Origin: Chitinophagales bacterium
GTDB taxonomy: Bacteria; Bacteroidota; Bacteroidia; Chitinophagales; Chitinophagaceae
NCBI GenBank assembly: GCA_017303395.1
Contig: JAFLBN010000001.1
Coordinates: 310,001 to 374,000 of the forward strand
Length of the DNA: 64,000 nt
Direction of reading: 5' to 3'
Position numbers and translations under genes: made by a program. Numbering within the stretch: the first letter of the stretch is position 1; every line of letters begins with the position of its first letter. The notes under the pieces were generated by a model, which saw only the letters and a list, made by a program, of their open reading frames with translations, ran no database searches and was not told where the DNA came from. Shown here in pieces: positions 1-64,000 of the stretch.

Positions 1-2040
1 ATGGCATCAGACGGGCGTGGTGTATATCGTTTTTCAGGCGCGCAGTTTTCTGTGCTCGATGAAACATCGGGATTGCCGAGTGCGCAGGTAATGAGTGTAG
101 CTGCACAAGGTGGTAAAGTGTACATAGGTACATTTGATGCAGGCTTGTTTGTGTATGAGAACGGCGTTGTGAACAGGCTGCCTATACCCCTACAACCTAT
201 GACGGCCATTACAGCTATCTACATCAACCATGCAAATGAAATATGGCTTGGCACCCGCAACCGTGGCTTGTGGAAATACAATGGCAGCAGCTTCAGGCAA
301 TATACCACACCTACCATATCATCGAACCTGATAACGTGCATCTACAAAGATGGCGAAGGGCGCATGTGGATAGGCACGGGCAATGGCGCTACTTACTACA
401 GAGATGATACTTTCCATAAAGTAATACTGAACACTGCCGTACAAAATATTACTGGCGCGGGCAGCGACAGCATTATCCTTGCAACAACAGACGGACTGCA
501 GTTGTACCACAACGAAGAATCTGTAAAGATGAAAACAGGTGGTGCAGCAGACAGCTCTACACCGCAGTGCGTTACCGTACGTGGCAGAGAGCTATGGATA
601 GGCAGCAGTGATAACGGTGTTATCTGCTACAACCTGCAAACAGGCAAAACGGAAGTAATCAATAAAAACAACGGACTGAAGTCTGACTTCATCTACAACA
701 TAACAACAGACGATGCTGGCAATGTGTGGTTGGGTACAGGTTTCGGTATTCATAAAATAAGCACCAAGAATGGCAAACACAGTGTGCAGTTTTATGGCAA
801 GGAGCAAGGCATTACGGGTATGGAAAGCAACCACAATGCAGTCTTCAAAGCGGCAGACGGCAGTATATGGTTTGGTACTACCAATGGTGCGGTGCGCTAC
901 AACCCGAAATCGAAAATCGTAAGGCCTGAAGCGACGAGTATAGTATTGCAATCTGTAAAAGTATTTGGCGAAAACATAAGCGACAGCAGCTATTATGACA
1001 GTACCGATGTATGGTACAAAGTACCTGTAGGACTGCACTTGCCATATCGCAAAAACAATATCACGTTCACCTTTCAGGCACTGACGCTGAGTGGCACAGA
1101 GCAACTGAAATACCGCTACCGCATAGCGGGGCTGGAAGCGCACTGGAGCGACTGGTCTGCCGTGAACACAGTAACCTACTCTGCACTGCCACCGGGCAAA
1201 TACACATTGCAGGTAGAATGCTCAACAGGCGATAGCAGCGTTATCAAAAAGCTTGATTATCCTTTTGAAATCATTACACCGTTTCACAAAACAAGCTGGT
1301 TCCGTTTGGTGATACTGGCAGGCTGCATATTGCTTGGTGTAACGATACAGTACATTGTGAACAAGCGTAAACAAAACAGACAAGCACTGCTGGAACGCCT
1401 GCGCCGTGAAGAGCAGAACAAAGTGCGCCAGCGTACTGCCGAAGATTTTCATGATGAAGTAGGTAATAAGCTGACACGCATCAATGTGCTGACCAATGTG
1501 CTGAAGAATAAGATAGGCCCGCTAACTGCAGACACACAACGCATCATAGAACAGATACAGGATAACACCGGGCAACTATACAGCGGTACAAGAGATATAC
1601 TCTGGTCGCTGAAACCAACCAACGACAGCCTGTACGAAATACTGCACCGCATCCGCGATTTTGGTGGAGAGCTGTATCAGGATACGGAAATAGACTTTGA
1701 GTTCGTCGGCACAGACGAAAAGTGGAAAGACTACAGGCTGCCGCTTGATACAGGGCGCAACCTGATAATGATTTTCAAAGAAGCACTGAACAACTGCCTG
1801 AAATATGCCAATGCTACCAAAGTAGTGCTGACAGCAGAGTTGAAAGACAAAGACATTCTGCATCTGGAACTGAGAGACAACGGTAAAGGCTTTGACATAG
1901 AAACAGTGAAACGCGGCCATGGCATAGATAATATGAACACCCGCGCCAAGCGCATGAATGGCAGGCTGTATATAGATGCAAACGAAGGCAGGGGCACTGT
2001 TATCAGCCTCAGCTTCAGGCTGCCTAAGCAAATGTCATAG
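1..2040 (+). CDS. Hybrid-type sensor histidine kinase with beta-propeller sensor (5' partial)
   Basis: Membrane sensor kinase that should phosphorylate the LuxR-type regulator encoded next (2123-2755). Residues about 1-310 are repeats of the Reg_prop type (for example IWLGTRNRG, MWIGTGNG, LWIGSSDNG, VWLGTGFG, IWFGTTNG), forming a two-component periplasmic propeller. A Y_Y_Y domain follows (about 320-415), then one membrane helix (about 428-448), a HisKA_3 dimerisation helix with the phospho-acceptor His484 in DFHDEVGNK, and a HATPase_c domain with DNGKGFD and GRGT boxes near the C-terminus. The reading frame is open to base 1 and there is no signal peptide or first propeller blades, so the gene continues upstream of the window. 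The ATG at base 1 is probably internal. The ligand is unknown; related propeller kinases often respond to carbohydrates. Confidence 0.9.
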   Translation: MASDGRGVYRFSGAQFSVLDETSGLPSAQVMSVAAQGGKVYIGTFDAGLFVYENGVVNRLPIPLQPMTAITAIYINHANEIWLGTRNRGLWKYNGSSFRQYTTPTISSNLITCIYKDGEGRMWIGTGNGATYYRDDTFHKVILNTAVQNITGAGSDSIILATTDGLQLYHNEESVKMKTGGAADSSTPQCVTVRGRELWIGSSDNGVICYNLQTGKTEVINKNNGLKSDFIYNITTDDAGNVWLGTGFGIHKISTKNGKHSVQFYGKEQGITGMESNHNAVFKAADGSIWFGTTNGAVRYNPKSKIVRPEATSIVLQSVKVFGENISDSSYYDSTDVWYKVPVGLHLPYRKNNITFTFQALTLSGTEQLKYRYRIAGLEAHWSDWSAVNTVTYSALPPGKYTLQVECSTGDSSVIKKLDYPFEIITPFHKTSWFRLVILAGCILLGVTIQYIVNKRKQNRQALLERLRREEQNKVRQRTAEDFHDEVGNKLTRINVLTNVLKNKIGPLTADTQRIIEQIQDNTGQLYSGTRDILWSLKPTNDSLYEILHRIRDFGGELYQDTEIDFEFVGTDEKWKDYRLPLDTGRNLIMIFKEALNNCLKYANATKVVLTAELKDKDILHLELRDNGKGFDIETVKRGHGIDNMNTRAKRMNGRLYIDANEGRGTVISLSFRLPKQMS

Positions 2041-2067
2041 ACTTGTTAATATTTAAAAATAACCTGA

Positions 2068-2098
2068 TTTGGGGGAGTGGTATCCCCCACAATCTTTG
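2068..2098 (+). promoter_or_regulatory. Bacteroidota-type promoter of the LuxR-type regulator
   Basis: TTTG at 2068-2071, a 19-base spacer, then AATCTTTG at 2091-2098 (7 of 8 to TAnnTTTG). Transcription would begin near 2105, shortly before the ATG at 2123. The spacer contains a GGGGG/CCCCC dyad (2071-2075 and 2084-2088). This suggests the regulator can be expressed apart from the kinase, and it argues against the TTG at 2069 as a start. Confidence 0.55.
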
Positions 2099-2122
2099 CA
2101 ATTTTATACAAACATCTGCCAC

Positions 2123-2755
2123 ATGAGCCGAGACCTTGACATACGCGTTTGCATAATTGAAGATGATGAAACCATCCGCGAGGGGTATGTGTACCTGATA
2201 GGTAATACGCCCGGCTACAAAGTAGTGGGCAGCTACCCGTCTTTTGAAGATGCTGCTAAAAAGATAGCCACAGACGACCCCGATGTGTTGCTGCTGGATG
2301 TAGAGCTGCCAGGCATATCGGGCATAGATGCTTTGCCGAAACTAAAGAAGCTGATACCTGAAGCGTATATACTGATACTGACGGTGTACGAACAAGACAT
2401 ACTCATCTTCCGTGCATTGGGCAATGGTGCATCGGGCTACCTGACCAAGAATACACCACCAGAAAAAATCATCAGTGCCATACACGAAGTAATGGAAGGC
2501 GGCGGGCCTATGAGTGCGCACATAGCACGCATGGTTATCAGTTCATTCCAACGCAACGAGGCGTCTCCCCTCACCCGCAGAGAAACAGAAATACTGGAAC
2601 AGATAGCAACAGGCAAAAGCCGCAAGCGCATAGCACAGGAATTGTTTATTGATTTGGAAACGGTGAAGTCGCACATCAAAAACATATACCACAAGCTGAA
2701 TGTACACAGCAAAGCAGATGCCATCAAGACTGCCAAAGACAATAAGTTTATATAG
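2123..2755 (+). CDS. LuxR/NarL-family response regulator
   Basis: Cytoplasmic transcription factor of 210 aa, cognate to the upstream kinase. The receiver domain (about 6-125) has the acidic pocket IIEDDE, the phospho-acceptor Asp in LLLDVELPG, the conserved Thr in LTVYEQ and the Lys in GYLTKNT. A C-terminal GerE/LuxR helix-turn-helix (about 145-205) carries LTRRETEILEQIATGKS and the recognition helix ETVKSHIKNIYHKL. The frame is open upstream to a TTG at 2069, but that lies inside the promoter, so the ATG at 2123 (MSRDLDIRV) is chosen. All catalytic receiver residues are present, unlike the regulator at 38323. Confidence 0.92.
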   Translation: MSRDLDIRVCIIEDDETIREGYVYLIGNTPGYKVVGSYPSFEDAAKKIATDDPDVLLLDVELPGISGIDALPKLKKLIPEAYILILTVYEQDILIFRALGNGASGYLTKNTPPEKIISAIHEVMEGGGPMSAHIARMVISSFQRNEASPLTRRETEILEQIATGKSRKRIAQELFIDLETVKSHIKNIYHKLNVHSKADAIKTAKDNKFI

Positions 2756-2795
2756 CCTTATAACTTATAACCATATAAAAGCTGAAATGCCTGAT

Positions 2796-2803
2796 TAGTT
2801 TTG
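2796..2803 (+). promoter_or_regulatory. -7 element before the permease
   Basis: Exact TAnnTTTG match (TAGTTTTG), with no convincing -33 TTG. Its position implies a transcript starting near 2809, compatible only with the TTG start at 2821. Confidence 0.4.
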
Positions 2804-2820
2804 CAGGTAATTTCTGCCAA

Positions 2821-4185
2821 TTGCAAACCAACGCACAACAAGCCGAACCAAAACTGGAAAGGGAGTTATCCCTGCTGCAAGCTACTGCCATCAATATGAT
2901 TGATATGGTGGGCATAGGCCCGTTTGTAACCATACCACTGATAGTAGGTATGATGCAGGGACCCATCTGCCTGCTGGCATGGATACTCGGTGCAGTACTT
3001 TCTTATATGGATGGTATGGTGTGGGCCGAGATGGGTGCCAAATGGCCTGCAGCAGGTGGCAGCTATGTATTTCTGCAAAAGCTGTTTGGCAGCAAATGGG
3101 GCAAGATGATAGCATTTCTGTTTGTGTGGCAAACAACCATACAGGCACCTTTGGTGGTTGCCAGTGGTGCTATTGGCTTCGCAGATTATTTCACATTCCT
3201 GGTACCATTGCCTGCAGAAAGCGAGGTATTACTAAAGAAAGCAATCAGTGGTGGATTGGTGATACTGATAACCATCTTGCTATACAGGGGTATTAAGGGC
3301 ATTGGCAAAATATCGGTATTCCTTTGGGTGATAACAGGCGGCACTATGCTGTGGCTAATCATATCGGGCTTGGGGCATTTCAATGCAGCACAAGCTTTCG
3401 ACTGGAAGATGCCGAATATGACGATGGTAGCTTTCTTTGCTGCATTCGGGCAAGCATCTCAAAAAGCTGTTTACTCTTACCTCGGTTATTATAACGTGTG
3501 CCACTTGGGCGGGGAAATCAAAAACCCATCGAAGAATATACCTCGCGCCATTTTCATTTCTATTACGGGTATTGCTATCCTGTATCTGTGTATGCAAACG
3601 GTAGTCTTGGGTGTATTGCCATGGCAGGAACTGGCAGCATCCAAATACATGGTGAGTATTTACTTTGAGCATATCTACAACCATCAGGTAGCGCAAATAG
3701 CTACGGTGCTGATATTGTGTATTGCACTTGCTTCGCTTTTCTCGGTGATACTCGGCTATTCCCGCGTGCCATATTCTGCTGCACTGAATGGCGATTTCTT
3801 TCCTGTATTCGGCAAGCTGCACCCTAAACATCACTTCCCCCACATATCGCTATTGGCACTTTGTGGCATGGCGTTTATTTTCAGCCTGTTGTTTAAACTA
3901 GCCGATGTTATCACTGCCATTATTACGATGCGGATACTGATACAGTTTGTATCGCAGGCGGTGGGGGTGTTGCTGTGGCACTACAAAAAGAAAGGGGGCG
4001 ATATGCCATACAGGATGCCGCTGTTCCCGATACCTGCCATTATATCCATCATCATCTGGCTGTTTATCTTCCTGATGGGCGAAAACAAATACAAGTTGTT
4101 TGCATTTATTATCATCATTACGGGCATTGCCCTCTTCTACCTGAAGGAAAAATATACCCGCAAACAGGGGGCTTTGCAAGATTAA
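2821..4185 (+). CDS. APC-superfamily amino-acid permease
   Basis: Integral inner-membrane transporter of 454 aa with about 12 hydrophobic helices, typical in length for the amino acid-polyamine-organocation (APC) family. The amino-terminal LSLLQATAINMIDMVGIGPF matches the family's first unwound helix (glycine-rich GxG region), and the conserved loop region GGEIKNPSKNIPRAI follows helix 6. The substrate cannot be read from sequence; amino acid is the family default. The start is unusual: the only in-frame start that keeps the conserved N-terminus is TTG at 2821, since the next ATG falls inside helix 1. A -7 element at 2796-2803 supports a start here. Confidence 0.85.
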   Translation: MQTNAQQAEPKLERELSLLQATAINMIDMVGIGPFVTIPLIVGMMQGPICLLAWILGAVLSYMDGMVWAEMGAKWPAAGGSYVFLQKLFGSKWGKMIAFLFVWQTTIQAPLVVASGAIGFADYFTFLVPLPAESEVLLKKAISGGLVILITILLYRGIKGIGKISVFLWVITGGTMLWLIISGLGHFNAAQAFDWKMPNMTMVAFFAAFGQASQKAVYSYLGYYNVCHLGGEIKNPSKNIPRAIFISITGIAILYLCMQTVVLGVLPWQELAASKYMVSIYFEHIYNHQVAQIATVLILCIALASLFSVILGYSRVPYSAALNGDFFPVFGKLHPKHHFPHISLLALCGMAFIFSLLFKLADVITAIITMRILIQFVSQAVGVLLWHYKKKGGDMPYRMPLFPIPAIISIIIWLFIFLMGENKYKLFAFIIIITGIALFYLKEKYTRKQGALQD

Positions 4186-4383
4186 AATGCAGAAAATGCT
4201 TCTTTAAAACCCGATTATACCTTTACTTTGCATATAAATACTGACGGGTATAAGGCAGGAAACATGTAGAGGATGTTCTTCTGGCGCCAATAGTTTATAT
4301 CCCATTAGTTATCAACATGTGTATAGATTATTAGTTTTTTTCAAACTAAGATTACTATATTAGAACTTAATTAGTAACTGCTG

Positions 4384-4731
4384 ATGCTACGCGCTATATT
4401 ATTAGTCATTGCGGGTGTTCTTTCTATCATCCTTTACAGGATGTTGAGCCGTGGCGGCAAAACCTATGCATACGACCGTACACAGATGCTTACTTTCATG
4501 AGCGATGGGTCTGAAAACGTAGTACACGAGTCTACCAACGGCAGCATTATCATTACCAACAAAACAGTATTGATAGACGGGTTGGAATATATTTACAAAC
4601 CCAACGAGGATGAGCCATTGCAGGCATTGCTTGACTATGACGATAACGGACTGCGCAGCATACGTGTACTACTGCAAGAGGGCGAAAAACAATACTTCAT
4701 CAATCGTGGCCCTGCTATGAGGATGGCATAA
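4384..4731 (+). CDS. Small membrane-anchored protein, unknown function
   Basis: A 115-aa protein with one N-terminal hydrophobic helix (about 3-20) and a soluble tail of about 95 residues with no motif I recognise. The helix lacks a signal-peptidase or lipobox site, so it probably stays as an anchor. It stands alone between the permease and a bidirectional terminator. Codon use resembles the neighbours. Confidence 0.6.
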   Translation: MLRAILLVIAGVLSIILYRMLSRGGKTYAYDRTQMLTFMSDGSENVVHESTNGSIIITNKTVLIDGLEYIYKPNEDEPLQALLDYDDNGLRSIRVLLQEGEKQYFINRGPAMRMA

Positions 4732-4756
4732 AACAAACTAAATTACTCATTACATA

Positions 4757-4780
4757 AAAAGCAGCCCGATGGCTGCTTTT
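4757..4780. terminator. Bidirectional intrinsic terminator
   Basis: A perfect 10-bp stem (4757-4766 with 4771-4780, loop CGAT) flanked by A and T runs. It lies between convergent genes ending at 4731 (+) and 4782 (-). Confidence 0.85.
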
Positions 4781-4781
4781 C

Positions 4782-5294
4782 TTATTCTATAAACTTCAAT
4801 TCTCTTTTCATAACCTCTACCGTATTGTAGATAATGGGGCAGCTTGGATAATGCAACAGCGTGCCCAGAAAACGCTCTTTGAACCCGGGCTTATGCAAGT
4901 GCGGAAAATCTCTGCACTCCGTAAACCTTTCGGGGTAGATGCTGCAACTGGTGCCAGACAAAAAATGACAAGGCACCGTATTGATAAAGCAATTGCCCGC
5001 AAGGCTTTCTTCAATATACTTTTCGCGCAGGTTTTCTTCTGTCATGTTCATAAACACAGCCAGCCTTTCAATTTCTGGTTGCGTGATGTTTACCACCAGC
5101 TTCTGGCAGCAATTGCCGCAAGCAGTGCAATCTACAGCAGCATTCACATCCTGATAAATGCGGTTGGCCATTTCATCGAGCACTGCACCACTGTGATGGC
5201 GAAGCGAGCGCAGAAAGTGGTCGTTTTCTTCTTCTTTTTCAGAAGCTATTGCTGCAATGGTTTGCAGATTGGTTTCGTATGCAGTATTTGACAA
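4782..5294 (-). CDS. YkgJ-family cysteine-cluster protein
   Basis: A 170-aa cytoplasmic protein with the family's cysteine cluster CTACGNCCQK (about residues 56-65) and downstream cysteines in PCHFLSGTSCSIYPERFTEC. This arrangement (PF03692, CxxCxxCC plus later Cys) is predicted to bind zinc or an iron-sulfur cluster; the reaction is unknown. Its start lies 30 bp beyond the end of the outer-membrane receptor gene, so the two may share a transcript. Confidence 0.85.
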   Translation of the reverse strand: MSNTAYETNLQTIAAIASEKEEENDHFLRSLRHHSGAVLDEMANRIYQDVNAAVDCTACGNCCQKLVVNITQPEIERLAVFMNMTEENLREKYIEESLAGNCFINTVPCHFLSGTSCSIYPERFTECRDFPHLHKPGFKERFLGTLLHYPSCPIIYNTVEVMKRELKFIE

Positions 5295-5324
5295 AAGAGC
5301 GAATTAAGCCGTAAAGGTAAGCAA

Positions 5325-7721
5325 TTACATTCTGCCTGCCTCTTCGGTCTTATTGTTGTGCTGTTGAGCGCCATCCAGCTTCTTGCCAAAATTATAACTG
5401 AACCCAAGCGCTACAGACTGAGAACCAAACTGTAAAGATGATGCAGTTTCAATACCATTCCAATTGGATGTGCTCGTCATCTTATTCATCCTGAAAGGGT
5501 CTTCTATAGATAGTCGTATGGTAGCTGAATCTTTCATCACTTTCTTAGCCACATTGAAACCCAGCCAATAGCTTGGCCCGTAACGGTCTATCACATTCTG
5601 CAAATCGCCCGTACTGGCATAGAATGTGGTATCTATCGTCCAGCCTTTGTTGAGGCTGAATGTGCCTTGCAGATAACCCGATGCGCCCAAAGATGTACCT
5701 AACAACCTGTGCCCGCGATAGCTGAGAAATTTATTGTAGTACACATCTCCCGAAGTTGTTAGTAATAGCCATTTTGTGCATTGTTTATTATAGTTGCAAG
5801 AGCCATGTAGTACATAATCATCGGCATAGTTGCCCCAAGTGGCAAATACGGCTTTGTTATTAGCATCGTAGCCAAGTATCGGTGTTATATAACCTGTCAC
5901 TTTTCGCAGTCCCATAGATACAAACAGCTCGTTGCGGTTATTATACCGCAGCTCCAGATAATTTCTGTATGCAGGCGATAAATCGGGATTTCCTTTCTGA
6001 TAATAGTATTGAGAGAAGTAGGTAACAAAAGGGCTCATCATTGTATATGCTGGGCGATTGATACGCCTGCCGCAGCTAGCTTCTACACTATTGTTATCAT
6101 CTATCTTATAGCTTACAAAAGCCGTAGGGAATACCGAAGTATTGCTACGCTGAAACTCGCCGCCCTGCTGTGTTTCCTTGCCATCATTATTCATATTTTC
6201 TACTCGCACACCTGCCTGTGTATTCCATTTTTTACCAAAAGCTTTTGAAACATTTACATAAGCTGCGTTGATATTTTCTTTATAGATGAAGTGATTGGTG
6301 CGCGTAGTGTCGTTTATCCAGTTACCGTTATGCAGTGTTTGAAAATAAGCTCCGTTATCTACCACTGCATAGCTCGACTTTATACCTGCTTCTGCATTCC
6401 AACCTTTGGCTACTTCACCTGTATAATCTGCTTTTGCAGTTACTACATTGATTATTGATTGCGATTGATTATCTAAATCGAGATTGCCAACAACAGGATT
6501 GCCTTGCGTATCATAGTTTCTACCGACTGTATTGTGTGTTTCTCGTTGATCGCGGTAAATGTAGTCTGCATCTGCAATTATCTTATGCCCCTTTGCAGGC
6601 TCGTGTTTGATGTATGCATTGCAGAGATAATGATTACGTTCAAACGTGTGATTATTGACTGTAGTATTATATACTACATTACCTGCTGCATCTGTAACTA
6701 CAGCACCTGCTTCATCGCGCTGCACATTGGGGTGATAAATACCTTTTACACTTGCACCAACAGTAGTCTTTTCAGTAGATGCATAGTCTGCACCAAACTG
6801 TGCATTATAGTCTCCAAAAGTTTCTTTCATGAAGATGGACTGGTCTGTATTGTTGATAAACTCACCTTTTTGCGGATTGCTAGCTTTGCGGGTATCTTTT
6901 CTGTTCAGAAAACCTGTTGCAGCCATCTGGCCGAGATTTGTGTATAGTGTCAGTTTATTGTTTCTGTAAGTAAGGTTACCGCTGTTGTGTGTATTAGGAT
7001 ATACAGTCTGTCCTGCTTCCAGCGCTACATTACCATTCAAGCCTTTCTTTTTTATTCGCTTTGTTTTGATATTAATAATGCCACCCGTGCCCTCTGCATC
7101 GTATTTGCTCGATGGTTGTGTTATCAGTTCCAATGCGGCAACATTATCACCTGTCAAGCTTTTCAGATAATCTTCCAGGTCTTTACCAGTAAGGTAGGTT
7201 TGTTTATCGTCTATCAATACCGTAACGCCCACACCTTGTAGTGTTATGTTCCCGTTGTTAGCATTTACACCGGGAGATTTGCGCAGTAAATCCCAAGCAG
7301 AATTGCCGAGTGTATTTACTTGATCAAGGTTCACCACAGTTTTGCCTAAACCTGTTTCTATGCGTGGAGATTTGCTGCTTACCACTACATCCTGCAATGT
7401 TGTGTTGGCTGTTAGTTGCAGCTTCAGCGTTTCGTTCTTTTCTTTCACCTCTACCTGTTGCATCAGCTTTGCAAAGCCTGCTGCATTTACTGCCAGGATG
7501 TAGTTACCTGCTTTTGCGATATGCAATGCAAATGCACCGTTATCATCTGCCAGCTCAGACTGCCCCCAGGTAGAGTCTGTATTCAACAACGATACGGTAG
7601 CGGCAACTACCGGTTTGCCCAGTGCATCATTTACCGTACCAATCAGAGAAATTTGTTGTGCTGAGATTTTTGTCGATACGACAAGCAAGAGCACAATAAC
7701 TACAGCGAGTGATTTTTGCAT
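5325..7721 (-). CDS. Outer-membrane beta-barrel receptor with N-terminal regulatory-like domain
   Basis: A 798-aa protein with a signal peptide (about 1-21), a carboxypeptidase-regulatory-like beta-sandwich (about 24-105, starting ISLIGTVNDALGKPVV), a TonB-receptor-style plug (about 110-215, with VVVSSKSPRIETGLGKTVVN and GGIINIKTKR) and a C-terminal 14- to 16-strand barrel ending in an aromatic-rich strand (ALGFSYNFGKK). It fits the Bacteroidota 'outer membrane beta-barrel family protein' group (OMP_b-brl_3) rather than SusC, being shorter and lacking a SusD partner. The cargo is unknown. It precedes the YkgJ gene on the same strand. Confidence 0.85.
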   Translation of the reverse strand: MQKSLAVVIVLLLVVSTKISAQQISLIGTVNDALGKPVVAATVSLLNTDSTWGQSELADDNGAFALHIAKAGNYILAVNAAGFAKLMQQVEVKEKNETLKLQLTANTTLQDVVVSSKSPRIETGLGKTVVNLDQVNTLGNSAWDLLRKSPGVNANNGNITLQGVGVTVLIDDKQTYLTGKDLEDYLKSLTGDNVAALELITQPSSKYDAEGTGGIINIKTKRIKKKGLNGNVALEAGQTVYPNTHNSGNLTYRNNKLTLYTNLGQMAATGFLNRKDTRKASNPQKGEFINNTDQSIFMKETFGDYNAQFGADYASTEKTTVGASVKGIYHPNVQRDEAGAVVTDAAGNVVYNTTVNNHTFERNHYLCNAYIKHEPAKGHKIIADADYIYRDQRETHNTVGRNYDTQGNPVVGNLDLDNQSQSIINVVTAKADYTGEVAKGWNAEAGIKSSYAVVDNGAYFQTLHNGNWINDTTRTNHFIYKENINAAYVNVSKAFGKKWNTQAGVRVENMNNDGKETQQGGEFQRSNTSVFPTAFVSYKIDDNNSVEASCGRRINRPAYTMMSPFVTYFSQYYYQKGNPDLSPAYRNYLELRYNNRNELFVSMGLRKVTGYITPILGYDANNKAVFATWGNYADDYVLHGSCNYNKQCTKWLLLTTSGDVYYNKFLSYRGHRLLGTSLGASGYLQGTFSLNKGWTIDTTFYASTGDLQNVIDRYGPSYWLGFNVAKKVMKDSATIRLSIEDPFRMNKMTSTSNWNGIETASSLQFGSQSVALGFSYNFGKKLDGAQQHNNKTEEAGRM

Positions 7722-7818
7722 AGATAGATTTTGTGGGTGAAAGCACTAAAATACTATCAGCTAAAACCTATACGCAACAACACACAATAGGGTTTTGGTT
7801 AATATTAACATAAATAAA

Positions 7819-7840
7819 AATAGCCGGCGAACCGGCTATT
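7819..7840 (-). terminator. Terminator of smc
   Basis: A perfect 9-bp stem (AATAGCCGG with CCGGCTATT, loop CGAA) followed on the minus strand by TTTTTATTT. It lies just after the smc stop at 7865. Confidence 0.85.
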
Positions 7841-7864
7841 AATTATCAATTAAACTGTTGTGTT

Positions 7865-10800
7865 TTAGTTACTCAAACTACGGAAGTCTACCGGCACCAG
7901 TTTACTAACGCCCGGCTCCTGCATCGTAACACCGTAGATAACATCTACGGCTGCCATCGTTTGCTTGTTGTGTGTTACGATGATGAACTGAGAGTTATCA
8001 CTGAACTTGCGAATCATCTGTGTAAACTTGCCAACGTTCGCATCATCGAGCGGTGCATCCACCTCATCGAGAATACAGAACGGTGCAGGCTTAATCAGGT
8101 ATATAGCGAATAGGAACGCTGTAGATGTAAGCGTTTTTTCACCACCTGAAAGCTGCGTAAGTGTGCTTGGCTTTTTACCTTTTGGCTGTGCATATATCTC
8201 AATGCCGCTATCAGCCAAGTTATCAGGGTCTGTTAAGCGCAGATCACAATTATCTTCTGCAGTGAAGAGTGCTTTAAATACCTCAACGAAGTTTTCGCGC
8301 ACTTTATCAAATGTCTCGCGGAATTTTGCATTCGCTGTTTGCTCTACTTCTTCAATTGTAGCCATCAGCGATTCTTTCGCGTTCACAAGGTCAGTCTTCT
8401 GCTCTACGATGAAATCGTGGCGCGCTTTCATTTCTGTAAACGCCTCGATAGCAGTCGGGTTGATTTCACCCATATTTTCCAGACGTTTTTTCATACGTTC
8501 TGCCTCTGCAGTCAGTTCATCTACCGTCAGTTCGTTTGCACGTGCCTGATCCAGTATTTCATCCAGATTTACTTTGAATTCGACACTCAGACGCTCTTTC
8601 ATACCGGCCAGTTTCAGCTTCATATCATTCAGCTGATCTTTGATGCTGTTGAGCAATGTTTCTGCGTGTTCTTTTTCGCGACGCTTCTGGTTCAGTTGTC
8701 CTTCCTGTGCAGAAATGGTATTGCGCATTTCGTAGTACAGGCGGTCCTTTTCATTCAGTACTTTTTCTTCTGTGTCTTTGCGTGTCAGCAATTCGTACAG
8801 TTCATTATCGCCAGCGTGCAGTTGTGTTTCTGTTTCGCCCAGTTGGCCTGCAATCTGTTGCAATTGCTCGCTGTTGCTGGCTATCTGGCGTTTCAGATCG
8901 TTCAGTTGATTGCTGCGGAAGCTCAGTTCCTGCTTCAAACCTTCCTGCTTGCTCTGCTCTTTGGTGTACTGAATGTTGTGATTATTATACTGTTGCGTAG
9001 CCATGTTGAACTCCATTTCTACTGCATGGAATTCAGACTCTGCGTTTTGTATATTTTGTTGCAGCGATTGCAATTGGTCGTTGATAGATTCCAATTCGCT
9101 GCGCGTATCTGCTATGCTTGCGTGCGTATCTTCCAATTGCTCCTGCAGGTCTTGCAAACGTTGCTCACCGTTTTGGTTCAGGTGTTCAAAGTTTTCAATC
9201 CTGTTGCTCAGGTTTACAATATGGTTTTGCAGACGGTTTATTTCCTGACGTGTTTGCTCGATAGCCCTGTCGTTCAGCTCCTGATTGAAACCTGTTATCT
9301 GCGTTTGCGTATCGCTGATATGTTGTTTCAGCTGTGTAGTAATAGCCGTCAGGTCTTCTATCTCTTTTGCAAGGCGCTCCAGATTTTTTGCACGGCCTAT
9401 TTTATTACCCTCAAACAAACCAACAGAACCGCCACCCAGTGTGTATTTGCCACGCACTACTTTACCACTCTTCTCTACTATCACATTGCCATTGGTCATA
9501 GCAAGGTCTGTAATAGCTGCTTCGTTATCGGCAATGTACACGTGGCCCAGCAGGTGCTGTGCAAGTGGCATATATTGTTCGTCAACATTCACTACGCTCA
9601 GTGCAGGTGTTAAGCCCGCAGGTGCATTGTGCTGTGATGCCTGATATTGCTGAAACTGGTTGGTAACAAAGAAATTGGCTTTACCTTTTTTATTGCTTTC
9701 CAACAGGTGAACTGCTTTTGCAGCTTCGCCAATATTCTCAACTATATAATAGTTCAGGTAATTATCCAGTACATTTTCAAGTGCAGTGCGGTATTCGTTC
9801 TGCACCACAAATACGTCTGACAATAACGGCGCTTCGCTATTCCAATCTTTATTCTTTTTCAAGAACTTGATACTGTCAGGATAACCTTCAAGGCTTTCTA
9901 CCAGCGACTTCAACAAATCGTGTTCGTTGCGACGACTATCCAGTTTACGGTTTTCATCTACTGATTGTGAACGCAGTGTTTCTAATTGCTCCTGGCTTTG
10001 CAGGATTTTAGATTTCACTTCTTCGTAACGGGCAACGAGCGTTTGCAACTCATCATTCTTCTCTTGCAGGTCGCCTTCCGAATCTGTGCGCTCGTTTGTC
10101 AGTTGTGTTATCTGATTAGCGCGTTGTGCTTTTTCTTCCTGTATCTGCTGAATGCTGCGTTGCAGGTTCATCACAGAAGTATCTGCAATGGCTACTTTCT
10201 TTTCCGCATCAAACTGTGTACGTTGTTTGCTTTGATATTCAGCACGCAGCTGCTCCAATACTTTTTTCTTCGCATCAAAAGCGTCGCGCTTTTCATCTAC
10301 TATGCCGCGCATGCTTTCCAGTTCATCACGCAGTTTTTCAATGATTTCGTTTTCTTCTTCTATCTGCTTCTCTGCAAATGTGATAGACTCCTCGAGGCTT
10401 TGCAATTGCATACCTGCACCGGAGAGGAATTCGCTCAGGCTTTTTTCGCGTTCTTTCAGATGGTCCAGACGCTGCGCTGCAAGGCGCTTGTCGCTTTCCA
10501 ACTGGCGTACACGATTTATCAGTTCGTTGAATTGTTTTTGCAAACCGTTCAACTCCTGTTCTTTCTCTATCAGCTTCACTTTATCCTGCTCTACAACCGC
10601 TTCTTCTGTAGCTACAATTGCTTCCAGTTGTGTCTTGCGGTCGGTCTCGGTATCGTGCTGCTCGTTGAGCGATTTATATTGATCGTTGAAATGCTCCAGC
10701 GATGCTTTTGCCAATTCAACACTTACTTCTTTATACTCCCCTTTTATCTGGAAATAGCGTTCGGCTTTTTTCGCCTGGCTTTCAAGTGTACGAAGGTTGT

Positions 10801-11434
10801 TGCCAATTTCGAACAACAAGTCTTCGATACGCGCAAGGTCTTGCTCAGTTGCATCCAGTTTCAGCTTCGCCTCTTTCTTACGTGTTTTGTAGATAGAGAT
10901 ACCTGCTGCCTGCTCCAGCATACGGCGGCGAGAATTGTCTTTGTCTTTGATGATATCATCGACCATGCCAAGCTCTATGATGGCATAAGAGTCGTTACTA
11001 ACACCTGTATCCAAAAACAGATTGTGGATGTCTTTCAAACGACATGTTACATCGTTCAAACGATATTCACTCTCACCATTCTTGTAGAACTTACGTGTGA
11101 TGGTCACCGTGGTAAATTCTGTAGGCAATAGATTGCGGGTGTTCTCGAACGTCAGTGATACTTCTGCCATACCCGAACCGGCACGCGTACGCGAGCCATT
11201 GAATATCAGGTCTTCGAGGTTATCAGAACGCAAGGCTTTAATCTTGTGCTCACCAATAACCCAGCGGATAGCATCGACGATGTTCGACTTACCACAACCA
11301 TTTGGCCCTACGATACCTGTAATGGGGTGATCGAGCAGCACATGGGTCTTATCTGCAAAGGATTTGAATCCTTTTATGTCCAACGATTTTAAACGCAATT
11401 TTTCAGTTTTTGTGGGGATGACAAATTTAGACAT
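7865..11434 (-). CDS. smc: Chromosome segregation ATPase SMC
   Basis: Core ATPase of the bacterial condensin, which with ScpA/ScpB extrudes DNA loops. Length 1189 aa is typical. The N-terminal head has Walker A GPNGCGKSN (43-51). Long coiled coils (about 170-500 and 680-1020) flank a hinge (about 520-660, with GYPDSIKFL and GGGSVGLFEG). The C-terminal head has the ABC signature LSGGEK (1095-1100) and Walker B FCILDEVDAPLDD. The ATG at 11434 adds about 12 residues before the canonical RLKSLDIKGFKSFADKT; no in-frame ATG lies nearer, so this start is kept. It is transcribed alone; scpAB are not in the window. Long antisense open frames here are by-products of the coiled-coil composition. Confidence 0.98.
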   Translation of the reverse strand: MSKFVIPTKTEKLRLKSLDIKGFKSFADKTHVLLDHPITGIVGPNGCGKSNIVDAIRWVIGEHKIKALRSDNLEDLIFNGSRTRAGSGMAEVSLTFENTRNLLPTEFTTVTITRKFYKNGESEYRLNDVTCRLKDIHNLFLDTGVSNDSYAIIELGMVDDIIKDKDNSRRRMLEQAAGISIYKTRKKEAKLKLDATEQDLARIEDLLFEIGNNLRTLESQAKKAERYFQIKGEYKEVSVELAKASLEHFNDQYKSLNEQHDTETDRKTQLEAIVATEEAVVEQDKVKLIEKEQELNGLQKQFNELINRVRQLESDKRLAAQRLDHLKEREKSLSEFLSGAGMQLQSLEESITFAEKQIEEENEIIEKLRDELESMRGIVDEKRDAFDAKKKVLEQLRAEYQSKQRTQFDAEKKVAIADTSVMNLQRSIQQIQEEKAQRANQITQLTNERTDSEGDLQEKNDELQTLVARYEEVKSKILQSQEQLETLRSQSVDENRKLDSRRNEHDLLKSLVESLEGYPDSIKFLKKNKDWNSEAPLLSDVFVVQNEYRTALENVLDNYLNYYIVENIGEAAKAVHLLESNKKGKANFFVTNQFQQYQASQHNAPAGLTPALSVVNVDEQYMPLAQHLLGHVYIADNEAAITDLAMTNGNVIVEKSGKVVRGKYTLGGGSVGLFEGNKIGRAKNLERLAKEIEDLTAITTQLKQHISDTQTQITGFNQELNDRAIEQTRQEINRLQNHIVNLSNRIENFEHLNQNGEQRLQDLQEQLEDTHASIADTRSELESINDQLQSLQQNIQNAESEFHAVEMEFNMATQQYNNHNIQYTKEQSKQEGLKQELSFRSNQLNDLKRQIASNSEQLQQIAGQLGETETQLHAGDNELYELLTRKDTEEKVLNEKDRLYYEMRNTISAQEGQLNQKRREKEHAETLLNSIKDQLNDMKLKLAGMKERLSVEFKVNLDEILDQARANELTVDELTAEAERMKKRLENMGEINPTAIEAFTEMKARHDFIVEQKTDLVNAKESLMATIEEVEQTANAKFRETFDKVRENFVEVFKALFTAEDNCDLRLTDPDNLADSGIEIYAQPKGKKPSTLTQLSGGEKTLTSTAFLFAIYLIKPAPFCILDEVDAPLDDANVGKFTQMIRKFSDNSQFIIVTHNKQTMAAVDVIYGVTMQEPGVSKLVPVDFRSLSN

Positions 11435-11625
11435 TTCGCCCGTTTGTCAAGGGTATATTATAGATATACAGCACATTTGTTAGCAATGTGGGGAATAATA
11501 ATATGTGAGCGCCCTTCAAGTGCAAAATATTAATAATATAGATGTAGAAATTTTAGCGTTTCCAACCTATTAATCATTTCACATATACATACACTGCTTA
11601 TAAATATTAGTTTTACCGCCAGATA

Positions 11626-12678
11626 ATGAGAAAACACATCCCCAGCCTGAACGGACTACGCGCCATCAGCATCCTGATGGTGATAATTGGGCATATTGAT
11701 CAGAAGAACCTGAACGATTTTTTCTACAGCAGGTGGCCTATGCTGATAGATGCCCAGCTTGGCGTGAATGTGTTTTTCGTGATTTCGGGCTTTCTGATAA
11801 CTACCCTGCTGCTGCAGGAAGAAGCACAAACCCAGACCATATCGCTCAAAAGCTTCTACATCAAGCGGTCTTTCCGCATATTCCCCATATACTATACCCT
11901 GCTTGGGGTATATCTGGTACTGCAACTGATAGGCCTGCTACAATTCACCGCACAATCGTGGCTTACCGCCCTTACCTATACCAAATACCTGAACTGGCAT
12001 GCAGATTGGGAGATGGGGCACTTGTGGTCGCTCTCTATAGAGGAGCAATTTTACCTGCTATGGCCATTTGTTTTCAAATTTGCAAGGAAGTACAGGATGC
12101 ATTTTGCCTTTACCATTATACTAATAGTACCTGCACTGAGGATGCTATATGTAAAAAACCAATATGAGTGGATGAACGACCTAACGCTGTTTCAGCGGGT
12201 AGATGCTATTATGTGGGGTTGTGTGTTTGCCATGTATCACGATAAGCTGTTGGCGTTTACCCAGCGCATGGCTGCCAAAGCAAAGTTCTGGTTGTGGATA
12301 CCGTTTTTAGCCATACCTGCACTATCAGCATTCTCGCTGCTAAACCACTATTATGATATGCATCTGGGCTGGCTGATAGTGCCATTTGGCAATACCACAG
12401 GCACTATTGCTGATATTGCCATCGGCTTCATTATCCTCATTACCATTCACTACAGCAATAATATTGTTTTCAAAACGCTTAATGCGAAACAGCTGGACTA
12501 TATCGGCAAGCTATCTTACAGCCTGTATATATGGCAGCAAATCTTCTTCTCTGCTAAGCTGGGCTTTACAGATATGTTCCCGCTGAATGTGGTATTAATA
12601 GCCATAGTGGCACTGATGTCTTTCTACCTGATAGAAAAACCATTCCTGAAACTGCGATTTAAAGTATTGCCTGAGTAG
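11626..12678 (+). CDS. Acyltransferase-3 family membrane protein (OafA/YrhL-like)
   Basis: A 350-aa integral membrane protein of the acyltransferase-3 family, which O-acetylates surface polysaccharides, lipid A or peptidoglycan. The family N-terminus IPSLNGLRAISILMVIIGH carries the catalytic His of helix 1. A second conserved region, LGVNVFFVISGFLITTLLL, and WSLSIEEQFYLLWP follow. About ten hydrophobic helices fill the rest. There is no SGNH domain, so it is the transmembrane-only form. The acceptor is unknown. A near-match -7 element (TAGTTTTA, 11608-11615) precedes it. It converges on a lipoprotein gene with only 2 bp between stops. Confidence 0.88.
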   Translation: MRKHIPSLNGLRAISILMVIIGHIDQKNLNDFFYSRWPMLIDAQLGVNVFFVISGFLITTLLLQEEAQTQTISLKSFYIKRSFRIFPIYYTLLGVYLVLQLIGLLQFTAQSWLTALTYTKYLNWHADWEMGHLWSLSIEEQFYLLWPFVFKFARKYRMHFAFTIILIVPALRMLYVKNQYEWMNDLTLFQRVDAIMWGCVFAMYHDKLLAFTQRMAAKAKFWLWIPFLAIPALSAFSLLNHYYDMHLGWLIVPFGNTTGTIADIAIGFIILITIHYSNNIVFKTLNAKQLDYIGKLSYSLYIWQQIFFSAKLGFTDMFPLNVVLIAIVALMSFYLIEKPFLKLRFKVLPE

Positions 12679-12680
12679 CG

Positions 12681-13184
12681 CTATTCTATCGGCTTGGGGA
12701 AGTCGTTCTTTTCGGCATATTCATCCAGGTATTTGAACATTACCTCATGTTTTGCCATATCCTCTTTGGTAGTAGTTATGAGCTCGTTGAAGGCTTTTTG
12801 TAAGGTAGAATCTGATGTATCGCCATTGAAAGACTCAAATTCTTTCATTTTAGGAAGCACCACATCATTTTCAAACTGTAGTATATCCAGCAGGGAAGCG
12901 CGTAGCTTTTCAGAGCCACCCACATCTTTCAGCCCTTTTACATAGACGGTTTGCTGGGTAATATAATCCTGTATATGTTGCCTTTTAGGCTGCAGGTAGG
13001 TGAAATCTTTGGTGTTTACCGCAGGTTTGAACTCGTCCATCCAGTCTTTGCCCATTACATTCAGCGAGTCGTTGACACGCGTTAGGCTGTTGCATAGTTT
13101 GATGGCTTCCTCGCGGTTGTTCCAGCTACAGGATGCAAGGCCTGTAACAAGCAATAAGGCAGATATGTATGCTAAGGGACGCAT
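12681..13184 (-). CDS. Putative lipoprotein, unknown function
   Basis: A 167-aa protein with a lipoprotein signal (MRPLAYISALLLVTGLASC; Cys19 as acylation site). The mature part is helical and charged, and resembles the loosely defined group of Bacteroidota DUF-type helical lipoproteins; I cannot name the family. The frame is open to a TTG at 13199, but the ATG at 13184 gives the clean signal peptide and sits at a suitable distance from a -7 element at 13205-13212. Confidence 0.65.
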   Translation of the reverse strand: MRPLAYISALLLVTGLASCSWNNREEAIKLCNSLTRVNDSLNVMGKDWMDEFKPAVNTKDFTYLQPKRQHIQDYITQQTVYVKGLKDVGGSEKLRASLLDILQFENDVVLPKMKEFESFNGDTSDSTLQKAFNELITTTKEDMAKHEVMFKYLDEYAEKNDFPKPIE

Positions 13185-13204
13185 AGTTTTGCAGTACAAT
13201 GATT

Positions 13205-13212
13205 CAAATATA
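13205..13212 (-). promoter_or_regulatory. -7 element of the lipoprotein gene
   Basis: Exact TAnnTTTG match on the minus strand (TATATTTG), 20 bp before the ATG at 13184. No clear -33 element. Confidence 0.4.
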
Positions 13213-13307
13213 TCTATTGAATCGTTTAAGAAACGTGAAAGTTACAGGAATATTATACCCTTTATTGGCTGATAGGTAATAATAGCTGAAGAACTGCGCT
13301 GCATGCG

Positions 13308-13315
13308 CTACCTTT
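13308..13315 (+). promoter_or_regulatory. -7 element of the hsp70 gene
   Basis: Exact TAnnTTTG match (TACCTTTG). It lies within the longer open frame beginning at 13303, so the true start must be downstream, at the ATG at 13336. Confidence 0.5.
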
Positions 13316-13335
13316 GTGCCTCCAAAAATAAGTAT

Positions 13336-15195
13336 ATGGGCAAAGTAGCCATCAATATAGCCACAGGCAGCCTGCAACAGAAAGAAACCATTGTAGGTAT
13401 AGACCTTGGCACAACCAACAGCCTGATAGCAATAGTGCGCGAAGATACCCGCCAACCACTGGCACTACGCGAGATTGATGGGCTGACACTGGTACCATCT
13501 ATCGTCCACTTTGACGAATATGGTGGTGCAACCGTGGGCAATACAGCCAAAGAAAAACTGATAGCAGAACCACACCGTACTATATACAGCGCTAAGCGCC
13601 TGATGGGTAAGTCTTACAAAGACATCAGCGAGCATGCGGGCTTTTTCTCTTACAAAGTGATAGATGACGATACCGAGTCGCTGGTAAAAGTGCAGGTTGG
13701 CGATAAGTTTTATTCGCCGATAGAACTGTCTTCTTTCATATTGAAAGAACTGAAGCAACGTGCAGAGCATATCCTGAAAACGCCCGTGAACAAAGCGGTG
13801 ATAACCGTGCCTGCATACTTTAACGATGCACAAAGGCAGGCTACGCGCGATGCGGGCAGGCTGGCAGGACTGGATGTATTGCGCATCGTAAATGAACCTA
13901 CAGCGGCTAGCCTTGCTTACGGTATGGGTGTGAACCCTGATGAAGAAAAAACAATTGCCGTTTACGACCTTGGTGGTGGTACGTTTGATATATCTGTACT
14001 GAAAATAACCAATGGCATATTTGAGGTACTATCTACCAATGGTGATACCTACCTGGGTGGTGATGATCTGGACCGTGCATTGGCTATGCACTGGCAGCAA
14101 GCATTGAGCATAAGCGACGAGGACCTGCAACAACACAAATCGCTGGCGCAGGAGCTGAGGCTGACGGCAGAAGAAGCAAAGAAACACCTGAGCAATAATG
14201 ATAGTTTTGAAGGTGCTGTAGCAGGCGAGAAAGTGAGCATCACAAAAGCGGCTTTCAACGAACTGATACAACCACTGATAGACCGCACCATAACATGCTG
14301 CCAGAATGCGATGCGTGATGCAGGACTGCAAACAAGTGCGATAGACGCAGTAGTAATGGTAGGTGGCAGTACCCGTGTACCGCTGGTAAAAGAAAGCGTT
14401 AGCAAATTCTTTGGCAGGGAAGTATATGATAATCTGAACCCTGACGAAGTAGTAGCACTGGGTGCTGCGGTGCAGGCAGATATACTGGCAGGCAACAATA
14501 CAGATATGCTGCTGCTGGATATTACTCCGCTGAGCCTGGGTCTTGAAACAATGGGAGGACTGATGGATGTATTGATACCACGCAATTCTAAAATACCGGT
14601 ACGTGCAGGCCGCCAGTATACTACTCAAAAAGACGGACAGAGCGGTATGCGCATCTCTGTATATCAGGGTGAACGCGACCTTGTGAAGGACAACCGCAAA
14701 TTAGCGGAGTTTAACCTTACTGGCATACCGGCTATGCCTGCGGGTTTGCCGAAGGTAGAAGTGAACTTCCTGATAGATGCGGATGGTATACTGAAAGTAA
14801 CTGCGAAAGAACTACGCAGCGGTGTAGAAACAAGTGTTGAGGTGAAACCACAGTATGGCCTTACAGACGAACAGGTAGAGCAGATGCTGATGGACTCGCT
14901 GACACATGCGAAAGAAGACATACAAACACGTGCACTGGTAGAAGCCACAACAGAAGCAGAACAAATGCTGGAAACAACTGAGAAGTTTATCGCCAAGCAT
15001 CGTGAGCTACTGACAGAAGAAGAAATTGCTACCACACAAACCCACATGCAGCAGCTGCGCGATGCCATAGCTGCCAAGAATAAAGATCTTGTGCAGAAAG
15101 AAACAGAGCAACTGAACGATGTAAGCCGACCATTTGCAGAACGCGTAATGGACGCCGCACTGAAAGATGCAATGAAAGGAAAGAAGATTTTGTAA
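13336..15195 (+). CDS. hscA: Hsp70 chaperone of the HscA type
   Basis: Cytoplasmic Hsp70 ATPase, 619 aa. The ATPase domain has phosphate-1 [12 protein letters not shown], phosphate-2 [12 protein letters not shown] and adenosine motif [10 protein letters not shown]; the substrate-binding domain follows from about residue 385. Three points favour HscA, the iron-sulfur assembly chaperone that works with HscB and IscU, over DnaK: the length (E. coli HscA is 616 aa, DnaK 638), an N-terminal extension of about 20 residues before IVGIDLG, and no DnaK-type acidic EEVxD-like tail. hscB, iscU and fdx are not adjacent, so the role is inferred from the protein alone. The ATG at 13336 is chosen because the longer frame runs through the promoter. 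Confidence 0.82.
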
Positions 15196-15205
15196 TGATA
15201 AGAAT

Positions 15206-15236
15206 AATAAAGGCGGGTAAGATACCCGCCTTTATT
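15206..15236. terminator. Bidirectional terminator between hscA and the aspartokinase gene
   Basis: A perfect 14-bp stem (15206-15219 with 15223-15236, loop AGA) with T-rich flanks. It overlaps the last base of the aspartokinase stop codon. Confidence 0.88.
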
Positions 15237-16501
15237 TATTTCATCACCACCTGTACGGTGTGTCTTGTTTTTTGTTCGAGGAGTGTATAGCGTCCTTTTG
15301 TAAGTTCAAATACAATCTCCGGTGTGTAGTGGCGGATGGTGAGAAGGCTCACGTCATCGTTGCGCAGTACTTTGTAGTTTTTACTCAGTACATCTACCAG
15401 CTTCTTCACATTCTCCTCTTTGTTATCTATACATGCTACAAAGCTGATGGCAGCATTTTGTATCAGGTTTACTTTTATCTTCAGGTCGTGCAGGATGCTG
15501 TATAGCTCGCTCAGATTATCTTCTGTTACAAAAGAGAAATCTTTAGAAGTTACCTGCAGCAATACCTGGTCTTTCTTCAATACTATCAGTGGTGGATAGA
15601 AGATGCTGTTCACCTCGTTCTGTATCACCGTTCCCTTCAGGTCCTTATCAAGAAAGCATTTTACATACAACGGTATATTGTTGTTTTGCAATGGCTTGAT
15701 GGTTTTAGGGTGGATAACCTGCGCACCATAGTATGCCATCTCAATCACTTCGTGATACGTGATTGCTTCAATCTTTACTGTATTCGGGAACAGCTTAGGG
15801 TCAGCATTCTGCAAGCCTTCCACGTCCTTCCATATCGTAACACCGTTTGCACCCAACATAGCTGCCAGCATAGCAGCTGTATAGTCAGAGCCTTCACGTC
15901 CCAGTGTTACAGAAGCATTATCGGCAGTAGCACCAATGAAACCTTGGGTGATGATGCTTTTGCCTGAACTCAATAGCGGGGAAAACAATTCTACGGCTTT
16001 CGCCTTGGAGAAATCCCAATCTACACGCGCATCGCGGTATGTATCGTCAGTGCGAATCACATCGCGCACATCTGCCCATTCAAAAGGCAGTCCGCTTTGC
16101 TGCAGATAGAAACCGAATATGCGTGTTGATAGCAATTCGCCCATACACACTATCTGGTCGTAAGAATAATCGTATTTATCAGCCGTAGCATCATCTACCG
16201 CCCATTGCAGTTCTGTAAAGAAAACATTTAATGCTTTTACAGCCTGTGCATAATATGCATCGTTCAGCAAACCTTTACAGTAATCAAGGTGGGCTTGCTC
16301 CAGTGCTTTCAGCAAATCCTGTGCTTCCTGTTTCTTACCCTTGCAGGCGTTGGCTACGATTACTTCCAGCGCGTTTGTTGTTTTACCATAGGCAGATACC
16401 ACCATGATGATGGGATGTTCTGCGTCTTTAATAATCGGCAAAAGTGCCGTCATTCTTTCAGGGCTTGCTATAGAAGCACCACCAAATTTGTAAACCTGCA
16501 T
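15236..16501 (-). CDS. lysC: Aspartate kinase (monofunctional)
   Basis: Phosphorylates L-aspartate, the first step toward lysine, threonine, methionine and diaminopimelate. The 421-aa protein has the kinase motif VYKFGGASIASPERM (3-17), the nucleotide-binding region TLGREGSDYTAAMLAAMLGA and a C-terminal regulatory region of two ACT domains (about 290-415). There is no homoserine-dehydrogenase fusion. It lies 44 bp downstream of an aminotransferase gene on the same strand and appears to be cotranscribed from the promoter at 17960-17990, behind a lysine-rich leader. Confidence 0.93.
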   Translation of the reverse strand: MQVYKFGGASIASPERMTALLPIIKDAEHPIIMVVSAYGKTTNALEVIVANACKGKKQEAQDLLKALEQAHLDYCKGLLNDAYYAQAVKALNVFFTELQWAVDDATADKYDYSYDQIVCMGELLSTRIFGFYLQQSGLPFEWADVRDVIRTDDTYRDARVDWDFSKAKAVELFSPLLSSGKSIITQGFIGATADNASVTLGREGSDYTAAMLAAMLGANGVTIWKDVEGLQNADPKLFPNTVKIEAITYHEVIEMAYYGAQVIHPKTIKPLQNNNIPLYVKCFLDKDLKGTVIQNEVNSIFYPPLIVLKKDQVLLQVTSKDFSFVTEDNLSELYSILHDLKIKVNLIQNAAISFVACIDNKEENVKKLVDVLSKNYKVLRNDDVSLLTIRHYTPEIVFELTKGRYTLLEQKTRHTVQVVMK

Positions 16502-16545
16502 TTTTATTTAAGTAAAAAATTAAAAGTAAAAACTAAAAAGCCGTA

Positions 16546-17811
16546 CTAGCTAAGCACCATCAGCTTTTGCAGTGCAGCTTCCAGCATGCCCAGCATTTCG
16601 CTTATTTCTTCTTTCTTGCACGTACCTATACTAAGCCTGTACCAAGGCGATGTACGGTCTGCACCAAATGCATAGAACGGTACGATTGCCAGCTTTGCTT
16701 CGCTGAGCAGGTATTCGGTAACATCTGCCTGATTTTCCAGTTGCTTGTCACCTGCCTGCATACCTTTCAGGTCTATCTTGATGGTAAGATAAATAGCAGC
16801 CTGCGGTGCAACTGCATCTACAGGATATCCTTTTTCTTTCAGTGCTTTGAAGCCATTGTAGATAGCCCACAACCTGTCTTCCAGTTCTTGCTTGAAAGAT
16901 GTAAGGTACGTCTGCACCGCATCTTTTTGCAACAGATATTTTGCAGTAGCTTTCTGTTCTGCCATTGGCGCCCATGCACCTATATGGCTCAGCAGGGCTT
17001 TCATTTTACCTATCAGATGCGCAGGACCCAGCGACCAACCCAAACGCACACCCGTTGCAGAGAATGCTTTTGATATACCATCTACAAACACTGTGTACTG
17101 CTTCATTTCAGGACGCAGCGATACAGGGTTGTAGTGTTGTGTTTCGCCGTATGTAAGGGTGAAATACATCTGGTCGAACATCAGGTAGAGTTTCTTTTCA
17201 TCAGCACCACGTCGGGCGTTCTCTGCCAGTACCAGGTCACATATCTTTTCCAGTTCGGCCTTTGCCAGTGTAGTACCTGTAGGGTTTTGCGGTGTACACA
17301 GGCACAGCAGTGCTGCACCTTTTATATGCGGCTCTATGTCTGCTGCCGTAGGCATAAAGTCGTTTTCTACAGTAGCCTCTATCACACAATGTTCGCCATC
17401 GTTCATGTGTGTGTAGTGGTTGTTGTTCCAAGATGGTACGGCATATATCACTTTATCGCCTGCATCTACAATAGCGCGGAATACAGAGTATATCAGCGGG
17501 CGGCCACCACCTGCTATCAGCACTTCATTAGCAGCGTATTCTATACCTTCTCTGTCTTTGATAAAAGACGCGACAGCCTGCCTTAGTTCAAGGATACCAT
17601 CGCCGGGAGGATAGTTTGTTTGTTTATTACGATAAGCATCAACAATGGCATCTTCCAGCTCTTGCGGAATAGGAAATATCTGCGGATCGAAATCGCCGAT
17701 GGTATAATTATAAATCTTCTCTCCACGGTTCACACGTACCGCAATTTCATTACCCAGGCGCACTATTTCAGAGCCTATCAATGTTTCCGCCAGACGGCTA
17801 AGCTTACTCAT
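16546..17811 (-). CDS. PLP-dependent class I/II aminotransferase
   Basis: Fold-type I aminotransferase, 421 aa. Key features are the motif CTPQNPTGT (about 170-178), the PLP-binding aspartate in LMFDQMY, and the Schiff-base Lys248 in VDGISKAFSATGVRLGW. The C-terminal SIGTC region should hold the substrate-carboxylate Arg (WYRLSIG). Such enzymes transfer amino groups from aspartate or glutamate. Pairing with aspartokinase suggests an aspartate-family role, but substrate cannot be fixed from sequence. A 142-nt leader with a terminator-like hairpin precedes the gene. Confidence 0.88.
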   Translation of the reverse strand: MSKLSRLAETLIGSEIVRLGNEIAVRVNRGEKIYNYTIGDFDPQIFPIPQELEDAIVDAYRNKQTNYPPGDGILELRQAVASFIKDREGIEYAANEVLIAGGGRPLIYSVFRAIVDAGDKVIYAVPSWNNNHYTHMNDGEHCVIEATVENDFMPTAADIEPHIKGAALLCLCTPQNPTGTTLAKAELEKICDLVLAENARRGADEKKLYLMFDQMYFTLTYGETQHYNPVSLRPEMKQYTVFVDGISKAFSATGVRLGWSLGPAHLIGKMKALLSHIGAWAPMAEQKATAKYLLQKDAVQTYLTSFKQELEDRLWAIYNGFKALKEKGYPVDAVAPQAAIYLTIKIDLKGMQAGDKQLENQADVTEYLLSEAKLAIVPFYAFGADRTSPWYRLSIGTCKKEEISEMLGMLEAALQKLMVLS

Positions 17812-17838
17812 GTTGTTGTTGTTTATGCGTATTAAAAA

Positions 17839-17904
17839 AGGCTTACCTTTTTGGGGTAAGCCTCTGTAAACTATGTTGTAGCTACATAAGAAATCGGCCT
17901 ACCC
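17839..17904 (-). promoter_or_regulatory. Candidate attenuator (terminator plus competing antiterminator)
   Basis: On the minus strand, segment X (17904-17896, GGGTAGGCC) can pair with segment Y (17862-17854, GGCTTACCC) over 9 bp including one G-U. Y is also the 5' arm of a perfect 9-bp hairpin with Z (17847-17839), followed by TTTTTTAAT. X directly follows, and partly overlaps, the stop codon of a 15-codon leader frame. That is the geometry of ribosome-controlled attenuation. The plain alternative is a terminator for the upstream OstA transcript. Confidence 0.5.
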
Positions 17905-17951
17905 TATGGTATGCGTTTTATGTCTTTCTTATATGCCATTTTGTGCATCAT
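17904..17951 (-). CDS. Candidate lysine-rich leader peptide (15 aa)
   Basis: ATG at 17951, TAG at 17906-17904: MMHKMAYKKDIKRIP, with four Lys codons, two adjacent. It begins within a few bases of the predicted transcription start, so it would be nearly leaderless. It lies upstream of an aminotransferase-aspartokinase operon, where lysine-sensing would make sense. There is no coding statistic for so short a frame. Confidence 0.35.
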   Translation of the reverse strand: MMHKMAYKKDIKRIP

Positions 17952-17959
17952 TGCGGGTG

Positions 17960-17990
17960 CAAAAGTAAATATATTTTTAAATCTGCCAAA
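17960..17990 (-). promoter_or_regulatory. Promoter of the aminotransferase-aspartokinase operon
   Basis: TTTG at 17990-17987, exactly 19 bases, then TACTTTTG at 17967-17960: a full match to the Bacteroidota -33/-7 consensus. It lies just beyond the OstA stop at 17995 and predicts a leader of about 142 nt before the ATG at 17811. Confidence 0.7.
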
Positions 17991-17994
17991 TTTA

Positions 17995-19647
17995 CTACTG
18001 AAAGAGTTGCTCAATTGATGTAGGTCGTTTGTCTATCAACCACCTGAAACGCTTGAGCTTCATATTGAGCAAATCGGCCTTGTCCATGGGTGTCAGCTTG
18101 CTTTTCACATCCTGCTCGTAGGTTATTTTATGCAGGCCTTCGTCCTTGAAGTAAATCCTCATTCTGGTAGCCGTCACTTCATTAACACCTATATATGCAC
18201 CGTTATCGTCTTTGCCATAGTAAATGGTCTGTGCGTCGGGCTTTACCAGCATATAGTCTACCTGCCCGTCTTTGAAGATACCAGTCATGGTCTTGCCCTG
18301 TACCTGGTCGTATAGCTGTGCTTTATCCGGGCCCGACTGCGATACCATAAATGCATTGTTCGGCACATATATCTGGCGCACTTTACTACTATCCAAAAGC
18401 ATGGTAATGGTATCGCCCGTTATCTGGCTTTTACGCGACCATACTATAGGGTCGTACATCAGGCGCATGGTAGAGTCTGCCTGCGTGTAGCTGATGCTAT
18501 CACATTTGCCCTGCATAGAGTCTGAGAAGATGAGCACATGGTGGAAACCTATAAAGCTACGTGGTGTTTTGCTGTTTACAGATGTTGTATCTTCTGCTAC
18601 TGCCACCTGTTTTTGTTTCTTCTTTCCTTTAGCTGTTGCTTTCTGTTTTGAAGAGTCTATTTTTTTGCCTGCAGGGAACGAATAGAATGTATCGGCACGA
18701 ATGTAGAGGCTGTCCTTATTGTTCACTTGCTTCAACACAGGTTTTATTGAAGCCAGCATTGTTTTCTTCTTCTCGTTAAAATCGCCCCTGCCGCAGTATA
18801 GCGTTGTATGCTGTGCCGTATCTAACGCTATTACGTTGCCTTTCGCAAAGCCTACACCAGTTTTACGATTATGATCAATGGTATCAGCTTCTATATACTG
18901 CTCGCTGTTAAGGATAGACGAGCGACATTTAAAATGTGCTATTTCGTTTTTGGTATCGTAGCTACCGCAACTGGTAGTAAGTACAGAGCTATCGCTGGTT
19001 ACCACAGATGGTGCAAAGAATGTTACAATCTTTGACTCTGTATTGTAACCCATATCATCTGACACAATGTTGTACTGCGGGTCTGTAACTATTACCTCTC
19101 CCGTAAAACGAGCGTCTTTTGTTTTGGTATTGTAAGAGCCTGCGTTGCTTGATAATGTAGTTGTGCTATCCTGTAATGTGCCGCCTTGTGTGTACACACC
19201 TACTTTGGTGGCCGTGTTATATGTCAGGTCTTCAGACCATAGGTGGCTACGTCCATCTGTCAGCATCACATTACCTTTTAGGTAGCCTGTCTTCTGATTG
19301 CCTACGTAACGCATGTAGTCGCTCTGTGCCTCGCTGCCGGGTTGTACTACACGTACATTACCAAACGCTTCCATGGTATTCTTGGCAAGATTGAAGTAGG
19401 CGCTGTCGCAATACATAAATGCTTCTCCCTGTTTCATTGAAGCGTTGCCAATCAACTTGTTAATCGCGCCGGAGTCTGTCTGAACATAATCCAGAAAATT
19501 GGCGCTGAGTATCTCTATGTTTATTTTATTGGCAGTATCCTTAGACTGCTGTGCCAGTGCCTTGCCATTTGCAACAAAGACACATAAGAATAGTATGACT
19601 ACTAACCTGACTAAACCAAGAAAAGAATTTTGCTGCTCTGTTAACAC
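17995..19647 (-). CDS. OstA-like/LPS-transport-type periplasmic protein
   Basis: A 550-aa exported protein with an N-terminal signal (LVRLVVILFLCVFVANGKALAQ). Residues about 40-300 form a repeated beta-strand array typical of the OstA/LptA-like beta-jellyroll (repeating GNVRVVQPG, GNVMLTDGRS, GEVIVTDPQ motifs), as in LptA, LptC and the N-domain of LptD. It lacks an LptD barrel. The likely role is envelope glycolipid transport, shared by this family. The start is GTG at 19647, three bases after the MlaD stop, which points to translational coupling. Confidence 0.8.
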   Translation of the reverse strand: MLTEQQNSFLGLVRLVVILFLCVFVANGKALAQQSKDTANKINIEILSANFLDYVQTDSGAINKLIGNASMKQGEAFMYCDSAYFNLAKNTMEAFGNVRVVQPGSEAQSDYMRYVGNQKTGYLKGNVMLTDGRSHLWSEDLTYNTATKVGVYTQGGTLQDSTTTLSSNAGSYNTKTKDARFTGEVIVTDPQYNIVSDDMGYNTESKIVTFFAPSVVTSDSSVLTTSCGSYDTKNEIAHFKCRSSILNSEQYIEADTIDHNRKTGVGFAKGNVIALDTAQHTTLYCGRGDFNEKKKTMLASIKPVLKQVNNKDSLYIRADTFYSFPAGKKIDSSKQKATAKGKKKQKQVAVAEDTTSVNSKTPRSFIGFHHVLIFSDSMQGKCDSISYTQADSTMRLMYDPIVWSRKSQITGDTITMLLDSSKVRQIYVPNNAFMVSQSGPDKAQLYDQVQGKTMTGIFKDGQVDYMLVKPDAQTIYYGKDDNGAYIGVNEVTATRMRIYFKDEGLHKITYEQDVKSKLTPMDKADLLNMKLKRFRWLIDKRPTSIEQLFQ

Positions 19648-19650
19648 CTA

Positions 19651-20604
19651 TTACTTGTTCTTATTTTTCCTGCCAAAGATGGTAACGTTGATGTAGCGCG
19701 ATGGATGTGCATTGATATCAGCCATCAGCGCATTCAGTGTTTTCAGCGATTCTGACAGGTTATCGTGCAATGCTTTGTCATTTACCAGCATACCCAACGA
19801 GCCCTCGTTATTATTAATCTTAGCCATGATACCATTCAACTGCTTGATGGTAGATTGCAAATCTTTCACTGTAGTTTCGATAGGTGCATTTGCCAGTTGT
19901 CCGCTGATGTTATCAGCGTTCTTCATGATATTGGTTATCTGCTGATTGCTGTTGGCAAGGTTTGTTGTAATGCTGTTTGCATTGCGGATAACAGATGCAA
20001 GTTGATTGCTTTCGTTGTTCAGTTTTTCAGACAGTGCAGAGAAGTTTTTCAATGTAACATCCAGCGATGCCATGCTGTTTGCAAGATGCTGACGGGTATC
20101 CTGATTCAGCATATTGTTTACACCCAGCAATACAGTATCGAGCGTAGAAACTACGTGGCGAATATCTGTAACCAGTGGTGCTATTTCGCCAGAAAGATTA
20201 TCGATAAGACTACCTTCTACTATTGCAGGCAGTACAGATTCTTCTGCCAGTTCTTTATCTCCTTTTGCAATATCCAGTTTCAATACTTTAGTACCCAGCA
20301 AATCGGCAGACGCTAATTTTACAGAAGAACCTTCCGTTACTTTTGTTTTCTTGCCTACTGCAAGTAACACTTTTACTTTCCCGTCTTTTTCATTCAGCGT
20401 TATAGCTACAACCCTACCAACTGTAAGGCCTTTTACCTGTACGCCGGAAGATGTCTGCAGCCCCTGCACATCGTCGAAATAAGCATAGTACTCATTTTCT
20501 CCGGAGAAGAGATTAGCTCCTTTCAGAAAATAAAACCCGGCTAAAAATATAAACAATGCTATGGCGACTAAAAGTCCTATTCTTGCTTCTTTAGAAAACT
20601 TCAT
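19651..20604 (-). CDS. MlaD/MCE-family lipid-transport protein
   Basis: A 317-aa protein with an N-terminal membrane helix (about 8-27) and one MCE domain (about 37-115; YYAYFDDVQGLQTSSGVQVKGL is the hallmark loop), followed by a long helical region (about 150-290) like those that extend into tubes in MlaD/PqiB/LetB proteins. It binds and shuttles phospholipids between membranes with an MlaE/F ABC pair, absent here. The frame is open to 20784, but that extension crosses the terminator at 20690-20717; the ATG at 20604 follows a -7 element at 20646-20639. Operon with OstA-like gene. Confidence 0.88.
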   Translation of the reverse strand: MKFSKEARIGLLVAIALFIFLAGFYFLKGANLFSGENEYYAYFDDVQGLQTSSGVQVKGLTVGRVVAITLNEKDGKVKVLLAVGKKTKVTEGSSVKLASADLLGTKVLKLDIAKGDKELAEESVLPAIVEGSLIDNLSGEIAPLVTDIRHVVSTLDTVLLGVNNMLNQDTRQHLANSMASLDVTLKNFSALSEKLNNESNQLASVIRNANSITTNLANSNQQITNIMKNADNISGQLANAPIETTVKDLQSTIKQLNGIMAKINNNEGSLGMLVNDKALHDNLSESLKTLNALMADINAHPSRYINVTIFGRKNKNK

Positions 20605-20638
20605 ACAGGTATGCGATATAAGTGCAATATATACTTGG

Positions 20639-20646
20639 CAAAAGTA
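20639..20646 (-). promoter_or_regulatory. -7 element of the mlaD-ostA operon
   Basis: Exact TAnnTTTG match on the minus strand (TACTTTTG), 35 bp before the ATG at 20604. It fixes the start of the MlaD gene. Confidence 0.5.
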
Positions 20647-20689
20647 ATGAAAAGCAGCGCAATACCCTGAAACTAAGCTGTTAAAAAGG

Positions 20690-20717
20690 AAAGAGCCTCT
20701 TTTGCAAGAGGCTCTTT
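20690..20717 (-). terminator. Terminator of the large propeller/barrel gene
   Basis: A perfect 12-bp stem (20690-20701 with 20706-20717, loop TTGC), followed on the minus strand by CCTTTTTAA. Confidence 0.85.
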
Positions 20718-20737
20718 GAATATGTATCATTTCAATA

Positions 20738-23700
20738 TTAGAAATCGGTGCCGATAGAGAAGTGGAACAACAACTTCCCATCATCTACATTACTGGCAGC
20801 ATCCAGACGCATAAAGTAGCCGAATACCGACGTGCGGATACCACCACCATAGCCAAGGCAAATACCTCCGGTATCATCAACAATCACCAGATTTACCTGG
20901 CTATTGCTGCCGTAGCTAGGCAGGTAGGTGTTATTTTGCAGCTTTTCTGTAGTTGGCAGCAGCCCTTGCCATGCAGAGCCCAAATCTGCAAAAGCTATCA
21001 ATTGCAGGTTTTTCAGCAACGGAGACTGTATTGGCCTTTTCATAAAAGTTGTCAATACGGGCAATCTGAATTCAGTATTTATTAATGCGTATGTATTACC
21101 ATTGCGTGCATTTTGCTTGTAGCCACGCATATTATTTGCCTGTGCTATAAATGCATAGTCTTGCTGAGGACGGATTGGGGTGTATTGACTAACCTGTGGG
21201 CTAATCCAATTATCTACACCACCCATCTGGTACATAATCCTTTTATCGCCGCCTGAGTGTGCAAAAGCTACCCTTGTAGCCCAGATGAAGTTTTTATAGA
21301 TTTTAGTATAGTTGCGAACGTCTGCACCCAAACCATAGAAACCACCTGTTTTACCATTCATGCGGTACATGTACTCTGCAAATATCTTGTAGCGTATACC
21401 ATTACGAATGTTCAGCGCTGGAGAAATAGAGTTATCGTACACATACTCTGCACGGCTCAGTACCCAAGACTGATTTTTATCCTGAACATCATACAGCAGG
21501 CTCAGTTGCTCTTGTGCTTTGAAACGGAATGCATCATTGCGATAAGCCATCTGCATGCGTATGCTGTTTCTTCTATCGAACGGATAAGTAGCTGATGCCT
21601 GTAGCATGTTGGTAACTGTCTTACCCAATTGCTCTCTTTCAATAATAGCATTGTTGAAAGAGTCTATATACTGAACATTATAATTACCAAACGAAGAATT
21701 GCGCAGATACATCAAGCTCCAATCTACCCTACGCTTAGCATTTTCATATTGCATAAAGTACGTAGAACCCATCAGCGAAAACGGCAACCTAACACCACCA
21801 GTTATGCGATGGTCTTCCATCAGGTCATTCAGGCTCACAGCAAGCATGCCACTCAATGGTGGGTTTATCCAGCGTCCGCCTGTCTGGTCCATAGACTGAT
21901 AACGATTGAACAATACGCTGTTATCCAGCTTCAGCGACAGAAAATCTGGTTTGAAAGACAATTTATATGGCTGTGCTTTCATTTTCAGATACTCGCTATC
22001 AGCAGCCTGCGCTACGTTAATTTCAGCACCTGTGTCATCGTTTATCTTGTTCTGCCTTCTGCGTGCAGCTTTTGATGTTTCATCTTCTTTAAACTCTGAC
22101 TGGAAAGTGCTGCCACTCTTCATCACACTTCCATTTCCTTCAGATTCGCGTGCTTCTTTATCTTTAGCAGTATGGTCATCGCTTTGCTTCAACAATGTTG
22201 GTGACAACTGTTTCGGGAAGGCTGTTTTACCCGGTATCAGCAAAGGTTTGAAATATACTTTGTATTTATCGCCCACCTGCAATACATCTGCCACTTTGTT
22301 GCCTGCAGGGTTGTACTGATGCGCCAACAGGTTTCTTGTGTGGTTGGTAACAGGCATTGATACTGCATACTCTTTGTTGCTGGCATTCTTTTTCATCTCT
22401 ACGATGTATTGGTTTTGCACACCATTACTATCATAGATGAATGCATAGTTGTCTGTACCGTATTGTGTAGGTTGTGTTACATTGCCTGTTTTCACATCGC
22501 TCATCTGCAACAGCTCTTTGCGCTTGGTCTTCGTGTTGTAGAAGAACACATTCATCGGGCCGTTTGGCAATTCATTTACCTGCAAAGGCACATCCAGATT
22601 TGGCTTTGTTCTGTTTGACAGGAAAAGTAAACCTCTGCGAGAGCCGCCACTTACAAACTGTGGTTGCACATCGTCCCACACATCATTGGTAATATTTTTC
22701 AGCTTAGCACCTTTGATGATAAACTCGAACAAATCTGTCTGGCTTTTCTTAATGGCAGAGAATACCATTTTATCATCGTCTTCATTGAACGTAAGGCCGA
22801 GTGCCCTGTCGAAACGATTACCAGGTATTTTATAGTTCTCTATCCTTGCATTATAAGAATTGTAAACACGCAACAGCACATTCGATTTCACTTTGTACAT
22901 AATAGCCAGCTTGTAGCCATTATTAGACCATGCCAACAATGGATAGTCTGGGTCCGGTTGCTTTTCATTATAATCGAGCTTGCCGCCTTTCAGCATTACT
23001 ATCGTAGGCTTATCACCACGAGAGCTTGTCATACGTACTTCATATTCACCATTGCGATAAGCAACATACGCTACGTCTGAGCCGGTAGGGGAAACTTTGA
23101 AATTCCTTAGTACCCATCCGTCTTTAGGTACCGGTATTTCTACAAGCAGATTATTGGTATCAGGCTGTTCCTGAAACTGTTCGTCTTGCTGATAGATTGT
23201 TTTGAAGTAATTGAGCGCAGAATCAAATACGGGTTTAATGCCCATACCCAGCCCTGCTTTCACACCTTGGTTCAGGCTGTTCTTAGACTGTATAGTGTAT
23301 AGCAAGTTTTTAGCTCCGTTGTCGCCATTTTTATCTGCTATATATTTCCAGAAAGCCTTACCTGCCTGATCGGGGTATTTCTCAGCAAGTTGGTAAAAAC
23401 TGGATTTAGGATGTGCTTCCAGTATATTTTTCCAATCGCTATTTTCTTTTGCATCCCAACCATCTACCAGATAAGACACAAAGCCATAAGCAGTCCAGCC
23501 CGGCATATTAGAAACCAAAGCATTGCGTACTATCTCACGGAAGTTTTCGCCAAAGAGCATACGCTCCATGATAACGCGCGACATGCCTTCCCTTGTCTGA
23601 CGGCGCAGGTCTGTGTGTATACCGCTAAAGTAAACCGTCAGTTTATCGCCCACCACATCTATAGTACCGGCAGGTGCATCCTGCAATTGAGAAGCAAATG

Positions 23701-24040
23701 TTCTGCCGATATTCGTTTGGCGATAATCGTCGTATGTGTTGTAAACTACTATCTTGAACCTGTGCGGGAACTTACCACTCATCTTGCGCTCTACAACACG
23801 AATATCATTTTCTACCTGCTCGGCTACATATCTTGCAAGGTCTCGCCCTGCCCTGTCATAGTGATATATGCGGAAGTGCTTTGTATCAAAATATTTCCAG
23901 TCGAATTTTCGGTACTGAACCCTGTTCTGCCCAAAGGTTTCGAGATTGGTTTGTGCGTGTAGCTGATACGCACTGCTACCCAGCAAAATAGTGGATGCAA
24001 CAGATAGTATAGCCGCCCTGTACTGAGGGTTGATCTTCAT
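20738..24040 (-). CDS. Large envelope protein with TolB-like propeller and outer-membrane barrel
   Basis: A 1100-aa exported protein (signal about 1-29). Residues about 45-280 resemble a peptidase-MA-like domain (YFDTKHFRIYHY, then PGWTAYGFVSYLVDGWD), but the HExxH zinc motif is missing. A WD40/TolB-like propeller (about 300-620) follows, then a charged linker and a C-terminal barrel of the BamA/surface-antigen type (about 730-1100) ending in FHFSIGTDF, a good outer-membrane insertion signal. Homologues in Chitinophagales are usually labelled TolB-like translocation proteins. The function is unproven; a surface scaffold is most likely. It is the only gene of its transcript. Confidence 0.72.
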   Translation of the reverse strand: MKINPQYRAAILSVASTILLGSSAYQLHAQTNLETFGQNRVQYRKFDWKYFDTKHFRIYHYDRAGRDLARYVAEQVENDIRVVERKMSGKFPHRFKIVVYNTYDDYRQTNIGRTFASQLQDAPAGTIDVVGDKLTVYFSGIHTDLRRQTREGMSRVIMERMLFGENFREIVRNALVSNMPGWTAYGFVSYLVDGWDAKENSDWKNILEAHPKSSFYQLAEKYPDQAGKAFWKYIADKNGDNGAKNLLYTIQSKNSLNQGVKAGLGMGIKPVFDSALNYFKTIYQQDEQFQEQPDTNNLLVEIPVPKDGWVLRNFKVSPTGSDVAYVAYRNGEYEVRMTSSRGDKPTIVMLKGGKLDYNEKQPDPDYPLLAWSNNGYKLAIMYKVKSNVLLRVYNSYNARIENYKIPGNRFDRALGLTFNEDDDKMVFSAIKKSQTDLFEFIIKGAKLKNITNDVWDDVQPQFVSGGSRRGLLFLSNRTKPNLDVPLQVNELPNGPMNVFFYNTKTKRKELLQMSDVKTGNVTQPTQYGTDNYAFIYDSNGVQNQYIVEMKKNASNKEYAVSMPVTNHTRNLLAHQYNPAGNKVADVLQVGDKYKVYFKPLLIPGKTAFPKQLSPTLLKQSDDHTAKDKEARESEGNGSVMKSGSTFQSEFKEDETSKAARRRQNKINDDTGAEINVAQAADSEYLKMKAQPYKLSFKPDFLSLKLDNSVLFNRYQSMDQTGGRWINPPLSGMLAVSLNDLMEDHRITGGVRLPFSLMGSTYFMQYENAKRRVDWSLMYLRNSSFGNYNVQYIDSFNNAIIEREQLGKTVTNMLQASATYPFDRRNSIRMQMAYRNDAFRFKAQEQLSLLYDVQDKNQSWVLSRAEYVYDNSISPALNIRNGIRYKIFAEYMYRMNGKTGGFYGLGADVRNYTKIYKNFIWATRVAFAHSGGDKRIMYQMGGVDNWISPQVSQYTPIRPQQDYAFIAQANNMRGYKQNARNGNTYALINTEFRLPVLTTFMKRPIQSPLLKNLQLIAFADLGSAWQGLLPTTEKLQNNTYLPSYGSNSQVNLVIVDDTGGICLGYGGGIRTSVFGYFMRLDAASNVDDGKLLFHFSIGTDF

Positions 24041-24100
24041 AAACGAAATACTGTTAAAGAAACCTTGCGTTATTACTCGGTTTAATTGACTTCTAAGCTT

Positions 24101-24108
24101 TAAGTTTG
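24101..24108 (+). promoter_or_regulatory. -7 element of the MBL-fold gene
   Basis: Exact TAnnTTTG match (TAAGTTTG), 31 bp before the ATG at 24140. Confidence 0.4.
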
Positions 24109-24139
24109 TGTTCTAAATTAATGAAAAATAGCTTAAGCA

Positions 24140-24781
24140 ATGCTACATATTGAATGTTTTACTTTTAATGCTTTTCAGGAAAATACCTATGTCATTCATA
24201 ATAACGGAAAAGACTGCTGGATAATAGACCCGGGCATGTATGATGCGGCAGAAGTAACGCATTTGAAGAAGTATATTGCTGATAACCAATTGAAGCCCAA
24301 AGCCATCATCAATACCCATACACACATAGACCACATATTCGGTGTTGCCGCTATCAAAGAGGCTTATAATATCCCCTTTGGCATACACGCTAAAGATGCG
24401 CCGGTGCTGAACGGTGCCGCAGGTGCGGCTATGCTGTTTGGCTTTACTTTTGGCAAAGCACCTGAGCCCGATTTCTTTATTACTGAAGGCAACAGCCCGT
24501 TTGCGGGGCTCGAAGATGTGCAGGTACTCTTTACGCCAGGGCACTCACCCGGCAGCATCAGCTTTTACAGCCCCAACGACAAATGGCTGGTAGCGGGCGA
24601 TGTACTGTTTAACGGCAGCATTGGCCGCACAGACCTGCCTGGTGGAGACTTCAACACACTCATCAGCAGTATCAAAACACAGCTTTTTGTATTGCCGGAA
24701 GAAACAGTGGTATATAGCGGGCACGGGCCAAACACTACCATCCGCAATGAGAAGCTTTACAACCCCTTCCTGCAGGGTTAG
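24140..24781 (+). CDS. MBL-fold metallo-hydrolase (glyoxalase II-like)
   Basis: A 213-aa cytoplasmic hydrolase with the full metal-binding set: HTHIDH (His60, His62, Asp64, His65), a later His in TPGHSPGS, Asp in LVAGDVLF and His in YSGHGP. This matches the YcbL/GloB2 branch, which hydrolyses thioesters such as S-lactoylglutathione; the C-terminal helical domain of true glyoxalase II is absent. Substrate is not determinable. A single-gene transcript is likely. Confidence 0.9.
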   Translation: MLHIECFTFNAFQENTYVIHNNGKDCWIIDPGMYDAAEVTHLKKYIADNQLKPKAIINTHTHIDHIFGVAAIKEAYNIPFGIHAKDAPVLNGAAGAAMLFGFTFGKAPEPDFFITEGNSPFAGLEDVQVLFTPGHSPGSISFYSPNDKWLVAGDVLFNGSIGRTDLPGGDFNTLISSIKTQLFVLPEETVVYSGHGPNTTIRNEKLYNPFLQG

Positions 24782-24879
24782 CATATTTTAACAGTTCTTC
24801 AGATTCGTTTTAACGGAGTTTTGACACCAGCCGGTTTTGTGGGTACCTAAATTCGTATCCATAAAATCGTGCTTTTTAT

Positions 24880-25836
24880 ATGAAAACAGTATTTGTAACA
24901 GCTACAGCTTTGGCAGTATGCCTTTCTGCCACAAGTGGCTATTCTCAACAATCATCCGGTAAAAAGGCAGAAAAGATAAAAAGCGAAGAGACCATTATTA
25001 TTAAAGATGGTAAGCGTTCGAGTACAACTATAGAGGTGCGTGATGGTGAGGTTTTCATAAACGGGGAAAAAGTAGCTAATACAGAAAACGGAAATCTGCA
25101 AAAGAAAATCATCATAGATAATGATGACAGAATAGGCTCTGAGCCAATGCATCCGATCTTTGACAGGGAAACTACAAGCGTCAACAAAGCAATGTTGGGC
25201 GTATATACCCGTAGCGATAAAAAGATTAACGGTGCAGAAATAGAAAGAGTAATGCCAGGCTCTGCGGCAGATGAGGCAGGACTGGAAAGTGGCGATATCA
25301 TTACACACATAAACGATATTGCCATAAAAGATGGCAAACAGCTATCTGATGAAATAGCAGCATTCAAGCCAGCAGAAAAGGTGAGCATTACCTATGAGCG
25401 CAATGGCAAATCGAAACTGACAGATGCGGAACTCTCTAAAGCAAATACTGCCACAGCAAGGGTTTTCAGATATCCGAATGATATGAACGAGCGTTTTATA
25501 CCAAACCCGATGGTGCGTCCTTTTACCTTCGACATCAGCGATATGCCAAATGCAGATGCCCCTAAAATGGGTATAATGGCCGAAGACCTGACAGATGGCA
25601 AAGGTGTAAAAGTGGCTGATGTGCAGCCAAACTCTGCTGCGGAGGCTGCGGGGCTACATAAAGGAGACATTATTCGCAAGCTGAATGATGAAACAATTGT
25701 CTCTGTAGATGACCTACAGGAAAGTGTTGCACTATCAAAACGCAACCAGAAAATACCATTGCAGTATCAACGCGATGGCAAAACAACCACTACGCATATC
25801 ATCTTTAATAAGCCTGTAAAGAAGAGAGAACTGTAG
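24880..25836 (+). CDS. Exported protein with two PDZ domains
   Basis: A 318-aa protein with a signal peptide (about 1-22). It has two PDZ domains of the DegP/HtrA peptide-binding type: about 105-175 (MLGVYTRSDKKINGAEIERV, then AGLESGDIITHINDI) and about 225-300 (KMGIMAEDLTDGKGVKV, then AGLHKGDIIRKLND). No protease domain is fused or adjacent, so it probably acts as a periplasmic adaptor or scaffold. Confidence 0.8.
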   Translation: MKTVFVTATALAVCLSATSGYSQQSSGKKAEKIKSEETIIIKDGKRSSTTIEVRDGEVFINGEKVANTENGNLQKKIIIDNDDRIGSEPMHPIFDRETTSVNKAMLGVYTRSDKKINGAEIERVMPGSAADEAGLESGDIITHINDIAIKDGKQLSDEIAAFKPAEKVSITYERNGKSKLTDAELSKANTATARVFRYPNDMNERFIPNPMVRPFTFDISDMPNADAPKMGIMAEDLTDGKGVKVADVQPNSAAEAAGLHKGDIIRKLNDETIVSVDDLQESVALSKRNQKIPLQYQRDGKTTTTHIIFNKPVKKREL

Positions 25837-25855
25837 TTATGGGCTTTCTATATAG

Positions 25856-25881
25856 AAAAGGGTAGCAATTGCTACCCTTTT
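25856..25881. terminator. Bidirectional terminator
   Basis: A perfect 11-bp stem (25856-25866 with 25871-25881, loop AATT) between convergent genes ending at 25836 and 25888. Confidence 0.88.
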
Positions 25882-25887
25882 AATATT

Positions 25888-26619
25888 TTATTGGTGTATA
25901 ACCAGTTCTCTGCCCTTCAGTATAGGCACTACAGGGTGCAAATCGGGCGTGGCACAATATTCCATATCGGAAGCCAGTCCATAAGCAGAAAGGCGTTTGT
26001 AGTGCGAACTGTCTTTTAAAAACTCAATAAAGCTGGTTTCTGCAGAATGTACATATAGGTAATTGGCAGCACGTGCACTATCGCAATTGATGGTATAATG
26101 TTCTTTGATACGATTAACAACAGCACCGGCAAAAAGTGTGTCTTCCAGATTGAATCTGTCCTTCCATGCAGCGCAGCCAAGCAATACATTTTTGCCGCTA
26201 GCTATCAGGAAATCGCACACAGCAGTAAGATTAAGAAATGACCCAGTGATAATGGTATCTGCATCCTTAACCATGTGCAATAAACGCGTACCGTTGGTAG
26301 TAGTCAGTACCAATGTCTTACCTTCTATAAACTCTTTAGGATACTCGGAAGGGGAATTACCATATTGTAACCCTTCAGCTACATTACCATCGCGTTCACC
26401 AGCTGTAATACTGTTTTCAATCTGGCTACCAAGCTCTATACATTCCTGCACCGCAGCTACGGGTATAACACTCTTAGCACCATTGTGCAATGCTGCAGCA
26501 ATGGTAGATGTTGCCCTGAATACATCTATAATAACAACTACTGCACCTTTGGTATCGTAGAGATGTAATAATGCGGGAGATAAGCAAACTTCCAGTCTTG
26601 GTAATGTATGGGTAGCCAT
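25888..26619 (-). CDS. comB: 2-phosphosulfolactate phosphatase (ComB family)
   Basis: A 243-aa Mg-dependent phosphatase-fold protein of the ComB family, which dephosphorylates 2-phosphosulfolactate in the archaeal coenzyme M pathway. Family signatures are VIIDVFRATSTIAAAL (about 28-43), AGERDG and LVLTTTNGTR, with GCAAWKDRF-NLEDTLFAGA near the C-terminus. Bacteroidota do not make coenzyme M; here the enzyme may serve sulfonate or sulfonolipid metabolism, which is inference. The neighbours do not help. Confidence 0.85.
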   Translation of the reverse strand: MATHTLPRLEVCLSPALLHLYDTKGAVVVIIDVFRATSTIAAALHNGAKSVIPVAAVQECIELGSQIENSITAGERDGNVAEGLQYGNSPSEYPKEFIEGKTLVLTTTNGTRLLHMVKDADTIITGSFLNLTAVCDFLIASGKNVLLGCAAWKDRFNLEDTLFAGAVVNRIKEHYTINCDSARAANYLYVHSAETSFIEFLKDSSHYKRLSAYGLASDMEYCATPDLHPVVPILKGRELVIHQ

Positions 26620-26674
26620 TCAGAATTTCTTAAAAACAGTGCAAGATAATTCAAATAGAGAGTTGATGAAAAAG

Positions 26675-26701
26675 AAACGCCACCAAATGTTGGTGGCGTT
26701 T
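26675..26701 (-). terminator. Terminator of the gldKLMN operon
   Basis: A perfect 12-bp stem (26675-26686 with 26690-26701) followed on the minus strand by CTTTTTCATC. It lies 22 bp after the gldN stop. Confidence 0.85.
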
Positions 26702-26722
26702 GTATATTCTTTGAAAGTGGTA

Positions 26723-27625
26723 TTAATATACCCACATATCATGTTCTTTGTTGAAAAGCATTTCTGTAGCTTTTTGGCCTTCGTACAGTGCTTCCAGATT
26801 ACCCATACCTTTTTCTTTGAAAGAGTAGTCGAATGGGTTGCTAACTTTAATGATGCGGCTAGCGAAGTAACGACCTTCAAAGAATTCGTACCAAGACATA
26901 CGCGCTACGTCGTTATCAGGGTTGAATACTTCATACTGAGCCAGCATGCTTGTGATTTCAGGATAGTATAACCAGAACACAGCCTGAGAAGCACGGAAAG
27001 ATCCGTCATCATTATAGATATCTTTAAATGGAGCGATACCTATGATTTGCCTTTGCATACGACCAATATTCCTGTCGATATACCATTCTTCTTTCAAGCG
27101 ATATTTAGTAACAACGTCAGGGTTGAATTCCCTTCTTTTGATAACCATTTTCTCTTGCTGAGTTTCAGGATCTGTAACCCATGTAGTATCAGGCTGACCA
27201 ACAAGCATGTCTATGATTTGGTCTTTCGTCAATGCAGTTGTAAACCTGTCATCCATATTCGAGTAAGCTTTGATTTTACCTTTGCTTACTGCATCCAGTA
27301 TGATCTCGATAAACTGACCACCACCGGTATAATCATCACCAGGGTAACGGAAAGCCATGTTTTGCTTTTCGCGGATATCGATTTCCCTCCAGATACGTTT
27401 TTTATACATCAAGTCATTCTCACGAACTTCTTGCGGACGAAGTGGTGTATTGATGTGCTGAACACGATCATAAACACCGTCTCTTACTAAAGAAGGTTTC
27501 CAATCTTTAGTTACACCGTCATAGCTGCTGAAATTGCTTGCCGGATCGTTCTGAGCAAATGCTACGCCACCCATGAATAATAATGCGGTAGAAGCTGCGA
27601 TTTTATATGTCTTGAGGATACTCAT
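26723..27625 (-). CDS. gldN: Type IX secretion component GldN
   Basis: A 300-aa exported protein (signal ending VAFA|QN). GldN/PorN forms, with GldK, the periplasmic ring of the T9SS attached to the outer membrane. Family hallmarks are YDRVQHINTPLRPQEVRENDLMYKKRIWREID-type N-terminal region (only part quoted per 20-residue limit: VREND..YKKRIWREID), PGDDY, and the C-terminal MSWYEFFEGRYFASRIIKV. It is the last gene of the operon, 40 bp after gldM. Confidence 0.95.
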   Translation of the reverse strand: MSILKTYKIAASTALLFMGGVAFAQNDPASNFSSYDGVTKDWKPSLVRDGVYDRVQHINTPLRPQEVRENDLMYKKRIWREIDIREKQNMAFRYPGDDYTGGGQFIEIILDAVSKGKIKAYSNMDDRFTTALTKDQIIDMLVGQPDTTWVTDPETQQEKMVIKRREFNPDVVTKYRLKEEWYIDRNIGRMQRQIIGIAPFKDIYNDDGSFRASQAVFWLYYPEITSMLAQYEVFNPDNDVARMSWYEFFEGRYFASRIIKVSNPFDYSFKEKGMGNLEALYEGQKATEMLFNKEHDMWVY

Positions 27626-27665
27626 AATCCTGAATCTATTTGCTAATTAATAAAATTATATAAAA

Positions 27666-29210
27666 TTACTTAAGTGTCAAACCTACAGTACCCAATTTAC
27701 GAGTTGTTCCGTCCGGACCACGTGCCTGAATTTCTTCAATATACACTTTATCACCAGGCTTAGTTCTTTCAATAGCTTGCATTACCTGCGTATTAGCTTC
27801 AAATCTTGAACTTCTAACCGGGAATGGACCAATTGGTTCACCACGTTTTGGAACAACACTGAATTCGAAACTTGTAACTACGAATTTAGCATCGAAGTCA
27901 AAGTTGTCAAGCGCTGCAACAACACCAAGTTGAGACTTAAATATACTTGAGAACATTGCACCACCATTGATACCACCAACTTTAGCAACCGGATCCGGGA
28001 TACGTTTAACACGTATCTCCATAGAACCCACTTTCTTCATCCCGGCAGCAGTTCTGGCCATGATATTAGCCATTACATTACCTGGTTTAGCAACTGTAAC
28101 TTCAAACTTACCTTTTGCAGCACCACCTTTAACAGTAGCACCAGGTATATCAACTGATACGTCTTCCAGTGAATAACCCGCAGCTGAAACTGTAATCGGG
28201 TTAGGTACACCTATGTAGAATACGTTCATTTTGTCAAGCTGCATTGAGGCACCTTCTGAACCCACCATATAAGTAAACTCATAAGGCTTAGTTTCTTTAC
28301 GAGGTCCGAGATCCAATGTTACCGTACCACGAACTGTTTGCTGACCAACGCCTGCTGCAGTAGTTTCCCAAGTAGCAACACCATTTTCAACTTTCGCTAC
28401 GCGGCCACCGCTTGAAGTAACCTGTGGATTTACAGCTTTGTTGTAAGCAGCAATCATAATGTTAGCTTCAACTTTCTGACCTGCAAGTACATAGCTGTTT
28501 TTAGGCACAGCGATAGCTTGGATTTCGTCAAATTTAACCTGAACGTCACCGGCTTCTTTAGCTAATTGGTTGATAATAACTGCTTCACTGTTGCGAACGT
28601 CATTTTGGAATTTAGCAAGTAAAGTAACAACGGCCATTGTAGGCATGTTGTAGAAGTTACCTGTAGCCCAATCAGCTTGAGGATTGTTATCCGTCTTAGC
28701 AGGGTTTACAACTTTTATTGGAAGATCGTTAGAAAGTTGCTCTTTTGCATCAGGAGCTACTACGCCTAACATCATTTCACGAAGCTGAGTAAGTTTGTTT
28801 TTGATTTCATCGCCGCCTTTCTTTTCTACTAATAATAATGTAGATGCATCGATGTTATCTTTACGTTTGATGTCACCGTCTACTTCACGGCCACCTGATT
28901 CCTGTACTACTTTTTCTTTCCAGTCTTCGAGGTATTTAATCATATCAGCAGCTGCAGTTTTTACCTGCTTTGCTTTATCATTATAAGGTTTCACACGGTC
29001 GCGAGAAGCTTCCTGTGCTTCCTGATCATCCAATCCTTTGTACAGTTTACCATTCTTCTCTTCAATTGCTTTGTTAGAAGAAGTAATACTCTGATTGATT
29101 GTTTCGAAAGCGTGCAGAATTTCCGAAGACACGTTAAGCGCCAGCATAGCAGTCAACACCAAGTACATGAGGTTGATCATTAACTGCCGTGGCTCTTTAG
29201 GCATTGACAT
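27666..29210 (-). CDS. gldM: Type IX secretion/gliding motor protein GldM
   Basis: A 514-aa inner-membrane protein. One N-terminal helix (LMINLMYLVLTAMLALNVS) anchors it in the GldL-GldM motor. The rest is a periplasmic helical domain (about 35-225) followed by three beta-rich domains (about 230-514) that extend to the GldK/N ring. It converts proton-motive force captured by GldL into rotation that powers secretion and gliding. The order GldL-GldM-GldN is the canonical one. Confidence 0.96.
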   Translation of the reverse strand: MSMPKEPRQLMINLMYLVLTAMLALNVSSEILHAFETINQSITSSNKAIEEKNGKLYKGLDDQEAQEASRDRVKPYNDKAKQVKTAAADMIKYLEDWKEKVVQESGGREVDGDIKRKDNIDASTLLLVEKKGGDEIKNKLTQLREMMLGVVAPDAKEQLSNDLPIKVVNPAKTDNNPQADWATGNFYNMPTMAVVTLLAKFQNDVRNSEAVIINQLAKEAGDVQVKFDEIQAIAVPKNSYVLAGQKVEANIMIAAYNKAVNPQVTSSGGRVAKVENGVATWETTAAGVGQQTVRGTVTLDLGPRKETKPYEFTYMVGSEGASMQLDKMNVFYIGVPNPITVSAAGYSLEDVSVDIPGATVKGGAAKGKFEVTVAKPGNVMANIMARTAAGMKKVGSMEIRVKRIPDPVAKVGGINGGAMFSSIFKSQLGVVAALDNFDFDAKFVVTSFEFSVVPKRGEPIGPFPVRSSRFEANTQVMQAIERTKPGDKVYIEEIQARGPDGTTRKLGTVGLTLK

Positions 29211-29281
29211 GCTGCAAAAAATTTACGAGTTATCTAAATTGTTTCTAGTTTATTAATAATACCTGTTTGTAGTAGCTACTA

Positions 29282-30100
29282 TTAACGACCTTGCATTGCA
29301 GCAAGCATGTTTCCATATATTGAGTTCAATGTTGTCAGGTTCTTAGACAGCAGAGAAATTTGTTCTTTAGCAGCTACAGCATCAGTTGCGCTAGAAGCCA
29401 TTGCATCAGAAGCACTTACCAGATTGCTATAGAATTTGTTCATAGCTTTCAGGTGGTTGTTTGCATCCTGCAGTTCCACTTCATAAATCTGGTTCAGAGA
29501 ACCCAGGTTACGAGACAGAACAACTACTTGTTCGTGGAATTTAGCAGTATCATCAGCTGCGTTGTTGAAAGAAGCCATTGTGTTTGAAGCACCGATGAAA
29601 GTATTTTTCATTTCGCCCAAAGCACTAGCTGCTTCGCGTGCACTCTGAGAGTATTCGCCTGTTGCAGATGTGATGTCAGAGATATCTTTGATTTGCTCTA
29701 CCACTACGCCGAAACGTTGGAAATTTTCACCCAGTTTACGGATATTAGCCGGAGTGATCTGTGCATCTTCCATCATTTTATCCAGAGAAGCTCCCGGAGA
29801 AATTTTACCGGCACCAGAATCAAACTTAGTACCTTTTTTATAAGCTTCTACGTGTGGATTCTCATCGATATTCGGATAGAAACGTTCCCAGTAGTAATCT
29901 TTGTGAGGTGGGAGCAAGCCCAAAAGTGCAAAGATGAATGCCTCAGTCAACATACCAGCTGTCAACATCGGACCGGCACCAGGCCAGTGCTGGATTTTAA
30001 ACAGCGCCCCCATCAATACTACAGATGCACCAAGACCGATAATCAGGTTCTTAATATACTTACCCTGTTTGGTTTCGAAAAACAGCGATATTGAATTCAT
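29282..30100 (-). CDS. gldL: Type IX secretion/gliding motor protein GldL
   Basis: A 272-aa inner-membrane protein with two N-terminal helices (about 17-36 and 44-62) that carry the family's motor motif KIQHWPGAGPML, and a long cytoplasmic helical tail (about 100-272). A conserved Glu in helix 2 (LTEAFIFALLG) is the proposed proton-channel residue. GldL surrounds a GldM dimer. It lies 96 bp after gldK. Confidence 0.95.
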   Translation of the reverse strand: MNSISLFFETKQGKYIKNLIIGLGASVVLMGALFKIQHWPGAGPMLTAGMLTEAFIFALLGLLPPHKDYYWERFYPNIDENPHVEAYKKGTKFDSGAGKISPGASLDKMMEDAQITPANIRKLGENFQRFGVVVEQIKDISDITSATGEYSQSAREAASALGEMKNTFIGASNTMASFNNAADDTAKFHEQVVVLSRNLGSLNQIYEVELQDANNHLKAMNKFYSNLVSASDAMASSATDAVAAKEQISLLSKNLTTLNSIYGNMLAAMQGR

Positions 30101-30196
30101 TTCTTTAATTTTTCTAAAGGGTTGAAAAAATCTTTTACTACTTTATAAACGCTTGGTTATTTTCTTTATTGTGTTTTATTGCCTAACAGTTAATAA

Positions 30197-31453
30197 TTAG
30201 CGTCTGTTAGTCAAAGCCGGTGCGATTTGTTGATAGATACAACGGAAACCGATATAAGCTTTTGCAGTATCAGCATATTCGAAATCGCGAGTACCGTTCT
30301 GCAGGTAGAAAGCTACGTCTCTCCAGCTACCACCACGCAATACTTTACGCTTCATCCATTGAGGATCGCTTTCGCGCATTTTGTGGTTCAGTTCAGGATT
30401 GATATCTGCTACAGTTTGGTATGCAGTGCCGAAGTAAGAATCACGAGTCCATTCTGCTACGTTACCAGCCATGTTGTACAGACCGTAATCATTTGGCCAG
30501 TAGCGATCTACCGGTACAGTGTACAAACCACCATCAGCAGCATAGTTACCACGTTGAGGTTTGAAGTTAGCCAGATAACAACCTTTTTTGTTAACCAGGT
30601 ACGGACCACCCCAAGGATATGGAGATTCTGTACGGCCACCGCGTGCAGCCCACTCCCATTGTTGCTCGTTAGGCAGCATGAATTCACCTTCAAAGTACAT
30701 TTTGTTTTTCTCGCGGTCTTGCTTCCACAGCATAGTGCGCCAGTTACAAAATGCATTTGCCTGATGCCAGTTGATACCAACAACCGGATATTGGTTGAAT
30801 GCAGGGAACCAGTTGTATTGCAGTGCAATTGGTTCGTTGTATGAATATTGCAGTTGCCTTACCCATACTGTAGTATCCGGATAGATAGCTACATTATATT
30901 CTTTATTGAATGAGCTCTTAGCCTGACCCGGATTCAACACATTTTCACGATAATCGTAAACTGTGTAGTGGTATATCAGCTTAGAGTTGTCAAATTCTTT
31001 TTTACCCCAACCAGACTGATCAGCAGGGATGAAGAAAGAACTTAATTGTTCTTGCAGATCCGGATCTCTCCAGTTGATTTTTTTCCTCATGTCCAAACGC
31101 TGATTGCCATCCGCATCGTCTATAACATCACCAAGTGCCTGGTGAGCCATAGAGTCACGTACCCAGTTGGTAAACTGGCGATACTCTGCGTTAGTTATTT
31201 CAGTAGCGTCCATGTAGAAGCCCGTTAACTGAGCGGTACGAATCATCGCGTCATTTTTCCCGCGAACATCTTCATCACTAGCTCCCATTTTTAAAACACC
31301 AGACGGTACATACACCATGCCTATCGGAACCGGTGGCTTGTATGTCATCATGTTAGGCTCACCTACAAGCTGACCTCCATTGCCTGGTTTTCCGCAGCCG
31401 GCAGCCAATGCTAGTAATGCTACAGCCGAGATCTTCAGGGAAAGTTGTTTCAT
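30197..31453 (-). CDS. gldK: Type IX secretion lipoprotein GldK
   Basis: A 418-aa outer-membrane lipoprotein (lipobox LLALAAGC, Cys20). The mature protein is a formylglycine-generating-enzyme-like (SUMF1) fold, seen in YVPSGVLKMGASDEDV, WEWAARGGRTESPYPWGG, YNMAGNVAEWTRDSYFG and KVLRGGSWRD. The fold is used structurally in the GldK-GldN ring. The frame runs open to 31573, but the ATG at 31453 gives the lipoprotein signal and lies downstream of the promoter region at 31484-31529. Confidence 0.95.
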   Translation of the reverse strand: MKQLSLKISAVALLALAAGCGKPGNGGQLVGEPNMMTYKPPVPIGMVYVPSGVLKMGASDEDVRGKNDAMIRTAQLTGFYMDATEITNAEYRQFTNWVRDSMAHQALGDVIDDADGNQRLDMRKKINWRDPDLQEQLSSFFIPADQSGWGKKEFDNSKLIYHYTVYDYRENVLNPGQAKSSFNKEYNVAIYPDTTVWVRQLQYSYNEPIALQYNWFPAFNQYPVVGINWHQANAFCNWRTMLWKQDREKNKMYFEGEFMLPNEQQWEWAARGGRTESPYPWGGPYLVNKKGCYLANFKPQRGNYAADGGLYTVPVDRYWPNDYGLYNMAGNVAEWTRDSYFGTAYQTVADINPELNHKMRESDPQWMKRKVLRGGSWRDVAFYLQNGTRDFEYADTAKAYIGFRCIYQQIAPALTNRR

Positions 31454-31483
31454 ACTACTTATTGTTATTGTTTTTGCTATTGG

Positions 31484-31529
31484 CAAATAAAGTAATTTTT
31501 TGGTTCTGCCAGAAACTTTCTGACAGAAC
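31484..31529 (-). promoter_or_regulatory. gldK promoter region with operator-like palindrome
   Basis: A near-consensus -7 box (TTTATTTG, 31491-31484, 7 of 8) lies about 31 bp before the gldK ATG. A 27-bp dyad at 31503-31529 has 13-base arms with one mismatch around a central C and covers the expected -33 region. A bound dimer there would block the promoter of the whole T9SS operon. Confidence 0.5.
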
Positions 31530-31633
31530 TGTTGCACAATATTTGAAGTTTTTTCCAGAAATGCAAGTTTCAAAAAAAAATTTGTTAAGAATTTCCGCCT
31601 GCTTTTATGGATAAGGGGAATGAAAATACTGCT

Positions 31634-33649
31634 TTATTTTAACACTTGCAAATATTTCAAAACATCGGCTGCAAGCCTTGTTGGCGGCAAACAGCTATCT
31701 GTGGTACATATAAATATGCTGTCTTGAGACCACTCAAATTTGTTTTTCAATAATGGGATGTCAGATATTTCTTTTTGTGAAGTGATAATATATAAGGCAG
31801 GAAGTAACCTTTGATGCAGGTAAGATGCCTGCCCTCCTGTACAAACCGCTATCTTATAACCGATAGTGTATTGTTGCAGCAATGTAGCCCAGTAGCTGAA
31901 TGAATATGTATATCTGTGTGCTGTACCCGCTATTCGCAACAGCATGGCGTATGCCTGCTCCAGCCAGGCTGCATTATCCATGCAAAGCCCCAACAGCAGC
32001 AGGTTGTGTGCCATTACTGCATTTGCCGATGGCAGTGCGCCATCGTATATATCCGTCTTGCGGACAGGTATGTCTTTCTGAAGGACGGATGAATAGTAGA
32101 AAAACGTTTGTTCTTCATTGATAAAATCTCCGTGAATAGCCTGTAACAAGTCTGATGCCTGTACAATGTGCTCATTGCGCCCCGTTGCAGATGCAAGTTG
32201 CAGCATAGCCTGCAGTAAATATGCGTAGTCTTCCAGATTGGCCGCAATCCTTGCCTGTCCTGCCTTCCATGTATGGTGCCATACACCTTCTTTCCTGAAG
32301 TTTGTGTGCATCCAGTCCATATGCTCCAAAGCCCGTGATGCATAAACATCATTACCCAATACCATAGCGGCTTTGCTGAGTGCAATATTCATCAGTGCAT
32401 TCCAAGACAGCAGGCTTTTATCGTCTGTAAGCGGGCGTATGCGCTTTTCTCGGGCTTCAAACAGTTTCTTTTTTGCAGCTGCCACATGATTCAACACATC
32501 TACCGAACCGAGGCACATGCGCACTGCAATATTCTCTGCAGACTGCGCCACATGCAGTATGTTGGTATGCTCCCAATTTCCTTCTTCAGATACACCAAAA
32601 TACGACATCAATATTTCATCACTTCCTATTAGTTCTTGCCATTCTTCCCATGTCCATGTATAGTACTTACCTTCTACCCCTTCACTGTCTGCATCCAAAG
32701 CGCTGTAATATCCGCCGGTAGCGTCTTTCAACTCTCTTTCCACAAATGCTATTATCTCATCAATAGCAGTCTTATAACGGTTGTTTTTTGTTACTGCATA
32801 GGCATCGCACAATACACTTACCAGCAACGCATTATCGTAGAGCATTTTCTCGAAGTGCGGTATCAGCCATTTATCGTCTGTTGCATAGCGTGCAAGGCCT
32901 CCGCCTATCTGGTCGTAGATACCACCGTCCAGCATAGCATCCAGACTTTTTACTGCATGTTGCAGCGATGGTTCATCTGCCGTCAGCACATAGTGTTGCA
33001 ACAGATAGCCGATAGCCATTGTACCTGGAAACTTTGGCGCCTTGCCAAAGCCACCAAGTTCTTTATCTGCCTGCTTCAAGAGGTTTTCTGCCATTTCCTT
33101 GCAGGTAGCTGCATCCCACTGCTTGCCTGCGCCTGCCGTACCTACTTTCGATGCATTTTGCAGGTATTGCAGCATTTGTGTGCTCTGCTGCGCTACCTCG
33201 TCCTGCCTGCTTGTCCATATTTCGTGCATGCGTTCCAGTATCTGCATCCATGAAGAACGTCCGTATAGTGGCTTTGGCGGGAAATAAGTGCCTCCATAAA
33301 ACGGCAATCTATCGGGCGTTACAAACACATTCAACGGCCAGCCACCGCTGCCAGTGATAGCCTGAACGGCATCCATGTACATATGATCTACAGCAGGGTG
33401 TTCTTCCCTGTCCACTTTTATACATACAAAATGCTCGTTCATATATGCTGCCGTAGCGGCATCTTCAAAACTTTCGTGCTCCATGACATGGCACCAGTGG
33501 CAGGCGGCATAGCCAATGCTCACTATTACGGGTTTATTCTCCGCTTTAGCACGCTCAAACGGTTCATCGCCCCATGGATACCAATCTACAGGATTGCGGG
33601 CGTGTTGCAGCAAATAAGGGCTCAATTCTTCTATCAGTCTGTTGGGCAT
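31634..33649 (-). CDS. Thioredoxin-domain protein of the YyaL/DUF255 family
   Basis: A 671-aa cytoplasmic protein homologous to B. subtilis YyaL and human SPATA20. The N-terminal thioredoxin-like domain (about 1-165) has CxxC at Cys50/Cys53 in [14 protein letters not shown] and the family start [21 protein letters not shown]. The remainder is an (alpha/alpha)6 barrel related to glycosidases and N-acylglucosamine epimerases ([20 protein letters not shown]). The enzymatic activity is unknown. It is monocistronic. Confidence 0.93.
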
Positions 33650-33702
33650 TGCTTCATTGTATTTAGCAGCATAAATGTACGCACTAAACAGCCCTTAAAC
33701 GC

Positions 33703-33730
33703 AAAAGCACCGCTGTGCAGCGGTGCTTTT
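33703..33730 (-). terminator. Terminator of the DUF4271-hemD transcript
   Basis: A perfect 12-bp stem (33703-33714 with 33719-33730, loop GTGC), followed on the minus strand by GCGTTTAAG. It ends the hemD transcript and lies just upstream of the YyaL-like gene. Confidence 0.8.
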
Positions 33731-33750
33731 GACAAATATTGAGAACGGTG

Positions 33751-34551
33751 TTACTTCTTGTTTTGTATCAGGTATTGCTCCAACGCGGCTACCATAGATG
33801 GTGCATTTGGTGCCGGTGCTTTGATATCAAGCCTCAGGCCTGCATCTTCAATTGCTTTTGATGTAGTAGGACCGAATGCGCCTATCAATGTACCGTTTTG
33901 CTTGAATTTCGGGTCGAAATCGAACAATGTCTGCACGCTGAACGGGCTGAAGAACACAATCATATCGTGATGCTCTTTCATTACCTCCGTTACATCATTC
34001 GACACCGTGCGGTACAATGTAGCCTCTGAGTGCTGAATATTGTGACTTTGCAGGAACTGGCCTATATCGTTCTTACCGTTATCGGCAGTAGGCAGTATGA
34101 ACTTCTCGTTGTGTTTGTGCTTGGCTATTACTTCCAGCAGTCCGTCTGTGGTACCGTCTGCAGAAAAGAAAACTTTGCGCTTGCGATACAAGATGAATTT
34201 CTGCAGATACAACGCAACTGCTTCGGTGATACAGAAATACTTCATATCCTGCGATACTTTCACCTTCAGTTCTTCGCAGATACGGAAGAAATGATCTACC
34301 GCATTGCGGCTGGTGAAAATGATAGCCGTATGCTCTCCGATATCAACTTTTTGCTTGCGGAAATCTTTGCCAGTAAGGCCTTCAACCCTGATGAAAGGAT
34401 GGAAAGTAAGCTTCACTTCATACTTCTTGGCCAAATCGAAGTACGGGGATTTTTCCGTTTCCGGGCGTGGTTGGGTTATAAGTATAGCACCAACCTTTTG
34501 CGTATCTTTTTTCCCTGTGCTTTTAGTCTGTGAACGTTCAGCTTTTGCCAT
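33751..34551 (-). CDS. hemD: Uroporphyrinogen-III synthase
   Basis: Closes and inverts ring D of hydroxymethylbilane in haem synthesis. The 266-aa protein shows the two-domain HemD fold: domain 1 with GAILITQPRPE and IIFTSRNAVDHFF, domain 2 with FFSADGTTDGLLEVI, and the C-terminal IGAFGPTTSKAIEDAGLR that contributes to the active cleft. HemD is poorly conserved, but these three blocks are diagnostic. It lies 58 bp downstream of the DUF4271 gene, a pairing common in Bacteroidota. The N-terminal lysine-rich tail (about 1-20) is probably disordered. Confidence 0.9.
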   Translation of the reverse strand: MAKAERSQTKSTGKKDTQKVGAILITQPRPETEKSPYFDLAKKYEVKLTFHPFIRVEGLTGKDFRKQKVDIGEHTAIIFTSRNAVDHFFRICEELKVKVSQDMKYFCITEAVALYLQKFILYRKRKVFFSADGTTDGLLEVIAKHKHNEKFILPTADNGKNDIGQFLQSHNIQHSEATLYRTVSNDVTEVMKEHHDMIVFFSPFSVQTLFDFDPKFKQNGTLIGAFGPTTSKAIEDAGLRLDIKAPAPNAPSMVAALEQYLIQNKK

Positions 34552-34609
34552 ATTGGGTTAAAAACGGATGTTTTATGTTAACACTCCGCACAGGGAACTT
34601 CATTAAATA

Positions 34610-35485
34610 TCAATAAAGCAATCCACGTACGAGTAGTTTCATTAACACTGCCAGCGGCAATATTTCTGAGGCGCAAAGGTACGTAAAAAAATGGAATTTG
34701 CTGAACTGGAAGAACGAGCCGAATACCTGCCACGACCTGATGTACCTGCTGACAAACAGCAGAGCTATCAGAATGGCCGAAACGATGAGGGCAGGACCTG
34801 CGTACACAGGTGCCGCAAAGGCTATCAGCAAGACAAAGGGCAACAATACCATTGCCATTATCTTATTAACAAGAAATATATTAAAAATATATGATTTAGA
34901 AACCGCGTCCAGCTTGAAAGCCCAGCCACCAAAGCTGATAGTAACATATTTGGCAAGATATATCAGCCCTACCCCTGCCATCAGCATCAGCATCAGCAAA
35001 CCCTGCGGAATACTGGCGGTAGTGGCTTCGGGAGTATTGGCACGTACCAGATAATACACGTACAGCCCCGATACCATGGCAAAAAACACATTCATAAACA
35101 GGTTGGAAAAACCCGCCACTTCGAGTTGCTCTTTTGAGGCATGAGAATGACCGGGGCTGCGGAATGTGCTCCAGAGATTGTGGAAATACTTGGGATTGGC
35201 ATAACGCACAACACCCAGCATCAGTACAATGACGAGTATTACATAGAAATCGAGCGTTTTATCCTGAAACTGATGCACTTTCTCTACCGCATTGTACACC
35301 ACTTTGCTGTTCAGCATAGGGTTGCTGCGTATCATGCTATCGGCAAGACGGCCTGCCTCTGCCATGCGGACGTTTTTATCGGGCAGTGCAAATGGCAATT
35401 GCTTCAGGTTGACGCCTGCAAAAGCAGTACCCGCAAGCAGCAAAACCATTGATACAGTAAGAGATATAAAACGTTTCAGAGACAT
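34610..35485 (-). CDS. DUF4271 membrane protein
   Basis: A 291-aa protein with a cleavable-looking signal (about 1-23) and about six membrane helices. It matches the Bacteroidota-specific DUF4271 family (features: YVILVIVLMLGVVRYANPKYF, and LYLVRANTP-like region YYLVRANTPEATTAS). The function is unknown; the conserved position upstream of hemD suggests a membrane role linked to haem or a shared transcript only. Confidence 0.8.
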   Translation of the reverse strand: MSLKRFISLTVSMVLLLAGTAFAGVNLKQLPFALPDKNVRMAEAGRLADSMIRSNPMLNSKVVYNAVEKVHQFQDKTLDFYVILVIVLMLGVVRYANPKYFHNLWSTFRSPGHSHASKEQLEVAGFSNLFMNVFFAMVSGLYVYYLVRANTPEATTASIPQGLLMLMLMAGVGLIYLAKYVTISFGGWAFKLDAVSKSYIFNIFLVNKIMAMVLLPFVLLIAFAAPVYAGPALIVSAILIALLFVSRYIRSWQVFGSFFQFSKFHFFTYLCASEILPLAVLMKLLVRGLLY

Positions 35486-35529
35486 AGTGCCGTTGGCAAA
35501 GTTACATTTCGGAGACTAAGATGACATAT

Positions 35530-36078
35530 TTATCTGAAACCGATATTCAGACGTGTACGGATGAGGTTATAAACAATCTCCAGCTTGTCTTTGTTATCTG
35601 TCTTGCAAACCTCCAACGCCAACATACGCGACTGTTTGTAGCAATCCTTCAAAGTTGCTCCTTCGCAGTTACCATCAATATCGTTGGCTATGGCGGCTGC
35701 CCACGCTTCTTTGTAAACGGGCTTCACGCTTTTAGAGAACAAAAGTTCCAACGCACCGTTGGGATAATTCTGCAAACACCTGCGGCACGCAGCACCCAGC
35801 ATCAGCTTCAGGCTTTTGTTTTGTGTATTGTACAGCGTTTTCGATACCAGAAAAATATAGAAAGGGCGCGTATCCTCGTTTTCGGTAAACATACTATCGG
35901 CAATACTTGCCATTACGGCATCGTCTGTAGGCCTTACTACACCTGCGTGTATATCCTTAGCAGCTTTAGACACATTGGGCAAGCCCATATAATAGGTTGT
36001 CTGCTTCAGGTCTTGCGCTTGGCAATAAGCCCATGAAGCCGATATACATGCTGTAAAGAATAGCCTTTTCATCTGCAT
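35530..36078 (-). CDS. Exported protein, unknown function
   Basis: A 182-aa protein with a signal peptide (about 1-22, ending AYCQAQ). The mature part is helical with several cysteines (RRCLQNYP, GNCEGATLKDC, LEVCKTD). I recognise no family. It is divergent from hemW with about 120 bp between starts and lies 44 bp upstream of the DUF4271 gene, so it may lead that transcript. Either of the two near ATGs (36078, 36072) fits. Confidence 0.6.
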   Translation of the reverse strand: MQMKRLFFTACISASWAYCQAQDLKQTTYYMGLPNVSKAAKDIHAGVVRPTDDAVMASIADSMFTENEDTRPFYIFLVSKTLYNTQNKSLKLMLGAACRRCLQNYPNGALELLFSKSVKPVYKEAWAAAIANDIDGNCEGATLKDCYKQSRMLALEVCKTDNKDKLEIVYNLIRTRLNIGFR

Positions 36079-36172
36079 CGGTATGTTCCGATATTAAAAA
36101 TAACACGGCGTTTCAAATATTGCCAATGCCAAATCAGATTTTTTACAAATACATATTACCGTCTGTAGCATG

Positions 36173-36180
36173 TAGCTTTG
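36173..36180 (+). promoter_or_regulatory. -7 element of hemW
   Basis: Exact TAnnTTTG match (TAGCTTTG). It lies inside the longer open frame from 36120 and so supports the GTG start at 36198. Confidence 0.5.
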
Positions 36181-36197
36181 CGGCAAACGATACAAAA

Positions 36198-37325
36198 GTG
36201 GCAGGCATCTACCTACATATACCATTCTGCAAGCAGGCATGTACCTACTGCAATTTTCATTTTTCTACCAGCCTGCAGATGAAGGATGATATGATAGCAG
36301 CCATACTGCGCGAGCTGGAAGTACGCAGGGATTACCTGCCCGAACAGACCATTGAAACCATCTATTTTGGCGGCGGCACCCCGTCTGTGCTATCGGCCGA
36401 CGAGATAAAACAGATAACCGAGCAGATATACAAACTATACAAGGTTGAAAACCTGAAAGAGTTTACACTGGAAGCGAACCCCGACGACCTGACGGCGCAA
36501 TACCTTAAAGAACTGAGAGATACTGCCATCAGCAGGTTCAGCATCGGGGTGCAGTCTTTCAGAGACGAAGACCTGCAGTACATGAACCGCGTGCACAATG
36601 TACAACAGGCGGACAGGGCTATAAAAACAGCACAGGATGCAGGCTTCAGCAATCTGACAATAGACCTGATATATGGTACACCAGGGCTGACCGATGCCGA
36701 CTGGAAGTATAATCTGGGTAAGATAAAAACGCTCGGCATCCCCCACTTCAGCTCTTATGCACTGACGGTAGAGGAAGGCACGTTACTGCATCATAACATC
36801 AAAAGAAACAAGACAACACCTGTAGATCCCGCACAGGCTGCCGGCCAGTTTGAAATACTGATGGCAACAGCGGCAGATATGGGTTATGACCATTACGAGA
36901 TATCGAACCTGGCACTGCCGGGGCACCATGCAGTGCATAATACCAACTACTGGATGGGTGTGCCCTATATAGGCATCGGGCCTTCGGCACATTCTTACAA
37001 CCTGCAAAGCCGCAGTTGGAACATAGCCAACAATGCCCTGTATATAAAAAGCATGCTGACAGAAAACACAATACCGTTGGAAACAGAAACACTGACTACA
37101 GAGCAGCAACTGAATGAATACCTGATGACATCGCTGCGAACTATGTGGGGATGCGATATGAGTAAGATTGCCACAACATGGGGCACAGACTATAGCAAGC
37201 AAATACTGCACGGTGCTGAACGCTTTGCAGAACGCGGGCTGCTACTGCTGAAGGACAATAAACTGATACTGACAGATGCAGGTAAGCTGTTTGCGGACAG
37301 CATAGCAGGTGAGCTATTCGTATAA
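36198..37325 (+). CDS. hemW: Radical-SAM haem chaperone HemW
   Basis: A 375-aa radical SAM protein of the HemW group, once called oxygen-independent coproporphyrinogen oxidase but acting as a haem chaperone. The [4Fe-4S] motif CKQACTYC has only the three-Cys spacing of HemW (CxxxCxxC), without the extra CPC seen in HemN. GGGTPS (SAM-binding glycine motif) and the HemW-typical IGVQSFRDEDLQYMNRVH follow. The start is GTG at 36198, giving MAGIYLHIPFCKQAC, the conserved family N-terminus; upstream codons would include the promoter. The downstream exported-protein gene follows at 37366. Confidence 0.92.
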   Translation: MAGIYLHIPFCKQACTYCNFHFSTSLQMKDDMIAAILRELEVRRDYLPEQTIETIYFGGGTPSVLSADEIKQITEQIYKLYKVENLKEFTLEANPDDLTAQYLKELRDTAISRFSIGVQSFRDEDLQYMNRVHNVQQADRAIKTAQDAGFSNLTIDLIYGTPGLTDADWKYNLGKIKTLGIPHFSSYALTVEEGTLLHHNIKRNKTTPVDPAQAAGQFEILMATAADMGYDHYEISNLALPGHHAVHNTNYWMGVPYIGIGPSAHSYNLQSRSWNIANNALYIKSMLTENTIPLETETLTTEQQLNEYLMTSLRTMWGCDMSKIATTWGTDYSKQILHGAERFAERGLLLLKDNKLILTDAGKLFADSIAGELFV

Positions 37326-37365
37326 TAACAATTTATCCGTAATTTCACTATTAAACCAACTATGT

Positions 37366-38082
37366 ATGAAGCGCAGCATACTAACCCTTGCCATACTGGC
37401 ACTTCCTCTTCTGTCCATTGCCAAAGGCAAAAAATACAATAACATATCGCTAGACTCGCTAAGTGAAGAATTTCTTTACAATATAAACGACAATTTTCTG
37501 GTTGTAGATGCATACAGCGACGGACTGATACAAGAAGGCAAGCCTTATGACATTAGCGTATATAAAACCAATGTATCGGTAAATGGCAAAGCACTACCCG
37601 CAAAGCTGGGGAAAAAATACGCGACTAAGCTGAATGAATACTGGAACAAATATGAAGTAGCGGCTGATTTGCAAACAATAAAAATACACAGTGACGAGCT
37701 GGACATGGATGCGGTTTGCAGGGTCTTTGTAAAAAGGTATATGCCTGTAATATCAAAACCTGCAAGTACCGAAGAGCAACTGAAAGCGCGTGAAGAAATG
37801 AAAGATTCCTTCAGCGATATATTTGCCAACCTGAAAGACATAGAAGAGCTTGCCAAAAACCTGTGCAGCGATATGATAATAAGGCAGCCAATGGATGTGC
37901 ACCTGAGGTACAATACAGACGATGTATGGGTGAATGGCAAAATGATGAACAAACGCTTCACTAAAAAATACCTGGTTCTTATCAGTAAAGTTGTTAAAAA
38001 ACAAGCAGCCTCTGCATCTGAATACATCGGCTATACTGTTGCCAGCAGGGATATACGTGCACAACTGAACAAGAAATCGTAA
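37366..38082 (+). CDS. Exported protein, unknown function
   Basis: A 238-aa protein with a signal peptide (MKRSILTLAILALPLLSIAKG). The mature part is lysine-rich with two similar halves, each of which ends in a VNGK segment (SVNGKALPAKLGKKYATKL and WVNGKMMNKRFTKKYLVLI). This suggests a duplicated fold. I recognise no family. The frame is open to 37309, inside hemW; the ATG at 37366 gives the signal peptide. A terminator follows. Confidence 0.6.
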   Translation: MKRSILTLAILALPLLSIAKGKKYNNISLDSLSEEFLYNINDNFLVVDAYSDGLIQEGKPYDISVYKTNVSVNGKALPAKLGKKYATKLNEYWNKYEVAADLQTIKIHSDELDMDAVCRVFVKRYMPVISKPASTEEQLKAREEMKDSFSDIFANLKDIEELAKNLCSDMIIRQPMDVHLRYNTDDVWVNGKMMNKRFTKKYLVLISKVVKKQAASASEYIGYTVASRDIRAQLNKKS

Positions 38083-38140
38083 GTACAACGACTATTGCTA
38101 TCGAGCATCAATAACAAATTGACTACTACATATTTACAAT

Positions 38141-38168
38141 AAAAGCCGCCGTAATCAAGGTGGCTTTT
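38141..38168 (+). terminator. Intrinsic terminator
   Basis: A 10-bp stem with one G-T pair (38141-38150 with 38159-38168) followed by TCTTTTATCC, 58 bp after the stop of the exported-protein gene. Confidence 0.75.
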
Positions 38169-38261
38169 TCTTTTATCCTGTCTTAATGGCTTGTTATCTG
38201 AATTACACAGTATTTGTTGTTTTTGCCACCCATCACTTGTTAATCCCTAATTATAGTGATG

Positions 38262-38289
38262 TTGCATACAAAAATCATATATACTTTCG
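38262..38289 (+). promoter_or_regulatory. Promoter of the degenerate response regulator
   Basis: TTG at 38262-38264, 17 bases, then TACTTTCG at 38282-38289 (7 of 8 to TAnnTTTG). The ATG lies 33 bp downstream. Confidence 0.4.
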
Positions 38290-38322
38290 CAGTACAAACA
38301 AACTCAACAAACTGTATTTATT

Positions 38323-38958
38323 ATGAGTAAAGCCCCTATTAAGGTAATCATTGCCAACGGCAATGCCCTGATGGGTGCGGGTATAAAGTCCGCACTGGTA
38401 TCGGGCGGCTGTAAGGTGATATTCGAGACAGAGTCTGGCAAAGCACTGCTTGCCAAATTAAAGACCAAACCACAGGTAGATGTATTGGTTACAGACATCT
38501 CTTTGAAGCACATTAATGGCTTCATGCTGATGAAAGAACTGAAAGGCAAATACCCCAACCTGAAGGTTGTATTCGTATCTCCGCACACGCACAGCTATAC
38601 ATTGAGCTATATGCTCTACTTTGGCGCACGTGGTTTTGTAGCTGCCGATGCAGATGAGAAAACATTGCTGAAAGCAGTAAACGATGTGCACGTGAAAGGC
38701 TACCACTACAGTAAGCTGGTACCGAAAGCATTGGTAGAAGAATCGCGCGAGAACAAGCCAGAAGTACTGACACCCCGCCAGATAACTTTTCTGGAATGGT
38801 GCTGCACAGAGCTGCCATACTATGATATGGCTACGAAGATGAAACTGAGCACACGTACTGTAGATTGGTACCGCGATATTATGTTCGAAAAATTTTCGCT
38901 GACAAACAGGACAGACCTTGTACTGTTTTGCCTGCGCACAGGATTGGTAAGCTTGTAA
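38323..38958 (+). CDS. LuxR-type regulator with a degenerate receiver domain
   Basis: A 211-aa protein of response-regulator layout. In the receiver (about 5-125) the phospho-acceptor aspartate is present (VLVTDISLKHING) but the acidic Mg pair is replaced (IIANGNALMG in place of the usual xxDD), and the signalling Lys is absent (GFVAADADEK in place of the usual Lys after GY). The C-terminal LuxR helix-turn-helix (about 145-205) has LTPRQITFLEWCC and the recognition helix STRTVDWYRDIMFEKF. Phosphorylation by the usual route looks unlikely; regulation by protein level or partner is more plausible. No kinase gene is adjacent. Confidence 0.85.
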   Translation: MSKAPIKVIIANGNALMGAGIKSALVSGGCKVIFETESGKALLAKLKTKPQVDVLVTDISLKHINGFMLMKELKGKYPNLKVVFVSPHTHSYTLSYMLYFGARGFVAADADEKTLLKAVNDVHVKGYHYSKLVPKALVEESRENKPEVLTPRQITFLEWCCTELPYYDMATKMKLSTRTVDWYRDIMFEKFSLTNRTDLVLFCLRTGLVSL

Positions 38959-38959
38959 T

Positions 38960-39002
38960 AGCAGTTATTCAAAAACAGCATGCTTCTTTTTGAATAACTG
39001 CT
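38960..39002 (+). terminator. Long inverted repeat, likely terminator
   Basis: A perfect 16-bp stem (38960-38975 with 38987-39002) with an 11-base loop, directly after the regulator's stop. The T tract is inside the stem, so it may instead protect the 3' end of the message. Confidence 0.55.
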
Positions 39003-39060
39003 TACTAAGCACAACTACCTATATCTTCTGTTTAATACCTTCTTTATCAATCATGACAGG

Positions 39061-39080
39061 CACATAGCATATGCTATGTG
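39061..39080. promoter_or_regulatory. Perfect 20-bp palindrome
   Basis: CACATAGCATATGCTATGTG is fully self-complementary. It lies in the spacer between the degenerate regulator and a lipoprotein gene (ATG 39250). The size suits a dimeric regulator's operator; the binding protein is unknown. Confidence 0.4.
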
Positions 39081-39249
39081 TATTTGCTTGCGTTTACTAC
39101 CCACCATATATGTTATACAATAGCATGCATAACCCATTTATTATCAATTCCAAAATAGCAGTTACCGTCCTTCTATTAGTGCAGGGCGCTAATCATTCTA
39201 CAAGTATTCCCTGCATTTGGCACAGCATTTGCAAATGGTGGTTGTAATT

Positions 39250-39660
39250 ATGAAGAATATGGTAAATAAAACAAAAGCCTCATTGATTGTTATTGCCGCA
39301 ATGAGTTTGGCAAGTTGTTCGCCGAAGCTGACAGGCACTTGGAATATTGCGAGCTATGAGTCTAAATCGCCTAACGGGCAGGAAATTAAAGTTGCCAATA
39401 TTGGTACTATCGATTTCAAACGCAATAAAACAGGCGTTAAGAAAATCAACTATTCCCTGTTTGAAAATAAGGTAGAAGACAATACAGGCTTCAAATGGGC
39501 TAAAGAAAAAGAAAGTGATAACATCACCATCACCAGCGAGGGGAGCCAGCTAAACAAAACATGGATAATTGTGAAAAATGAACGCAAGTACCAGAAATGG
39601 AAATCGACCGATGGTAGCAATACCGTACAGGTACTGGAGCTGAAGAAAGCGAAGAAGTAA
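39250..39660 (+). CDS. Small lipocalin-like lipoprotein
   Basis: A 136-aa protein with a lipoprotein signal (ASLIVIAAMSLASC). The mature start LTGTWNIASYES fits the lipocalin-like family of Bacteroidota (DUF4923/lipocalin-5 style GxW motif), followed by alternating beta strands. Ligand unknown. The frame is open to a TTG at 39217; the ATG at 39250 gives the better signal. Confidence 0.65.
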   Translation: MKNMVNKTKASLIVIAAMSLASCSPKLTGTWNIASYESKSPNGQEIKVANIGTIDFKRNKTGVKKINYSLFENKVEDNTGFKWAKEKESDNITITSEGSQLNKTWIIVKNERKYQKWKSTDGSNTVQVLELKKAKK

Positions 39661-39707
39661 TAATACATAAGGATACAGAACATAAAGGGTAAGTAGTTTT
39701 TGCATTG

Positions 39708-39715
39708 TACCTTTG
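39708..39715 (+). promoter_or_regulatory. -7 element of the decarboxylase gene
   Basis: Exact TAnnTTTG match (TACCTTTG). It lies upstream of the ATG at 39736 and inside the longer frame from 39700, so it fixes the start. Confidence 0.5.
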
Positions 39716-39735
39716 CAAACTGCTTACCTTTTTAT

Positions 39736-41271
39736 ATGAATAATAACACACAAGCGTCTGAAAGAGGCCCGTTGACAAACCATCCCATAACGGAAAGCTT
39801 TGCAGACTGGAGCCACATGGTAGATGGCAAGAAGTTTCTGGAACAACTGACAAGGCATGCTTACCGTGTTTGCAATTACACAGCCGTTACAGACAATTAC
39901 CAGGCATTTCACCAACATTTCGGGCAGAGAGGCACTATACACTTTGCAGTAAAAGCCAGTGCCGAACCTTTTGTACTGAAAAAACTGATAGCACTGGGTG
40001 CAGGATTTGAAATAGCTACCTATAGCGAACTGCGCCTGCTGATAGAATGCGGACTGACAAGAGACATCATCAGCAAGAAAGTAAACTTCGGGCAAACACA
40101 GAAAGAACGCTCTGATATAAAAAAAGCACTACGCGATGGTGTACGCAATTTTGCCACAGACAATATTCATGATGTAAGAATCATAACAGAAGTAGCAGGA
40201 GAACTGCAACTGAACAAGAAAGACATTCGCCTGCAGATAAGGCTGTTCAATGCCGAGGGCAGCAGTTCGGGCGGCGGATATAGCCAGTCTTTCAACAAAC
40301 GATATGGTGTAGATAATGAGCAAGCTATGCAGCTTGCAGAAAGCATTAACGCTACAGGCATGACGGTGGCAGGCTTTACCTTCCACCCCGGCAGTGGCTC
40401 TAACAACCCTAACCTGTGGGACTATGGTGTGCGCAATGCTGCCATACTAAGCCGTAAGCTGAAAGAAGAACTGGGCATTACGGTAACAGAACTGAACCTG
40501 AGCGGTGGTTTTGACCCTGCACTACCCATAGCACATTACAGCGCACATATATTGCCTCTGATAGATCGCATTTACGAAGAAGAAGGTACCGCACTGCCTG
40601 AAAGTATAGATACAGAACCTGGCAGGTGGCTAGTGGCCAATGCAGAGGTATTGATAGGCAAAGTATCGAACATAAAAATAAACAGAGACGGCACACGCAT
40701 TGTAACAATGACTACGGGCGTTTCTGAAAACGGTACACTTACAGACCTGGGGCTTGACTTCGATTTCTTTATTCTTGAAAACGGCAAGGCACGCAAACTG
40801 GAAAAGCGTGCAGAGCTGCGTGCAAATCTTCACGGACGTGCATGTGCAGACTTTGATGTGATTGCAGAAAACACGCCTGTACCTGCAGAGCTACACCCCG
40901 ACAACCCCATAGCCGACGACGTATTTGTTGTAATACACGGTGCAGGTGCTTATTCTCACTACATGGAGCGCAACTTCTGGTGCGGCATCACCCCACCAAT
41001 GAAGATGAATTATGACGAATTCAGAAACTGCATAACCAGCGAGATGAATTATCAGCGTGCACTCATCAACTCTTATGCAGAACGCTCGGGCCTGCCGTTA
41101 AAAAATGCCATGACGTTTATTACACACTCTACAGACAATAAATTCGGACAGATAAAAGGATCTGAAATAGCGCAGATTCTGGATAATCCTGAACTACTGA
41201 ACAAACTGGGTATTCATATACTAACCAGCGTGGCAGAGTTTGTACATACACACAATATTGAAAAGAACTAA
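39736..41271 (+). CDS. PLP-dependent fold-type III decarboxylase
   Basis: A 511-aa enzyme of the alanine-racemase/ornithine-decarboxylase fold. PLP Lys73 lies in IHFAVKAS. The phosphate-binding glycine segment is GFDPALP-adjacent LSGG, the PLP contact is TEPGRW, and the cross-subunit catalytic Cys and Asp are in GRACADFDVIAE. Aromatic GAGAYS closes the C-terminal barrel. A C-terminal extension of about 70 residues follows the usual end. The substrate (ornithine, arginine, lysine or diaminopimelate) cannot be fixed. It is monocistronic with a strong terminator. Confidence 0.8.
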   Translation: MNNNTQASERGPLTNHPITESFADWSHMVDGKKFLEQLTRHAYRVCNYTAVTDNYQAFHQHFGQRGTIHFAVKASAEPFVLKKLIALGAGFEIATYSELRLLIECGLTRDIISKKVNFGQTQKERSDIKKALRDGVRNFATDNIHDVRIITEVAGELQLNKKDIRLQIRLFNAEGSSSGGGYSQSFNKRYGVDNEQAMQLAESINATGMTVAGFTFHPGSGSNNPNLWDYGVRNAAILSRKLKEELGITVTELNLSGGFDPALPIAHYSAHILPLIDRIYEEEGTALPESIDTEPGRWLVANAEVLIGKVSNIKINRDGTRIVTMTTGVSENGTLTDLGLDFDFFILENGKARKLEKRAELRANLHGRACADFDVIAENTPVPAELHPDNPIADDVFVVIHGAGAYSHYMERNFWCGITPPMKMNYDEFRNCITSEMNYQRALINSYAERSGLPLKNAMTFITHSTDNKFGQIKGSEIAQILDNPELLNKLGIHILTSVAEFVHTHNIEKN

Positions 41272-41309
41272 TTAAAAAAGGCGTACTAAAACCTAAGCCT
41301 TTTTTAATT
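41270..41309 (+). terminator. Terminator of the decarboxylase gene
   Basis: A perfect 13-bp stem (41270-41282 with 41297-41309) with a 14-base loop and T-rich 3' arm. The 5' arm begins in the stop codon. Confidence 0.8.
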
Positions 41310-41370
41310 ATGCCATACTTGTAAATAATACAAGCATTTTCTATACTTGTGGTATAACCAATTAAAACTT

Positions 41371-41547
41371 ATGAAAAAAATTATCCTTTTTGGCCTGTTA
41401 ACCCTTTCAGTAGCATCTTTCAGCTCTTGTGTAAAACTGACTAAATGCGACTGCCCTGCCGGCAAATCACTGAGTGTAAACGGCAACGACGAGTATGAAA
41501 TCCGCGCGAATTGCGAATCAAAATCAGGTGGTGTTTGCACTTACTAG
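41371..41547 (+). CDS. Very small lipoprotein (58 aa)
   Basis: The signal MKKIILFGLLTLSVASFSSC leads to a 38-residue mature peptide with four further cysteines (KCDC, NCESKSGGVC), possibly two disulfides. It has its own near-consensus -7 element (TATACTTG near 41351) and its own terminator, so it is a free-standing gene. Function unknown. Confidence 0.6.
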   Translation: MKKIILFGLLTLSVASFSSCVKLTKCDCPAGKSLSVNGNDEYEIRANCESKSGGVCTY

Positions 41548-41574
41548 TAAAAACGCTACAACAATAGAATTGAC

Positions 41575-41600
41575 AAAGGCTTACGTTTTCGTAAGCCTTT
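41575..41600 (+). terminator. Terminator of the small lipoprotein gene
   Basis: A perfect 11-bp stem (AAAGGCTTACG with its complement, loop TTTT), followed by CATTTTTAG. The arms are identical to those of the tRNA-Asn terminators at 53920 and 62060. Confidence 0.8.
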
Positions 41601-41741
41601 CATTTTTAGTCCCAGTCTGTAAAGACTTTCCCTTCTCACCAACCGATAGTTATTAAAGTCTCGTTAAGGTTTAAATAAAATGTAATTGCATATATAATTT
41701 ATCCTTCAGGCGGCGTTATATTTATAATACATCCGTATTAT

Positions 41742-44700
41742 ATGAAATCCACTCTCAGGCTACTTGTCATACTCATGGTATGTGTAGCATTCTCTGCCTG
41801 CAACCGAAATGGCGGTATTAACATCAAACCAGACTTTGGCGAAGAAATCGAAACACAGCAAAACCTCATTTTCAACTTCGACAAAGACATCTTCCCTGAC
41901 AGCCTGCTGAACACATGGGACAATACGTCTTACATAGAATTCACTCCCGCGGTTGGCGGCTCTTATAAATGGAACAGCTCCAGCCAGCTTATGTTTTCCC
42001 CTTCTTCGGGTTTTCAACCGGGTACGGAATACAAGGCTGTAGTCACCAAGCATATTTTTGACAAGAGCAAAAAGAAGCAGGCGATTGCCAACAATACGTT
42101 CAAGTTTCACACAGCACCGCTGCGGGTTGCGGCTACACGTGTTGCATGGACACGCGGGCAAAGTATGGCCAATGTATTGGTGCAGGTAGATGTAGATTTC
42201 AATTACGATGTAAAAATCAGTGATGCGGCTGCACGCATCAAACTAAGTACGGGTGGCAGAGGCATTGTTACTAATACTATTAACAATGGCACTGGCAGAA
42301 CGGTGTCACTGCAATTTGTACCCGTAAACGAGCTGGATGCAGAAACACCACTGAAGATAGAAGTAAACAAAAGCATACCGCTGGCAATGGGCAGGACCAT
42401 TGCACAGAAAGACACGATCGTTAATACAGTGATACCATCGCGCTTCTCACTGTCTGTAACGGGTGTTACTGCCGAGCATTCGGGTACAGAAGGTTTTATT
42501 ACGGTTAATACCTCTCAGCCTGTAATGGAAGAAAGCCTGAAAGCAAGCATATCGCTGGAGCCTGCAGTACCGTTTGAAGTTGCGGTAACGGATGATGGCT
42601 TTATCATCAGCAGTAACCAACTGAAAGTAACACAGACATACCAACTGAGCATATCTAAGAAAATGGAAGGCGCTTTTGGTGGCAAACTGAAAACAGACTA
42701 TGAAGAGCAGGTAACATTTGGCACTCCTGCGCCTACCATAAAGTTTGTAAACACAAAAGGCATGTACATCAGTTCGCAAGGCTACAAAAACCTTGCGTTA
42801 AATATTGTGAACGTACCAAAAGTGGAAGTGCGTGTGATAAAAGTATTTGAGAACAATCTTGAATTCTTTATGCGTGCAGGCACACGCTATGGTTACGAGT
42901 ATGATGAAGAGACGGACAATTATGGCTATTACGACTACTACGATACGGAAAATCTGGGTGATACGGTCTTCAAACAGACATATGAAACAGCTAAACTACC
43001 TAAGCAAAACGCAGCATCAGTATTGCATCTCGACTTCAGTGATAAGCTGAAAGGCTATGACGGGGTGTATGTTGTCACCGTAGCATCTAAAGACCATAAA
43101 TGGGTTCAACATTCTAAAATCCTGTCTATCTCGGATATAGGGTTGATAGTAAAAGAAGACAACGACAATATATATGTGTTTGCCAATTCCATCAGGAATG
43201 CTACAGCAATGTCTGATGTCAAAATATCGCTCATCAGCAATACCAACCAGCGCATGTTTGATGCCACAACCGATGCTGAAGGGGTAGCTGTGTTTAAAGA
43301 CATCCGTAATAAACTGCCCGGCTTTAACGTAGCCATGGTGACTGCCAAGAAGAACAGCGAGTTCAGCTTTGTATGGCTTACGCAAAGCAGAATAGAAACA
43401 TCTCGTTTTGATGTGGGCGGGCGCATGCCAAACAAAACCAACCTGAACGCTATGATATATGCAGAACGCAACCTGTATCGTCCGGGTGAAACCATCAATG
43501 CCAGCACCATACTGCGCGATGAACAATGGAACACACCGGGAGCCATCCCTGTGAAGCTGCGCCTGCTGATGCCAAACGGCAAAGAATTTGCCAACTACAG
43601 AAAAATCCTGAATGCAGAGGGCGCTTGCGAAACATCATTTAAACTGCCGCCTACTACCATTACGGGTACTTACACGCTGGAAGTATACACGGGCAATGAT
43701 GTATTGCTGAACAACTACGACATCAGCGTAGAAGACTTTATGCCCGACAGGCTGAAAGTACAATTGAAAACAGACAAGACAGAGTATCGCCCGGGAGATT
43801 CTATACAGGCTATCATACAGGCAGACAACCTGTTTGGCACACCTGCTACCGGTAGATACTTTGAGAGTATTCTCAACATAAGCAAAACAGATTTTACAGC
43901 AGATAAATTCCCTGACTATTCATTTGCCATCAAAAACGAGGTGAATGTAAACTTTGACGTAAAGAAAGGTAACACCGCATCAAACGGTTCTGCTGCATCG
44001 GGCTTTACACTACCTAATGAGCTTGCCAATACAGGTTTGCTTTCGGGCAATGTAATGTGTGCAGTATCTGACGAGACCGGCCGACCTGTACATCGTTATC
44101 AGAATATTAAAGTATATACACAACCCTCATTCATAGGCATCCGCAATATGGATGAGTATGTGGACACACGCAAGCCATTGAAGATAATGCTGGTAGCTGC
44201 AGACAAAAACGGCAATGCGCAAAACAATGTGCAGGCACAGGTAGTAGTGCTGAAGCGGGAATGGCATACTGTAATACAACAGGAAGGCAGCAGCTACAGG
44301 TATGTATCGCAGTCTGAAGATAAAATCATTAAACAACAGACTATCAACATCAGCGGCACCAATACCGCGTTCATGTTTACACCTGCCATCAGCGGACAGT
44401 ACGAATTCCGCATATCATTAGCAGGTACAGCCAACTATGTATCTCAGACATTCTACGCATACGGTGGCGGATGGAATACACAGTATTCATCTTTTGAGGT
44501 GAATAATGAGGGTAACGTAACCATCAAGGCAGATAAAGACAAGTACCAAAGTGGCGAGAATATGAATATCCTCTTTACCACACCATTTGAAGGCAGGATG
44601 CTTGTGACGATAGAACGCAACAACATAAAAGAATATCGCTACCTGACAACACAAAACAAATCTGCATCGCTGAGCCTGAAAGCTACGGATGAGTTGGTAC

Positions 44701-47132
44701 CGAATGTGTATGTTACGGCAACACTCTTCCGCCCGATGGATGGCAGCGACATGCCACTGACCGTAGCGCATGGTTTTAAATCTGTGACAGTAGAAAACAG
44801 GCAATATCATCTACCTGTCAGCGTAGCTATTACAGCTAAGTCTCGCTCTAAAACAAAACAGACGATAACAGTAAAAACAACACCGGGCGCTTATGTTACC
44901 ATTGCTGCGGTAGATGAAGGCATATTGCAGGTACGTAATTACGAAACACCTGACGCTTATAAATACTTCTACCAGAAAGTAGCACTGGCAACCAATACAT
45001 ACGACATCTATCCGCTATTGCTACCGGAGATACGTACAAGACGCTCCAGCACGGGTGGCGATGCGGCTGCAGCAAGCGATATGCGCGTGAACCCGATGTT
45101 TGTAAACAGGGTTAAAAACGTTTCATACTGGAGTGGCATATTGCAAGCCAATAGTAGCGGTATTGTTAAATACACAGTTGATATACCACAGTTCTCCGGA
45201 GACCTGCGCGTAATGGCGATTGCTTATAAAGGCAAAGGATTTGGCGGTGCCGACCAGCACATGAAAGTAGCAGACCCGCTCATCATCAGCACTGCACTAC
45301 CGCGCTTCCTGAGCCCGAAAGACGAAGCAGTGATGCCGATAACACTCAGCAACACCACTGCCAAAGATGCGAATGTATCTGTAAACACAACTGTAAGCGG
45401 ACCGCTTAGCATTGCAGGTAGTGCATCACAAAATGTGTTCATCAAAGCCAATAGCGAACAGCGTGTAGTATTCCGTGTGGCAGCACAGCCAAATATTGGT
45501 GCGGGCAAGGTTACCGTTACTGCACGTGGCATGGGCGAAACATTTATCAACGAGACAGACATCAGCATTCGCCCTCCTGCATCATTGCAAAAAGTATATG
45601 CAAGCGGGCAGGTATCTGAAGGAAGTAATACCGTGGTTGGTCAGCAAAATGATTTTATACCAAGCACCGTAAGAGGCAAGTTGGTGGTTGCTAATAGTCC
45701 GTTGGTGCAATTCAGTAAAAACCTCTCATACCTTGTACAATACCCTTATGGTTGTGTAGAGCAAACTACATCGGCAGTGTTCCCGCAGTTGTACTACCAC
45801 GACCTAGTAAAGAGTCTTTCGGGAATTGACGACCCGAATATGAACCCTGCATACAATGTGCAACAGGCTATAGCTAAATTGCAATCTATGCAGCTATCAA
45901 ACGGTGCCCTTTCTTACTGGCCTGATGGTGGCAGCGAAAGCTGGTGGGGCAGTGTATATGCTACACACTTCCTGCTGGAAGCTAAAAAAGCAGGTTATGA
46001 TGTAAACACAAGTACAGTAGACCGCCTGCTGAAATACCTGCAGTTTAAAATGAACAAACGCGAAACGGAAATACTGTATTACAATCAGAATCTGAAAAGA
46101 GAAATCGCTGCAAAGGAAATCACCTATTCGCTGTATGTGCTAGCACTGGCAGGCCAGCCACAGCAATCTACTATGAACTATTATAAGGCACACTTAGACA
46201 TGCTGAGCCTCGACAGCCGATACATGCTTGCGGCAGCCTATGCTATGGCAGGTCAAAAAGATAAAGCCAAACAAGTGATGCCACCTGCATTTACAGGCGA
46301 GAAATCTACAGGCATAACCGGTGGTAGCTTCTATTCTTATGTAAGGGACATGGCTGTGTCTTTAAATGCACTGATTGATACTGACCCTGACAACCCACAG
46401 GTGGGCACATTGGCACGTATGCTTTCAGAGCAATTACTACGCGAGCGCTATCTGAACACACAGGAAAATGCTTTCAGCATACTGGCATTTGGTAAAATAG
46501 CACGCAGGGCAAACAAGACAACAGCTACTGCAGATGTAGTTGTGAATGGCAAAGTATTGGCAAGTACTAAAGGACAACCTGTAAGTACAGACCTGCGCAA
46601 TGCTATCAACAGCAAGCTACAGGTGAATGTAAAAGGCAAAGGCAGCTATTATTATTTCTACGAGCTTTCGGGCATATCTGCAACAGGCAATGTAAAAGAA
46701 GAAGACAGCTACCTGAAAGTGCGCCGTAGTTATTATACAAGAGATGGCAAGCCGATTACCAACAATACATTCAGCCAGAATGATTTGATAATTGTGAAAC
46801 TCACATTGGAATCACAATATAGCGGCGTTGTAGACAATGTAGTTGTAACAGACATGTTGCCTGCTGGACTTGAAATTGAAAATGCAAGGCTGAATACACT
46901 GCCCGAAATAAAATGGATTAAAAACAATGCCGAACCTGATTATATGGACATCCGCGATGACAGGATAAATCTGTTTACCAACGCAGGCAAAGAAGCTAAA
47001 ACATTCTACTACATGGTACGTGCAGTATCTCCGGGTACTTATCAATTGGGGCCTGTGCAGGCAGATGCCATGTACAATGGCGCATACCATTCTTACAATG
47101 GCAGTGGTGTTGTAAAAGTGACAGAAAACTAA
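41742..47132 (+). CDS. Bacterial alpha-2-macroglobulin lipoprotein
   Basis: A 1796-aa protease-trapping protein anchored by a lipobox (VCVAFSAC, Cys20). It has serial macroglobulin domains, a bait-region candidate (about 1090-1115, rich in Arg/Ser/Ala), an A2M domain (YWSGILQANSSGIVKYTVDIPQFSGDLR region; residues about 1125-1160) and an intact thioester motif GCVEQ (1337-1341) in the complement-type helical domain. Such proteins ensnare attacking proteases near the cell surface. It lies 5 bp before pbpC, the same pairing as E. coli yfhM-pbpC, where both are thought to protect or repair the wall after envelope breach. Confidence 0.95.
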   Translation: MKSTLRLLVILMVCVAFSACNRNGGINIKPDFGEEIETQQNLIFNFDKDIFPDSLLNTWDNTSYIEFTPAVGGSYKWNSSSQLMFSPSSGFQPGTEYKAVVTKHIFDKSKKKQAIANNTFKFHTAPLRVAATRVAWTRGQSMANVLVQVDVDFNYDVKISDAAARIKLSTGGRGIVTNTINNGTGRTVSLQFVPVNELDAETPLKIEVNKSIPLAMGRTIAQKDTIVNTVIPSRFSLSVTGVTAEHSGTEGFITVNTSQPVMEESLKASISLEPAVPFEVAVTDDGFIISSNQLKVTQTYQLSISKKMEGAFGGKLKTDYEEQVTFGTPAPTIKFVNTKGMYISSQGYKNLALNIVNVPKVEVRVIKVFENNLEFFMRAGTRYGYEYDEETDNYGYYDYYDTENLGDTVFKQTYETAKLPKQNAASVLHLDFSDKLKGYDGVYVVTVASKDHKWVQHSKILSISDIGLIVKEDNDNIYVFANSIRNATAMSDVKISLISNTNQRMFDATTDAEGVAVFKDIRNKLPGFNVAMVTAKKNSEFSFVWLTQSRIETSRFDVGGRMPNKTNLNAMIYAERNLYRPGETINASTILRDEQWNTPGAIPVKLRLLMPNGKEFANYRKILNAEGACETSFKLPPTTITGTYTLEVYTGNDVLLNNYDISVEDFMPDRLKVQLKTDKTEYRPGDSIQAIIQADNLFGTPATGRYFESILNISKTDFTADKFPDYSFAIKNEVNVNFDVKKGNTASNGSAASGFTLPNELANTGLLSGNVMCAVSDETGRPVHRYQNIKVYTQPSFIGIRNMDEYVDTRKPLKIMLVAADKNGNAQNNVQAQVVVLKREWHTVIQQEGSSYRYVSQSEDKIIKQQTINISGTNTAFMFTPAISGQYEFRISLAGTANYVSQTFYAYGGGWNTQYSSFEVNNEGNVTIKADKDKYQSGENMNILFTTPFEGRMLVTIERNNIKEYRYLTTQNKSASLSLKATDELVPNVYVTATLFRPMDGSDMPLTVAHGFKSVTVENRQYHLPVSVAITAKSRSKTKQTITVKTTPGAYVTIAAVDEGILQVRNYETPDAYKYFYQKVALATNTYDIYPLLLPEIRTRRSSTGGDAAAASDMRVNPMFVNRVKNVSYWSGILQANSSGIVKYTVDIPQFSGDLRVMAIAYKGKGFGGADQHMKVADPLIISTALPRFLSPKDEAVMPITLSNTTAKDANVSVNTTVSGPLSIAGSASQNVFIKANSEQRVVFRVAAQPNIGAGKVTVTARGMGETFINETDISIRPPASLQKVYASGQVSEGSNTVVGQQNDFIPSTVRGKLVVANSPLVQFSKNLSYLVQYPYGCVEQTTSAVFPQLYYHDLVKSLSGIDDPNMNPAYNVQQAIAKLQSMQLSNGALSYWPDGGSESWWGSVYATHFLLEAKKAGYDVNTSTVDRLLKYLQFKMNKRETEILYYNQNLKREIAAKEITYSLYVLALAGQPQQSTMNYYKAHLDMLSLDSRYMLAAAYAMAGQKDKAKQVMPPAFTGEKSTGITGGSFYSYVRDMAVSLNALIDTDPDNPQVGTLARMLSEQLLRERYLNTQENAFSILAFGKIARRANKTTATADVVVNGKVLASTKGQPVSTDLRNAINSKLQVNVKGKGSYYYFYELSGISATGNVKEEDSYLKVRRSYYTRDGKPITNNTFSQNDLIIVKLTLESQYSGVVDNVVVTDMLPAGLEIENARLNTLPEIKWIKNNAEPDYMDIRDDRINLFTNAGKEAKTFYYMVRAVSPGTYQLGPVQADAMYNGAYHSYNGSGVVKVTEN

Positions 47133-47137
47133 TATCA

Positions 47138-49441
47138 ATGTCCAAAGCCAGGCAAAGGGCTATCAGCATATTGAAAGGCATAGGGATAGGGGCTGCAGTA
47201 TTTATACTTGCAGACCTTATCTTCCCTGTGCATACTAATATAGAGTACACCCCTGTGGTACTTGGCAAAGACGGCACCGTACTCCACACCTTCCTGACGC
47301 GCGATGAACAATGGCGCTTTAAAACCCAACTAACAGAGATAACACCTGAGTTAAAAAAAGCCATCATCTACAAAGAGGATAAATATTTCCGTTACCATCC
47401 GGGTATCAATGTATTTGCAGTAGGCAGGGCTGCCGTTAATAATATTACGCACATGAAGCGTACATCTGGCGCATCCACCATTACCATGCAGGTAGCACGT
47501 ATGCTGCAGCCAAAGCGTCGTACGTACTTCAATAAGTTCTTAGAAATGTTTCGTGCATTGCAATTGGAAGTACACTATAGCAAAGACGAGATATTGCAGC
47601 TATACTTAAACCTTGTGCCATATGGCTCGAACATACAAGGTGTAAAAGCTGCATCCATACTCTACTTCAACAAGCTACCTGACCAGCTGTCTGTTGCAGA
47701 AATTACTGCACTGAGCATCATACCCAACAGGCCGAACACGCTGGTAATAGGCAAAGACAACACAGCGATTGTAAAGCAACGTAATATATGGCTGCGGCGT
47801 TTTGAGAAAGATGAACTCTTCCCCAAGCAACAGATTGAAGATGCAATAGAAGAGCCGCTACATGCATCTCGCCTTGATGCACCTGCCATGACACCACAAC
47901 TGGCATACCGTATGCGCCGCATGCAACCGGGTAATGCCATGATACAAACCAGCATCCGCCCCGATATACAACACAAAGCTGCCGACCTTGCATACAACTA
48001 TACCCGTGCACTGAAGCTGAATAATATTCATAATGCATCTGTCATCATTATAGACAACAAAACAAGAGAAGTGTGTGCGTATATTGGCTCTGCAGACTTC
48101 AACGACTATCAGCACAACGGGCAGGTAGATGGTGTATCTGCCATACGCTCTCCCGGCAGTACGCTAAAGCCTATTCTGTATGGCATGTGTATGGATATGG
48201 GATTGATAACCCCCAAGACAGTGATAGCCGATGTACCCATCAATATAGACGGATACATACCCGAAAACTACGACCTTTCCTTTCGTGGTAATGTGACGAT
48301 AGAAGATGCGCTACGCAACTCGCTGAATATACCTGCGGTAAAAATGCTGCACGATGCAGGGGTAAAAAACTTTATAACAAAACTGACAGATGCAGGCTTT
48401 ACCTCTATATGGAATAAGCGTAACAAACTGGGGCTCTCTATGATACTTGGCGGTTGTGGCGTAAGGCTGGAAGAACTAACTGCGCTCTATGCATCGCTTG
48501 CCAATGATGGTTTGTATATTCCGCTAAAGTACACAGCAGACAGTGTGAAGAAACAGAAAGGCACACGTCTGCTTTCGCCGGAAGCAAGCTATATGATAAG
48601 CAGCATTCTTACTGAACTGCACAGGCCCGAACTGCCCAACCTATACGAGCAGGCATATAACATACCGAAGATTGCGTGGAAAACAGGCACATCTTACGGA
48701 CGCAAAGATGCGTGGAGTATAGGCTATAACAAGAACTACACCATTGGTGTGTGGATTGGCAATTTCAACGGAACAGGCGTTGCTGGCTTAAATGGTGCAG
48801 GTACTGCTACCCCGCTGCTGTTTCAGCTCTTCAACCTGATAGACCGCAGTGCAGGCAGCGAATGGCTGAAGCAACCCGAAGACCTTGCCATGCGATTTGT
48901 ATGCAATGAAAGCGGCATGTTACCAAATGATTATTGCACAGCACAAACAATGGACTACTATATACCGGGCATATCATCGGCAGAAAGATGCAACCACCTG
49001 ACAGATGTATGGATAGCGCCAGACGAAAGCATTTCTTACTGCACAACATGCCTGCCAGCCAGTGGATATAAAACAAAACAGTACCCTAACATCTCTGCAG
49101 AGCTGGCAGCACATTATGAAAGCAACCATACAGCTTATCAGAAAATACCGCCACACAATCCCGCATGTTCACGCGTGTTTGATGGGAAACCACCTGTCAT
49201 CACATCGCTTACCAACAAGATGACATACATTATACTCGACAAAAACGAGCAGCAATTGCAGTTAATGTGTTCCGCATCGAATGATGTAAAAGAAGTGTAC
49301 TGGTATGTAAACGACCAATTCTACTGCAGCTCGCAGCCATCAGAAAAGAAGTTCTTTGTACCATCTACACCCGTTGTAAAAATATCGTGCACAGACGACA
49401 AAGGACGCACCACAAATATTGAGATAAAGGTTAAGTACTAA
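47138..49441 (+). CDS. pbpC: Penicillin-binding protein 1C
   Basis: A 767-aa bifunctional peptidoglycan synthase. It has an N-terminal membrane helix (about 13-31), a GT51 glycosyltransferase domain with catalytic Glu80 in YKEDKYFRYHPG, a transpeptidase domain with Ser341-x-x-Lys344 (SPGSTLKP), SLN (LRNSLNIPA) and KTG at 515-517, and a C-terminal PbpC-specific domain (about 680-767). All catalytic motifs are intact. Cotranscribed with the alpha-2-macroglobulin gene. Confidence 0.96.
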   Translation: MSKARQRAISILKGIGIGAAVFILADLIFPVHTNIEYTPVVLGKDGTVLHTFLTRDEQWRFKTQLTEITPELKKAIIYKEDKYFRYHPGINVFAVGRAAVNNITHMKRTSGASTITMQVARMLQPKRRTYFNKFLEMFRALQLEVHYSKDEILQLYLNLVPYGSNIQGVKAASILYFNKLPDQLSVAEITALSIIPNRPNTLVIGKDNTAIVKQRNIWLRRFEKDELFPKQQIEDAIEEPLHASRLDAPAMTPQLAYRMRRMQPGNAMIQTSIRPDIQHKAADLAYNYTRALKLNNIHNASVIIIDNKTREVCAYIGSADFNDYQHNGQVDGVSAIRSPGSTLKPILYGMCMDMGLITPKTVIADVPINIDGYIPENYDLSFRGNVTIEDALRNSLNIPAVKMLHDAGVKNFITKLTDAGFTSIWNKRNKLGLSMILGGCGVRLEELTALYASLANDGLYIPLKYTADSVKKQKGTRLLSPEASYMISSILTELHRPELPNLYEQAYNIPKIAWKTGTSYGRKDAWSIGYNKNYTIGVWIGNFNGTGVAGLNGAGTATPLLFQLFNLIDRSAGSEWLKQPEDLAMRFVCNESGMLPNDYCTAQTMDYYIPGISSAERCNHLTDVWIAPDESISYCTTCLPASGYKTKQYPNISAELAAHYESNHTAYQKIPPHNPACSRVFDGKPPVITSLTNKMTYIILDKNEQQLQLMCSASNDVKEVYWYVNDQFYCSSQPSEKKFFVPSTPVVKISCTDDKGRTTNIEIKVKY

Positions 49442-49523
49442 GCTCAAACGGGGCAATAGCAACAATGGCTAACGTTTCTGTAAGCCATACTAATGTTATA
49501 CCGGTTAAAAAAATATTGAGTAC

Positions 49524-50117
49524 TTATACCCTCTTCAACCAGCCTGTAATGCTCATGCGTGGCCTGTGCGCTATGGCTACTTCATGTTCCAGCTCACTGC
49601 TTTGAAAGAATACAGCTTTTTGCATATCCGGCAATATGGTTTCTGTCTTATCGTCCTGATATACTATCAGCGCACCACCATCTGTTTCCTGCCAGTCATC
49701 ATTCAGGTAGTTTATCAAGGAGTATTTTCTATCCTGATTGGTTTTAAACTGGTCTTTGTGCCGGTGATAATAACTACCCGTATCGTACAACGCATAGTGA
49801 AATTCATAAGCATTGATACCTGTGTAGCAAGTTCTATTCAAGTAGTCGATAAAACGCTCTACTTCTTCAAGAAATTCGAGCTCGTGAATATTATTGTTCT
49901 TTTTGTCTATCCAGCATATCTTATCGCGCCTTTTCTGCTGGTGCTGGTCTTTTATTAAATCATTGCCAATACCTGCCGGCAACATTCGGTTTTCCAGATC
50001 CAGTTGTTCTAGATTTGTTCGTAAGTTTTTCGATAGTTCTGCCGGGAGAAAAGAAGTGGATATCCCTATTTTGTTATCGATAAAACTACCGATAAACGCA
50101 TCATACTTATTATTCAT
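49524..50117 (-). CDS. 2-oxoglutarate/Fe(II)-dependent oxygenase
   Basis: A 197-aa protein of the prolyl-4-hydroxylase-like 2OG-Fe(II) family. Iron ligands are His and Asp in YYHRHKDQF and the distal His in SSELEHEVA, with the 2-oxoglutarate Arg in HRPRMSITGWL. GGALIVYQDD forms the core strand between them. The target is unknown. The frame is open to a GTG at 50201, but the ATG at 50117 (MNNKYDAFI) excludes a spurious hydrophobic stretch. Its convergent neighbour pbpC ends 82 bp away. Confidence 0.85.
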   Translation of the reverse strand: MNNKYDAFIGSFIDNKIGISTSFLPAELSKNLRTNLEQLDLENRMLPAGIGNDLIKDQHQQKRRDKICWIDKKNNNIHELEFLEEVERFIDYLNRTCYTGINAYEFHYALYDTGSYYHRHKDQFKTNQDRKYSLINYLNDDWQETDGGALIVYQDDKTETILPDMQKAVFFQSSELEHEVAIAHRPRMSITGWLKRV

Positions 50118-50311
50118 TACCCTACAACAGCATATTAAAACTATCCAACCGAAAAGCCTGATGCTGTCGCAAGATAGGCTTATTATTGTTGTTATTGGCA
50201 CCTTATAGGTGCCAGCCCTGTGATTAACAGTGAGAATTTTGTGTTTGTAGTAGTTATACGTTAATTTTGAATATTCAATAACGATGCAGTAAATACGATA
50301 CTTTCAGCCGA

Positions 50312-50327
50312 TTTCACTAATGTGAAA
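50312..50327. promoter_or_regulatory. Perfect Crp/Fnr-like operator upstream of the regulator gene
   Basis: TTTCAC, four bases, GTGAAA: a perfect dyad resembling CRP-type half-sites (GTGA...TCAC in inverted order) about 77 bp before the regulator's ATG at 50404. It is a candidate autoregulatory site. Confidence 0.5.
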
Positions 50328-50403
50328 ACATACCACTGACAAGGCACAAACAAACCATCAGTGACAAATGTAAGAGAGGGCTAAACGCAATAACACAAAA
50401 ACA

Positions 50404-50982
50404 ATGGAAAACATACTATTTGACTTTATGTCAAAATACGTTTCACTGACAGAAGAGGAAAAGAATATAATACTATCATTTGACATATTTCACTCTGTTA
50501 AGAAAGGAACAATTTTACTCAAAGAAGGACAAAAATCTAAAAGTAGTTACTTTGTTCTGAAAGGTTGTATTCGTACATATTATGTTTCAGACAATGAAGA
50601 AAAAACTACTGCCTTCTACACAGAAATGGAAGCATTGACCCCACCTTGTGTTATAACGCAAACTCCATCCGAATACTATGTCAGTTGTATTGAAGACACA
50701 TTACTTACGATTTCAAACTCGGATATGGAAGCAGAAGTAAACGATAAATTTCCAAAGTTTGAAACCTTGTGCCGAAAACTATCTGAAGAGAATTTGGCCA
50801 AGCAACAAATAAACTTTGACGAGTTTAAGACGTCTTCGCCTGAACAACGATACTTAAACTTACTGGAGAAAAGGCCCGACCTTATTCAACGTGTTCCGCA
50901 GTATCAGTTGGCAAGCTATCTGGGCATCAAACCCGAATCATTAAGCCGAGTAAGAGCAAGGATTACAGAGAAAAATAAATAG
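50404..50982 (+). CDS. Crp/Fnr-family transcriptional regulator
   Basis: A 192-aa cytoplasmic regulator. The cyclic-nucleotide-binding-like beta-roll spans about 20-115 (KKGTILLKEGQKSKSSYFVL); the residues that bind cAMP in CRP are not conserved (no RRSA motif). A dimerisation helix follows, then a winged helix with recognition region YQLASYLGIKPESLSRVRARI. In Bacteroidota such short Crp-like proteins often sense other signals. It probably controls the downstream duplicated genes: both share a dyad-bearing element just upstream of their promoters. Confidence 0.88.
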   Translation: MENILFDFMSKYVSLTEEEKNIILSFDIFHSVKKGTILLKEGQKSKSSYFVLKGCIRTYYVSDNEEKTTAFYTEMEALTPPCVITQTPSEYYVSCIEDTLLTISNSDMEAEVNDKFPKFETLCRKLSEENLAKQQINFDEFKTSSPEQRYLNLLEKRPDLIQRVPQYQLASYLGIKPESLSRVRARITEKNK

Positions 50983-50986
50983 CAAG

Positions 50987-51009
50987 GTTCATTTCTTAAC
51001 TTAAGTGAA
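50987..51009 (+). repeat. Duplicated upstream element, copy 1
   Basis: A 23-base block (start GTTCATTTCTTAAC, end TTAAGTGAA) identical at 51752-51774. It holds a CTTAA-C-TTAAG dyad with outer TTCA/TGAA arms and lies directly upstream of the -33 element of the first duplicated gene. A candidate site for the Crp/Fnr regulator. Confidence 0.7.
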
Positions 51010-51013
51010 CGAG

Positions 51014-51040
51014 TTGTAGCACGCCTCCCATATACTTTTG
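51014..51040 (+). promoter_or_regulatory. Promoter of the first duplicated gene
   Basis: TTG at 51014-51016, 16 bases, TACTTTTG at 51033-51040 (exact -7). Spacing is the same as in the second copy. Confidence 0.6.
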
Positions 51041-51069
51041 CATATCATTCAAAAACAAATAGAATTGGT

Positions 51070-51693
51070 ATGCAAAAGAAAATCGTGTTTATTAGTCTTG
51101 TCTTGTTAATGACAAGTACAGTAAACCTCAAAGCCCAACCTTCCCTAAAAGACAATTTCAAAAGATTCTACATTGGCAGCTCCTTGTATATGTTAGGGAA
51201 TTTTATCCCAAATGACAAAAACAGGCCTGAATATGTACAATTAAATTTCGGGTATAGGGTAACAACCAAAGATGTTGTTTCCGTAGAGTTTAAAAGGTCT
51301 GTTTATGCCTGGCCGATAGGTATTCCATTCGGCCCATCTTTTGACGCCCCAGGGCTAAACTACCCCGGGCGTGCCCGCATACTTGCCCCTACTATAGGCT
51401 ACCAGCGCTTTTGGTGGAAGGGAGCCTACACATCAGTATATGCATTGAATGCTTTTGAAAAATACATGGACGAAAACAAAAAGAAGATAGGAAACGGATA
51501 TACATTATACGTGAACTTCCATGTGGGTTATCAGTTTAAGTTCTTTAAGAACCGCATCTTTTTTGAGCCCGCTATCGGCTGCAGCTACTGGCCTATCAGG
51601 ACTAATGTACCGGAATCATTTAAAAAGGTTGAAGAAAAATGGAATAACTACTTTATTCAACCTGGGTTGCATTTTGGGTATAATTTCAATTAA
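51070..51693 (+). CDS. Outer-membrane-barrel-type protein, duplicate A
   Basis: A 207-aa exported protein (signal about 1-23, ending LKAQ). The mature part alternates short amphipathic strands (QLNFGYRVTTKDVVSVEFKR, GYQRFWWKGAY, FHVGYQFKFFKNRIFFEP) and ends GLHFGYNFN, a typical barrel C-terminus. I recognise no named family. It is a paralogue of the next gene, of exactly the same length. Confidence 0.7.
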   Translation: MQKKIVFISLVLLMTSTVNLKAQPSLKDNFKRFYIGSSLYMLGNFIPNDKNRPEYVQLNFGYRVTTKDVVSVEFKRSVYAWPIGIPFGPSFDAPGLNYPGRARILAPTIGYQRFWWKGAYTSVYALNAFEKYMDENKKKIGNGYTLYVNFHVGYQFKFFKNRIFFEPAIGCSYWPIRTNVPESFKKVEEKWNNYFIQPGLHFGYNFN

Positions 51694-51751
51694 TACATTA
51701 TCCATACACAGCATCAATCACGAGTACAATAAGAACAAGTATTCGGAGTAA

Positions 51752-51774
51752 GTTCATTTCTTAACTTAAGTGAA
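51752..51774 (+). repeat. Duplicated upstream element, copy 2
   Basis: Identical over 23 bases to 50987-51009, in the same position relative to the second promoter. Confidence 0.7.
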
Positions 51775-51778
51775 TAAG

Positions 51779-51805
51779 TTGTGGCATCATGTCAATCTAT
51801 TTTTG
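51779..51805 (+). promoter_or_regulatory. Promoter of the second duplicated gene
   Basis: TTG at 51779-51781, 16 bases, TATTTTTG at 51798-51805 (exact -7). The frame of the downstream gene is open through this promoter, so the ATG at 51835 is the start. Confidence 0.6.
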
Positions 51806-51834
51806 CAGCAATGTTTAAAACAAATAGAATTGAT

Positions 51835-52458
51835 ATGCAAAAGAAAATTTTCTTGCTTGGTATTGCCTTGATGATGATGTGTACGCCCCACCTGAAAGCA
51901 CAGTACTCAAAAACAGACAGCACCTATAAAAAGTGTTTTGTAGGTAGTACTTTGTTTTTATTGGGCAATTTTTCAACTACCAATCCTCCGGGATTTGCGC
52001 AGCTGAATCTGGGTTATCGCCTTACGAGAAGAGACGTTATCTCTCTGGAACTGATAACATGGAAACATGCATGGCCGCTTGGTATCAACCCGTTTTACAA
52101 TAAGTCATACGGTAAGCCTGAGGAGAAGTTTCCGGGTTATATACGCGAGTATGGTGTAGGGCTGGCTTATCAAAGATATTTTTGGAAAGGGCTATATGCA
52201 GCCGTACATGCAATGCCTATGTGGCAAACATTTAAGAATGACAACGGCGATAAAGTAGGTAGCGGCTTTATTATATTCAACACGTATAGGGTTGGTTATC
52301 ACTTTAAGCTGCTGAAGGACAGGTTTTTTATAGAACCATCAATTGGTGTTGCAGGTCGTGCTTATTACACAAAAATGCCTGCAGGATTTAAAGAAAAAGA
52401 TGACAAGTGGCCTAAATGGACACCTGAACCGGGGCTACACTTTGGGTACAATTTTTAA
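51835..52458 (+). CDS. Outer-membrane-barrel-type protein, duplicate B
   Basis: A 207-aa paralogue of the preceding gene, with a matching signal (MQKKIFLLGIALMMMCT) and aligned segments such as LNLGYRLTRRDVISLELI, AYQRYFWKGLYAAVHA, YHFKLLKDRFFIEPSIGV and the terminal PGLHFGYNF. Coding and regulatory sequence were duplicated together. DUF6326 follows after 10 bp, so those two are cotranscribed. Confidence 0.7.
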   Translation: MQKKIFLLGIALMMMCTPHLKAQYSKTDSTYKKCFVGSTLFLLGNFSTTNPPGFAQLNLGYRLTRRDVISLELITWKHAWPLGINPFYNKSYGKPEEKFPGYIREYGVGLAYQRYFWKGLYAAVHAMPMWQTFKNDNGDKVGSGFIIFNTYRVGYHFKLLKDRFFIEPSIGVAGRAYYTKMPAGFKEKDDKWPKWTPEPGLHFGYNF

Positions 52459-52468
52459 CTGATAAATT

Positions 52469-52888
52469 ATGAATACACAAAACTCATTTGAAGACATCAA
52501 AGTAAATGTGAAACTGAAACTTGCTGCACTGTGGACGAGCTTAATGTTTCTCATAATCTACATTGATTATTTCGCATTATATATGCCCGGCATGATGAAA
52601 AGCATACAGACAGGCCGAGTATTTGTATTCGATATTACGCAGGGATTTCTTGTAGGAGGGCTTACAGTAGTAACAATTCCTGCACTGATGATTTTCTTAT
52701 CTGTTGCAATGCCTGCAAAACCTAACCGCGTGGTAAACATCATTGCAGCAGCGGTGAATATCCCCCTTATATTGTTTAATCTGGCAGGAGAGGCTTGGAC
52801 ACATATGGTATTGGGCGCTGCTGTAGAAGTTGTTCTCCTTGTTTTGATTCTCCGCTATGCATGGAAATGGCCGCGCACAGGAATGTAA
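52469..52888 (+). CDS. DUF6326-like membrane protein
   Basis: A 139-aa protein with four hydrophobic helices (about 20-38, 52-72, 82-104 and 108-128). The start EDIKVNVKLKLAALWTSLMFLIIYIDYF resembles DUF6326 (quoted part: KVNVKLKLAALWTSLMF), a family of small Bacteroidota and Actinomycetota membrane proteins of unknown role. It lies 10 bp after duplicate B. Confidence 0.7.
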   Translation: MNTQNSFEDIKVNVKLKLAALWTSLMFLIIYIDYFALYMPGMMKSIQTGRVFVFDITQGFLVGGLTVVTIPALMIFLSVAMPAKPNRVVNIIAAAVNIPLILFNLAGEAWTHMVLGAAVEVVLLVLILRYAWKWPRTGM

Positions 52889-52960
52889 AAGCATCAATGA
52901 TACATTTCAAGAAGAGGTAGCATGGCTGCATATAATTTCTAAACCCATAACAGGAATCAA

Positions 52961-53878
52961 ATGAAAGCAATTATTTGTACCCGATATGGTACGCCTGATG
53001 TATTGCAACTGGCAAAAGTACCCACACCTATACCTAAAGACAATGAAATACTTGTAAGGATAATTGCAACATCTGTAAACTCAGGAGATGTAAGAGTAAG
53101 AAGCCTGGATGTAAAGGGCTTTACAAAAATAATTATGCAATTGGTGTTGGGTATTTCAAAGCCAAGGAAGCCCATTTTGGGAACCGTATTTGCAGGTGTT
53201 GTAGAAACTGTTGGTAGCAGGGTTTCTACTTTCAATGTGGGCGATAAGGTGTTTGGTATGACAGGTTTGAAATTCGGCACCTATGCAGAATACATTGCAG
53301 TCAGCCTGAAGAGCAATGTAATTGCAATGCCCGATAATGCAACATTTCAGGAAGCTGCTGCTATTGTTTTTGGCGGGCAGACAGCCATATATTTTTTGGA
53401 GAAAGCGAAGATAGTCGAAAAGGCAAATCCCAAAATCCTGATTATCGGCGCAACAGGATCTGTTGGGACATCTGCCATACAGATTGCAAGACAATACAAA
53501 GCAGACATAACCGCAGTTTGCAGTACCGAAGGAGAACAACTTGTAAGGAAACTTGGCGTTGATAAGATTGTATTGTATGACAAGCAAGACTTTACCAAAC
53601 TGACCGAAAAGTTTGACATCGTTTTTGATGCTGTAGGCAAATTCAACAAAAAGCAATGTGAACAGCTGTTGAACAAAAACGGAATATTTAAGACTGTCAG
53701 TTCTGTTTACGCCTCGGAAACCGTACAACAACTGTACTTGCTGAAAGCGCTATTTGAGAAAGGAGAACTAAAGGCAGTTATTGACAAGACTTTTCAAATG
53801 GATGAAATAGTAGCGGCACACAGATATGTAGAATCTGGAAGGAAAAAAGGTAACGTGGTACTGCAAATCAGCGAATAG
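52961..53878 (+). CDS. Zinc-independent MDR-family dehydrogenase (quinone-reductase-like)
   Basis: A 305-aa medium-chain dehydrogenase/reductase. GroES-like domain (about 1-120) without the catalytic Cys/His zinc ligands, then a Rossmann domain with the NADP motif GATGSVGTSAIQIARQY (about 150-170). The best fit is the quinone oxidoreductase/zeta-crystallin branch. Substrate unknown. It is the last chromosomal gene before the tRNA-flanked region. Confidence 0.88.
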   Translation: MKAIICTRYGTPDVLQLAKVPTPIPKDNEILVRIIATSVNSGDVRVRSLDVKGFTKIIMQLVLGISKPRKPILGTVFAGVVETVGSRVSTFNVGDKVFGMTGLKFGTYAEYIAVSLKSNVIAMPDNATFQEAAAIVFGGQTAIYFLEKAKIVEKANPKILIIGATGSVGTSAIQIARQYKADITAVCSTEGEQLVRKLGVDKIVLYDKQDFTKLTEKFDIVFDAVGKFNKKQCEQLLNKNGIFKTVSSVYASETVQQLYLLKALFEKGELKAVIDKTFQMDEIVAAHRYVESGRKKGNVVLQISE

Positions 53879-53919
53879 AAATAGAGCGGATAGTTTATTG
53901 TGATTTTGAGTGTAGTAAA

Positions 53920-53943
53920 AAGGCTTACGTTTCCGTAAGCCTT
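53920..53943. terminator. tRNA-Asn terminator hairpin, copy A
   Basis: A perfect 10-bp stem (AAGGCTTACG with its complement, loop TTTC), with T runs on both strands. It would serve both the dehydrogenase gene on + and the tRNA on -. Confidence 0.8.
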
Positions 53944-53954
53944 CTGTTTTTTCG

Positions 53955-53980
53955 CTCCCCCTTCAGGACTTGAATCTGAG
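53955..53980 (-). pseudogene. tRNA-Asn fragment: T arm and acceptor 3' strand
   Basis: On the minus strand: CTCAG, ATTCAAGT loop, CCTGA, then acceptor AGGGGGA and discriminator G. Only the last 26 bases of the tRNA are present. There is a T-loop variant relative to copy B (A for G next to TTC). Confidence 0.8.
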
Positions 53981-53985
53981 CCCAT

Positions 53986-55494
53986 TTATGATATAACTAA
54001 CTTTTTTAAATCACGTATATCAGATATTAGTTGACATTTATTAGGCATAAAGTATGCATATAACATTCCAATACCTCTTTCTGTAACGATTCCTTCTGTA
54101 ATAGAACCCGCTACTGCATTTGACAAAAAATATAATCCAATATTTTCCTCAGGTTTAGCGATAAACAACGCAGCGCCAGCAGCTAAAGTAGTTTTAGCAG
54201 CACCATTTAGCATTGTGCTATAGTTTTTTAATTCAGAAAATATATCTGCTTGCGTACCAAAGTATTTTTCAAATAAGTCTAACTTTTTCTCATCTAATAT
54301 TGGATTATCAGCAATTGCTTGAAGATAATCAGATTGTTTTTGGATTTTAAATCTATACTCTTTTATAAATTTCAAATAATCACTAAATTTTTGCTCTGGG
54401 ATGTAATTAGGAATTTCTACAACCTGCATTTTTTCCTTAATTATTTTAGTCAAAAATTTTTGTGTGATTAGGTTTTTAAACCCTGTATTGGGATTATTTC
54501 TTATTCTAACATTATTATAAACATCGTTACTCGGTAAAATAACTTCGTCAAATAACGAATCTCTATATTGCTCTTCTAATGCCGATAATGCTCTAACTGA
54601 GTTAGGAGATAAATTATAAGTACCACCCATTGAGGCAAGCATTGGAGAAGCAAGCAAGGTTTTTACTCCTCTTATTAGGCTGAATATCTTAACTAAAGTC
54701 TCATTATTAATGTCTACATGTTTGAGATAATCTTCTAATGCTACCAAATTATCTTTATTGACATCAAAATCAGCTCTGCTTTTAATGATAATAATTACCG
54801 CTAAGCAATATGCATATTGTTGAGTAAGTGTTTCTATAGCCCCATCAATATTGTTTTTTCTCATGCCGATTGCATTAAAGATTTCAATTTGCTCTACAAG
54901 GCTTAAACTCTTTAACACATCAAATTTATTTGCTCCCTTATTAATTAGCGATTCGTATGTAACTCCTTGAGATGATAAAAAGCAGTCGAAAAAACATGCT
55001 CTCCTTATTGATGATATTCTTGTAGCAGGCAGCTTGAACAACTCTATATACCACATATATTCCTCCGCGCTGTTAGCAATAAACCGGCAGTAATCTACAA
55101 ATCCATTTTTCCTTCCTGATTCAAAAGCATAAATATTTATTAGAATTTGATTTTCTGAAGCCAGTCGATATATCTGTTGCAATGAAAACCCATATTCTTC
55201 TATAAAATCGTCATTACAGCTTAATTCTGGCTTTAAGTCAATTACCAAATAAGGATTAGATAAAAATTGTTTAATTCCATGTACCTTATCTGCAAAATTT
55301 CCCCAAGAGTTTTCTATTGAAAATATATCAGTTGTACCATTATGCCCAACAATTTGCAACTGTCTTGCAAATTTTATTGGGTCTGAGATTGGCGTTTGAG
55401 AGTTCTGAATACTGTACTTGATTTGCTGACAGAGCTTTTCTTCTTTAGCTGCGAGGTCATTGATGGCTCTGGGCACTTCTACTTTAATACTCAT
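53986..55494 (-). CDS. Unrecognised 502-aa protein paired with a zeta-like kinase
   Basis: No family recognised. The N-terminal half is mixed alpha/beta (ISDPIKFARQLQIVGHNG, PYLVIDLKPELS). A hydrophobic stretch is near 228-240 (AYCLAVIIIIKS). The C-terminal 80 residues carry two Ala/Gly-rich hydrophobic segments (AAKTTLAAGAALFIA, GLYFLSNAVAGSITEG) that could insert into a membrane. It begins 16 bp after the kinase stop on the same strand, so the two form an operon. Base use is AT-rich. The stop is 5 bp from the tRNA fragment. It is too large to be a classic antitoxin; effector, sensor or adaptor are all open. Confidence 0.7.
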   Translation of the reverse strand: MSIKVEVPRAINDLAAKEEKLCQQIKYSIQNSQTPISDPIKFARQLQIVGHNGTTDIFSIENSWGNFADKVHGIKQFLSNPYLVIDLKPELSCNDDFIEEYGFSLQQIYRLASENQILINIYAFESGRKNGFVDYCRFIANSAEEYMWYIELFKLPATRISSIRRACFFDCFLSSQGVTYESLINKGANKFDVLKSLSLVEQIEIFNAIGMRKNNIDGAIETLTQQYAYCLAVIIIIKSRADFDVNKDNLVALEDYLKHVDINNETLVKIFSLIRGVKTLLASPMLASMGGTYNLSPNSVRALSALEEQYRDSLFDEVILPSNDVYNNVRIRNNPNTGFKNLITQKFLTKIIKEKMQVVEIPNYIPEQKFSDYLKFIKEYRFKIQKQSDYLQAIADNPILDEKKLDLFEKYFGTQADIFSELKNYSTMLNGAAKTTLAAGAALFIAKPEENIGLYFLSNAVAGSITEGIVTERGIGMLYAYFMPNKCQLISDIRDLKKLVIS

Positions 55495-55510
55495 ATTATT
55501 GCTTTTTTAT

Positions 55511-56083
55511 CTATACTTTGTAAAACTCATCAGCTATACATCGATAATTGTCTTGAAGCTTACCAAGCATTACATAACGTTCAATTATCATGCTATCGGG
55601 TGTATATCGATTTCTCAATTTAATACGTGCCAATGCCTCTTCAATAGAGATATCAATCCAATACATTTTTACATAATATCCAAGTTTTTTTAATCGCTTA
55701 AGTAATTCATAATTTTCTAATCTTGCAGAGCCCATATCTATAATAATATCTGCATTAATTTCAATGACATCTTCCAGAAGCTGATAAGCTAATTCACGAG
55801 CTGGCACCTCATACAATTCAAATGCTTTGATTTTGCCCGAACTCAACACTTCATCCTGGTATTCAGGTAGTGCTTCCATTATATTGTCTGGATTCAGAAT
55901 AAAAGCATTTTGAGGGAATTCACCTTGACTTAGCATTTTATTGACAAATGTAGTTTTACCTGACCCGGGTATACCCGCCATCGTATAAACTGTAGGATGA
56001 TGTGATACATTTAAGCTGTTCTTCGGAAGGAGAAGCTTTCGTATTAATTTAACACTTGATGCGCTTATTTGATTAGACTCCAT
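55511..56083 (-). CDS. Zeta-toxin-family P-loop kinase
   Basis: A 190-aa P-loop protein. Walker A is GIPGSGKTTF (37-46). NPDNIMEALPEYQ (Asp66) matches the zeta-toxin segment that positions UDP-N-acetylglucosamine. IIDMGSARLENYELL is the second nucleotide-side motif, and RIKLRNRY provides the lid arginines. Zeta toxins phosphorylate the 3'-OH of UDP-GlcNAc and poison wall synthesis; other members act on different targets. No small epsilon/PezA-type antitoxin is encoded upstream. The ATG at 56083 is preferred to a GTG at 56101. AT-rich, horizontally acquired. Confidence 0.8.
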   Translation of the reverse strand: MESNQISASSVKLIRKLLLPKNSLNVSHHPTVYTMAGIPGSGKTTFVNKMLSQGEFPQNAFILNPDNIMEALPEYQDEVLSSGKIKAFELYEVPARELAYQLLEDVIEINADIIIDMGSARLENYELLKRLKKLGYYVKMYWIDISIEEALARIKLRNRYTPDSMIIERYVMLGKLQDNYRCIADEFYKV

Positions 56084-56520
56084 AGGGGTGCTAGAATACA
56101 CTTTGAAAACTTATGGCTTGAATTTAAATTACGCATTTATTAATAAATAGCCATTTGATTTTATTGATTCATAACTGACTTCTACAAAATAGAACAGATA
56201 GCGGACAACCTTGTTTGGGAATATGCAGCATAAATGTAGACATATTGAATCACCCATCATGAATCAGCGGAATCTTGTAGTATTTAAGATGTGGAAATGA
56301 GCCTTGGAAGAAAGTTTGATATCAATGATGATTTTGTCATCTAAACAACTTGCAGTATTATATGCATTAATGTAAGTATCAATATTAATAGTTATCCTTG
56401 ACAATGTGAAGGTTGAATGTTTATCATAAAGCTAACTTGGTATCCGGCACAGAAAGAATAATACGCTTAAATAGAAAAAGGCACAGTGAGAATAATATTA
56501 CTTATTGTGATTTTACTATA
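56084..56520. other. AT-rich spacer without a recognisable gene
   Basis: About 440 bp between the kinase gene and the terminator of the T9SS cargo gene. It holds a near-consensus -7 box on the minus strand (56113-56106) and a perfect 14-bp AT palindrome (56135-56148), both suitably placed for control of the kinase operon. I see no coding frame, tRNA or repeat in it. Confidence 0.5.
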
Positions 56521-56526
56521 AAAAAT

Positions 56527-56563
56527 AGAGCATTGAGGAACATACATAGCTCTTCAATGCTCT
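56527..56563 (-). terminator. Terminator of the T9SS cargo gene
   Basis: A 10-bp stem (56527-56536 with 56554-56563), extendable past one mismatch, followed on the minus strand by ATTTTTTAT. Confidence 0.75.
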
Positions 56564-56577
56564 GATAAAAATAGTTT

Positions 56578-56902
56578 TTACTCTTTCACCACTTTCTCAG
56601 TCATCACTTCGCCATCTGCCGTGGTCAGTATCAATAGATAGTTGCCTGCGGTCAGTTGCGATGTGTGCAGTACTGTTTTGGTTTGTGTTGCTGTGGTGTG
56701 TATCACCTGCCTGCCCAGTACATCTTTTAGTTGTATCATTGTTCCTTTCGCAACACCCTCTACCGTCAGGGTAGTTTGTGTCGGGTTCGGGTAGATGCTG
56801 ATGTTATTGGCTTCAAGGTTGTTGATGCTTGCTTTTACTTTCAGTGTTATGGTGTTGCTCGTCACCTTCTGTGGTTGAGGACAAATGTAGCTGCTCGTCA
56901 CC
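56578..56902 (-). repeat. Direct repeat: 3' end of the cargo gene (copy 1 of 2)
   Basis: About 325 bp matches 60461-60785 in the same orientation with no length difference and scattered substitutions. The repeat ends exactly where the reading frames diverge (VTSSYICPQ). Recombination between the two copies would delete the 3.9 kb cargo gene or swap its tail. Confidence 0.75.
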
Positions 56903-59900
56903 TCGCAGGTCACTTTGTCTTTATCGTTCAGGTTCGATGCGCCCCATACATTGCTTGTTGCTCCTGCCATGCTTACACCGTTCACTTTCCACTGGTATTT
57001 AGGGTTATTGCCCGCATTCGTGGCGGTGGCGGTGAACGTCAGCATTACGCCACTCCATACCGTGCTGTCGGGGCTCACACTGATGCTGACACTCGGGGTG
57101 AGGTATGGCATCACTGTCATGTTTATCTGATTACTGTTGATTGCCGTATTGCAGGCTGCACCTGTACCCGGTACCAGTTTCGCATAAAACACATCACCCG
57201 TCTGTATGCCTGTGGCTGTATAGGTATTGCTGATGGTAGCAGTTACCAGCGTGCCATTCTTATACCACTGATAGCTTGGTGTGCCGCCCGGGTTGATGGC
57301 GGTAGCTACAAAGGTGGCACTGCCTGTTGTGTTGCCACAGATAGAGTCGTTAGGACTCGGGTAGATGTTTACACTCGGCCCGTTCACTACGCTTACGGTG
57401 GTGGTAACGGTTGCTGTGTTGCAATTGCCGAGGCTGGCATATACACTATACACACCTGCATTGGCAAGGCCTACATTATTGATGGTAGGGTTTTGTGTGG
57501 TATTGCTGAACGACGGGCCGCTCCAGTTGTATGTAGCACCTGCTGTTGTATTACTTGCTGTCAGTTGCAGATCGCTGCCTGCACACAGCGGGCCGTTGTT
57601 GCCTGCCGTGATGGCGATTGGCGTGCTATCTACTACTACAATTGCAGTGTCTTTGCTTATGCAATTGGCATTGGTGATAGTAACTATATAATCACCACTG
57701 TATTTGGTTGGTGCAGCATTGCGGCTGGGATTTTGTGCTGTACTGATAAAGCCATTTGGGCCTATCCAACTATAAGAGACGCCTGTTGTAGTACTACCTG
57801 ATGCGAGGTTTAATACATTACCACTACACAACGGGCTGTTGCTGGTAGCCGTTGGTGATTGTGGTGTAGTGGTTATCCGGATATTGGCCTGTTCGTATGC
57901 AGTATCTATAGGGCCTGTGCTGCGTGCACGCACGCGGTACAGGTTGCTTTGTGCCGTGCTGTGCGGCACTACCCAGTTGTACACACCACCTGTTTGCGAA
58001 GCTGTAACGGTACCCATGGTAGTAACACCACTGGCAAAACTGCCCGAAGCATTAGACAGCTCAAATACAAAATTGTTGGAAGTGCGCATGTTTTGCGTTA
58101 CACCGTAAGGTATGCTAAGCGTATCGCCACTACACACTACCGTATCTGTAAACGGCTGGTGTATATACAGAAATGTATCTACCTCAAACTGCGCAACTGC
58201 AGCATCGAATGGAGTTGGAGAACCACCACCATAAGTAGTTTGGTGTGCGCCTGTGCTAGCTATGCCAGTGGTGCTAATAGTATTAAAACAAAAACTAATT
58301 CTTCCTTTGGCAAAAGTTATATTTGAATTAGTACACTGTTCGCCGCTATTGCCACCATAATAAGTGCCATACAGCCTGTTGCCGTTCGGGTCAAATTCTA
58401 CCATAAAAACATCCTGACCACCAACCAAAGCAGTTTGGTAAGCTCCTGTGGTGGCTATATCAGTATTGCTGCTTGTTGCTCCCAGCCCGTACACATTGCC
58501 TTTATAGTCTGTTGTCAATCCCCATATTTCTTCGACTGTTGGATTGCCACCATAATAGGTACCCCATACACGGTTGCCCGTAGCATCAAATTTAGCAATT
58601 ACGCCATCAGCCCAAGGGCCCACATATGCGGTTTTGAATGCGCCTGTTGTAGCAACACCGGTAGAACAGTTTGCACTGCCACCTACATAGATATTGCCGC
58701 TTCTGTCTGTAGCAATGGCATAAAGACCTATAACCCCGGACCCTGCTGTGGTTGGACCGTAGTAAGTACCCCACAAGCGGCTGCCTGCAGGGCTGAATTT
58801 TGCTATAAAACCATCACCCGTACCCGCACTATTGGGTTTGGATGGCTGGTGTGTACCGGTAGTTGCAACGCCGGTAGCATCGGTCGTATAGCCTGCTATT
58901 ACAATATTGCCCGTTACATCATATTCCATATCTCTGATAGCTCCATTGAAATAAGTACACCATATACGGCTGCCGGATGTATTGAATTTTGCAATAAAAC
59001 CACCTCCTACACTTGTTTGAAATGCACCTGCTGTGGCAAGCCCACCAGTGGTAGTTCCCACACCGCCGGCAATGTAAATACCACCAATGCCGTCTGATGT
59101 AATATTTTCGGCAACTGCGCTGCTGTCGCTGAAATAGGTAGCCCATACCCTGCTGCCACTGCTGTTTAATTTCACCACCATAGAGCTGCCACTGCCCGTA
59201 AAAGATGTCTTAAATGCACCTGTGGTAGCCAAGCCACTGCTGGCTGCGACACCTGACAGGTAAACATCGCCATTGGGGTCTGCCACTACCGATTGAAAAT
59301 AATCGACCGCAGCACCTCCATAGTAGGTAGCCCATTGGCGTACGCCGTTTATATTGAATTTCACGACATAGCCATCGCTGTTGCCGGCAATCGCAGTCTG
59401 GTATGCTCCGGTAGTAGCTATATTGTTGGCGCTGTTTGTGCGCCCACACAGGTATACATTGCCTGCCGTATCTGTATTGATGCCATATCCCAGATCTTCT
59501 GCCGTGCCGCCATAGTAGGTAGCCCATTTAAGCGTAGGGTCTATTACTATGCCTGCACTGTTGTTTGCAGTTGCTACGGCATAGCTCAGTACATTGCCCT
59601 GCAATACAAACCTGCTGCTTACCATTTCCTTCGTACCGGCATAGTAGGTATAGGGTGCCTGCTCTGTAATGCTGCCCATAGGTGTGGTTGCTATCAGCGC
59701 ACCGTCTTTCAGCGCCAGCCCGGTAGCACCATTGTACTGTAGTTGTATATCTGCCACATTGCCCCCCGGGTGCACCACAAAATCATATTTTATACCTGCG
59801 GGTGCTGCTGTTACCGAATTCCCTTCAGCAGCGGTATATAATACCCAGTCTATATGCGGGTACACATTCTTATACGTCACTTTGCGGTAGCTATGTACAG

Positions 59901-60357
59901 CAACGCCATTGGGTACGGCAGGCAGGTAGTAGTTTTCTGTGCCTTCCTGTATGCCTTCGGGCAGTGCTATAGCTTGCCTGTTTGCCCCCAACAGCACTAC
60001 ATCCATACGGTAGGTGGTAAACACTCCCCCCCACGCATCCCCGGAAGGGAGCTTTTTACCACCCGGTAGTTTAGTATTTAGTTTTTCGCTTTTCGAATTT
60101 GGCTGCCCTTGCAGCCATTGGTAGTGCAGTTGCCCGTTGCCTACAAACAGCGTCACATCACCACCGCTCAGCTTATAGTCTATATCCCTGCGGGGTGCGC
60201 CATGCTGGTCGGTTATCTGCCCTCTGTTTTCTATAAACTGCGGTTGTGTAGCTGCTGCATTATATAGTGTGGCTCCTTTCTTGTCTGCCCCCCCTTCGCG
60301 GGCTTGCAGTATCAGTGAAAAGAATAATGCAGTGATTATAAGTGTTGGTAGTTTCAT
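56578..60357 (-). CDS. Secreted SBBP-repeat protein with T9SS type A sorting domain
   Basis: A 1259-aa secreted protein. Signal about 1-21. An N-terminal DUF7948-like region (about 35-275; QFIENRGQITDQHG) precedes about eight SBBP beta-propeller-type repeats (each with WATYYGG or WGTYYGG, then DxxGNVYxxG). Ig/PKD-like modules (about 745-1160) follow, and a C-terminal type A sorting domain (about 1175-1259, with ISIYPNPTQTTLTVEG, LLILTTADGEVMTEKVVKE). It is cargo of the gldKLMN system encoded at 26.7-31.5 kb. Function likely surface adhesion. The 3' 325 bp is duplicated at 60461-60785. Confidence 0.9.
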   Translation of the reverse strand: MKLPTLIITALFFSLILQAREGGADKKGATLYNAAATQPQFIENRGQITDQHGAPRRDIDYKLSGGDVTLFVGNGQLHYQWLQGQPNSKSEKLNTKLPGGKKLPSGDAWGGVFTTYRMDVVLLGANRQAIALPEGIQEGTENYYLPAVPNGVAVHSYRKVTYKNVYPHIDWVLYTAAEGNSVTAAPAGIKYDFVVHPGGNVADIQLQYNGATGLALKDGALIATTPMGSITEQAPYTYYAGTKEMVSSRFVLQGNVLSYAVATANNSAGIVIDPTLKWATYYGGTAEDLGYGINTDTAGNVYLCGRTNSANNIATTGAYQTAIAGNSDGYVVKFNINGVRQWATYYGGAAVDYFQSVVADPNGDVYLSGVAASSGLATTGAFKTSFTGSGSSMVVKLNSSGSRVWATYFSDSSAVAENITSDGIGGIYIAGGVGTTTGGLATAGAFQTSVGGGFIAKFNTSGSRIWCTYFNGAIRDMEYDVTGNIVIAGYTTDATGVATTGTHQPSKPNSAGTGDGFIAKFSPAGSRLWGTYYGPTTAGSGVIGLYAIATDRSGNIYVGGSANCSTGVATTGAFKTAYVGPWADGVIAKFDATGNRVWGTYYGGNPTVEEIWGLTTDYKGNVYGLGATSSNTDIATTGAYQTALVGGQDVFMVEFDPNGNRLYGTYYGGNSGEQCTNSNITFAKGRISFCFNTISTTGIASTGAHQTTYGGGSPTPFDAAVAQFEVDTFLYIHQPFTDTVVCSGDTLSIPYGVTQNMRTSNNFVFELSNASGSFASGVTTMGTVTASQTGGVYNWVVPHSTAQSNLYRVRARSTGPIDTAYEQANIRITTTPQSPTATSNSPLCSGNVLNLASGSTTTGVSYSWIGPNGFISTAQNPSRNAAPTKYSGDYIVTITNANCISKDTAIVVVDSTPIAITAGNNGPLCAGSDLQLTASNTTAGATYNWSGPSFSNTTQNPTINNVGLANAGVYSVYASLGNCNTATVTTTVSVVNGPSVNIYPSPNDSICGNTTGSATFVATAINPGGTPSYQWYKNGTLVTATISNTYTATGIQTGDVFYAKLVPGTGAACNTAINSNQINMTVMPYLTPSVSISVSPDSTVWSGVMLTFTATATNAGNNPKYQWKVNGVSMAGATSNVWGASNLNDKDKVTCEVTSSYICPQPQKVTSNTITLKVKASINNLEANNISIYPNPTQTTLTVEGVAKGTMIQLKDVLGRQVIHTTATQTKTVLHTSQLTAGNYLLILTTADGEVMTEKVVKE

Positions 60358-60409
60358 ATAATGGTCAGGTGTTATCTACAATTTAATACTTATTCCTTCT
60401 ATAAACAAA

Positions 60410-60427
60410 GGGCAGTTGTAGCTGCCC
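60410..60427 (-). terminator. Terminator of the truncated T9SS copy
   Basis: A 6-bp GC-rich stem (GGGCAG with CTGCCC) followed on the minus strand by TTTGTTTAT. It follows the stop of the fragment at 60461. Confidence 0.65.
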
Positions 60428-60460
60428 TCGTTGTATATTGTAGCTCAGTATTTTATTCAC

Positions 60461-60785
60461 TTATTCTTTCACCACTTTCTCTGTCATCACTTCTCCGTCC
60501 GTTGTGGTGAGGATCAATAGATAGTTGCCTGCTGTCAGTTGTGCGGTGTGCAGTACTGTTTTGTTTGCAGTGGCAATGGTATGTATCACTTGTCTGCCCA
60601 GTACGTCTTTTAGTTGTATGATTGTTCCTTTTGTTACGCCCTCTACCGTCAGGGTCGTTTGTGTCGGGTTCGGGTAGATGCTGATCTTATTGGATTTAAG
60701 ATTATTGACGCCTGTTTTGATTTTGATGCCTATCACATTGCTCGTTACCTTCTGCGGTTGAGGGCAAATGTAGCTGCTCGTCACC
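60461..60785 (-). repeat. Direct repeat: sorting-tail copy 2 of 2
   Basis: Second copy of the 325-bp block at 56578-56902. Confidence 0.75.
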
Positions 60786-60853
60786 CAGATACGCCCGTTG
60801 TTTTCCGTCATGCGTAATGGCATGTCATAGTCTACACCGGATAGTGGTTGCAA
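60461..60853 (-). pseudogene. Truncated second copy of the T9SS sorting tail
   Basis: The last 108 residues are nearly identical to the C-terminus of the preceding cargo gene (VTSSYICPQPQKVTSN through GEVMTEKVVKE), while the first 23 (MQPLSGVDYDMPLRMTENNG) have no counterpart there. There is no signal peptide and the start is TTG. It looks like the 3' end of a related gene, left by recombination or deletion. It could not be exported as is. Confidence 0.75.
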
Positions 60854-61167
60854 ACTTGTTGTATAATCCCAGAATACAAACCCTTCAATATTCCAGAAAT
60901 TTGGGTGTAACGGATCTACAAGAAAAGTCTCGTGACTTATGGTTGATTTCCGGTCTAAGGTTATTTGCTTATATGATTATAATTCTATTGTTTTATTTTT
61001 CTAATTAAATTTTTATGAATAACAGATCATCATTAAAGTTCTTAAGACAACCTGTATATAGCACAGTATTTAAATAGTGTTTTCCCTGGATCTTCAGCTA
61101 TCCGAAAGAAGGAACTATCCTTTGTTTAATAAAGCTTGCAATATCTGTATATGGCTTACAATTCAAA
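60854..61167. other. Spacer without a recognisable gene
   Basis: About 310 bp between the truncated T9SS copy and the NTF2-like pseudogene. No frame, hairpin or repeat stands out. It may hold decayed upstream sequence of the truncated gene. Confidence 0.4.
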
Positions 61168-61522
61168 ATGGGATTGAAATTATACGCGCATAAAGAATGC
61201 TTTAACACTACATCATTTCTAAAGCATTGGCATAAAGACGCTGTACTCAATGATCCTTCCATTGGTAGTAAGTTTAAAGGACATGACGAGATACAAAAAT
61301 ATTTTGAGGACTATTTTATAGGCTATGATGCACAAACCAAACTAATAAAGATGGAAATGCAGATAGAAAATAAAATACGCTTTAATGTTTTTATTCACCG
61401 GCATCTTTTCAAAGGGAGAGATTGGAGGTACTTTCGACTTTGTATTGAAAGACAATAAAATCATTACCGCCACAGCCGATTTAATCCATCAAAATACTAT
61501 ACGAATTCAGAATCACAAGTAA
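61168..61522 (+). pseudogene. NTF2/SnoaL-like gene, frameshifted
   Basis: The first frame gives an NTF2-like start (FLKHWHKDAVLNDPSIGSKFKGHDEIQKYF...; family region IQKYFEDYFIGYDAQTK). After about 61390 the similarity continues in the +1 frame (FSKGEIGGTFDFVLKDNKI, then TADLIHQNT) to a TAA at 61520-61522. The shift lies in or near the T run of TGTTTTTATT, consistent with one extra base. NTF2-fold proteins are small enzymes or binders. The product is presumably inactive unless frameshifting occurs. Confidence 0.7.
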
Positions 61523-61527
61523 TAATG

Positions 61528-61551
61528 AAGGCTTACGGAAACTTGAGCCTT
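61528..61551 (+). terminator. Terminator of the NTF2-like pseudogene
   Basis: An 8-bp stem (61528-61535 with 61544-61551, one G-T pair) followed by TTGTTATTTC. It matches the reverse complement of the tRNA-Asn terminator at 22 of 24 bases. Confidence 0.6.
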
Positions 61552-61575
61552 TTGTTATTTCATTATACTATTCTG

Positions 61576-61971
61576 CTACCTGTTATGCTTCGGCTCTAGA
61601 TACTTTCTTACAGACTTAACAACTGAATCAAGTTTTCTTCCATTGTAAAAATCAAGTGCTGTTTCATAACAGTAACATTTGTTTAGACCTGCAGAACGAT
61701 ATTCTTCCCTTGCCATTTTCTCGGTGAATTCCATGATTGTAAGCAAAGCTTGGTGCTGATAATTGGAGCTATTAAAGAACTCTGTAGCAAATGGGTCAAT
61801 ATCTCCACGTATATAGCCTGTATCAGTTCTACTAATTTGATACCCTAGATATTGTGAATATGCAAACTTTTTTAAGTCCCTTTCATTTTTGACAATATAA
61901 GTATCACTTTTTTTCTGAGAATAACAGCCAAATGGCAGTAATATTAATAGAACAATTATTTTACCATTCAT
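61576..61971 (-). CDS. Small exported protein, immunity-like
   Basis: A 131-aa protein with a signal or lipoprotein peptide (MNGKIIVLLILLPFGCYS). The mature part is helical. Its C-terminus (NKCYCYETALDFYNGRKLDS) recalls the closing helix of the Tai4/Rap1a secreted immunity families, with paired cysteines, but the match is by eye and weak. Location at the end of the accessory segment fits an immunity or orphan defence gene. No cognate toxin is visible. Confidence 0.55.
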   Translation of the reverse strand: MNGKIIVLLILLPFGCYSQKKSDTYIVKNERDLKKFAYSQYLGYQISRTDTGYIRGDIDPFATEFFNSSNYQHQALLTIMEFTEKMAREEYRSAGLNKCYCYETALDFYNGRKLDSVVKSVRKYLEPKHNR

Positions 61972-62056
61972 GTACTGACTTTTAAAAATAGTGCTAAAAC
62001 TTTATCAGCATTACTCCACTCAACACCCTAAGTTCGCCAAAAACCAAGATCAAACA

Positions 62057-62120
62057 AAAAAGGCTTACGTTTCCGTAAGCCTTCTGTTCTTTCGCTCCCC
62101 CTTCAGGACTTGAACCTGAG
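62057..62120 (-). repeat. tRNA-Asn 3' end plus terminator, copy B (att-like)
   Basis: Second copy of the 64-base block, next to the integrase gene. Here tRNA identity continues for 21 more bases to the 5' side of the anticodon stem (62141), then ends abruptly. Confidence 0.85.
62060..62083. terminator. tRNA-Asn terminator hairpin, copy B
   Basis: Same 10-bp stem and TTTC loop as 53920-53943, with T runs on both sides. Confidence 0.8.
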
Positions 62121-62141
62121 ACCCCCTGATTAACAGTCAGG
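62095..62141 (-). pseudogene. tRNA-Asn(GUU) 3' fragment: anticodon arm to acceptor end
   Basis: On the minus strand: CCTGA-CTGTTAA-TCAGG (anticodon GTT, Asn), variable loop, T arm TCAGG-TTCAAGT-CCTGA, acceptor AGGGGGA and discriminator G. No D arm or 5' acceptor strand (expected TCCCCCT) lies upstream, where the sequence becomes CCAAAAACC. The break in the anticodon stem is the classic crossover place for tyrosine integrases that use tRNA genes. Confidence 0.85.
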
Positions 62142-62242
62142 GGTTTTTGGTTTGAAACAGTAAGCATCATTTTTTAAATGCCTGCCAGTAAAGGATTATG
62201 GGCTATGTTGACTTTACATGAATCAACTTGAAACCATATATT

Positions 62243-62263
62243 TCGTGCAAATGTCGTGCAAAT
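62243..62263 (+). repeat. Direct repeat TCGTGCAAAT x2 before the integrase
   Basis: Two perfect 10-bp copies (62243-62252 and 62254-62263), spaced 11 bp start to start, i.e. on one face of the helix. They lie just upstream of the integrase -7 element. They could be integrase arm-type or excisionase/repressor sites. Confidence 0.5.
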
Positions 62264-62281
62264 TTTCTGTACCTTTAAAAC

Positions 62282-63523
62282 ATGAATATCAATGTTGCTT
62301 TAGCTATTGCAAGCTATGTGAGAAAGGACGGAACTGCCGCAATTGTTATTCGGGTAAGCAAAGGAAAGCAGACCCGTGACCTACCCACCCGGTATACAAT
62401 TCCTGTCAATCAGTGGAACGACAAAAAGCGTCAGGTTAAAGGCACCTATACTGGTGTTAGCTCGGTGACGCAACTTAACAATCAACTTAAAGTAGATTTG
62501 AAGGTTGTGAATGATAATCTGCTGGCCCTGGAACAGGCAGGTATGGTAGAGGCAATCCCCTTCCCGGAACTTGTGAAGCGGCTTTCTAGTTTGGAAAAGG
62601 AGTATTGCTTCTTTGCCTTTGCTGATGCTGTGATTATTGCGTTAAAAGAAGCAAAAAGAATTGGTACCATGAACGCATATTCTGACGCGGTAAAAGCGGT
62701 TGAAAATTTTCACGGGTCAAGGTATCTACCATTGCAACAACTAAATTTTGATTTCCTCCAAAAAATGGAAACGGCACATTTAGCGAAGGGGAACGGCCTG
62801 AATGGATTGGCAGCATATATGCGCTCGATCCGCGCAATATATAACCTTGCCATCAAATCGGGGAAAATAGAAGACAAATTCTATCCCTTCAAGAAATATA
62901 CTATTAGGACTGAAAGGACACAGAAACGTGCAATTAGCTACGAACTATTGCAAGCAATCATGTCTGTTAAGCTCGAGCCAGGTCATATTTGCTTTGATGC
63001 ACGAAACAAATTCCTGATTAGCTATATGCTCTACGGGATGAATTTCTATGATATGGCGTTGCTTGAAAGAAAGAATCTGATTGATGGCCGCGTGCAGTAC
63101 CAACGCAATAAAACAAGCGCGCCATTCAACGTAAAAATTACGCCTGCATTGCAGGCGTTGCTTGATTTGTATATTAAGCCTGGTCAGAAGTCGATTTTTA
63201 ATGTGGTTAAGCGTAGCGATCCTATTTTACAAGATAAGGACATCAAAAATGCAAGGCGGCTTTTCAACGACCGTCTGAAAGACTTAGCGGAACTATGCGA
63301 GATTCAAACTAACTTGACAAGCTATGTAAGCAGGCACTCATTTGCTACTCACGCGAAACTGCATAAAATCCCCATCGAGGCAATCAGCGAAATGCTCGGA
63401 CATACAAGCATAAAGACAACGCAAATTTACCTTGACTCCTTACCGAGTGCAACCCTCGATGGCTACAACGACCTAATACTGAATTCCGGTTCAGATGTTG
63501 CAAAAGCTTCATCGGCATACTGA
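62282..63523 (+). CDS. Tyrosine recombinase/integrase (Bacteroidota mobile-element type)
   Basis: A 413-aa integrase with an N-terminal arm-binding domain (about 5-90), a SAM-like core-binding domain (about 105-205) and a catalytic domain. Catalytic residues are Lys277 (QRNKTSAP), Arg351 (SYVSRHSFATHAK), His374 (LGHTS) and Tyr383 (TQIYLDS). The first Arg is replaced by Asn254 in YGMNFYDMALL, a substitution common in this Bacteroidota group. A weak -7 element (62270-62277) precedes it. Position next to the tRNA-Asn fragment identifies it as the enzyme that recombined there. It converges with the DUF6527 gene. Confidence 0.95.
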   Translation: MNINVALAIASYVRKDGTAAIVIRVSKGKQTRDLPTRYTIPVNQWNDKKRQVKGTYTGVSSVTQLNNQLKVDLKVVNDNLLALEQAGMVEAIPFPELVKRLSSLEKEYCFFAFADAVIIALKEAKRIGTMNAYSDAVKAVENFHGSRYLPLQQLNFDFLQKMETAHLAKGNGLNGLAAYMRSIRAIYNLAIKSGKIEDKFYPFKKYTIRTERTQKRAISYELLQAIMSVKLEPGHICFDARNKFLISYMLYGMNFYDMALLERKNLIDGRVQYQRNKTSAPFNVKITPALQALLDLYIKPGQKSIFNVVKRSDPILQDKDIKNARRLFNDRLKDLAELCEIQTNLTSYVSRHSFATHAKLHKIPIEAISEMLGHTSIKTTQIYLDSLPSATLDGYNDLILNSGSDVAKASSAY

Positions 63524-63537
63524 TATAAATATAGCTA

Positions 63538-63960
63538 TCATGCACTAGTATAATAGAACCACTTTTGCTCAATCCATTTTAAGAATCTTCTCCAGAAAGG
63601 CTTTTTCACACCTCTGTTTTTGCTCGAATAATATTCCTTGAGTTTCTTTTGTTCTCTCGCTCTTCCGTGCTTTATCTCTTTATCTGTCCAAGAGTATGAC
63701 CATTCAATTTTACCGTCCCTAATCCAGTAGTGCGTTCTACATGGCAGTTGCCAGTTGCCAACTGAAGGGTAAAGGCTAGGTTTTCCAGCTTTCACCGATA
63801 ATGACCATTCGTGTGGGCCTAAAGGAGTAATGATTTTCGTTAGGCATCCACATGGGCAAAGATGGGCTGCCACTTTGAAGCGTTCAGAAACATACAGGAT
63901 ACCCTCATCAATACTTTTAGGGATTGATTCTACTTTTTCCAGGTTAACTTTAGAGGTCAT
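63538..63960 (-). CDS. DUF6527-family protein
   Basis: A 140-aa protein with the CPCGC motif (LCPCGCLTKIITPLGPHEW), GNWQLPCRTHYWIRDGKI and a lysine-rich tail with KKPFWRRFLKWIEQKWF. The pattern matches DUF6527. As I recall, family members occur in bacterial ubiquitination-like operons with E1 (ThiF), E2 and ubiquitin-like proteins, where a DUF6527 protein acts as processing enzyme; that should be verified. The ATG at 63960 overlaps the 3' end of an upstream gene by 11 bp, indicating translational coupling. It converges on the integrase with 14 bp between stops. Confidence 0.75.
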   Translation of the reverse strand: MTSKVNLEKVESIPKSIDEGILYVSERFKVAAHLCPCGCLTKIITPLGPHEWSLSVKAGKPSLYPSVGNWQLPCRTHYWIRDGKIEWSYSWTDKEIKHGRAREQKKLKEYYSSKNRGVKKPFWRRFLKWIEQKWFYYTSA

Positions 63961-64000
63961 TGTCGCCAATATTTTTGCTATCGCTTATGTCGAATAGCAT
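63950..64000 (-). CDS. 3' end of a gene upstream of DUF6527 (partial)
   Basis: Reading the minus strand from the window's edge gives MLFDISDSKNIGDNDL and a TAA at 63952-63950, overlapping the DUF6527 start. The ATG at 64000 may be internal. The product cannot be identified from 16 residues. Confidence 0.55.
   Translation of the reverse strand: MLFDISDSKNIGDNDL

What the first reader, a model, noticed from the sequence alone, without database searches (positions are those of the whole stretch)
53917..62141. Two displaced tRNA-Asn 3' ends bracket an 8.1-kb accessory segment, with an integrase just beyond
A 64-base block (terminator plus tRNA-Asn T arm and acceptor end) occurs at 53917-53980 and 62057-62120 with two mismatches, in the same orientation. 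The second copy continues to the anticodon stem and is followed by a tyrosine recombinase. Neither copy has a 5' half. The simplest reading is serial integration at one tRNA gene: an older, integrase-less or decayed segment and a newer element that runs past the window. This makes the locus an island hotspot.
Basis: partly seen in the sequence, partly recalled or inferred. Interest (0 to 1): 0.75.

Follow-up and report, generated by a model that had tools for sequence, protein, structure and literature searches.

The report
Layered DNA islands beside asparagine tRNA
Foreign DNA appears to have been added again and again beside one asparagine tRNA gene of this Bacteroidetes bacterium, and leftover pieces of the tRNA and of its transcription terminator mark the borders like strata; the process is a known one, but the record here is unusually readable.

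Summary
The right-hand element B (62141 to 93858, window coordinates carried on) looks like an integrative mobilizable element: its tyrosine recombinase lies beside the displaced 3' half, and a pair of 10-bp repeats occurs at each end and nowhere else in 120 kb. Loci of that integrase family carry tRNA sequence upstream in 29 of 30 cases, against 1 of 30 downstream. The 8.1-kb segment A has no detectable integrase and is an older layer; its repeat (terminator, acceptor, T arm) differs from B's (acceptor to anticodon stem). That hairpin (up to 2 mismatches) occurs five times in the genome, all in this zone. Of five synteny breaks at or right of 41.6 kb in three relatives, four lie within 10 nt of a copy. 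How A and older layers entered is not settled. Known kind (tandem accretion), legible history.

The parts
41371..41547 (+). 58-aa small lipoprotein-like gene (my reading) that in relative G012 is the direct left neighbour of the terminator and tRNA-Asn
41576..41597 (.). S1: ancestral tRNA-Asn terminator hairpin, left border of the accreted zone; weak trace of a tRNA 3' end behind it
49465..49486 (.). S2: decayed hairpin copy (3 mismatches to the 22-nt pattern, 2 to the 20-nt one) behind the PBP1C-like gene; no tRNA remnant found
53917..53983 (-). S3 = copy 1: terminator plus acceptor end and T arm of tRNA-Asn (left att-like site of segment A)
53986..55494 (-). 502-aa protein without family match; its stop codon begins 3 nt beyond copy 1
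55511..56101 (-). 196-aa zeta-toxin-like P-loop kinase
56578..60357 (-). 1259-aa DUF7948/SBBP protein with Por secretion tail (cargo of A)
60461..60853 (-). 130-aa piece duplicating the C-terminal end of the 1259-aa gene
61168..61522 (+). SnoaL-like gene; the ORF ends at 61458 and the rest seems to continue in another frame (my reading)
61528..61549 (.). S4: hairpin copy (2 mismatches) in opposite loop orientation, most like the hairpin behind the ADH gene of G002 and G008
61576..61971 (-). 131-aa protein without family match (cargo of A)
62057..62141 (-). S5 = copy 2: terminator plus tRNA-Asn 3' half to the anticodon stem; displaced end (att site) of element B
62243..62263 (+). paired arm-type repeats TCGTGSAAAT upstream of the integrase; the matching pair is at the other end of B (93792 and 93803, coordinates carried on)
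62282..63523 (+). 413-aa tyrosine recombinase, probable integrase of element B
63538..63969 (-). DUF6527 protein of a multiubiquitin/E1-like gene set, first cargo of B (B continues beyond the window)

Best explanation
The tRNA-Asn(GUU) gene is a repeatedly used integration site. The ancestral order, kept in relative G012, was small lipoprotein-like gene - terminator - tRNA-Asn - glycosyltransferase. Successive elements entered at the 3' part of the tRNA; each restored the tRNA 3' end and pushed the older terminator and tRNA piece leftwards. The last arrival, B (31.7 kb), is an integrative mobilizable element. Its 413-aa tyrosine recombinase probably recombines the anticodon stem-loop region of tRNA-Asn with a matching attP, binds paired arm sites at both ends, and leaves the displaced 3' half next to its own gene. 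Segment A is an older layer whose att block spans terminator, acceptor and T arm and whose integrase is gone, a CIME-like remnant. Older layers to the left keep only the terminator hairpin, perhaps because it still ends neighbouring genes. Shown by sequence: the anatomy, the empty site, the restriction of the hairpin (up to 2 mismatches) to this locus, the arm repeats, the tRNA association of the integrase family. Inferred: the strand-exchange position, that A and the earlier layers were inserted by recombinases, present-day excision and transfer.
For: Intact tRNA-Asn(GUU) at C1:403858-403932. TCGTGSAAAT occurs 4 times in 120 kb (both strands), a pair spaced by 11 nt at each end of B. Of 30 integrase loci, 29 carry tRNA sequence in the stretch from 600 nt before to 60 nt after the start, 22 of them as antisense matches starting at or after tRNA nt 28; an equal stretch downstream does so in 1 of 30. 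Relaxase, NikA-like protein, coupling protein and ArdC in B. Window flanks joined at the empty site match G012 in 412 of 488 columns; the flank left of S1 alone in 202 of 263, the flanks left of the four other hairpin copies in 133-145 of 281-298. The hairpin with up to 2 mismatches occurs 5 times in the genome, all at window 41.6-62.1 kb; the reversed pattern 0 times. Breaks against G012 (41600), G008 (41607, 53951) and G002 (53951) lie within 10 nt of a copy. Copy 1 has 2 changes in 30 tRNA nt, copy 2 none in 48, which fits the age order.
Against: B's two integrases as queries find no relic between 38 and 62 kb, so nothing shows directly that A and the older layers were inserted by a recombinase. 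No arm-like repeats are shared by the ends of A. S2 and S4 carry no significant tRNA remnant; they are 2-mismatch copies, and 2-mismatch hits also occur elsewhere in other genus genomes, as does the reversed control in G013 (3) and G001 (1). BLAST also finds a more distant hairpin on contig C19 of this genome (89% over 25 nt). The fifth break (G008, 50216) is 0.7 kb from a hairpin, and G002 has a further 3.2-kb insertion at 41277-41337, left of S1. G008 lacks the 41607-50216 block although it has the layer nearer the tRNA, so simple ordered stacking needs a deletion. S4 resembles the hairpin behind ADH in G002 and G008, which stacking does not simply explain. Six of 30 integrase loci lie beside whole tRNAs, two of them in sense orientation, and one beside none. 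B holds a second, P4-like integrase of unknown role. G012, G002 and G008 are metagenome-assembled genomes.
Confidence: 0.8

Rival explanations
1. Only B was inserted by a recombinase. Segment A and the older blocks arose by illegitimate or homologous recombination at the locus-specific hairpin repeats (deletions, insertions, exchanges between palindromes), so the hairpins are recombination hot spots and not att scars.
For: No relic of B's integrases in 38-62 kb; hairpins S2 and S4 without tRNA remnants; the loop is inverted between orthologous copies (window 41576 against G002 406965); four of five breaks fall on hairpins; S4 resembles the hairpin behind ADH in relatives.
Against: Copies 1 and 2 share 30 nt of tRNA beyond the terminator; the hairpin in G012 and the nearest one in G002 are the terminator of the intact tRNA-Asn, so the copies plausibly derive from it; S1 has a weak tRNA trace in an anchored test (p 0.003-0.063 over three orthologues and two reference strings, 10 sites tested), not in the unanchored one except for G008 (p 0.0185).
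Confidence: 0.3
2. Copy 1 was once a full anticodon-type displaced half like copy 2, and a deletion starting inside it removed A's integrase end.
For: The other displaced tRNA-Asn pieces seen in the genus reach query position 40 or beyond, copy 1 only 30; A's 502-aa gene ends 3 nt from the break.
Against: The shared block of copies 1 and 2 includes the terminator, whereas the terminators beside tRNA-Asn differ between elements, B's included; a block of terminator, acceptor and T arm is what a junction-type (J) site could leave (PMC4383910 and PMC6764341, passages; the link is my inference).
Confidence: 0.3
3. B is itself a composite of two elements, one with the 413-aa integrase and one with the P4-like 445-aa integrase near the tRNA.
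For: Two tyrosine recombinases of different Pfam architecture, one towards each end.
Against: No tRNA-Asn fragment was found between the two ends; the arm pairs occur at the outer ends only.
Confidence: 0.2

Closest known systems
NBU1/NBU2-type integrative mobilizable elements of Bacteroidetes (PMC5704250: passages and table lines seen)
   Same: Bacteroidetes host, tyrosine integrase, relaxase, insertion at the 3' part of a tRNA gene
   Different: B is in tRNA-Asn, carries a second P4-like integrase, a coupling protein and a large defence/repair cargo; transfer not shown; IntN1 was not compared
Tandem accretion of an IME with a CIME (model in PMC5704250, passages seen)
   Same: decayed integrase-less segment next to a complete element at one tRNA gene
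   Different: apparently two att classes at one tRNA, and older borders marked only by terminator hairpins
Dehalococcoides ssrA island arrays (PMC3146451, passages seen)
   Same: many tandem islands behind one small RNA gene, marked by 3'-end repeats; 15 of 31 lack an integration module
   Different: the integrase there is related to CcrB recombinases; here a tyrosine recombinase, and most borders keep only the terminator hairpin
Riemerella anatipestifer 10K island at tRNA-Arg (PMC6764341, passages seen)
   Same: Bacteroidetes; 53-bp repeat next to a tRNA gene whose end I read as a hairpin with T run, like the repeat of A; integration and excision were shown there
   Different: single island with its own integrase; different tRNA

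Membership tests
tRNA-targeted genomic island (Islander definition, PMC4383910 passages) | intact tRNA gene and displaced fragment of it, same orientation, with an integrase between | tested here: met
   B: intact tRNA-Asn and copy 2 both on the minus strand, 413-aa integrase between
tRNA-targeted genomic island (Islander definition, PMC4383910 passages) | empty site in a relative | tested here: met
   G012 for the whole zone; no relative was found that lacks only A or only B
integrative mobilizable element (B) | own integrase and relaxase, no complete conjugation apparatus | tested here: inconclusive
   relaxase, NikA-like and coupling protein found; no mating-pore family among the 24 B proteins scanned, but not every ORF of B was scanned
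integrative mobilizable element (B) | excises and is mobilized | not testable with these tools
   no reads or strains
NBU1 family | integrase close to IntN1 | not tested
   IntN1 was not compared
CIME (segment A) | both att sites kept, integrase and transfer genes absent | tested here: inconclusive
   repeats at both ends; no integrase or transfer family among its 6 scanned proteins and no relic of B's integrases; no shared arm repeats, recombination not testable

The most novel reading that the evidence does not exclude
The terminator hairpin of the tRNA, rather than the tRNA itself, is the substrate at which integrase-less blocks enter and leave this locus: a 20-nt palindrome found (up to 2 mismatches) nowhere else in the genome frames gene modules and inverts its loop between relatives.
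Probability: 0.15. Interest if true: 0.65.

Novelty: new member of a known kind. Interest (0 to 1): 0.42.

Why it matters
It turns a two-layer guess into a series of borders: a locus-specific terminator hairpin may let decayed island layers be recognised after the tRNA repeats are gone, which a search that asks for a tRNA fragment plus an integrase would miss. It also ties an integrase family of this order to tRNA 3' halves with a recurring anatomy (displaced half, arm pair, integrase start).

Tried and rejected
Chance repeat or plain shared terminator: rejected, since the hairpin (up to 2 mismatches) occurs only here and copies 1 and 2 share tRNA sequence. Core-genome reading of 54-62 kb: rejected. 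tRNA remnants behind every hairpin: the unanchored test was negative for S1, S2, S4, both ADH hairpins and the G002 copies of S1 and S2 (p 0.18-0.70) and gave p 0.0185 for S1 of G008; the anchored test favours S1 (p 0.003-0.063), leaves S4 at 0.055 and 0.22, and finds nothing for S2 (3000 of 7793 control stretches sampled). Integrase relics in 38-62 kb: only B's two integrases were tried as integrase queries, none found at E up to 1. Shared arm repeats at the ends of A: none beyond short, mostly AT-rich matches. Chimeric assembly of G012: identity right of the tRNA falls from 93% to 70-82% further out, which does not look like a switch to another genome, but no reads were available. PADLOC scan of 10 proteins of A and B: KwaB, capP/RmrA-like, E1-E2 and REase_II-like hits in B, weak hits for the kinase of A, none for the 502-aa protein. 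Rfam scan of 15 of the 29 other integrase loci: 5 matches, 2 of them tRNA, too weak for fragments, so the tRNA-panel BLAST was used; its 33 tRNAs of 15 kinds came partly from the same loci and lack many isoacceptors, so several hits cover only part of the tRNA half, and a match that starts at nt 28 does not by itself prove a missing 5' half. In the residue alignment the rows L074, L078 and L084 are wrong reading frames and were disregarded; L080 and L090-L099 were not in it. Papers: listings only (5, 15, 15, 15, 12 and 12 rows shown of 5, 92, 32, 18, 36 and 39 papers); none of the rows shown names this locus or the inverted-half ends.
Full report
Observation. On the minus strand copy 2 reads as anticodon stem-loop (GUU), variable loop, T arm, acceptor end and terminator; copy 1 has only T arm, acceptor end and terminator. 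No whole tRNA lies in the window.

The missing gene. The window is C1:310001-374000 of a 3.76-Mb, 44-contig assembly. The intact tRNA-Asn(GUU) lies at C1:403858-403932 on the minus strand, that is 93858-93932 in window coordinates carried on. Its terminator differs from the one at copies 1 and 2, as expected if the element brought its own 3' end.

Element B (62141 to 93858). I scanned 30 proteins against Pfam, 6 of A and 24 of B; some ORFs of B were left out. B has a 413-aa tyrosine recombinase at the left end, a second P4-like one (445 aa; the label P4-like is my knowledge) near the tRNA, a MobA/VirD2-like relaxase, a NikA-like protein, a coupling protein and ArdC. Cargo includes a multiubiquitin - DUF6791/ThiF - DUF6527 set, a DnaE-type polymerase with an IMS-family protein (a pairing I recall as the ImuB/DnaE2 mutasome), an SRAP peptidase, a UvrD helicase and a KwaB-like protein (also in PADLOC). 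TCGTGSAAAT occurs at 62243 and 62254, just before the integrase start, and at 93792 and 93803, just before the tRNA, and nowhere else on either strand of the 120 kb examined. That ties both ends and the 413-aa integrase together.

The integrase family. Of 396 genomes of the order searched, 44 had a match at E 1e-40 or better. I examined the 30 loci that this call returned, this one included. In 29 of 30 there is tRNA sequence upstream: 22 antisense matches that start at or after tRNA nt 28 (18 of them 140-167 nt from the integrase start), four whole antisense tRNAs, two whole sense tRNAs, and in L089 an antisense match to nt 8-27 of a tRNA-Thr 495 nt away; L097 has none. The downstream control gave 1 of 30. 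Best panel matches are Asn, Arg, Met, Thr, Pro, Ser, Val and Gly, some from short stretches. Paired arm-like repeats before the start can be seen by eye in many. In the 16 usable rows of the residue alignment the place of the first catalytic arginine reads GMNF, GINF, GMPF, GIPF, GMSF or GASF, without an arginine; the later R, G-H and Y are kept, with R-H in all but L085, which has R-N (which boxes are catalytic is my knowledge).

Empty site and layers. The glycosyltransferase right of the tRNA is next to a tRNA-Asn in 14 of 16 relatives' stretches fetched (L040 ends inside the tRNA, L053 has none). In G012 the sequence of window 41316-41600, holding a 58-aa lipoprotein-like gene and a hairpin, runs straight into tRNA-Asn. 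Window flanks joined at 41597/93858 agree with it in 412 of 488 columns, the tRNA side being nearly identical. The flank left of S1 alone agrees in 202 of 263, those left of the four other hairpin copies in 133-145 of 281-298, which I take as background. So about 52 kb lies between tRNA-Asn and its old terminator. G002 is collinear with the window from 41337 to 53951 (91%) and then has 1.2 kb of its own before the tRNA. G008 is collinear to 41607, resumes at 50216 and stops at 53951, 0.8 kb before its contig ends; its tRNA lies at the end of another contig, so the rest is unknown.

The hairpin. GGCTTACG-N4-CGTAAGCC with up to 2 mismatches occurs at five places in the whole genome, all between window 41578 and 62081 (three exact, two with 2 mismatches); the reversed control pattern gives none. 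A looser BLAST search shows one more similar hairpin on contig C19 (89% over 25 nt). Among 15 genus genomes, copies with at most one mismatch are found at this locus in G000 (three), G002 (four) and G012 (one), on the matching left-flank contig in G008 (one), and elsewhere in G010 (one exact, C87). All further hits have 2 mismatches and, S2 and S4 apart, are scattered; the reversed control also gave 3 in G013 and 1 in G001. Of five breaks at or right of S1 (41600 in G012; 41607, 50216 and 53951 in G008; 53951 in G002; the rejoining points at the tRNA not counted) four lie within 10 nt of a copy. G002 also has a 3.2-kb insertion at 41277-41337, left of S1, beside a 3-mismatch hairpin at 41278.

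Segment A. It has no detectable integrase, a zeta-toxin-like kinase next to a 502-aa protein found in none of the other 394 genomes searched, a large SBBP/Por-tail protein with a partial duplicate, and a SnoaL-like gene that seems broken. GC swings from 31% to 51% in 1-kb windows, so it may itself be a patchwork. Its repeat (terminator, acceptor, T arm) would fit the junction class of att sites, B's (acceptor to anticodon stem) the anticodon class; Islander reports both classes, and 4 tandems of three or more in its survey (PMC4383910, passages). The class of A is inference.

Hotspot. Displaced tRNA-Asn 3' pieces also occur in G006, G009, G010, G011 and G014, so in 6 of 15 genus genomes counting this one (a piece at a contig end in G005 is not counted). 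In G006 the piece lies within 1.5 kb of an integrase match 29% identical to that of B over 245 aa.

Comparison with the literature. The IME review (PMC5704250, passages) describes this route: integration, decay to a CIME, then a second integration at the same gene. The Dehalococcoides ssrA arrays (PMC3146451, passages) are the nearest many-layer case I saw. I therefore file the locus as a new member of a known kind. Not settled: whether A and the older layers entered by recombinase or through the hairpins, and the role of B's second integrase.

Noticed in passing
L039, L044, L051, L060, L061, L062 (relatives, not the window): Seven ends of another island family beside tRNA-Asn (six) or tRNA-Met (one) carry an inverted copy of the whole or nearly whole 5' half of the same tRNA, 178-226 nt (717 nt in L061) from the 3' half, with a conserved arm between. 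Function unknown; no row shown reports it.
   Followed up: partly
L009:3538-5393 (begins at window 63538): Multiubiquitin, DUF6791-ThiF (E1-like) and DUF6527 genes in a row inside B, possibly a ubiquitin-like defence set.
   Followed up: partly
L038, L183, L184, L187 (G012): G012 is 93% identical to this genome just right of tRNA-Asn but 73-76% to its left, and 70-82% again further right: possibly a replacement tract that begins at the tRNA.
   Followed up: partly
window 41742-49441: Alpha-2-macroglobulin-like and PBP1C-like genes (names by my reading of the ORFs) between hairpins S1 and S2; the PBP1C protein has a 96% match in G002 and full-length matches in G003 (73%) and G007 (68%) on contigs other than that of tRNA-Asn, while the other genus genomes give partial weak matches or none.
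   Followed up: partly
L072:2776-2869: Flavo-1 RNA family match above the gathering score (49.3 against 42 bits) near a relative of the integrase.
   Followed up: no
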